Source of the DNA: Stenotrophomonas sp. UBA2302
GTDB lineage: Bacteria > Pseudomonadota > Gammaproteobacteria > Xanthomonadales > Xanthomonadaceae
Length of the DNA stretch: 30,749 nucleotides
Direction of reading: 5' to 3'
NCBI GenBank assembly: GCA_002345545.1
Contig: DDVW01000041.1
Span: forward strand, 1 to 30,749
In this document: positions 1-30,749 of the stretch, in pieces
Layout of the letters: every line of letters begins with the position of its first letter
Position numbering within the stretch: position 1 is the stretch's first letter
Program-made: the position numbers and the translations under genes
The notes under the pieces: model-generated
What the model was told of the DNA's origin: nothing
Seen by the model: the letters and a program-made list of their open reading frames with translations, nothing else
Database searches by the model: none

Positions 1-31
1 CTTTGATCAGACCTTCCCTAAGGAGACTTCC

Positions 32-391
32 ATGAAAAATGCATCCCTGAGCCGTTGGGCCCTGCTGGCGCTGCTTCCGTTGGGTGCGGCGATTTCCACG
101 GCAGGAGCCGCCAACCCTCCGGTGGAACAGGAAGAGGCTCGCGGTGAGTCTGTCCAGCCGGGTAGCGACGCCTGGATCACCACCAAGGTCAAAGCGGACT
201 TGCTGACTACACAGAACGTGCCCGGCATGGAAATCAAAGTCGACACTGTCAACGGTGTGGTGACACTTTCCGGCATGGTTGATACCCAGTCGGAAAAAGA
301 TCGGGCGGTTCAGTTGACGCGCGCCATCGAGGGCGTGAAGCAGGTCAACGCCGATCACCTCAAGGTTGGCGGCGCTGCTTCGAAGAAATGA
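32..391 (+). CDS. Periplasmic BON-domain protein
   Basis: A 119-residue exported protein. Residues 1-26 form a signal peptide: Lys/Arg near the start, a Leu/Ala-rich core, then an AGA-type cleavage site. A short acidic linker follows, and one BON domain spans about 46-114, with the pattern ITTKVKADLL, then VNGVVTLSG, then VKQVNADHLKV. BON domains (OsmY, Kbp and similar) bind phospholipid or other envelope ligands and often belong to osmotic or envelope stress responses. The start is fixed by AAGGAG at 20-25, six bases before the ATG. A strong terminator follows at 413-440, so this is a single-gene unit or the last gene of one. The family call is firm. A stress role is inferred from the family and from the neighbouring genes. 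Confidence 0.88.
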   Translation: MKNASLSRWALLALLPLGAAISTAGAANPPVEQEEARGESVQPGSDAWITTKVKADLLTTQNVPGMEIKVDTVNGVVTLSGMVDTQSEKDRAVQLTRAIEGVKQVNADHLKVGGAASKK

Positions 392-412
392 TGCTGGAAG
401 AAGTGATGGTGG

Positions 413-440
413 CGGCGGCGAGTTGATCTCGCCGCCGTTT
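413..440 (+). terminator. Rho-independent terminator after the BON gene
   Basis: A perfect 10-bp stem (CGGCGGCGAG at 413-422 with CTCGCCGCCG at 428-437) closes a 5-base loop and is followed by TTTCTTCT. It lies 22 bases after the BON stop codon and separates that gene from the topoisomerase gene. Confidence 0.8.
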
Positions 441-492
441 CTTCTACGCCGCCGGGCGTGGGAAAAGAAATGAGGAACGGACCGGGAAGCCT

Positions 493-1509
493 ATGCCGCT
501 GCGCTACGTCAGGGATTCGACTGCGGGGATCCGGCGCTTGCGTACCGCGCGGGGCTTTCGTTACGTGGATGTTGATAACAACCCATTGCGCGACCTCGCG
601 ACGTTGGAGCGGATCCAGCGGCTGGCGATCCCGCCGGCGTGGCGCGAGGTATGGATATGCCCGCTGCCGGATGGCCACCTGCAGGCGACCGGGCGCGATG
701 CGCGGGGTCGGAAGCAGTACCGCTACCACCCGGAATGGACCCAACGCCGCAACCAGGACAAGTTCCTGCACGTGGTCAGCTTCGGCGCGGCCTTACCCAG
801 GCTGCGGCGGCGGGTGCGTGCCGACCTCCGTTTGCCGGGCATGCCCCGGGAAAAGGTGTTGGCGCTGGCGGTCGCGGTGATGGGAAGGACACTCCTGCGT
901 GTCGGCAATGGTGAATATGCGCGCAGCAATCGTTCCTACGGGCTCACCACGCTGCGCAACAGCCATGTAGAAGTGCTGCCCGGGGGTGCATTGTTGTTGC
1001 GCTTCCAGGGGAAGGCGGGAAAGTCCCAGCGATATCGGCTGGACGATAAGCGGCTGGTGAAACTGTTGCGCCGTTGCCGGGATCTTCCCGGGCAGCCCCT
1101 TTTCCAGTATCTGGACGACGGCGGCAATGCCCATCCCATCGACTCGGGAGATGTCAACCAGTACCTCCGGCAGGCTACCGGTGAGGATGTGACGGCCAAG
1201 GATTTCCGCACCTGGGGAGCCACGCTTGCGGCAATGATGACGTTCGCGCAGGTGGAGGTGCCAGAAGGTGCGAGCGAGCGTGCGCTGGCACTGCTGGAAG
1301 CGGCGGAGGTCGCCAAGGTCGCGGCTTGGCTGGGCAATACGCCTGCGGTATGCCGTCGTGCATACATCGATCCGCGCGTGTTCAGTGCATGGCGCGATGG
1401 CCGGTTGGCGCCGCTGCGGGGACTGCGGGGAGCACGCCAATGGGAAGCCGCCGCACTCCGTCTGCTGGGCGATAAGGGCCGCAACCAAGGAGCGAACGCC
1501 CGCGTGTAA
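493..1509 (+). CDS. DNA topoisomerase IB (poxvirus-type)
   Basis: A 338-residue type IB topoisomerase, which relaxes supercoils through a 3'-phosphotyrosine intermediate. The N-terminal domain covers about 1-85 (GFRYVD, IPPAWREVWICP, GRDARGRKQYRYHP) and the catalytic domain the rest. The expected catalytic residues are visible: Arg136 in RVGN, Lys174 or Lys177 in GKAGK, Arg239 in FRTWG, and nucleophile Tyr291 in CRRAYIDP. The position held by His in vaccinia enzyme (nine residues before the Tyr) is Asn282 in LGNTP, as in several bacterial members. Length is normal for bacterial enzymes (about 330-370). The upstream gene ends with a terminator, so it has its own promoter. Enzymes of this type are accessory, often beside stress genes as here. 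Confidence 0.93.
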   Translation: MPLRYVRDSTAGIRRLRTARGFRYVDVDNNPLRDLATLERIQRLAIPPAWREVWICPLPDGHLQATGRDARGRKQYRYHPEWTQRRNQDKFLHVVSFGAALPRLRRRVRADLRLPGMPREKVLALAVAVMGRTLLRVGNGEYARSNRSYGLTTLRNSHVEVLPGGALLLRFQGKAGKSQRYRLDDKRLVKLLRRCRDLPGQPLFQYLDDGGNAHPIDSGDVNQYLRQATGEDVTAKDFRTWGATLAAMMTFAQVEVPEGASERALALLEAAEVAKVAAWLGNTPAVCRRAYIDPRVFSAWRDGRLAPLRGLRGARQWEAAALRLLGDKGRNQGANARV

Positions 1510-1526
1510 TGCAGGCCTTGCCTGCA
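1510..1526 (+). other. Short hairpin after topoisomerase stop
   Basis: TGCAGGC (1510-1516) and GCCTGCA (1520-1526) form a perfect 7-bp stem with a 3-base loop directly after the TAA stop. There is no T tract, so this may stabilise the transcript end or be a weak terminator. Confidence 0.35.
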
Positions 1527-1609
1527 CGCCTCATGGACATCCCTTCACACAAGCGGAAAGCCGACAGAGGAACAATCGGCGCCTCCTGTTGAACGTGAAG
1601 GAGCGAGCA

Positions 1610-1834
1610 ATGGCGGTCTGTGAAGTATGCGGGAACGACTATTCACGGAGCTTCGTGGTCACACGGGGCGAGGAAAAGCGGACGTTCGATTCTTTTGAAT
1701 GCGCCATACATGCCATGGCACCCCGCTGTGCACACTGCAGCTGCGCGGTAATCGGCCACGGCGTGGAACGTGGTTCGGCCATCTACTGTTGCGAGCACTG
1801 TGCCCGGCATGAACCGGCGGCTAAAGAGCGCTGA
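1610..1834 (+). CDS. Small Cys-rich metal-binding protein (prokaryotic metallothionein-like)
   Basis: A 74-residue protein with nine cysteines: CEVC at 4-7, Cys31, Cys40, Cys43 and Cys45 in CAHCSC, then CCEHC at 60-64, plus several His. The layout (CxVCGNDY, FDSFECAIHAMAP, CxHC, CCxHCARH) matches a small conserved bacterial family often named prokaryotic metallothionein or zinc-ribbon protein. Binding of zinc or a similar metal is very likely; the physiological role is unknown. The start is set by AAGGAG at 1598-1603, six bases before the ATG at 1610. The same frame stays open upstream, but that stretch overlaps the topoisomerase gene and is not coding. It sits 100 bases after the topoisomerase gene and 35 bases before the dehydrogenase gene, so it may be co-transcribed with either. 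Confidence 0.8.
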   Translation: MAVCEVCGNDYSRSFVVTRGEEKRTFDSFECAIHAMAPRCAHCSCAVIGHGVERGSAIYCCEHCARHEPAAKER

Positions 1835-1869
1835 CGGCAAGCATGTCCTGACGGTGCATGGAGGAGTGC

Positions 1870-2892
1870 ATGAGTCCAGCCAAGAGAAAAACTGCAGCCG
1901 CTAGGCGCACATCGCAGACCTCTGCCGACAGCGTGAAGCGCACAGTGGCCCGCCAACGCCGTCTGCAGGAGCAGATGGAGAAGATCGACAAAGCCGCAGA
2001 GAAGCCCGCCAAGTCGGCCCGCGGTGCGCAGACAGGAGCGGGAAAACAGCCGGTCAGGATGCCTGCCCAGCATCTGCGCAAGCCCGGCGTGGAGGGCGAG
2101 CTCGCGCCTGCGCCCCGTTACCAGGCGCCCGCCTATGTCGGCAGCGGCAAACTGCAGGGTATGCGCGCGCTGATCACCGGAGGCGATTCCGGCATCGGCC
2201 GGGCGGTGGCGGTGCTGTTCGCCCGCGAGGGTGCTGATGTGGCGGTGCTGTATCTGGACGAGCATGACGATGCGCGCCAGACCTGTGCCCAGGTGGAACA
2301 GGAAGGGACGCGCTGCGTGGCTGTCAGTGGTGACGTGCGTGATCCGGCGTTCTGCGATGCCGCCGTGGCTGAAGTGGTAAAAGCTTTTGGGGGGCTGGAC
2401 ATCCTCGTCAACAACGCCGCCTTCCAGTTGCACTGCCACCGGCTGGAGGATCTGGGCGACGAGCATCTGCAGGAAACCCTGCAGACCAACATTGCCGGTT
2501 ATCTACAGATGGCGCGCGCGGCGCTGCCGCATATGGGGGAAGGTGGCAGCATCATCAACACGGGCTCGGAGACCGGTCTCTTCGGCAGTCCGTCCCTTGT
2601 CGACTACTCCGCCACCAAGGGTGCCATCCATGCCTTCACCAAGGCGTTGGCCAGCCAGTTGCTGCCACGTGGCATCCGCGTCAACTGCGTTGCGCCTGGT
2701 CCGGTGTGGACGCCTCTGAATCCGGCAGACAAGGCGGCTGAGGATGTGGCCAGGTTCGGTCGCGACAGCGTCATGGGACGCGCCGCGCAGCCCGAAGAGG
2801 TGTCGCCCGCATATGTGTTTCTTGCATCGCCTGTCACCGGAAGCTACATCAACGGGGTAATCCTGCCCGTCATGGGCGGCCCGCAGGGTTGA
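1870..2892 (+). CDS. SDR family oxidoreductase, YghA-like
   Basis: A 340-residue short-chain dehydrogenase/reductase. An extra 85-residue N-terminal region rich in Lys, Arg and Ala precedes the Rossmann domain; its last part (RKPGVEGEL, PRYQAP) is typical of the YghA / general-stress YdaD-YhxC type. Nucleotide-binding TGGDSGIG lies at about 103-110, NNAA at 181-184, and the catalytic Ser233, Tyr246 and Lys250 in YSATK. It should oxidise or reduce a small carbonyl or alcohol with NAD(P)H; the substrate is unknown. An ATG four codons earlier (1858) is possible, but GGAGGAG just before 1870 sits within the longer version, so 1870 is preferred. The Lys-rich N-terminus, including the ARQRRLQEQM helix, is longer than in most family members and may bind nucleic acid; that is speculation. 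Confidence 0.9.
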   Translation: MSPAKRKTAAARRTSQTSADSVKRTVARQRRLQEQMEKIDKAAEKPAKSARGAQTGAGKQPVRMPAQHLRKPGVEGELAPAPRYQAPAYVGSGKLQGMRALITGGDSGIGRAVAVLFAREGADVAVLYLDEHDDARQTCAQVEQEGTRCVAVSGDVRDPAFCDAAVAEVVKAFGGLDILVNNAAFQLHCHRLEDLGDEHLQETLQTNIAGYLQMARAALPHMGEGGSIINTGSETGLFGSPSLVDYSATKGAIHAFTKALASQLLPRGIRVNCVAPGPVWTPLNPADKAAEDVARFGRDSVMGRAAQPEEVSPAYVFLASPVTGSYINGVILPVMGGPQG

Positions 2893-2988
2893 GAAAAGGG
2901 GATGCGCAGTTTTTTGCGTTATCGCGTGATCGCACACGCGGTCCCAGGCACATCTTGAATGGCGGGGAAACCGGCATGGTGTCCTTAC

Positions 2989-3044
2989 CGGGAGGCGGGT
3001 CGGCCTGTTGTGGTCAACCGGTCCCAGTTCCGGCCAACCTCCCG
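2989..3044 (+). other. Structured intergenic element (nested inverted repeat)
   Basis: CGGGAGG (2989-2995) pairs with CCTCCCG (3038-3044), and inside that GGCC (3002-3005) pairs with GGCC (3032-3035). It lies 73 bases before the small gene at 3117, within the 224-base gap after the dehydrogenase gene. It could be a structured leader, a small RNA, or chance in GC-rich DNA. Confidence 0.3.
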
Positions 3045-3116
3045 TGGGCTTAACAAGCCAGTCAGGTTCGGAGGCCTAGGTTCTGAAGCACAGGGGCGGA
3101 TGTGTCGGAGGTCATT

Positions 3117-3332
3117 ATGGGATACAGCGCACAATATCTGACGGACAGCGAGTGGAGTGAACTTCGCACCGCCTACCAGATGTACGGAAGTGGGCACGAG
3201 TTCTGGGAGATCTACCAGACGCTTCATGCGGTTGCCAAAAAGCGTACGGGGGATACCTGCATACGGGTAGCCAACGAAATGGCGAAGGTCGCCCAGAAGA
3301 TCGGGGTCACACGCGAGGCTCTATTCGTGTAG
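3117..3332 (+). CDS. Small hypothetical protein (71 aa)
   Basis: Not recognised. The 71-residue product looks soluble and mostly helical, with many aromatic residues (MGYSAQYLTDSEW, then EFWEIYQTLHAVAKK, then ANEMAKVAQKIGVTREALF). It has no signal peptide, membrane segment or Cys cluster beyond one Cys. It is judged a real gene because GGAGG at 3107-3111 stands five bases before ATG 3117, and because the composition is protein-like. A GTG five codons upstream is open but would overlap the ribosome binding site. A second small unknown gene follows 103 bases later on the same strand. The hydrophobic repeat at the C-terminus could form a helix-turn-helix-like pair, but no domain can be named. 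Confidence 0.6.
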   Translation: MGYSAQYLTDSEWSELRTAYQMYGSGHEFWEIYQTLHAVAKKRTGDTCIRVANEMAKVAQKIGVTREALFV

Positions 3333-3397
3333 ACCAGGGGGCAAGTGGCTGGGTGGTTTTGACAGCCGCGTGCCATGTCCTTGATGCCGAGCCGGGC

Positions 3398-3410
3398 CGA
3401 GAGGCTCTCG
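3398..3410. promoter_or_regulatory. Short perfect dyad upstream of the 3436 gene
   Basis: CGAGAG-G-CTCTCG is a 13-base dyad centred 32 bases before the ATG at 3436. It is too tight for a stable hairpin, so an operator is more likely than a terminator. Nothing shows what binds it. Confidence 0.25.
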
Positions 3411-3435
3411 ATTGAACCATTGCGGAGGTCTGGCC

Positions 3436-3675
3436 ATGGAAAAAGTAGCAATGTATCTGGAGGGGCCCGGGCATGAATATCGCCCGGTAACCCTCCTTTC
3501 CGTCCCGCCGGGACATTCGGAGCCCGAGGCGGCGGGCCTGCGGTCGGGCATTACGGGGATCCAGATCAGAAGACTGGTCGACGAGGAAGGAAGAATCGCC
3601 AGTCAAGTGGATTTTGACGGCTTCCGATTCAAGTACGCCGGTTCCAATATTCCCTGGTTCCTTGTCTTCGGCTGA
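3436..3675 (+). CDS. Small hypothetical protein (79 aa)
   Basis: Not recognised. The 79-residue product looks soluble and beta-rich (MEKVAMYLEGPGHEYRPVTL, then GITGIQIRRLVDEEGRIA, then VDFDGFRFKYAGSNIPWFLV). It has no signal peptide, membrane segment or cysteine. The start at 3436 follows GGAGG at 3424-3428 with seven bases of spacing; a TTG eight codons earlier is open but lies before this ribosome binding site. It is the second of two small genes after the dehydrogenase gene. Possible ligand-binding or immunity-like small beta proteins come to mind, but nothing in the sequence decides. Confidence 0.55.
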   Translation: MEKVAMYLEGPGHEYRPVTLLSVPPGHSEPEAAGLRSGITGIQIRRLVDEEGRIASQVDFDGFRFKYAGSNIPWFLVFG

Positions 3676-3955
3676 TAGAGAAGGACAGGCTCCCATCGCT
3701 GTCTGGCAGGCTGGCTGATGTTACGGCTGCCATTTACACCAGCCGAACTGGATTGGGAAAAGTTTGATGTAGGTGGGCGGCGCAGGGCTGCCGCTATTTG
3801 CCATCGCAGCGTTCAATCACTGCCGCATGCCATCTGGCAAGAGCGGCAGCACGACAGGGAAGGCCGTATCGCGAGTCGCGTGCCCAGGCGCCGCGCCTGA
3901 GCCGGATGTGGCAGGCGATATTCTTCCGGACCGGGTCGCCTGTGGCGATGATCAG
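3676..3955. other. Intergenic stretch without a supported gene
   Basis: The gap lies between the small plus-strand gene and the dxs terminator. A 60-codon frame (3718-3900) is open but has no ribosome binding site and an Arg-rich, low-complexity product. It repeats the seven residues EGRIAS-x-V found in the 79-residue protein upstream, which may be chance or a decayed copy. No promoter or clear hairpin was seen. Confidence 0.4.
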
Positions 3956-3980
3956 AAAAGCCCCGCATTGCGGGGCTTTT
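3956..3980 (-). terminator. Rho-independent terminator of dxs
   Basis: AAAAGCCCCGC (3956-3966) and GCGGGGCTTTT (3970-3980) form a perfect 11-bp stem with a 3-base loop, starting two bases after the dxs stop codon. Because both arms carry A/T runs, it can stop transcription in both directions, including from the small plus-strand genes. Confidence 0.9.
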
Positions 3981-3981
3981 T

Positions 3982-5892
3982 TCAACCCACTGCACTCAGC
4001 GAGGACGCGCCGTCACTGAGCGCCGGCCAACGCTTGAGGATGGCCGCGCGGATGCCGGCAGCGTCGATGCCGGCTTCGGCCAGCAGGTCTTCGCGGCTGG
4101 CGTGGTGCTGGTAGCTGTCGGGCAGGCCCAGGTGCAGCACCGGCATCGTCACCGCCTCGGCGTTGAGCAGCTCGGACACTCCCGAGCCCGCGCCACCGGC
4201 CACCACGTTGTCTTCGATGGTGACGAAGCCTTCGTGGGATCGGGCCAGTTCCAGCAGCATCGCTTTGTCCAGCGGCTTGATGAAGCGCATGTTCACTACG
4301 CTCAGGCCCAGTTCGCGGCCGACCTGTTCGGCGGCCGGCACCGTGGCGCCGAAAGCGAGCAGTGCGATCCGGCTGCCGGGCAGGCGCAGCTGCGCTTTGC
4401 CGATCTCCAGCGTTGACAGGTCGTTGCCCACAGCCACACCGGGGCCGGTACCGCGCGGGTAACGTACTGCGGCCGGGCCCTTGTAGTGCAGGCCGGTGGT
4501 CAGCATCTGCCGGCATTCGGCCTCATCACCCGGTGCCATCACCACCATGTTCGGCACGCAGCGCAGGTAGCTCAGGTCGAGGTTGCCCGCGTGGGTGGCG
4601 CCGTCCGGTCCGACCACGCCGGCGCGGTCGATCGCAAACAGCACATCCAGGTTCTGCGTGGCCACGTCATGCACCAGCTGGTCGTAGGCACGCTGCAGGA
4701 AGGTGGAATAGATCGCCACCACCGGCTTGGCGCCCTGCGTGGCCATGCCGGCCGCAAGTGTGACCGCATGCTGCTCGGCGATGGCCACGTCGAAGTAGCG
4801 CTCGGGATATTCCTTGCTGAAACGCACCAGTCCTGAACCTTCACGCATGGCCGGGGTGATGCCCATCAGCTGTGGTTCGGCTGCGGCGGCATCGCACAGC
4901 CAGTCGCTGAAGATGTCGGTATAGGTGGGCTTCTTCGGCGCACTCTTGCTTGGCAGGCCCTTGCTCGGGTCGAACGGGCCGACGGCGTGGTAACCGATCT
5001 GGTCGCCCTCGGCCGGCTCGTAGCCCTTGCCCTTGGTGGTCATGATGTGCAGCAGTTGCGGACCCCTGGCATCCTTCAGGCGTTTGAGGGTGGACAGCAG
5101 CAGCGGCAGATCGTGGCCGTCGATCGGGCCGGTGTAGTGGAAGCCCATCTGCTCGAATGCGGTGGACGGCACGAACATGCCTTTCCACTGTTCCTCCCAG
5201 CGTTTGACGAAGCGCGCCGGTGGGCTGTGGCGCTTGTCGCCGAGAATCTTCTTGCCCCCTTCACGCAGAGCGTTGAGCGTGCGGCTGGCGGTGGCGCGAC
5301 CGAGCATCTTGGTCAGTCCGCCGACCGCTTCGGAGATGGACATGTTGTTGTCATTGAGAATGACCAGCACATCGGGTTCTTCGTCCATTCCGCCGGCGTG
5401 GGCGAGAGCTTCAAACGCCATGCCGGCGGTCATGGCGCCGTCACCGATCACCGCGACGGCCTTGCGGTTGTCACCCTGTCGCTGGCGCGCGATGGCCATG
5501 CCCAGAGCGGCGGAGATCGAGGTCGAGGAGTGGCCTACACCGAACGTGTCGTACTCGCTTTCCTCGCGCTTGGGAAATGGCGCCACGCCGTCCTTCTGCT
5601 TGACCGTGTGGATGCTGTCGCGGCGACCGGTCAGGATCTTGTGCGGGTAGGTCTGGTGGCCCACATCCCACACCAGCTGGTCGACCGGCGTGTTGAACAG
5701 GTAGTGCAGGGCGACGGTCAGCTCGATCACCCCCAGCCCGGCGGCGAAGTGACCGCCACTCTTGCCGACCGATTCGATCAGATAAGCACGCAGCTCGCCT
5801 GCGATCGCCTCCAGTTCGCTTTCATCGAACTGGCGCAGGTCAGCAGGAGTCTGGATGCGCGACAGGCGCGGATAGCAGGCAGAGTCGATCAT
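3982..5892 (-). CDS. dxs: 1-deoxy-D-xylulose-5-phosphate synthase
   Basis: A 636-residue thiamine-diphosphate enzyme that joins pyruvate and glyceraldehyde 3-phosphate to make DXP, the first step of the MEP isoprenoid pathway and a precursor for thiamine and pyridoxal. Hallmarks are [16 protein letters not shown] at 75-90, the cofactor motif GDG at 150-152 with NDNN at 180-183, PIDGHD at 257-261, and the catalytic Glu373 in AIAEQHAV. The pyrimidine-binding and transketolase C-terminal domains follow. Length is normal (about 620-640). The ATG at 5892 is preceded only by a weak GAAGAA. It lies 196 bases downstream of the HNH nuclease gene on the same strand and ends in its own terminator. It does not sit beside ispA or xseB, as it does in many enterobacteria. 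Confidence 0.98.
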
Positions 5893-6088
5893 TTTCTTCG
5901 GGTTTCAAGCGAAACGGCATTTTCGCCCCGCAGCGAGGGTGGGGCAAGCAAAGCGCGAACGGCGTGAGTGCGGAATGACGACAATTTCCGCGAAGCTGAA
6001 GCCCGGATTCAGGAAAAGACAGGCGTGGGGAGTGTTGCCGGTGCAGCGGATGTCTGGCTGGCAACATGCCAGCGCGGGCCGGCAGGTT

Positions 6089-6757
6089 TCAGCAGATGGC
6101 GCGGCGCAGCGCTCTTTTGGGCAACTGCGCCTTCAGGAAAGCCATCTGGTCGGCAAGGATGTTGCGGTTGGACAGGATCAGGTGCTCGATCCAGCTCGGC
6201 CGGTAGGGCACGGCCAGCAACGGCATGTTCGCCTGCTGCGGGGTTCGGTCGCTTTTGCGCGAGTTGCACTGGAAGCAGGCTGAAACCACGTTTTCCCAGC
6301 TGTCCTGCCCGCCCTTGGAGAGCGGCAGCACGTGATCGCGGGTCAGCTGCGGACGGTTGAAATGCTTGCCGCAGTAGAGGCACAGCTGTGCGTCGCGGGC
6401 GAACAGCGCGGTGTTGGTCAGGTTCGGGGTGGGGTCGAGCGCGCGCGAATGGGCGTGGCCACGCGAAGCGATGATCGGGTGCAGATCCAGGCCGCTTCGC
6501 AGGCCGCTGTCGCGATTGATGCCGCCATGCACATGCAGGCAGGGATCGCCCAGCGTCCACGCAACCGCATCGCGCGCGTACAGGCAACTGGCGTCCTGCC
6601 AGGTGATCCAGTCCAGAACGCGGCCATGGGCGTCCAGCGACAGCAGTCGCACCGAGCCGAGGCGATGAGGGGCATGGGGAATTGAAAACCCGGAGGACGG
6701 AGCAGAAGCATCAGCTCCGGTACTGATCAGACCACGTGTTGTAGTGTCTGTATCCAT
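6089..6757 (-). CDS. HNH endonuclease
   Basis: A 222-residue protein of the McrA-like HNH family with a zinc-stabilised core. Cys126 and Cys129 in CLYCGKHF, the catalytic His142 in TRDHVLPLSKGG, Asn156 in WENVVSAC, and Cys161 and Cys164 in CFQC form the HNH/zinc fold. About 120 residues precede it (LLSLDAHGRVLDWITWQDA, YARDAVAWTLGD), as in a widespread chromosomal group of unknown task that is not tied to restriction systems. No methyltransferase or phage gene lies nearby, so a classical restriction or homing role is unlikely. The ATG at 6757 has no ribosome binding site and lies about 12 bases from a good -10 box, suggesting a nearly leaderless message. The start is therefore less certain than the frame. 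Confidence 0.88.
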   Translation of the reverse strand: MDTDTTTRGLISTGADASAPSSGFSIPHAPHRLGSVRLLSLDAHGRVLDWITWQDASCLYARDAVAWTLGDPCLHVHGGINRDSGLRSGLDLHPIIASRGHAHSRALDPTPNLTNTALFARDAQLCLYCGKHFNRPQLTRDHVLPLSKGGQDSWENVVSACFQCNSRKSDRTPQQANMPLLAVPYRPSWIEHLILSNRNILADQMAFLKAQLPKRALRRAIC

Positions 6758-6768
6758 CGGGAAAACAG

Positions 6769-6797
6769 CTTATACATGATCCGTGACAGTTTGTGTA
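6769..6797 (-). promoter_or_regulatory. Predicted promoter of the HNH gene
   Basis: Reading the minus strand, TATAAG (6774-6769) is preceded by TTTACA with a 19-base spacer. The expected transcription start near 6762 would be only about five bases before the ATG at 6757. The 19-base spacing is longer than ideal. Confidence 0.4.
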
Positions 6798-7129
6798 AAC
6801 ACGGGACGCTTCGTCCGCCGACGGCGGTTGTGGCCTTGTCGCCTGAACCGGCAGCCCATGGAATGACTGGCTACAGCGGGGCGCTGCCCTGCTTCCATGC
6901 AATGGGCCGTTCGAAGACCGGCCGGAATGGCCCCGCCATTCCGGGGTGTAGGCCCCTGCTTGGCGGACTTCCTGCAGCTTGCCTGCGGTTTTGCAGCCGC
7001 CCCTTGGAGTTGGGTCCTGAGCCGCTGTTTCCGGAGCCTCCACGGCAGGCGCGCTCTACTCATTGCTGACGGTCGCGAGCCGGTCTGATGTCGTGTGTGG
7101 TGAGGTCGTCGGAAATCCTCTGCGGTGCC
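6798..7129. other. Divergent intergenic region with a 10-bp hairpin
   Basis: No gene is supported here. CCGGAATGGC (6922-6931) and GCCATTCCGG (6935-6944) form a perfect 10-bp stem with loop CCC, and GGGG/CCCC arms just after it (6943-6956) could extend the structure. There is no T tract, so it is not an ordinary terminator. It may be a palindromic repeat unit or a structured element in the gap between the diverging HNH and peptidase genes. Confidence 0.4.
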
Positions 7130-7168
7130 CTAGAATCGCCGGCAGGGACGGGAAGAAACGGGGAAGTT

Positions 7169-9145
7169 ATGAGAGCAGTGGTGCTGGGGTGGGTGCTGGT
7201 GCTGGTGGTGTCCACGTTCGCAGGCAATGCGCTGGCGGTGGACCTGGCGGCGTTTATCCGCAAGGACGATTTCAATGACATCCGCCTGTCGCCGACGGGC
7301 AAGTACTACGCCGCCACAGCGCCGCTCGAAGACAAGACCGCGCTGGTGATTTTCACGCGGGACGGCAACAGAATGTCGGGCAGCTTTGTTCCGGCGCGCA
7401 ATGCACACGTGAACGGGTTTGAATGGGTGAGTGACGAGCGGGTGCTGATCAGCATTGCCGAGAAGTTCGGCATGCTGGACCAGCCACGTCCCACCGGTGA
7501 AATCTATGCGGTCAACGCCGATGGCGGTCAGGCCGACCTGCTGGTGGGTTTCCGCGTGCAGGGGCGGGGGGCGGGGACGCGTATCCAGCCCAAAAAAGTG
7601 GAAAGCGTGGCGGCGTTCCTCGTGGACGGGCTGCCGGCCGATGAGCGCAACGTGGTGGTGTCGGTCTGGCCGCTGGGGCAGACCGAGCCGTTCACTCGTG
7701 CCGAGCGGCTGGATGTCATCAGCGGACGCCGCGCTACGCTGGCCTCCGCACCGGTGCGACGGGCGAGTTTCACCACTGACAATAATGGTGAAGTGCGGTT
7801 GGCGCAGGGCTCGGATGTGGACAACATCAGCAAGCTTTTCTACCGCGATGCGCGGGGCAGTGCCTGGCGGCTGGTCAGCAGTGGCAGTGCCGATGGCCGT
7901 ATCGATGAGCCGCTTGGTTTCTCCGCCGACAACAGCATTGCCTACCTGCGGGTGCGTGGCGACGGGAAGGGCCCGGACAGCATCGTGGCGTGGGATCCGG
8001 CCAGCGACAAACGCACCACTGTTCTGCGTGATACCCGGGCCGATCCGTGGAGCATCATTCACCGCAACGGCACCGCTATCCCGCTGGGGGCGCTGGTGAT
8101 GGACGGGCGCCACCGCAGCATGTTCTTCGATGAGAACGTGCCCGAGGCGCGTCTTTACCGCAGCCTGGAAGCGGCGTTTCCGGGTCAGTCGGTACGGGTG
8201 ACTTCCAGCACCAAGGACGGCCAGCTGCTGATGGTGAAAGTGTGGTCGGGCAGCAATCCGGGCGACTACTACGTATTCGACGTTGCCGCCAAAAAACTGG
8301 ATTTCGTGGTTGCCAGCGGCAGCTGGATCGATCCGGATACAGCGGCGACGGTGGAACCTTTCAGTTTCACTGCGCGCGATGGCCTGACGATCCATGGCTA
8401 CCTGACCCGGGCACGTGACGGGAGCGGCGCCGGGCCGATGGTGCTGATGCCACATGGTGGTCCCTATGGCATTTTCGACCAGTGGGAATACAACCGTGAT
8501 GCGCAGATGCTGGCCGCCGCCGGCTATACCGTTATGCAGGTGAACTATCGTGGCTCGGGCAACCATGGCTGGGCCTTCCGTCAGGCTGGCGCCCGTCAAT
8601 GGGGCGGTGCGATGCAGGACGACCTCACCGATGCCACCCGCTGGGCGGTGCGCGAAGGGCATGCCGATGCCAACCGCATCTGTATCTATGGCGCCAGTTA
8701 TGGCGCTTACGCCGCCCTGATGGGTGTGGCGAGGGAGCAGGAGCTGTACCGCTGTGCCGCCGGCTATGTCGGCGTGTATGACCTGCCGCTGATGCAGCGG
8801 GAAGACCGACGCACCGCGCGCAGCCTGGGCAACTGGTCCAGGGACTGGGTGGGAGAGGATCAGGCCGTGCTGGCGGCCGCTTCCCCCAACCGCTTCGCCG
8901 ACCGGATCAAGGTGCCGGTGTTCCTGGCGGCCGGCGGCGAGGATGAGATCGCCCCGGTCGAGCACACGCGGATGATGGAGGCGGCGCTGAAGAAGGCCGG
9001 AGTGCCCGTGGAGTCGCTGTATTACCCCACCGAAGGCCATGGCTTCTACACCGAGCCGCACCAGCGCGAGTACTACACGAAACTGCTGGCGTTCCTGTCG
9101 CGCCATATCGGCGGGCGTCACGCGCAAATTGACGTCTCGCCATGA
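7169..9145 (+). CDS. Secreted S9 family peptidase (prolyl oligopeptidase-like)
   Basis: A 658-residue exported serine peptidase. The signal peptide starts at MRAVVLGWVLVLVVSTFAG and ends at ALA. A long beta-propeller-like region follows (DIRLSPTGKYYAA), then a C-terminal alpha/beta hydrolase domain. The catalytic triad is Ser510 in GASYGAYAA, Asp592 in GGEDEIAP and His624 in EGHGFY. The family trims short peptides; the exact cleavage preference cannot be read. An ATG 27 codons upstream (7088) is open, but a TAGAAT box at 7130-7135 lies inside that extension and the signal peptide begins at 7169, so 7169 is chosen. The nucleophile elbow has Ala instead of the usual second Gly (GASYGA). It starts the peptide-scavenging region. 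Confidence 0.92.
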   Translation: MRAVVLGWVLVLVVSTFAGNALAVDLAAFIRKDDFNDIRLSPTGKYYAATAPLEDKTALVIFTRDGNRMSGSFVPARNAHVNGFEWVSDERVLISIAEKFGMLDQPRPTGEIYAVNADGGQADLLVGFRVQGRGAGTRIQPKKVESVAAFLVDGLPADERNVVVSVWPLGQTEPFTRAERLDVISGRRATLASAPVRRASFTTDNNGEVRLAQGSDVDNISKLFYRDARGSAWRLVSSGSADGRIDEPLGFSADNSIAYLRVRGDGKGPDSIVAWDPASDKRTTVLRDTRADPWSIIHRNGTAIPLGALVMDGRHRSMFFDENVPEARLYRSLEAAFPGQSVRVTSSTKDGQLLMVKVWSGSNPGDYYVFDVAAKKLDFVVASGSWIDPDTAATVEPFSFTARDGLTIHGYLTRARDGSGAGPMVLMPHGGPYGIFDQWEYNRDAQMLAAAGYTVMQVNYRGSGNHGWAFRQAGARQWGGAMQDDLTDATRWAVREGHADANRICIYGASYGAYAALMGVAREQELYRCAAGYVGVYDLPLMQREDRRTARSLGNWSRDWVGEDQAVLAAASPNRFADRIKVPVFLAAGGEDEIAPVEHTRMMEAALKKAGVPVESLYYPTEGHGFYTEPHQREYYTKLLAFLSRHIGGRHAQIDVSP

Positions 9146-9150
9146 GAGCG

Positions 9151-9167
9151 TAATTCCTTCGGAATTA
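9151..9167. other. Short inverted repeat after the first S9 gene
   Basis: TAATTCC and GGAATTA (7 bp) flank a TTC loop just after the stop. No T tract follows, so it is a weak terminator at best or an operator-like dyad. Confidence 0.3.
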
Positions 9168-9275
9168 GGTTGGTTGCGATGTCTGCGCACTGGTGGAGCC
9201 TTGTGCCGTTGGTTTTCCTGGACCGCCTGATCGGCGATGACCGGCTTTTGCATGCGTAAGTGGCAATCAAAACCC

Positions 9276-9297
9276 GGGTTTCTTCCGATGCAGGGTG
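9276..9297 (+). promoter_or_regulatory. Shared cluster element, copy A
   Basis: GGGTTTCTTCCGATGC, then GG and G at the conserved positions. It matches copies at 12036 and 15655 with no gaps: 16 of 22 columns are identical in all three. It lies 120 bases before the P1 aminopeptidase ATG at 9417. It is probably a binding site for a local regulator or a promoter element. Confidence 0.55.
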
Positions 9298-9416
9298 CCG
9301 GGCGGCGTGGCAGCATCGCGCTGCGACTTTATGGGTGAACTGGCCGCGTGTCAGAACCGATACAGCTTGCGGTACCGTGTTTAACGAGTCTGCAATTTAC
9401 GATTGAGGTGCATTGA

Positions 9417-10583
9417 ATGATCAAGGGCGGATCCATTCTTCTACTTGTCCTGGCGGCCACGAGCATGGGCGCGGATGCCAGTGAGCAGCGGCCGCGGGCG
9501 CGCGAGGCAGGGGTGGTGATCGGAACGTTGCCGACCGGGATGCACAACGCGATCACCGACGTGGCGGGCGTCGGTGTCGGCCATGCCACGCTGGTAGAGG
9601 GCACACGCCTGCATACCGGGGTCACTGCGATCCTTCCGCATGCCGGCAACCTGTACCGGCAGCGAGTGCCGGCAGCGGTCGTGGTAGGCAACGGCTATGG
9701 CAAGCTGGCCGGCATCACCCAGGTGCAGGAACTCGGGGAGCTGGAAACCCCGATCCTGTTGACGGGCACACTCAGTACCTGGAAAGTCGCCGACGCCACT
9801 GTGGACTGGCTGTTGCGACAGCCCGGCATGGAACAGGTGCGCTCGATCAATCCGCTGGTGGGCGAAACCAATGACGGCTATCTCAGCGATATCCGCGCGC
9901 GTCCGCTGACGCGGGCGCTGGTGGAAAAAGCATTGACGACACCGTCCTATGGCGAGGTCGAGGAAGGCGCTGTGGGCGCCGGTGCCGGTACAGTCGCATT
10001 CGGCTGGAAGGGGGGCATCGGTACCAGTTCGCGGCACCTGTCCGACACTGAGGGGGGGTACACGGTCGGCGTCCTGGTGCAGAGCAATTACGGCGGGGAG
10101 CTGACTATCGCTGGAGTGCCTGTCTGGAAAGTGTTGCCGGACCCGGCCGTGCACGCACGCAGCCTGGCGGTGCCGCCACCGAGCACTGGTGATGGCAGCA
10201 TCGTGATGGTGGTGGCGACCGATGCACCGCTGGATGCGGCGCAACTGCAGCGGGTGGCGCAACGGGCGTTGCTCGGGTTGGCGCGGACCGGCTCGGTTAT
10301 GTCCAACGGTTCGGGCGACTACGTCATCGCCTTTTCCACGGCGAAGGAAAACCGGCGTGATCCGGATGTGTCGCTGCAGCCGGCACGCAGTCTGGCCGGT
10401 GAAGCCATGTCGCCATTGTTCCAGGCCACGGTCGAGGCGACGGAAGAGGCCATCGTCAACTCGCTGTTCCGTGCGCGGACCGTGAAGGGGCATCGCGGTA
10501 CCGCTGCGGCGCTGCCGCTGGCACCGGTATTGGAGGCGATACGTCAGGCGACGCTGGCCGAACCGGACGATGCTTCGCGCTGA
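9417..10583 (+). CDS. P1 family (DmpA-type) aminopeptidase
   Basis: A 388-residue member of peptidase family S58 (DmpA, BapA, PhgA). These enzymes release N-terminal residues, and members are known for D-amino acid or beta-amino acid peptides. They are made as one chain that cuts itself before the nucleophile Ser. That site is visible as GDG/SIVMVVATDAPLDA, giving Ser261 as the expected nucleophile and start of the small subunit. Other family marks are NAITDVAGVGVGHATL, VGNGYGKLAG and GAGAGTVAFGWKGGIGTSSR. Residues 1-21 look like a signal peptide ending at ADA, so it should act in the periplasm or outside. It follows the S9 peptidase gene by 271 bases with shared-element copy A in between, so it is likely its own unit. 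Confidence 0.93.
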   Translation: MIKGGSILLLVLAATSMGADASEQRPRAREAGVVIGTLPTGMHNAITDVAGVGVGHATLVEGTRLHTGVTAILPHAGNLYRQRVPAAVVVGNGYGKLAGITQVQELGELETPILLTGTLSTWKVADATVDWLLRQPGMEQVRSINPLVGETNDGYLSDIRARPLTRALVEKALTTPSYGEVEEGAVGAGAGTVAFGWKGGIGTSSRHLSDTEGGYTVGVLVQSNYGGELTIAGVPVWKVLPDPAVHARSLAVPPPSTGDGSIVMVVATDAPLDAAQLQRVAQRALLGLARTGSVMSNGSGDYVIAFSTAKENRRDPDVSLQPARSLAGEAMSPLFQATVEATEEAIVNSLFRARTVKGHRGTAAALPLAPVLEAIRQATLAEPDDASR

Positions 10584-10764
10584 GTGATCGGGAGTTCTGC
10601 CGTTACCCTGCTGCCTTGTCTGCGGGCAATGGACATGCCATCCAGCCGGCTTTTATTGCTGAGGGCCGGCCTCTGAAGTTTGGAGTCGAGGTGCCCTGTC
10701 GTGCACTGCTCCCTTGCGCAGCAGCGCGCAGCCCAGACGGGAGGCGGGCTTTGCACGGGGCAGC

Positions 10765-11937
10765 TCAGTTGAGCAGTCGGGCCAGTTGCGTGCGGTTGGC
10801 GATATTGAGTTTGCGGAAGATCGAGCTGATCTGGCATTCGATGGTCTTACGCGAGCGGCACAGGCGTTCGGCGATGGCATCGTTGCGCAGCCCCGAGGCG
10901 ACCAGCCCGGCGACCTTGCGCTCGCTGGGCGACAGACATTTCAGCAAGGGCAGCGCCCGTGCCGAGGTGCCATCGAGCACTTCGTGAGCTTCACCGTCGG
11001 GTGCCAGGATCAGCAGGTGCTGGGCACGGCCGAAGGAATTTCCAGGTGCTGAGCTGATCTCCACGCGCAGCCGGCTTCCGGGGCGATGCGGATGGCCAAT
11101 GGCCAGCGGCGTGTGCTTTTCCAGTGACTGCGGCGCCTGCTCAAGCCAGCGCTGCAGCGGCTTCCTGATGGCGCCCGGCAGGTGCCCGGCACGTTCGGTG
11201 TCCGCACTCCATTGACGGCAGATGCGCTTGGCTTCGCGCGACATGTAGGAGGGCACGAGGTGTTCGTCCACCAGCACGGCGGCCAGCGGAAGCTCGTAGA
11301 CCAGGTTCTCGAACGCCTCATGACGCAGGCGGTCGGCCTCCAGTAAACGCACCCGCTGCAGGCTTGCGTCCAGCAGCGGATACAGCTCGGTGAGAAAGGC
11401 CAGCCCGGTTTGACCCAGTTCACTGTGCCCGTTGAGGATGCGGATGCTCAACACCGCTTCCAAGCGCGTTCCGTCCCAGAAAGCGAGGTGGATGAAGTCA
11501 TGCCATCCGGGCGCCGGATTCTGTGCCCGCAGCCGTGCAGGCGCATGCGCATCCTGCGAGGCGATCTGTGAAAACGTGTACCAGCGGATCTGCGGATTGG
11601 CATCCAGGTACGGAGCGGCGACCTCCAGGCTGGTCACCAGACCGGCGCAATCCTCGCGACCGGACGCCACGTGGTGCCGGCCCTGCAGCGGCTGGTAGTC
11701 GTCGATGTCAAACAGCAGGCTGCAGGAGTGGCAAGGCAGCGCCTTGTTGATCATCGCCGCACATGCCTGCCACAGCGTGGCCATGTCCAGGGCCTTCAGC
11801 AACGCTGCGCGCTCGGGGTGCAGGGGATCGGCATGGGCGGACGTGCGGCAGGCATCGAGAATCAACGGGGTGTCTCCAGAAGCGGGGCAGGCATCGGTAC
11901 AGCTGCAGGACAGGTGTGGGGTCCTTACGGTTGCCAC
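10765..11937 (-). CDS. LuxR-type transcriptional regulator
   Basis: A 390-residue regulator with a C-terminal LuxR/GerE helix-turn-helix at about 334-390 (LSPSERKVAGLVASGL, then AERLCRSRKTIE, then KLNIANRTQLARLL). The N-terminal 280 residues resemble a PAS/GAF-like sensor (CSLLFDIDDY, FIHLAFWDGTRLEAVLSI, FENLVYELPLAAVLVDEHL) that could bind a ligand. It has no receiver domain or clear autoinducer-binding signature. The start is unsure: the longest version uses a GTG at 11937 with no ribosome binding site and a Cys-rich first 24 residues, whereas a TTG at 11865 follows GGAG with suitable spacing. It is divergent from dgcN, and shared-element copy B lies in the gap. The obvious inference is that it controls the surrounding peptide and D-glutamate genes. 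Confidence 0.85.
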   Translation of the reverse strand: MATVRTPHLSCSCTDACPASGDTPLILDACRTSAHADPLHPERAALLKALDMATLWQACAAMINKALPCHSCSLLFDIDDYQPLQGRHHVASGREDCAGLVTSLEVAAPYLDANPQIRWYTFSQIASQDAHAPARLRAQNPAPGWHDFIHLAFWDGTRLEAVLSIRILNGHSELGQTGLAFLTELYPLLDASLQRVRLLEADRLRHEAFENLVYELPLAAVLVDEHLVPSYMSREAKRICRQWSADTERAGHLPGAIRKPLQRWLEQAPQSLEKHTPLAIGHPHRPGSRLRVEISSAPGNSFGRAQHLLILAPDGEAHEVLDGTSARALPLLKCLSPSERKVAGLVASGLRNDAIAERLCRSRKTIECQISSIFRKLNIANRTQLARLLN

Positions 11938-12023
11938 GCCCGTGTCGATGTGTAGCAGTGGCCCCGGGAGCGGGCAAGTGCCTGCTGGTCCTGGTCACGG
12001 AGGTGCTGTCGTTGGTTGCGGCG

Positions 12024-12057
12024 TCGGGAATATCCGGGTTTTTCCCGATTCGCGGGG
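12024..12057 (+). promoter_or_regulatory. Shared cluster element, copy B, with inverted repeat
   Basis: GGGTTTTTCCCGATTC starts at 12036 and is followed by GG and G at the conserved spacing. TCGGGAA (12024-12030) is the inverted partner of TTCCCGA (12042-12048), giving a 7-bp dyad that overlaps the element. The site lies between the divergent LuxR-type gene and dgcN, about 60 bases before the dgcN ATG, a good operator position. Confidence 0.55.
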
Positions 12058-12116
12058 GCAGTTGCTGTGTTCGAATGGAGGCTGTTGCGATATCAACAGG
12101 ACAAGGACAGGCAGCG

Positions 12117-13193
12117 ATGAAGCACACAGACAGCCAGCAGCCGGCGACAGTCACGGGCATGGACGGCAGCGCCGGCCAGTCGCCGGGCAGGCTGGTGTTG
12201 CGGATGCCGTATCTGTTGTTCCTCGGTGAGGAGACAAATCCGCTGAAGGCCAAGACCGCCTTCGGTCTGCGCGACTGGAGCGCACACAACTGCATCGGCC
12301 AGACGCGGCTGCCGGGCGGAATCATCGATCTGCAATTGCCGGAAATGAATCTGGCCACGGCAGTGCAGGCCGGCGCGCGCTCGTTGGTGATCGGTGTGAC
12401 CCCAGTGGGTGGGCGTATTCCCGAGCACTGGAGCCCGATGCTGGTGGCGGCAGCTGAGGCGGGCCTGGATATCGTCAGTGGCCTGCACACCGCGCTGGAG
12501 TCGGTGCCGGGCCTGGCTCTGGCGGCACAACGCAGCGGCACACGGTTGGTGGATGTGCGCCGGCCGCCGGACAACCTGCCGCGCGCCACTGGCAAGCGAC
12601 GCAGCGGCAAACGCGTGGCGATGGTCGGCACCGATTGCGCACTGGGCAAGAAGTACGCGGCACTGGCGCTGGCCAATGCGATGCGCGGGCAGGGCATCGA
12701 TGCCGACTTCCGGGCCAGTGGCCAGACCGGCATCATGATCGCCGGCACCGGTATTGCGGTGGACGCGGTGATCTCCGACTTCATTGCCGGGGCGGCGGAG
12801 TGCATTTCACCGGCGGCAGATCCTGAGCACTGGGATCTGATTGAAGGCCAGGGCTCGCTGTTCCATCCGGCCTACGCGGGGGTAACGCTGGGGCTGCTGC
12901 ACGGTTCGCAACCGGATGGGTTGATCCTGTGCCACGACCCCACCCGTACACATATCGTCAGCTGGCCAGAGTACTCCCTGCCGAGTTTGACTGTAGCCCG
13001 CGATCTGTACCTGCAGATGGCACGCATGACCAATCCGGGCGCGCGCCTGGTCGGAGTGAGCCTGAACACCTCGACGCTGGAAGAATCCGCCGCCCAGGAA
13101 GCGCTCGAGCGTGCTGAGCGCGAGCTGGGGGTGCCGGCATTCGATCCGATGCGCAGCCGGCTTGATCGCGCGGTCGCTTCGATCCTGGGATGA
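12117..13193 (+). CDS. dgcN: DUF1611 protein, probable D-glutamate N-acetyltransferase DgcN
   Basis: A 358-residue DUF1611 protein. It has PYLLFLGEETNPLKAKTA near 31-47, GQTRLPGGIIDL at 61-72, VIGVTPVGGRIP near 91-102, a P-loop-like GTDCALGKK at 171-179, RASGQTGIMIAG at 199-210 and EGQGSLFHPAYAGV at 243-256. Members named DgcN acetylate D-glutamate to N-acetyl-D-glutamate in a two-step D-Glu catabolic route with DgcA. The adjacent enolase-superfamily gene, seven bases after this stop, fits that pair. The start at 12117 follows AAGGA at 12103-12107. About 28 residues precede the family's usual start. The frame stays open further upstream but overlaps the regulator gene. The family call is firm; the substrate is inferred from the pairing. 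Confidence 0.85.
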   Translation: MKHTDSQQPATVTGMDGSAGQSPGRLVLRMPYLLFLGEETNPLKAKTAFGLRDWSAHNCIGQTRLPGGIIDLQLPEMNLATAVQAGARSLVIGVTPVGGRIPEHWSPMLVAAAEAGLDIVSGLHTALESVPGLALAAQRSGTRLVDVRRPPDNLPRATGKRRSGKRVAMVGTDCALGKKYAALALANAMRGQGIDADFRASGQTGIMIAGTGIAVDAVISDFIAGAAECISPAADPEHWDLIEGQGSLFHPAYAGVTLGLLHGSQPDGLILCHDPTRTHIVSWPEYSLPSLTVARDLYLQMARMTNPGARLVGVSLNTSTLEESAAQEALERAERELGVPAFDPMRSRLDRAVASILG

Positions 13194-13200
13194 GGCGGTA

Positions 13201-14184
13201 ATGACTTGCAAACTCCATGTACGGACCCATGCCTGGAAGTTGAAAGAGCCCTTCGCCATTGCCCGAGGAATTCGCAATGAAGCGCAGGTTGTCATTGTCG
13301 AACTGCACCAGGCGGGTGTGGTCGGGCGTGGCGAGGCGGGAGGCGTGGCCTATCGCGGTGAAACCCCGGAAAGCATGCGTACGCAGATCGAACAGGTGCG
13401 CGCGGAACTGGAGCGCGGTTGCAGCCGTCAGGAGCTGTTGCAGTTGATGCCCGCCGGCGGCGCACGGCATGCCGTGGACGCCGCGCTGTGGGATCTGGAG
13501 GCTCGACGCAGCGGCGTGCGAGCCTGGCGCAGCGCGGGCGTTGCGCAATGTCGGCCAGTGGAAAGTGCGGTGACCATCGGCATCCGTGATATCGCGGCCT
13601 ACGAGGCGGCAGCGCGTGCGTATGCCGACTACCCGTGGCTCAAAGTGAAGGTTGGCAAAGGCTCGCCGGTGGCGGCGGTGGCCGCGGTACGCCGCGGCGC
13701 GCCGGATGCACGGCTGATCGTCGATGCCAACCAGGCCTGGAGCGTGGCCGAACTGCTGGACTACGTGCCGGCGTTGCTACCGTATGCCGTGGACCTGCTG
13801 GAACAGCCGGTGCCGGTGGATCAGAGCGAAGGCTTGAGCGATTACGATGGCTCGATTCCGGTCTGTGCCGACGAGGCGCTGTCCACGCTGGAGGATCTGC
13901 CGGGGCTTGTCGGGCGCTACCAGTTCGTCAACATCAAGCTGGACAAGACCGGCGGTCTGACCGCTGGGCTGGAGCTGGCGCAAGCGGCGCAGGCGGCCGG
14001 ATTCCGGCTGATGGTTGGCTGCATGTTGGGCGGCTCGGTATCGGTCGCGCCGGGGATGGTCCTGGCGCAGTTGTGCGAGGTCTGCGATCTGGATGGGCCG
14101 TGGTTGCAGGCCGAGGACTGGCCGGATGGTATCGCCTATCAGCATGGGCGGATGGTGATGCCGGAGCCGCCGCTCTGGGGCTGA
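13201..14184 (+). CDS. dgcA: Enolase-superfamily epimerase, probable N-acetyl-D-Glu racemase DgcA
   Basis: A 327-residue member of the muconate lactonizing subgroup of the enolase superfamily. The acid/base Lys pair is visible in KVK (148-150) and KLDK (246-249). Metal ligands are Asp175 in DANQAW, Glu201 in LEQPV and Asp224 in ADEA. A DLDGP motif lies near 296-300. Relatives are L-Ala-D/L-Glu dipeptide epimerase (YcjG, YkfB) and DgcA, which turns N-acetyl-D-Glu into N-acetyl-L-Glu. Linkage to the DUF1611 gene favours DgcA. The D-x-D pair that binds the dipeptide amino group in true dipeptide epimerases is also present, so a dipeptide substrate remains possible. The start at 13201 is 7 bases after dgcN, with GAGGCGG before the ATG, so the two are an operon ending in the terminator at 14209. 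Confidence 0.85.
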   Translation: MTCKLHVRTHAWKLKEPFAIARGIRNEAQVVIVELHQAGVVGRGEAGGVAYRGETPESMRTQIEQVRAELERGCSRQELLQLMPAGGARHAVDAALWDLEARRSGVRAWRSAGVAQCRPVESAVTIGIRDIAAYEAAARAYADYPWLKVKVGKGSPVAAVAAVRRGAPDARLIVDANQAWSVAELLDYVPALLPYAVDLLEQPVPVDQSEGLSDYDGSIPVCADEALSTLEDLPGLVGRYQFVNIKLDKTGGLTAGLELAQAAQAAGFRLMVGCMLGGSVSVAPGMVLAQLCEVCDLDGPWLQAEDWPDGIAYQHGRMVMPEPPLWG

Positions 14185-14208
14185 GCTCGTTTGTAACCCA
14201 TTGATGGG

Positions 14209-14242
14209 GGCCGGTTGCAGCATGATTTGCAACCGGCCTTTT
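14209..14242 (+). terminator. Rho-independent terminator of dgcN-dgcA
   Basis: GGCCGGTTGCA (14209-14219) pairs with TGCAACCGGCC (14228-14238), an 11-bp stem with an 8-base loop and TTTT after it, 25 bases past the dgcA stop. It separates this operon from the convergent serine hydrolase gene. The minus strand has no T tract here. Confidence 0.88.
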
Positions 14243-14255
14243 CACTGTAGGGGGC

Positions 14256-15416
14256 TTAGTCCTGCGAACTGGACCACTCTACCGCCGGATAGCTGCCTTC
14301 ACCCATGAACTGTCGCAGTACCGGTTTGTAACTGGACGGGCCGTTCTCGCTGTTGGTAAGTAGGAGCAGGCTTTCGCCGCTCGCTGGATCGAGCATGAAA
14401 AAGGCCTTGAAGCCGGGGTTGTCACCCCAGTGCCATGCCAGGAGTCTGCCATCTGCCTGCTGCAGGCCAATGCCCAGACTCCAGCTGATGAACGGATCAG
14501 CGGCACTGGGCGAGGAACGGTCATCCGCATCGCTGGAAGGGGTGAACAGCAGGGCATGTGTTGCCGGCTGCAATCCTTCACCGCGATACAGCGCCCGCTG
14601 GATGAAGTTGTTGTAGTCATGGACATTGCTGACCAGTGTCCATGCGGTGTTCTCCCATGCCGTCACGAGACCGGGGATGGGCTCTCCGTCCTTGCGATGG
14701 CCGGTGGCGTTGCGCGTGGTGAATGCAGGATCGGCCTTGTAAGTGCTGCTGGGCATGTCGAAACGCGAAAACACCTCCCGCGTGGCCAGTGCGGTCCAAT
14801 CCAGGCCGGTGAGATGTTCGAGTGTGCGTTGCAGCAGGTAGAAACCTTCGCCGGAATAGGCGAAGCGGGCGCCAGGATCAAACAGGCTTTCCAGCGGGGT
14901 GTGGTCTATGGCCGGGTTGGAGGGGGAGATCTGCCAGTTGCGTAGACCGCTGGTGTGGTTCAGCGCCATGCGCGCGGTGATCTGACGGGCCAGCGGGTTG
15001 TCCTTGATCCGTTCCGACGGCCAGTAATCCCACAGCGGCGTGTCGAGGTCGAGTGTTCCCGCATCGACCAGCCGCAGGGCGATGTAGGCGCCGACAACCT
15101 TGGACAGTGACGCGGTCTGGAAGACGGTGCTGGCGTCTACCTGCGCGGTGGAGCTGCCACCCAGCACACCATGGCAATAGGTCTGGGTGATTCCATTACG
15201 GGTGTAAGCCAGTTGCGCGCCGGGAATAGCATGGGCCTGCATCGTTGCCGCGAATGCGGCCTGCCTTGCCTGGGTATTGCCGGCATCGGGCTGTGTGGAG
15301 GTGCTGCATCCGTGGCGGATATCCGAATCCGGATCAGGTGAATGTGCGTGCACCTGTCCTGCAGAGAACAGTGCGAGTGCGAGAGCAGCGATGCGTGGTG
15401 CCTGGATCTTCATCAT
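14256..15416 (-). CDS. Secreted serine hydrolase (beta-lactamase / D-aminopeptidase fold)
   Basis: A 386-residue exported member of the class C beta-lactamase-like family (Pfam beta-lactamase, MEROPS S12). A signal peptide covers about 1-24, ending AHA. The catalytic motifs are Ser103-L-S-Lys106, Tyr187-Ser188 in YSGEGF and the third motif His-Trp-Gly at 329-331 in HWGDN. Members include D-aminopeptidase, D-Ala-D-Ala carboxypeptidase and esterases; the motifs cannot separate them. Real beta-lactamase activity is not indicated, since no AmpR-type gene is nearby. A periplasmic D-amino acid peptidase would fit the neighbours (DmpA-type peptidase, DgcN/DgcA). The start is one of two adjacent ATG codons (15416 or 15413) after GGGGA. 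It is divergent from the TonB receptor gene, with shared-element copy C in between. Confidence 0.88.
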   Translation of the reverse strand: MMKIQAPRIAALALALFSAGQVHAHSPDPDSDIRHGCSTSTQPDAGNTQARQAAFAATMQAHAIPGAQLAYTRNGITQTYCHGVLGGSSTAQVDASTVFQTASLSKVVGAYIALRLVDAGTLDLDTPLWDYWPSERIKDNPLARQITARMALNHTSGLRNWQISPSNPAIDHTPLESLFDPGARFAYSGEGFYLLQRTLEHLTGLDWTALATREVFSRFDMPSSTYKADPAFTTRNATGHRKDGEPIPGLVTAWENTAWTLVSNVHDYNNFIQRALYRGEGLQPATHALLFTPSSDADDRSSPSAADPFISWSLGIGLQQADGRLLAWHWGDNPGFKAFFMLDPASGESLLLLTNSENGPSSYKPVLRQFMGEGSYPAVEWSSSQD

Positions 15417-15891
15417 TTCCCCGGCTGGTTCGGAAGGTTGTGTCGATCGCGCATTGCGACCTGCGCGAAGGGAGTTCCAGCAGGGAGGAAAGGTGCGGCA
15501 TGGACCCGGGCCGCAAACAGATCCAAGCCACCGGAGCGTTGCGACGATAACCCATCCAGTTACGGGTTGAAGCGTTCCGGAGACCTGTTTTCAAGTGGTT
15601 TCCGTTGTTACTTGTAGGTGCTGGGGAAACCAAGGGGAGACCGCTGAAGATTCGGGGTTTTTACCGATGCGTGGCGGCTTATGTCACGCCTAGGATCAAT
15701 GGCAGTTTCCGAGGAAGCGCGCTCAGTGCTGGAAGTTGCCAGTTCACACCTCGTGCGCCGGAGATTGTACGAACTATGTAGTGCAGACGTCGTTGCCGTC
15801 GGTGGCTTGAGCCGATTTTGTGCAACAGCCCGTCATTGCTATACCGCCATCCAGCCGATCCATGCCGAGTAGCCGGGGAGACGAATACACC
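15417..15891. other. Divergent control region, no gene
   Basis: This 475-base gap between the serine hydrolase (minus) and TonB receptor (plus) genes holds shared-element copy C at 15655. Nothing else is recognised. Open frames here lack ribosome binding sites and protein-like composition. The receptor's long leader is about 200 bases if transcription starts near the element. Confidence 0.5.
15655..15676 (+). promoter_or_regulatory. Shared cluster element, copy C
   Basis: GGGTTTTTACCGATGC, then GG and G at the conserved positions. It matches copies A and B without gaps. It is about 237 bases before the TonB receptor ATG and about 240 before the divergent hydrolase start, so it could serve both. 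Confidence 0.55.
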
Positions 15892-18759
15892 ATGTCCTTG
15901 CACCATCATCGTTTGCAACGCTGCCGCCTGGGGATGGCGGTTCTCGCCTCACTGGTATTGTCTGCGGGAACCACACAGGCACATGGGCTCGGGCAGGACA
16001 TGTTGCAGGATTCCGATGACAGCCCCACCGCAGCACGGACTCTGGACAAGGTCGAAGTCACTGGTTCGCGCATCAAACGCGCAGAAATGGAAGGTCCTTC
16101 ACCTGTGGTGATGATTACCGGGGAGGACATCAAAAAGCAGGGTTACAGCACCGTGGCCGAAGCGCTGCAGACCCTGACCCAGTTCAACGGCGATGTGGTC
16201 GGTGGTGAGCTCAATGCCAGCTCCACCCAGCCTGATGCCGCATTCCTCAACCTGCGTGGGTTGGGCGTTGGCTACCAGCTCATCCTGCTCAACGGCAAGC
16301 GCATGACCGAATATGCCGCCAGTTCTGGTGCCGCCTCCACCGGTGTCAGCGTCGGCAGTATTCCAGCGGTGGTGGTGGAGCGCATCGAAGTTCTCAATGG
16401 TGGCGCCTCGGCAATCTACGGCTCCGATGCGGTGGCCGGTGTGGTGAACATCGTCACCAAGGCGAACTGGGAGGGCAACCATCTGCGCATCCGCGGCGGA
16501 ACGACCACCAACGGCGGTGGCGACACCGGGCAGTTCCAGTTCAGTGGTGGCAAGAGCTGGGATCGCGGCAGCCTCACCTATGCCTTCGAGCAGCTTAACC
16601 GTGAGCCGATATTTTCCTGGCAGCGCGGCAACATCATCCGCACCGGCATGAACGCCCCCGGTAATGCTGGTACCGACAAACCCACCTTCGGGTTGGATAG
16701 CGCGTTGATGGACGCCAACTACAGTGATTACTACTGGCTGGGCGACAACGGCCAGCTGGTCTACGGCGGCGATATGGACGCCGCTTCCGCGGCGGCGGCG
16801 CTGGCACGTACCTGCCGCGCCATGGGCCGCAATTACTTCCCGATGTACGGCTCCTCCAGCAGCGCGTATCCGTACAGCTGTGGCAACGCGAATTACTACG
16901 ACGACGACACGCTGTCCAACAAGTACAACAAGACCTCGGCCTACGTGTCGGGCAACTTCCGCTTCAGCGATGCGGTCGAAGGCTACGGGCAACTGCTGGT
17001 GCAGCGCTCCAAGAGCGAGGCGGCGCACCGCACCAGCATGTACCTGTACAACGCCGGCAATGCCCATGATGTCACTATCGGCCAGTTCGAGTATTGGCGT
17101 GCGCTGGATCCCAATGAGATCGGCGGGGCACCAATGCGCGTGTGGGAGGAAACCACGCTCAGTGCCAATGTCGGTGTACGTGGCGCCATTGCCGATCGCT
17201 TCGACTGGGATGCCAGCCTCAGTCTGTCCCGCGATGAGATGAAAAGCAGCTGGAACCAGCTGATGACCGACCGCGTCAACCGCTATCTGTTCGGGGAAAA
17301 GCTGGGCGAGATCGACGGCGCGCCGCTGTACCAGCTCGATCCCTCGGTGTTGCTGGGGCCGGTCAGTCCGCAGCGATATGCTTCGATGACCGATACCTTG
17401 CGCAACCGCAATCTGTCGCAGACCGCACAGGCGCAGTTTGTTTTCAGTGGTCCGCTGTTCACCCTGCCTGCCGGCGATGTGGAAATGGCAGCGGTGCTGG
17501 AAGCCTCGCACTCCAAGTACGAATTGGGCCCGGACCGGCGTAGCGTCAGCACCTATGACGGTCCCGACCGCAGCTTCAACTTCACCGGCGTGGCCGGTGG
17601 CGGCCCGCGCGACCGCTATGGCGCCGGTGTCGAATTCCGGGTGCCGCTGATGGAACGGCTGGTGGCCAACGTGGCCGGGCGGTGGGATAAATATGACGAC
17701 ATCTCCGATGTCGGTGATGCCACCACCTGGCAGGCCAGCCTGGAATGGCGGCCATTCGACAATCTGTTGCTGCGCGCCAGCCGCCAGACCAGCTTCATGG
17801 CGCCGAACATCATGTGGTTGTACGGCGAGCCGGTCACCAATTACGACGACTACATCACCAACTACTACCTGTGCCGCGTGGATGGCCTGGACCTGACCAC
17901 CACCGCCGGTCTGGCCCAGTGCAGCAGCGACCACCATGAAAGTGCGTGGTACGTGGAAGGCGGCAACAACAGCCGCCTGCATGAGGAAACGGCGACCTCC
18001 AACGGGCTGGGCATTGTCTGGGACATCGCCCATGGGCTCTCGCTCAGTGCCGATTACTGGGAGATCAAGCTCAAGGGCAAGAGCCAGTATCTGGACACGG
18101 CGACGCTCATGAACGAGAACGCCAACTGCCTGCTGGGCAAGCGTGTGGACGGCACTGCCGTGGATCCCGACTCCGGCGCGTGTGCGATCTACCTGGACTA
18201 CGTGAAGCGCGACGCCGCAGGTGGTGTCACCGAGTACTTCCTCGATGCCATCAACCAGGCCGGCGTGCGCACCAAGGGCGTGGATGCCAGCCTGCGCTAC
18301 ACCTGGAACTGGACAACGCTGGGCGACTTCAGCCTGAACGCCGGTTACAGCCGCACCCTCGGCTATGACGTGCAGATGGCGGAGGGCGATCCGTGGCAGG
18401 ACTACATGGGGTGTTCCTATTCCTCCACCCACAGCTGTGGCAGCCAGCCGTTGGCGTTCCGCTCCCGTACCAACTGGACGCTGGGGTGGAACCGCGATGA
18501 CTGGTCAGCCAGTGTGTACGGCTACCGCAACGGGGGGCGCGTGAACTACCAGGCCACCGCCTATCTGCCGGGCTATGTGCAGTGGAATGCCAGTGTGTCG
18601 AAGAAAATCACCGGCAACATGCGCTTGGGCGTGGACGTGACCAACCTGTTCGACCGCTATGGACCGAACGATTCGACCATGACCTGGTACCCGTTCTACC
18701 AGAACATCTACGGCATCCAGGGCCGGGCGATCTACGTCAACCTCGATATCGATTTCTGA
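15892..18759 (+). CDS. TonB-dependent outer membrane receptor
   Basis: A 955-residue outer membrane receptor. A signal peptide covers about 1-30 (ending TQA). A TonB-box-like stretch LDKVEVTGSRI lies at 51-61 and the plug domain starts near 66 (PSPVVMITGEDIKKQGYSTVA), with LNLRGLGVGYQLILLNGKR, then ERIEVLNGGASAIYGSDAVAGVVNIVTK. The barrel fills the rest and ends in the typical aromatic terminus (NLDIDF, C-terminal Phe). Such receptors take up siderophores, vitamins, sugars or peptides using TonB-ExbBD energy. Its surroundings, peptidases and an OPT transporter, suggest a peptide substrate; nothing in its own sequence proves it. The start at 15892 is chosen because the signal peptide begins there. 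GGGGAG precedes it by 11 bases, and the upstream ATGs (15820, 15862) would add a non-signal stretch. Confidence 0.95.
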   Translation: MSLHHHRLQRCRLGMAVLASLVLSAGTTQAHGLGQDMLQDSDDSPTAARTLDKVEVTGSRIKRAEMEGPSPVVMITGEDIKKQGYSTVAEALQTLTQFNGDVVGGELNASSTQPDAAFLNLRGLGVGYQLILLNGKRMTEYAASSGAASTGVSVGSIPAVVVERIEVLNGGASAIYGSDAVAGVVNIVTKANWEGNHLRIRGGTTTNGGGDTGQFQFSGGKSWDRGSLTYAFEQLNREPIFSWQRGNIIRTGMNAPGNAGTDKPTFGLDSALMDANYSDYYWLGDNGQLVYGGDMDAASAAAALARTCRAMGRNYFPMYGSSSSAYPYSCGNANYYDDDTLSNKYNKTSAYVSGNFRFSDAVEGYGQLLVQRSKSEAAHRTSMYLYNAGNAHDVTIGQFEYWRALDPNEIGGAPMRVWEETTLSANVGVRGAIADRFDWDASLSLSRDEMKSSWNQLMTDRVNRYLFGEKLGEIDGAPLYQLDPSVLLGPVSPQRYASMTDTLRNRNLSQTAQAQFVFSGPLFTLPAGDVEMAAVLEASHSKYELGPDRRSVSTYDGPDRSFNFTGVAGGGPRDRYGAGVEFRVPLMERLVANVAGRWDKYDDISDVGDATTWQASLEWRPFDNLLLRASRQTSFMAPNIMWLYGEPVTNYDDYITNYYLCRVDGLDLTTTAGLAQCSSDHHESAWYVEGGNNSRLHEETATSNGLGIVWDIAHGLSLSADYWEIKLKGKSQYLDTATLMNENANCLLGKRVDGTAVDPDSGACAIYLDYVKRDAAGGVTEYFLDAINQAGVRTKGVDASLRYTWNWTTLGDFSLNAGYSRTLGYDVQMAEGDPWQDYMGCSYSSTHSCGSQPLAFRSRTNWTLGWNRDDWSASVYGYRNGGRVNYQATAYLPGYVQWNASVSKKITGNMRLGVDVTNLFDRYGPNDSTMTWYPFYQNIYGIQGRAIYVNLDIDF

Positions 18760-18788
18760 TGCGTTTGCGGGTACGGTTCCTGCAGGGT

Positions 18789-18813
18789 GCTGTCGGGGGA
18801 CAACCCCGACAGC
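18789..18813 (+). terminator. Hairpin after the TonB receptor gene
   Basis: GCTGTCGGGG (18789-18798) and CCCCGACAGC (18804-18813) form a perfect 10-bp stem with a 5-base loop, 30 bases after the receptor stop. No T tract follows, so termination is only likely. Confidence 0.5.
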
Positions 18814-19046
18814 GCCGTGTTGCGCCATGCCGTCGGGAAGTCCGGTACCGCCTCTCCGGAAACCGCCATGCCGCGGCTGCCCGTCCTTTGCGGCAAGGGG
18901 GAGTTGTCGCCGGGCAGGGAAGGGCGGGCTTTGCCGAAAGCGGTGGCCGGCTGTGCCCGATGCCATTTCTTGCCGCGTCGCGGCTGGACTTGCTGTTAAG
19001 CCGGCGTTAGCTTGACTGCGGTTTTTCCGCCATCCAAAGGCTTTCC
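18814..19046. other. Intergenic leader of the OPT gene
   Basis: No gene is supported. GCGG-TTTTT-CCGC (19018-19030) sits 17 bases before the OPT ATG and resembles a shortened version of the cluster element, but its spacing is two bases shorter, so it is not counted as a copy. Confidence 0.35.
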
Positions 19047-21014
19047 ATGAACAACGCTGCGCCTCGGCAGCTCACTTTCCGTGCGGTGGTGCTTGCCATC
19101 GTGCTGGCGGTGATCCTGTCCGCCGCCAATGCCTATCTGGGTCTGTTCGCAGGCCTGACCATCGCCACCGCCATCCCGGCGGCCGTCATCTCCATGGGCG
19201 TGCTGCGCCTGCTCGGCGGCGGCACCATCCTGGAAAACAATATCGTCCAGACCGGCGCCTCGGCCGGCTCGTCGATCGCCGCCGGTGTGATCTTCACCAT
19301 TCCGGCGCTGGTGATCATGGGCTATTGGCCCGATTTCAAATACTGGTGGGTGCTGGGCATCGCCGGGCTTGGCGGTCTGCTGGGCGTGCTGTTCTCGGTG
19401 CCGCTGCGGCGCTCGATGATCGTCGAGGACCCACTGCCGTTCCCCGAAGGCAAGGCCGCCGCCGAAGTGCTCAAGGCCGGTGAGAATCCCGGTCCGGGTC
19501 TGAAGATCCTCGCGCTGTCGGCGGTGATCGGTGCCGGCGTCAAGGTCGCCGCGGCCAGCGGCATGCGGCTGATCCCGGATACCTGGGCGCAGTCGGCCTA
19601 TGTCGGCAGTTCCAAGGTCACCGCTTTCATCGGCACCAACCTGTCGCCGGCGCTGCTGGGCGTGGGCTACATCGTCGGCCTGAACGTCGGCATCGTGGTG
19701 GTGTCTGGCGCCATCCTGTCCTGGCACATCGCCATTCCGCTGTACCAGGCGTTCTTCATCGACACCGATCCGGCGCTGGCCGCGCAGATCGCCGGCGCGT
19801 CTTCGGCCGATGCCGCGTTCGCCATCTGGGGCGCCAAGATCCGCTATCTGGGCGTCGGCGCGATGCTCATCGGCGGCATCTGGACCCTGTTCTCGCTGCG
19901 CAAGTCGCTGCTCAGCGGCGTCAAGAGCGGCTTTGCCGCCGCGCGCAAGAGCAGTGGCCCGGCACTGGACCACACCGAGCGCGACCTGCCGATGAAGTGG
20001 ATGCTGATCGCGCTGGTCGCCTTCGTGCTGCCGCTGCTGGGCCTGTACCAGGCCATCGTCGGCCAGTGGCTGGTGTCGATCCCGATGACCCTGATCATGA
20101 TCGTCGCCGGCTTCCTGTTCGTGTCGGTGTCGGCCTATCTGGCCGGTCTGATCGGCTCGTCCAACAACCCGGTCTCGGGCATCACCATCTCCACCATCCT
20201 GTTCGCCTCAGCGGTGCTGGTGGTGTTGCTGGGTGATTCGGGTCTGGAGAAGGTGGGTGTGGGCGGCGCACCGCTGGGTGCGGTGGCCGCGATCATGATC
20301 GGCGCGGTGGTGTGCTGTGCCGCCGCGGTCGGGGGTGACAACCTGCAGGATCTGAAAGCCGGCTACATCGTCGGCGCCACGCCGTGGAAGCAGCAGCTGA
20401 TGCTGGGCATCGGCGCGTTTTCCTGCGCGCTGATCATGGCGCCGGTGCTGAACCTGCTGGCCACCGCCTACGGCATCGGTGCGCCGACCGCCGAGCATCC
20501 CAACGCGCTGGCCGCGCCGCAGGCCAACCTGATGGCCTCGGTTGCCCGCGGCCTGTTCGGCGGCGAGTTGCCGTGGCTGTTCATCGGCATGGGTGCGGCG
20601 GTGGGCGCGGCGATCATCGCCATCGACGAATGGCTGAAGAAGACCGGCAAGCGCTTCCGCGTGCCGGTGCTGGCCGCGGCCATTGGCATCTACCTGCCGC
20701 TGGAGCTGATGGTGCCGATCTTCCTCGGCGGCCTGATCGCGCATCTGGTCGAGCGCTTCCACAAGATCCGCGCCGATGACGAAGCGGGCCGGGACCGCGT
20801 GCACAAGCCGGGCGTGCTGTTCGCCGCCGGCCTGATCACCGGCGAGGCACTGATGGGTATCGCCATCGCCATCCCGATCGTGATCAGCGAGCGGGCCGAC
20901 GTGCTGGCCGTGCCGGTACAGCTGCCGGCCGCGCAGTGGGTCGGCCTGGCCGTGCTGGCGGTGATCGGCTGGTTGATCTACCGCGTCGGCAAGCGCGCCG
21001 AAGCCAGGATGTAA
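19047..21014 (+). CDS. OPT family oligopeptide transporter
   Basis: A 655-residue inner membrane protein with about 16 predicted membrane helices, of the bacterial OPT family that imports small peptides with protons. Family marks are seen at the N-terminus (AVVLAIVLAVILSAANAYLG), then ENNIVQTGASAGSSIAAGVIF near residues 70-90, DPLPFPEGKAAAEVLKAGE, SSNNPVSGITISTIL and GEALMGIAIAIPI near the end. Length fits the family (about 620-700). The start has only AAAGG upstream but begins with a good helix. It follows the TonB receptor and precedes a second peptidase gene, supporting a route from outer membrane to cytoplasm for short peptides. A strong terminator follows at 21039. Substrates of bacterial OPT members are seldom proven, so peptide transport is inferred. 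Confidence 0.95.
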   Translation: MNNAAPRQLTFRAVVLAIVLAVILSAANAYLGLFAGLTIATAIPAAVISMGVLRLLGGGTILENNIVQTGASAGSSIAAGVIFTIPALVIMGYWPDFKYWWVLGIAGLGGLLGVLFSVPLRRSMIVEDPLPFPEGKAAAEVLKAGENPGPGLKILALSAVIGAGVKVAAASGMRLIPDTWAQSAYVGSSKVTAFIGTNLSPALLGVGYIVGLNVGIVVVSGAILSWHIAIPLYQAFFIDTDPALAAQIAGASSADAAFAIWGAKIRYLGVGAMLIGGIWTLFSLRKSLLSGVKSGFAAARKSSGPALDHTERDLPMKWMLIALVAFVLPLLGLYQAIVGQWLVSIPMTLIMIVAGFLFVSVSAYLAGLIGSSNNPVSGITISTILFASAVLVVLLGDSGLEKVGVGGAPLGAVAAIMIGAVVCCAAAVGGDNLQDLKAGYIVGATPWKQQLMLGIGAFSCALIMAPVLNLLATAYGIGAPTAEHPNALAAPQANLMASVARGLFGGELPWLFIGMGAAVGAAIIAIDEWLKKTGKRFRVPVLAAAIGIYLPLELMVPIFLGGLIAHLVERFHKIRADDEAGRDRVHKPGVLFAAGLITGEALMGIAIAIPIVISERADVLAVPVQLPAAQWVGLAVLAVIGWLIYRVGKRAEARM

Positions 21015-21038
21015 GTGCTGCAGCCGCCTTGTGTCTGA

Positions 21039-21072
21039 ACGGCCATCCCCGCTACGGCGGGGATGGCCGTTT
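21039..21072 (+). terminator. Rho-independent terminator of the OPT gene
   Basis: ACGGCCATCCCCGC (21039-21052) and GCGGGGATGGCCGT (21057-21070) make a perfect 14-bp stem with a TACG tetraloop, followed by a short T run. It lies 25 bases after the stop. Confidence 0.85.
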
Positions 21073-21268
21073 CCGGCGCCAGGAACCACGTAGTGCTCCA
21101 TGGGTGGGATCCACAACTGGCGTGGCTGGGCGAGATGGCCGGGCTCTCCCGCACCCTCCATCCCCCCGCATCAAGGACTTTGCCGGCTCCAGCCATGACT
21201 GATGGCCTTTGCACGCGCCGCGGTACCGCCCCTACCATCGGCGTTTGCCGTTTTTCCGGGAGATGCCC

Positions 21269-23335
21269 ATGAAGCTTCGTCACGCCCTGTTGCCGTTGTG
21301 CCTGCTTGCCGCCCTGCCTTCGCTGGCCACTGCGCGTGGTTTCGATGTCCGCGACATGGTCAAGCTGGACCGCGTGTCGGCACCGTTGTTGACCGCCAAC
21401 GGCGCCCAGGTGGTGTTCACCAAGCGCGTTGTCGATGCCGACCTGAAGGCCAGCAGCAGCCTGTGGATCCGTGACCTGCGCACGCGGGATCTGGCCCCGC
21501 CGCGCCAGTTCAGCCCGGAAGGCTGGAACGTCAACTCTGCCGCGCTCTCCGCTGATGGCCAGAGCGTGTATTTCCTCAGCGCCAGGAACGGTACCCAGCA
21601 GCTGTATGTGATGCCGCTGAGTGGCGGTACGCCGCGGCAGCTGACCGATTTCCCGGTGGACGTGGCCAGCTACCGGGTTTCGCCGCAGGATGACCGCGTG
21701 CTGTTCAGCGCCGATGTCTATCAGGATTGCGGCTCGGATCTGGCCTGCACCAGCAAGCGTCTTGAAGCCGGGAAGACCCGGAAGACCAGCGGTGAGCTGT
21801 TCGACGGCATCTTCGTGCGCCACTGGGACACCTGGGCCGACGGGCGCCGCAACACGCTGTTCGTAGCGCCGTTGCCGGCCGCCGGTGCGGCGGCAGTGCA
21901 GGGCGCCTCGGCGATCAGCGCCACCTTGGCCGGCGATGCGCCGTCCAAGCCCTTCGGTGGCAATGACGATTACGCCTGGTCGCCGGACGGCAAGTCGGTG
22001 GTGGCGTCGATCCGCGTGGCCGGCAAGCAGGAGCCGTGGTCGACCAACTTCGACCTCTACCGGCTTGATGCGGCTGGCAAGAAGGCGCCGGTCAACCTGA
22101 CCGCCAGCAACCCGGCCTGGGACACCGGCCCGGTGTTCAGCGCCGACGGCAAAACCCTGTTCTACCGTGCGATGAAGCGCCCGGGCTTCGAAGCGGACCG
22201 CCTCGGGCTGATGGCGCTGGACCTGGCCAGCGGCAAGGCCCGCGAGATCGCCCCGCAGTGGGACCGCTCTGCCGATGGCATCACCCTGTCGGCCGATGGC
22301 CAGACCCTCTACACCACCGCGCAGGACATGGGCGAGCACCCGCTGTTCGCGGTGAACATTGCCAATGGCGAGCCGACCAGGCTGGTGGGCGAGGGCAGTA
22401 TCTCGGCCTTCGACATCGCCGGAGATACGCTCACCTTCACCCGCAATTCGCTCAAGAGTGGCGACCAGGTGTTCACCAGCAGCACCACCGCCGGAGCGCC
22501 GCTGCGGGCCATCACCCCGAGTGCCGGTGAAATGCTCGAGGGCGTGGACTTCGGTGACTTCGAGCAGTTCTCGTTCAAGGGCTGGAACGATGAAACCGTG
22601 CACGGTTATGTGCTCAAACCGCACAACTACCAGGAAGGCAAGCAGTACCCGGTTGCGTTCCTGATCCACGGCGGCCCGCAGGGCAGCTTCGGCAATGGCT
22701 GGAGCTACCGCTGGAATCCGCAGACCTATGCCGGGCAGGGCTACGCGGTGGTGATGATCGATTTCCACGGTTCCACCGGTTACGGCCAGGCCTTCACCGA
22801 TGCGATCAGCCAGCACTGGGGCGACCGCCCGCTGGAGGATCTGCAGAAGGGCTGGGCGGCGGCGCAGCAGCAGTACCCGTTCCTCGATGGCGACAAGGCC
22901 TGCGCGCTGGGTGCCAGTTACGGCGGTTACATGGTCAACTGGATCGCCGGCAACTGGAACGAGCCGTGGAAGTGCCTGGTCAACCACAATGGCGTCTTCG
23001 ATACGCGCTCGATGGGCGCGGTGACCGAAGAGCTGTGGTTCACCGAGTGGGAGTTCGGCGGCACCGTGGCGGCCAATCCCGACGGCTATGAGGCATTCAA
23101 TCCGGCGCGGCACATCCACAAGTGGAAGGTGCCCACGCTGGTGGTCGCCGGCCAGAACGACTTCCGCGTACCGCTGGACCAGAGCCTGTCCACGTTCCAT
23201 ACCCTGCAACGGCAGGGGATCGAGTCGCAGCTGCTGTACTTCCCGGACGAGAACCACTGGGTGCTCAAACCGCACAACAGCGTGCAGTGGCATGACACGG
23301 TCAATGGCTGGCTGAAGAAGCATATCGGCCAGTAA
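21269..23335 (+). CDS. Secreted S9 family peptidase (DPP5-like)
   Basis: A 688-residue exported serine peptidase. The signal peptide covers about 1-24 (MKLRHALLPLCLLAAL, then TAR). A seven-bladed propeller region (PDGKSVVASIR, SADGKTLFYRA) precedes the hydrolase domain. The triad is Ser550 in GASYGGYMVN, Asp631 in GQNDFRVP and His663 in DENHWVLKP. The Asp-to-His gap of 32 residues and overall length agree with the DPP5 / acylaminoacyl-peptidase branch, which removes dipeptides from peptide N-termini; that sub-family call is an inference. The ATG at 21269 is chosen because GGGAG at 21258-21262 stands six bases before it; the ATG two codons earlier (21263) abuts that ribosome binding site. It is more distant from the first S9 gene than a recent duplicate would be. 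Confidence 0.93.
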   Translation: MKLRHALLPLCLLAALPSLATARGFDVRDMVKLDRVSAPLLTANGAQVVFTKRVVDADLKASSSLWIRDLRTRDLAPPRQFSPEGWNVNSAALSADGQSVYFLSARNGTQQLYVMPLSGGTPRQLTDFPVDVASYRVSPQDDRVLFSADVYQDCGSDLACTSKRLEAGKTRKTSGELFDGIFVRHWDTWADGRRNTLFVAPLPAAGAAAVQGASAISATLAGDAPSKPFGGNDDYAWSPDGKSVVASIRVAGKQEPWSTNFDLYRLDAAGKKAPVNLTASNPAWDTGPVFSADGKTLFYRAMKRPGFEADRLGLMALDLASGKAREIAPQWDRSADGITLSADGQTLYTTAQDMGEHPLFAVNIANGEPTRLVGEGSISAFDIAGDTLTFTRNSLKSGDQVFTSSTTAGAPLRAITPSAGEMLEGVDFGDFEQFSFKGWNDETVHGYVLKPHNYQEGKQYPVAFLIHGGPQGSFGNGWSYRWNPQTYAGQGYAVVMIDFHGSTGYGQAFTDAISQHWGDRPLEDLQKGWAAAQQQYPFLDGDKACALGASYGGYMVNWIAGNWNEPWKCLVNHNGVFDTRSMGAVTEELWFTEWEFGGTVAANPDGYEAFNPARHIHKWKVPTLVVAGQNDFRVPLDQSLSTFHTLQRQGIESQLLYFPDENHWVLKPHNSVQWHDTVNGWLKKHIGQ

Positions 23336-23404
23336 TGCGACCGATGGCGCCACGTGCCGGCAACCGCCCGTGCCGTGGCGCCGCGTGCTAGGCTGGCCAG
23401 CCTC

Positions 23405-23431
23405 ACGCCACGTTGTCCACGTGGCGTTTTT
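23405..23431 (+). terminator. Rho-independent terminator between the S9 and DUF819 genes
   Basis: ACGCCACGT (23405-23413) and ACGTGGCGT (23419-23427) form a 9-bp stem with a 5-base loop and a run of five T. It ends only about 30 bases before the ATG of the next gene, so it may also act as an attenuator in that gene's leader. Confidence 0.85.
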
Positions 23432-23460
23432 ATTTCTCTTCGTTCGACAGGAAAGGCTGT

Positions 23461-24714
23461 ATGCCGACCGAAAGCAGTACGACCCTGATCACCAACGACA
23501 TCGTCGGGCTTGGCCTGATCGCCGCGACGCTGGGGCTGATCTTCCATCTGTCCAGCCGCGTCGACGGCTTCTGGCGCAAGTTCTTCAACTGGGTACCGGC
23601 GCTGTTGCTGTGCTACTTCATCCCGGCCATCTACAACACCGCGGGGGTCATCGACGGCCACGCCACCAAGCTGTACAACCCGGTGGCGCGGGATGTGCTG
23701 CTGCCCGCGGCGCTGGTGCTGCTGACCCTGTCGATCGACCTGAAGGGCATCCTCAAGCTGGGCCCGAAGCTGCTGATCATGTTCGCCACCGGTACCGTGG
23801 GCATCATGCTCGGTGCGCTGGTGTCGTTCCAGGCGATGAAGCTGATCCATCCGGCCACCGTGGCTGGCGACACCTGGGCCGGCATGGCGGCGCTGGCCGG
23901 CAGCTGGATCGGCGGCGGTGCCAACATGGCGGCGATGCGCGAAACCTTCAACGTCGATGCCACCACCTTCGGCCAGTTCGCGGTGGTGGATGTGGTCTGC
24001 GCCAGCATCCTGCTGATGCCGGGGCTGATCTGGCTGGCCGGCCGCGCGCAGGGCATCGACGCGCGCAACGGGGCCGACACCTCGGCGATTGACGACATGA
24101 AGCGCCGCATCGCCGACTACCAGGCCAAGAGCGCCCGTATCCCGACCCTGACCGACCTGATGGTCATCGTCGGTGTCGGACTGGGCATTGTCGGCGCGGC
24201 GCACGCGCTGGCCACGCCGCTGGCGACGTGGTGTGCGGCGAATATCAGCTTCGCCAGACAGGCCTCGCTGGACAACCAGTTCGTATGGGTGGTGATGCTG
24301 TCCACCTTCGCCGGCCTGGCTCTGAGCTTCACCCGCGCACGCGAGCTGGAAGCGGCCGGCGCGTCCAAGGTCGGCACGCTGTTCCTGTACTTCCTGATCG
24401 CCTGCATCGGCATGCAGATGGACCTGCTCTCTCTGCTGGAGCGGCCGTGGCTGTTCCTGCTGGGCGTGATCTGGATGGGCACCCACGTGCTGCTGCTGTA
24501 CGTGGTCGGCCGCCTGCTCAAGGCGCCTATGTTCTTCCTGGCCATCGGCTCGCAGGGCAACGTCGGCGCGGCGGCGTCGGCGCCGGTGGTGGCCGCCGCC
24601 TTCCACCCCAGCCTGGCACCGGTGGGCGTGCTGCTGGGCACCGTCGGCTATGCCACCGGCACGGTGCTGGCCTATCTAACCGGGCTGATGCTCAAGTGGA
24701 TGGCCGGCGCCTGA
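23461..24714 (+). CDS. DUF819 family membrane protein (YjcL-like)
   Basis: A 417-residue inner membrane protein with about 10-11 helices, matching the DUF819 family, whose members resemble secondary transporters. Visible marks are LGLIFHLSSRVDGFW, then LLPAALVLLTLSIDLKGI, then LAGSWIGGGANMAAMRE near residues 145-160, and a Gly/Ala-rich C-terminal repeat (QGNVGAAASAPVVAAAFHP). The two G-rich loops look like a transporter's pseudo-symmetric pair. Its substrate is unknown; an amino acid or peptide breakdown product would fit the neighbours. The ATG at 23461 follows AGGAAAGG. A terminator precedes it so closely that any promoter must overlap the preceding gene's end or read through. It ends with a terminator at 24738. 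Confidence 0.85.
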   Translation: MPTESSTTLITNDIVGLGLIAATLGLIFHLSSRVDGFWRKFFNWVPALLLCYFIPAIYNTAGVIDGHATKLYNPVARDVLLPAALVLLTLSIDLKGILKLGPKLLIMFATGTVGIMLGALVSFQAMKLIHPATVAGDTWAGMAALAGSWIGGGANMAAMRETFNVDATTFGQFAVVDVVCASILLMPGLIWLAGRAQGIDARNGADTSAIDDMKRRIADYQAKSARIPTLTDLMVIVGVGLGIVGAAHALATPLATWCAANISFARQASLDNQFVWVVMLSTFAGLALSFTRARELEAAGASKVGTLFLYFLIACIGMQMDLLSLLERPWLFLLGVIWMGTHVLLLYVVGRLLKAPMFFLAIGSQGNVGAAASAPVVAAAFHPSLAPVGVLLGTVGYATGTVLAYLTGLMLKWMAGA

Positions 24715-24737
24715 GAGAAGGGAGAAGGCGGGACGGG

Positions 24738-24765
24738 AAAGGCGGAGCAACGGCTCCGCCTTTTT
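24738..24765 (+). terminator. Rho-independent terminator of the DUF819 gene
   Basis: AAAGGCGGAGC (24738-24748) and GCTCCGCCTTT (24753-24763) form an 11-bp stem with an AACG loop followed by a T run. Confidence 0.88.
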
Positions 24766-25115
24766 CATTCTGCTGCCGAGCCTTGCAGCGGCCGGTTCCG
24801 GTTATCCGTGCATGGCATTCGCTTGCCTTCAGTGGTTATAAGTGCGGCAGGAAGGGCGAGGGACCTTGCGATGACTGCATGGCTGCCGAAGCCCTCCGGA
24901 ACACGTGCCGCGGTCCATAGACGGGAGTGGTATTGCATCGGCCTGGCCAGCGGCAGCAAGTTCCCGGCGCATCAGGGCATGCATTTCTTTCTGTACTGCG
25001 GAGGAGGGGGGATATGACGCTTGCCGGAGGTCTGGGTAACCGGGTCTGATCGACCGGTGTTTGCAGCGAGTGCAGTACGTAGGGGCTGCCGGGAGGTTTC
25101 CCCGGTCAGTGGGCA
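24766..25115. other. Intergenic region between convergent units
   Basis: No supported gene. It contains a very strong ribosome binding site (GGAGGAGGGGGG at 25000-25011) followed by an ATG at 25014 that opens only an 11-codon frame ending TGA at 25049. This could be a decayed gene start. Other open frames lack protein-like composition. Confidence 0.4.
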
Positions 25116-25118
25116 AAC

Positions 25119-25146
25119 AAAAAGGCGGGGCCGATGGCCCCGCCTT
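25119..25146 (-). terminator. Rho-independent terminator of cstA-ybdD
   Basis: On the minus strand an 11-bp stem (AAGGCGGGGCC with GGCCCCGCCTT, plus-strand 25122-25132 and 25136-25146) with a 3-base loop is followed by a run of T, 23 bases after the ybdD stop. Confidence 0.9.
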
Positions 25147-25168
25147 GGGTGTTTCTCAAACTACGGCC

Positions 25169-25393
25169 TTAGCAGCAGCGGAAGCCGCCCTTGCCCCCGA
25201 AGCGGGCTTCCTGACGTTCGCGGAAGAAGGTCTTGTAGTCCATTACCGGCCGGTCCGGGTGCTTGTCCTGCATGTGCCGGACGTAGTTGTCGTAGTCCGG
25301 CACGCCGCAGCACAGCCGCGCGGTCTGTACCAGACGCCGCCAGGTGCGGCGGAACGTCTGGTACTGGCCGACAGGGACCAGTTCGGTGCCCAT
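25169..25393 (-). CDS. ybdD: YbdD/YjiX family small protein
   Basis: A 74-residue protein of the DUF466 / YbdD-YjiX family. The conserved core [20 protein letters not shown] at about 29-48 is followed by the typical [16 protein letters not shown], and the C-terminus ends GGKGGFRCC. The family's role is thought to be tied to the CstA-type transporter gene with which it nearly always travels, perhaps as an accessory subunit; the mechanism is not settled. The ATG overlaps the cstA stop as TAATG (one shared base), so translation is coupled. Length matches the usual 65-75 residues. Confidence 0.9.
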
Positions 25394-27459
25394 TACACGT
25401 CCATCTCGTGCGGCTTGAGCGCCACGTACGGCGTCTCGTGGTCGGTGCGCACCGGCGAGCGGCGCGCCGCCATGATCGTCTTGACCGAGTACACCAGCAC
25501 CGCGAACACCACGAACAGGAACAGCACGGTGAGGCCGGCGTTGATGTAGTTATTGACCATCACCTGCTGCATCTGCCCGAAATCCTTGGACGGCGGCAGC
25601 AGGTTGCCGGCGGCGATGGCGTCACGGTACTTGTGCGCCTGCGCGATGAAGCCCACGCCCGGTTCGCTGGAGAAGATCTTGATGAAGCCGGCCGCGGTGG
25701 TGCAGATCAGCAGCCAGATCGCCGGCAGCAGCGGCACCCAGACGTACTTGTCCTTCTTCATCTTGAACAGCACCACGGTGCACAGCAGCAGCGCCACGCC
25801 GGCCAGCATCTGGTTGGCGATACCGAACAGGGGCCACAGCATGTTGATGCCGCCCAGCGGATCGGTCACACCCTGGTACAGGAAGTAGCCCCACAGTGCC
25901 ACGCAGCCACCGGTGGCGATGAAGCTGGCCACCCACGAATCGGTGCGGCGCAGCGCCGGCACGAAGTTGCCCAGCAGGTCCTGCAGCATGAAGCGGCCCG
26001 AACGGGTGCCGGCATCCACCGCGGTGAGGATGAACAGCGCTTCGAACAGGATCGCGAAGTGGTACCAGAACGCCATCATGCCGTCGCCCGGGATCACCGC
26101 ATGCAGGATCTGCGCGATGCCCACCGCCAGCGTCGGTGCACCGCCGGCACGCGAGAGGATGGTGGTTTCACCGATTTCCGCCGCGGTGGCGGTGAGCTGT
26201 TCCGGGCTGATCGCAAAGCCCCAGTTGCTGACCACCTGCGCGGCGTTGACCACATCGGTGCCGATCACCGCGGCCGGGGAGTTCATTGCGAAGTAGATGC
26301 CCGGCTCGATGATCGAGGCGGCGACCATCGCCATGATCGCCACGAACGATTCCATCAGCATGCCGCCGTAGCCGATGTAGGCGGCGTGGCCTTCATTGGC
26401 CAGCAGCTTGGGTGTGGTACCCGAGCTTATCAGTGCATGGAAGCCGGATACCGCGCCGCAGGCGATGGTGATGAACAGGAACGGAAACATGCTGCCCTTC
26501 CACACCGGGCCGGTGCCGTCGGTGAACTGGGTCAGCGCCGGCATCTTCAGCTCGGGCATCACGATCAGGATGCCGATGGCCAGGCCGACGATGGTGCCGA
26601 TCTTGAGGAAGGTGGACAGGTAGTCACGCGGCGCCAGCAGCAGCCACACCGGCAGCACCGCCGCGACGAAGCCGTAGCCGATCAGCATCCAGGTGATCTG
26701 CACGCCGGTGAAGGTGAACATCGGCCCCATCACCGGATCGGCAGCGATCTTGCCGCCGTACCAGATCGCCGCCAGCAACAGGATCAGGCCGACCACGGAG
26801 ATCTCGCCGATCTTGCCGGGGCGGACGTAGCGCATGTAGATGCCCATCAGGATGGCGATGGGCATGGTCGCGATGACGGTGAACATGCCCCACGGGCTGC
26901 CTTCCAGCGCCTTCACCACGATCATCGCCAGCACCGCGAGGATGATGATCATGATCATGAAGACACCGAACAGCGCGATGGTGCCGGGCACCGGACCCAT
27001 CTCCTCGCGCACCAGATCGCCCAGCGAGCGGCCGTTGCGACGGCTGGAAATGAACAGGATCATGAAATCCTGTACCGCGCCGGCCAGCACCACACCGGCG
27101 ATCAGCCACAGCGTACCGGGCAGGTAGCCCATCTGCGCGGCCAGCACCGGGCCGACCAGCGGGCCGGCGCCGGCGATGGCGGCGAAGTGGTGGCCGAACA
27201 GCACGTGCTTGTTGGTTGGCACGTAATCCAGGCCATCGTTGTTGAGGATGGCCGGCGTGGCACGGGTGGGGTCGACCCCGAGCACCTTGTTGGCGACGAA
27301 CAGGCCGTAATAGCGGAAGGCCACCAGATACAGCGAGACCGTGGCAATCACGATCCACAGGGCATTGATGTGTTCGCCCCTGCGCAACGCAACCACGCCC
27401 AGACAGAATGCGCCGATCAGGGAGAGCAGCGCCCAGCCGGCTTTGGAGAAACCTTTCAT
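25393..27459 (-). CDS. cstA: Carbon starvation CstA family transporter
   Basis: A 688-residue inner membrane protein of the CstA/BtsT (YjiY) family, which imports pyruvate and, in E. coli CstA, is linked to peptide use under carbon starvation. Marks include [20 protein letters not shown] near 72-91, [20 protein letters not shown], then [20 protein letters not shown], and [33 protein letters not shown] (split here only as the family core). About 16-18 helices are expected. The start at 27459 has GAGG seven bases upstream. Which substrate it prefers (pyruvate or peptides) cannot be read from sequence. It lies next to the peptide region but on the other strand and with its own terminator, so co-regulation is only possible. 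Confidence 0.96.
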
Positions 27460-27583
27460 CGAGTCGCCTCGCAGGGAGAGTTGCCCAAGGGTCTACCCAT
27501 GTCGGGCAGGGGTCAACGGATTGGTGCCGCTGCAAGGATCAGACTTTGGTCTTAATGGGCGGCGCGAAAAAGATGAACACACA

Positions 27584-27610
27584 GGCCGGGAGCGGCCAGC
27601 CTCCCGGGCC
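27584..27610 (-). terminator. Possible terminator after the SLC13 gene
   Basis: A GGCC-GGGAG / CTCCC-GGCC stem with one bulged base (plus-strand 27584-27592 and 27601-27610) lies about 100 bases after the permease stop on the minus strand. The T-rich stretch is about 15 bases beyond it, so this is a weak call. Confidence 0.35.
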
Positions 27611-27708
27611 AGGTGTGCCGGGTATCGCCGGGCACATGGTCGATGCGTATGCCTGCTTCTGGTCCCCGGGACAGGGATGGCAGCGTGATCCAGCGCGTGC
27701 GGTAGCTT

Positions 27709-29475
27709 CTAGAACGGCCAGAATCGGGGGATGTAGATCACCCCGAGCACCCAGAAGATCAGGTTCAGCGGCAGCCCGACCTTGACGAAGTCGGTGAAGC
27801 GGTAGCCGCCGGCGGTATAGACCATGGTGTTGGTCTGGTAGCCGACCGGGGTCAGGAAGCTGGTCGAGGCGGAGAATGTCACCGCCACCAGGAACGGCGT
27901 CGCATCCACGCCCAGCATCTGCGCGGTGGAGATGCCGATCGGTGTCAGCAGCACCGCCGCAGCCGAGTTGCTCATCAGCTCGGCCAGCAGCAGCGCCACC
28001 AGATACATCACCGCCAGCACCACGTGCGGACCGAGGTCGCGCACCAGCCCGATGGTGTGCTCGACCACGAATGCGGCCGTACCGGTCTGGCTCATCGCCA
28101 CGCCCAGCGGCAGAAGGCCCGCCATCAGCACGACGATGCGCCAGTCGATGGCGTCGTACACGCCATCCGCGTCGAGGCAGCCGGCCAGTGTCATCGCCAC
28201 CGCGCCGACCAGCGAGGTGATCGCGATCGGTGCCCAGCCGATCGCCGGAATGCCGATCACCAGCGCCATCGTGAGCAGCGCGAAAGTGCCGCGCCAGCCC
28301 TTGGGCTTGGCCGCCTCGCGCTCGGAAAGCACGATCACGTCGGGGTCGCGGCGCAGCGCGGGTGCATCGGCACTGGAGGTGATCAGCAGCAGGATGTCAC
28401 CCACGTCCAGCCGCACATCCTTGAGCTTCTCGCACAGCACCTCGCCGCGGCGCTGGATAGCGAGCACGACCGCATTGTGGTTCCAGCTGCGGTCCAGCGC
28501 TTCCAGCGTGCGGTCGGCGGCGCGCGAGTTGGGCGCGATCATCACCTCGGTGATCACCTGGTCGGCTTCATCCAGCAGGCGCGCCTTGAACTTGAACTGG
28601 GAGTTGATCTCCAGCCCGGCCTTGCGGGTCAGCTCCACCAGCTTGGACCAGTCGCCACGGGCCAGCAGGATGTCGTCCTCCTGCAGGGTCTGCGTCTGCG
28701 CCGCCGCTACCCTGTGCTTGCCGCGCAGCAGCTCCAGGATGAAGACGCCCTTCTGCTCGCCCAGCCGGCTTTCCTGGATGGTCTTGCCGATCAGCCGCGA
28801 ACCGGGCATCACCCGCAGCTCGGTGAGGAACTTGCCGATGTCGTAATGCTCGACAAACCCCGCGTTGCGGGTGTCCGGCAGCAGCCATCGGCCGAAGATC
28901 AACAGGTACGCGCAACCGGCGGCCAGGCAGATCAGCCCCAGCGGGGTGAACTCGAACATGGTGAAGCCGGGGTGTCCCAGATCCTTGGCGATGCCGTTGA
29001 CCAGCAGGTTGGTGGAGGTGCCCACCAGCGTGCAGACACCGGCCATCTGCGACACGAACGACAGCGGGATCAGCGCCTTGGAGGCCGGCATGCCGATCCT
29101 TGCGGTGGCGGCGATGACCAGCGGCATGAACACCGCCACGACCGCGGTGTTGTTGACGAACGGGGCGATGATCGCCAGCACCGCGAACAGCAGCAGCAGG
29201 AACAGCAGCGGCGATTTGGTCCGGCTGAACAACCAGCCGATGCCCGACAGCGCGCCACTGTTCTGCAACCCGGCGGCCAGCACGAACATCGAGGCGACGG
29301 TGATCGTGGCCTGGTTGCTGAAGCCGCTCAGCGCCTGCTGCGGGGTGACCAGGTCGAGCACGGCCAGTGTCGCCAGCACCAGCACCGCGACCATGTCCAT
29401 GCGCAGCTTTTCGGTGGCGAACAGGTAGATCGCCACCAAGGTGATGCCGATCACAAGCAGGATCTGGAAGCTCAT
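27709..29475 (-). CDS. SLC13 (DASS) family permease with two RCK-C domains
   Basis: A 588-residue inner membrane permease. The first transporter half (1-200) carries NNTAVVAVFMPLV at 108-120 and the SNT-like GTSTNLLVNG at 152-161. Two TrkA-C (RCK-C) domains follow at about 212-290 and 303-375. The second half ends with the matching TPVGYQTNTMVY. Relatives carry sulfate, phosphate or dicarboxylates with sodium, but RCK-C-containing members are mostly uncharacterised. The ATG at 29475 follows GGAG by ten bases and starts at the first membrane helix. The frame is open for 63 more codons upstream, but these overlap rnd and do not look coding. It begins 28 bases after the rnd stop, so the two are probably co-transcribed. 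Confidence 0.92.
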   Translation of the reverse strand: MSFQILLVIGITLVAIYLFATEKLRMDMVAVLVLATLAVLDLVTPQQALSGFSNQATITVASMFVLAAGLQNSGALSGIGWLFSRTKSPLLFLLLLFAVLAIIAPFVNNTAVVAVFMPLVIAATARIGMPASKALIPLSFVSQMAGVCTLVGTSTNLLVNGIAKDLGHPGFTMFEFTPLGLICLAAGCAYLLIFGRWLLPDTRNAGFVEHYDIGKFLTELRVMPGSRLIGKTIQESRLGEQKGVFILELLRGKHRVAAAQTQTLQEDDILLARGDWSKLVELTRKAGLEINSQFKFKARLLDEADQVITEVMIAPNSRAADRTLEALDRSWNHNAVVLAIQRRGEVLCEKLKDVRLDVGDILLLITSSADAPALRRDPDVIVLSEREAAKPKGWRGTFALLTMALVIGIPAIGWAPIAITSLVGAVAMTLAGCLDADGVYDAIDWRIVVLMAGLLPLGVAMSQTGTAAFVVEHTIGLVRDLGPHVVLAVMYLVALLLAELMSNSAAAVLLTPIGISTAQMLGVDATPFLVAVTFSASTSFLTPVGYQTNTMVYTAGGYRFTDFVKVGLPLNLIFWVLGVIYIPRFWPF

Positions 29476-29503
29476 GCAGCCGCTACTCCGTGTGTCCGCC
29501 CGT

Positions 29504-30586
29504 TCACCGCGCCGGCAATAACGGCTGCAATACCGGTTCCAGCAATGCCTTGCGCCAGCCGCCCAGAGCGGCCGGCCATTGCCCGTTTTCCAGCAGTGCT
29601 TCCAAATGCTTGCGTGAAGCCAGCAGGCCGTCGGGGAGTCCGAGCCCGGCGCTGTGGCTGGCAACCGCTTCCTGCAGACGCTTGAGCGCAGCCTTGTTGG
29701 CGTCCGTCGGTGCCAGCGGCTGCGGTGCCTGCGCCTCGTCTTCCAGCGGCGTGGTCAATGCCTGCCAGACCGCCTGGGCCAGTTTGCGTGGGGCCTTGGG
29801 GAAACGCTCGAACAGCTGCAGCATCGCCGCGTAGTCGGCCGGCGGCGTGCGCGCCAGCAGCGTGGCCAGCTCGTTGTCCAGCACCCAGCTGCGCGGTTTG
29901 TCGCTGTGCCGGGCCTGCTGGTCGCGCCAGCGCAGCAGCCGCAGCAGCCGCAGCCGCGCGTCGCTGTCGAGGAACTGGGCTGCGCGCATCGACAGGTGCG
30001 GCCAGTGCTCGCCTTCATCATTCTCGATGGTGGCGACCATCCGCTCGCATTCGTCCTGCAACCAGGCGAGGCGATCCTGGGCCCGCAGCCGGGATTGGAT
30101 GGCGTCGTGCAGCGCGAACAGGTATTCCACGTCATCGGCGGCGTATTCCAGCTGTGCCGGTGACAACGGCCGGCGCATCCAGTCCGAGCGGGTCTCGCCC
30201 TTGGCCAGGGTGACGCCGGTGATTTCCGCCACCAGCTTCTGATAGCCCATGCCACCGCCGAAGCCGGCCATCGCCGCGCCGGTCTGGGTGTCGAACAGCG
30301 GCCGGGGCAGGGCGTCACAGGCACATTTGAACGCCACAAGGTCCTCGCTGGCGCTGTGCATGACCTTGACGATGGTGGGATCGGTCAGCCACGGCCGCAG
30401 CGCGTCGGTCATGCCGGGAATCAGCGGGTCGATCAACAGGATCTCCTCGCCCACGGCCATCTGTACCAGTGCCAGTTGCGGCCAGTAGGTACGCTCGCGG
30501 ATGAACTCGGTATCCAGCCCGATGCGGGCCGGAGGCTGGCGGTAACGCTCTTCAAGTTCGCTCGGGTGTTTGATCCAATAAGCCAC
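29504..30586 (-). CDS. rnd: Ribonuclease D
   Basis: A 360-residue DEDDy 3'-5' exoribonuclease that trims tRNA and other stable RNA precursors. The catalytic residues are Asp25 and Glu27 in LDTEF, Asp82 in SASEDLVAF, and Tyr148 with Asp152 in YAADDVEYL. An HRDC domain follows at about 205-290 (LLRWRDQQARHSDKPRSWVL), then a second, weaker HRDC-like region to the end, as in E. coli RNase D (about 375 residues). The start at 30586 gives MAYWIKHPSEL, normal for the family. It is followed by the SLC13 permease gene after a 28-base gap and diverges from a lipoprotein gene. Confidence 0.96.
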   Translation of the reverse strand: MAYWIKHPSELEERYRQPPARIGLDTEFIRERTYWPQLALVQMAVGEEILLIDPLIPGMTDALRPWLTDPTIVKVMHSASEDLVAFKCACDALPRPLFDTQTGAAMAGFGGGMGYQKLVAEITGVTLAKGETRSDWMRRPLSPAQLEYAADDVEYLFALHDAIQSRLRAQDRLAWLQDECERMVATIENDEGEHWPHLSMRAAQFLDSDARLRLLRLLRWRDQQARHSDKPRSWVLDNELATLLARTPPADYAAMLQLFERFPKAPRKLAQAVWQALTTPLEDEAQAPQPLAPTDANKAALKRLQEAVASHSAGLGLPDGLLASRKHLEALLENGQWPAALGGWRKALLEPVLQPLLPAR

Positions 30587-30677
30587 GTGGTTTCCGTCAA
30601 CTGCAGGTTTGCTCAGGCTGGCGAGAATAGCCTAACGTCGAGTCGCCCCGGCATTGCAGACGGGATTTGGAGGGAAT

Positions 30678-30749
30678 TTGCGTATTACCGGTCCGTTGCT
30701 GTGCATGGCGATCCTGGGGGTCCTGGGCGGCAGTGGATGCCACCGGGAA
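30678..30749 (+). CDS. Partial lipoprotein gene (5' end only)
   Basis: Only the first 24 codons lie in the window. They read MRITGPLLCMAILGVLGGSG, then CHRE, which is a lipoprotein signal: a basic start, a hydrophobic core and a lipobox-like GSG-Cys21. The start is a TTG at 30678 with GGAGGG at 30669-30674; an in-frame ATG at 30705 would leave too short and uncharged a signal, so TTG is preferred. The product should be lipid-anchored in the envelope; its function cannot be known from this part. It is divergent from rnd, with a gap of 91 bases. Confidence 0.55.
   Translation, partial: MRITGPLLCMAILGVLGGSGCHRE

Follow-up and report, generated by a model that had tools for sequence, protein, structure and literature searches.

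An intergenic element shared by three units of a Stenotrophomonas peptide/D-glutamate cluster as a candidate site for the adjoining LuxR-type regulator

What does a short element do that recurs in three intergenic gaps of one gene cluster, and which protein might act on it? The question is raised by a peptide/D-glutamate region of Stenotrophomonas sp. UBA2302 that lies in a stretch of 30,749 nucleotides (contig DDVW01000041.1), the whole of which was analysed and is here called the window. A preliminary description, made from the sequence alone, had proposed that the element joins the scattered units into one regulon, with the LuxR-type gene of the cluster as candidate regulator.

Three intergenic copies and their predicted promoter geometry

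A pattern search of the window places GGGTTTNTNCCGATKC at 9276, 12036 and 15655 on the plus strand with no mismatch in any copy, and a count over the aligned copies A, B and C gives 16 identical columns out of 22; by the gene calls of the window all three lie between genes, such that the preliminary description was accurate as to the number, likeness and noncoding position of the copies. Copy A is located 130 bp past the stop codon of an S9 peptidase gene and 127 bp ahead of the ATG of an S58 aminopeptidase gene, copy B within the luxR/dgcN gap and copy C within the gap separating a beta-lactamase-family gene and a TonB receptor gene (Table 1). With 3 mismatches allowed, shuffled windows contain a mean of 0.19 matches and a count of 3 was never reached in 100 shuffles, a figure that is partly circular because the pattern was derived from the same three copies; the independent test of the element lies in the related loci.

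Table 1. Positions of the element copies, predicted hexamers and genes in the window
Feature	Position	Strand	Remarks
S9 peptidase	7088..9145	+	
Copy A, element upstream of S58 aminopeptidase	9270..9291	+	core 9276-9289; dyad weak
Predicted -10 hexamer CAGCAT, S58 side	9311..9316	+	21 nt past copy A core
S58 (DmpA/P1-type) aminopeptidase	9417..10583	+	PF03576; predicted target gene
LuxR-type regulator, 366 aa	10765..11865	-	TTG start; predicted GAF + PAS-like + GerE HTH
Copy B, element in luxR/dgcN gap	12030..12051	+	core 12036-12049
Copy B half-sites	12032-12037; 12044-12049		ATCCGG; CCCGAT
Predicted -10 hexamer TCGAAT, dgcN side	12071..12076	+	21 nt past copy B core
dgcN (DUF1611)	12117..13193	+	predicted target gene
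dgcA (enolase superfamily)	13201..14184	+	N-acetyl-D-Glu racemase model above cut-off
Beta-lactamase-family hydrolase	14256..15416	-	divergent from receptor
Copy C, element upstream of TonB receptor	15649..15670	+	core 15655-15668
Predicted -10 hexamer TAGGAT, receptor side	15691..15696	+	22 nt past copy C core
TonB-dependent receptor	15892..18759	+	PF00593, PF07715; predicted target gene
OPT oligopeptide transporter, second S9 peptidase, DUF819 protein	19047..24714	+	

Alignment of the related sites gives WTCS-GGGTTTYYNCCGAT-KC as the conserved part of the element, with an asymmetric core in which GGGTTT is invariant or nearly so, and reveals a feature absent from the preliminary description, i.e. 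a -10-like hexamer 21-22 nt beyond the core. The 3' GGNG that had been counted as part of the element is rejected as such, columns 19-22 not being conserved (0.2-0.6 bit against a uniform background). The 7-bp inverted repeat said to overlap copy B does exist (TCGGGAA/TTCCCGA), but the related dgcN sites have no conserved left arm and we do not regard the repeat as a key feature. The best dyad axis of the site alignment scores 0.54 versus 0.40 for the runner-up, copy A having a poor dyad.

At 21 sites, the -10-like hexamer at 21-22 nt has 3.29 of 4 matches versus 1.07 elsewhere (z 10.7), the set comprising 27 gaps minus 4 whose best match has more than 2 mismatches and minus two near-duplicate L106 sites. 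An earlier form of the test (26 curated sites, two L106 sites omitted) gave z 10.9, which is biased because the curated set was without the 7 matches lacking a -10; the value of 10.7 is the cleaner one. The S58-side hexamer CAGCAT is also present at the same spacing in the S58 gaps of the related loci L001, L101, L102 and L103, and the dgcN hexamer, TCGAAT, is weak. The promoter search found no sigma-70-like -35 at the sites, and a sigma-70 promoter there was rejected, none being found on the plus strand of 9140-16000. The position of the hexamer, together with the absent -35, would put the element dyad near -42.5/-43.5, as computed from the predicted -10 with no sigma-70 pair at the sites, i.e. 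at the place of a class II activator. On the sequence evidence, the element is best interpreted as the site of an activator, with the -10-like hexamer downstream of it.

Conservation of the element and its co-occurrence with the LuxR-type gene

In a comparison of 30 dgcN loci, taken from matches in 93 genomes, the element is present at up to 1 mismatch in 11/11 related loci where dgcN adjoins a LuxR-type gene, as well as in the window, versus 0/19 where it does not. It lies upstream of six of seven orthologous TonB receptors (up to 1 mismatch) and of five of eight linked S58 peptidases (up to 2 mismatches); at L001 and L063 the S58 site differs at 3 positions, and the S58 gap of L105 has no element site. 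A corresponding S58 contrast employed 30 loci out of 93 genomes, one of which (L186) has no upstream sequence and drops out, so that 8 loci with and 21 without LuxR remain, and a scoring matrix of 18 sites, consisting of the dgcN and receptor sites plus copy A of the window. Strong sites were found for 5/8 genes, plus one weak site, where LuxR is in the genome, versus 0/21 where it is absent, with the S58 gene of G006 scoring 7.5, under two LuxR-negative genes (9.8 and 8.2), both of which are without the -10. The element and TAGNAT remain where a different receptor stands behind them and, in G208, where the receptor is absent; at paralogous LuxR loci without dgcN (L065, L108 and L109) the element is still found ahead of other receptors, the gene calls for neighbouring loci being crude.

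The genome-wide counts come from the genomes of relatives. In the 3.9 Mb genome of Pseudoxanthomonas yeongjuensis the 16-base pattern is matched exactly at two places, each of them within this cluster, and nowhere with one mismatch. A less strict pattern of 14 bases is matched 30 times across the 13 genomes that have this LuxR family, versus 1 for the reversed pattern, or 14 versus 0 when AT is required at the fixed spacing; the 30 were split by eye into 23 and 7, the latter being without the -10 and judged to be chance matches. Among 395 family genomes, the element with TANNAT is present in 9/13 with this LuxR family and in 0/382 without it, counts that are uncorrected for kinship. No luxR match came from a near-mode search of the plasmid collection.

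The proposal of one regulon with the LuxR-type protein as candidate regulator is supported by these results: copies in unrelated places are not many, conservation upstream of orthologues is present for dgcN, receptors and S58, and the element tracks the LuxR gene in the dgcN, S58 and genome contrasts. Because element and gene occur together in relatives, the sites look like docking sites of one neighbouring protein. The gaps upstream of the OPT transporter, second S9 peptidase and DUF819 genes have no element at up to 3 mismatches, so these genes are perhaps transcribed from the receptor promoter. In L100, a relative of the S9 peptidase (74% identity) is located behind a TonB receptor, in the same direction.

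The regulator, the proposed regulon and its alternatives

By its sequence, the regulator is a LuxR/FixJ (GerE) transcription factor, whose TTG start was inferred from the length of P0001 and whose C-terminal GerE HTH (PF00196, 46.3 bits versus a cut-off of 23.5) is also present in four other relatives scanned. Structure comparison predicts a GAF-type fold in the N-terminal part, from a list of matches that barely covers residues beyond 289 and with which other folds may also agree. The PAS-type assignment of the middle part is weak, the best Pfam PAS match (E 0.009) being under the cut-off and in one of five proteins; PAS proteins are present among the Foldseek matches. No full-length structural match was observed among the best 50 matches listed (TM-score by query up to 0.38). 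A quorum-sensing LuxR protein was rejected, Pfam giving no autoinducer-binding domain at E up to 1 in 5/5 proteins, with SdiA no higher than rank 49 among the Foldseek matches, as was a two-component response regulator, with no receiver domain in 5/5 proteins. Neither regulator nor element is described in the titles and abstract starts of the open-access matches listed, which is weak evidence of absence because the search covered open-access literature only; the family is apparently unstudied.

We consider it probable (about 0.8), from the sequence comparisons, that the LuxR-type protein binds the sites and is the activator of a small regulon, confined to the cluster, that serves peptide/D-glutamate scavenging. 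The element would be the operator of the adjoining LuxR/FixJ-type regulator (predicted GAF + PAS-like + HTH, ~366 aa), a dimer of which would occupy a 22-bp imperfect palindrome with half-sites ATCSGG and CCCGAT around GTTTYT. With its centre ~42.5-43.5 bp upstream of the predicted start, the palindrome would replace the missing -35, and the bound protein would recruit sigma-70 polymerase to the -10 hexamer as a class II activator. We predict that it controls dgcNA, the TonB-dependent receptor unit and the S58 aminopeptidase; a metabolite of the peptide/D-glutamate diet is probably what its GAF or PAS-like part senses. The sites themselves are conserved in sequence and orientation, stand at a fixed spacing to the -10-like hexamer and co-occur with the regulator gene.

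The LuxR-type protein could instead use the same sites as a repressor, covering the -35 region and keeping polymerase out until an inducer relieves the block. Sites that overlap the place of the -35 are also used by repressors and all the conservation evidence fits equally, but we regard repression as unlikely: with no sigma-70-like -35 at the sites, the promoters seem too weak for repression to be needed, and the spacing to the -10 is constant (21-22 nt), as expected for polymerase contact. Since the LuxR-type gene sits inside the cluster, co-inheritance could also mimic a functional link, the element being the site of a different regulator, encoded elsewhere, with the LuxR-type gene merely travelling with the cluster. 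The absence of the element where dgcN or S58 genes occur without LuxR, its retention at the paralogous LuxR loci that lack dgcN, and the agreement of LuxR family and element with TANNAT across the 395 genomes make this very improbable.

A promoter of an alternative sigma factor, made up of element and hexamer together, would account for a strongly conserved asymmetric core at a fixed distance to a -10-like hexamer. The -35 and -10 elements of known sigma-factor promoters are, however, 15-19 nt apart, a spacing exceeded by the 21-22 nt from core to hexamer; the element moreover has a dyad, and no sigma-factor gene is present among the window genes scanned, so that we give this explanation little credence. 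Chance resemblance, in favour of which the derivation of the pattern from these very copies could be cited, is already refuted by the related loci and has a negligible probability, given conservation in 11 further loci, absence from matched controls and the excess over the reversed pattern.

Beyond activation of a cluster-local regulon, a more speculative extension, which we put forward tentatively and think may well not hold, is that a GAF-PAS LuxR-type family in Xanthomonadaceae-type bacteria senses a D-glutamate-bearing peptide, e.g. a peptidoglycan fragment, and drives a portable operator and TAGNAT promoter that stays fixed while the outer-membrane receptor is swapped or lost. If so, the family would act inside the cell as a nutrient sensor for food of the muropeptide type, distinct from AmpR-type sensing. 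Should activation of the cluster-local regulon itself hold, D-glutamate catabolism, TonB-dependent peptide import and peptidases would be united in one regulon. An apparently unstudied regulator family gains a precise candidate operator, promoter geometry and target list, and the motif may help in guessing the role of other TonB receptors that adjoin such regulators.

Comparison with known systems

The lux box at the luxI promoter, a palindrome, has its centre near -42.5 and takes the place of the -35. The arrangement proposed here resembles class II activation at the lux box in that a palindromic site would lie near -42.5 of the predicted start, in the -35 place, but differs in the operator sequence and in that Pfam gives no autoinducer-binding domain. 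EL222 (LOV/PAS plus a LuxR-type HTH) is the best match to the regulator both by sequence profile and by Foldseek, although the sequence match is to the HTH end only (query 294-368), and EL222, light-activated according to its title, is without a GAF domain.

According to PMC8284805, the VqmA receptor found in Vibrio and in phage VP882 requires an 18-bp site containing the palindrome GG-N6-CC, a reading that is possible for the core of the present element, too. Both proteins combine a sensor domain (PAS in VqmA) with a LuxR-type HTH, VqmA being an activator at a palindrome and activation being predicted for the LuxR-type protein; VqmA chains are among the Foldseek matches to the regulator, the relation observed being that of the HTH family. 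The systems differ in that here a GAF-like domain precedes the PAS-like one, the half-sites are ATCSGG/CCCGAT and the predicted targets function in uptake and catabolism.

With respect to the target genes, DgcN-DgcA is described in the excerpts of PMC10845958 and PMC12363236 as a pathway turning D-Glu into L-Glu; those excerpts name no LuxR-type regulator of it. The dgcN-dgcA gene pair is found here, with DgcA reaching the NCBIfam cut-off (407.1 versus 400), whereas DgcN, a full-length match with E 7.5e-136, is under its curated cut-off (452.4 versus 480). In contrast with the described pathway, the pair is here linked with genes for a TonB receptor, peptidases and a LuxR-type protein.

The element within the window

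The pattern GGGTTTNTNCCGATKCNNGGNG occurs three times on the plus strand of the window, at the starts claimed in the preliminary description; a pattern search recovers all three copies and no further match at three or fewer mismatches, with 0.19 matches expected. The pattern was derived from these copies, so a test of the element must come from other loci. A database entry (P0001) is 100% identical to the 366-residue LuxR-type protein, whose nearest named relatives are proteins of Stenotrophomonas (74%). Among open-access papers, which alone were searched, none describing this regulator or the element was found.

Element copies and neighbouring genes in the window
Feature	Positions	Strand	Remark
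S9 peptidase	7088-9145
Element copy A	at 9276	plus
S58 aminopeptidase	9417-10583
LuxR-type regulator	10765-11865	minus	366 aa, reads from 11865
Element copy B	at 12036	plus
dgcN	12117-13193		full-length, under its NCBI cut-off
dgcA	13201-14184		passes NCBI N-acetyl-D-Glu racemase cut-off
Beta-lactamase-family hydrolase	14256-15416	minus
Element copy C	at 15655	plus
TonB-dependent receptor	15892-18759
OPT peptide transporter
Second S9 peptidase
DUF819 protein

Conservation and co-occurrence with the LuxR gene

Sites defined by location were compared in the window and 11 related loci (27 gaps), with mismatches counted against GGGTTTNTNCCGAT. At most one mismatch was found upstream of dgcN in 12 of 12 gaps, with the element in the luxR/dgcN gaps always (12/12) oriented toward dgcN, and upstream of the receptor in six of seven, the seventh (locus L102) having three mismatches and TAGCAT still downstream. 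The S58 gaps show two or fewer mismatches in five of eight, three in two and four in one (locus L105), where the S58 gene lies 167 bp behind the receptor and co-directional with it. On the opposite strand, none of the 27 gaps has fewer than three. Conservation upstream of orthologues, as expected of the single regulon first proposed, is thus borne out. In genome G006, both copies (L063:10542 and L063:15337) share one core variant, CTGAT for CCGAT, which would fit a joint drift.

In Pseudoxanthomonas yeongjuensis, whose locus was reached via the LuxR protein (70% identity), the element precedes dgcN and the orthologous receptor. These two sites are the only exact matches to GGGTTTNTNCCGATNC in the 3.9-Mb genome; there are no one-mismatch matches and the others listed have two mismatches, in keeping with few copies in unrelated places.

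The LuxR family (E ≤1e-20) is present in 13 of 395 genomes drawn from the bacterial family, with two copies in one of them; the window proteins and the element were mapped onto the DNA flanking these genes, in stretches no longer than 20 kb. Among the 30 dgcN loci examined for the family, the element is present in all 11 with an adjacent LuxR gene and in none of the 19 without (best 3-5 mismatches); the 19 include a dgcN of genome G017 (69% identical), where a LuxR relative lies on another contig beside a receptor. The pattern GGGTTTYYNCYGAT-N21..22-TANNAT gave 10 sites in nine genomes among the 395, i.e. nine of the 13 with the LuxR family vs none of the 382 without, and its reversed control one match; in the remaining four with the LuxR family, either another hexamer follows the element or its core is altered at one position. 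Fisher's test gives 1e-15 for the genome contrast and 2e-8 for the dgcN contrast, both uncorrected for kinship. A looser GGGTTTYYNCYGAT search of the 13 genomes returned 30 matches vs one for the reversed pattern, divided by eye into 23 with a -10-like hexamer and seven without, which we read as chance.

The 29 examined S58 loci with upstream sequence comprise eight LuxR-positive and 21 LuxR-negative cases. A strong element with a -10 precedes five of the eight, and a sixth is weak (G006, score 7.5); of the remaining two, G248 has the order receptor then S58, and in G067 S58 is divergent from a receptor-facing element. None of the 21 combines the element with a -10, two scoring 9.8 and 8.2 without one.

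Predicted promoter geometry and differing neighbours

The consensus of 28 curated sites is WTCS-GGGTTTYYNCCGAT-KC; the GGNG originally included in the element is not conserved among them and was dropped from it. The dyad axis that scores best separates core position 5 from 6, with a paired fraction of 0.54 (vs 0.40 for the next best), and gives half-sites ATCSGG and CCCGAT with spacer GTTTYT; copy A fits this dyad poorly. A search for a sigma-70 promoter pair at the element sites found none. A TANNAT-like hexamer lies 21-22 nt downstream of GAT, as TAGNAT at most receptors, CAGCAT at most S58 genes and TCGAAT or similar at dgcN; at that offset, 21 sites defined by location show a match of 3.29 of 4, compared with 1.07 on average elsewhere (z 10.7). 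Setting the hexamer at -12 to -7 places the dyad centre, by arithmetic, at -42.5 or -43.5.

Neighbouring genes differ around the element. In three genomes (G417, G457, G067) the element and TAGNAT are kept before a different TonB receptor, divergent from S58 and only 28-30% identical to the window's, vs 69-84% in six orthologous loci; in G067 luxR is not on the short contig that carries this site. G248 has the order element-receptor-S58 (L105:5038-8282), and in the near-identical G208 (L106:9301-11675) the receptor's promoter stands directly before S58, with no receptor found within the 19.9-kb stretch. In loci L065, L108 and L109, which lack dgcN, LuxR relatives of 45-47% identity adjoin other TonB receptors and the element is present; L065 also has an S9 peptidase, and L108 an SSF symporter as well as a beta-lactamase-family gene. 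These loci, with a different receptor, no receptor in the stretch or LuxR relatives lacking dgcN, argue against the element being a by-product of conserved gene order and for a promoter module that belongs to this LuxR family. In P. yeongjuensis, a sodium:dicarboxylate symporter family gene (L001:6241-7545) lies downstream of dgcA and co-directional with it, which suggests that the dgc unit includes an importer of the glutamate type.

The LuxR-type protein may repress instead of activating, or another factor may act at the element. The best reading is that the protein would be a ligand-responsive class II activator at the element, its putative targets forming a local regulon that scavenges peptides and D-Glu.
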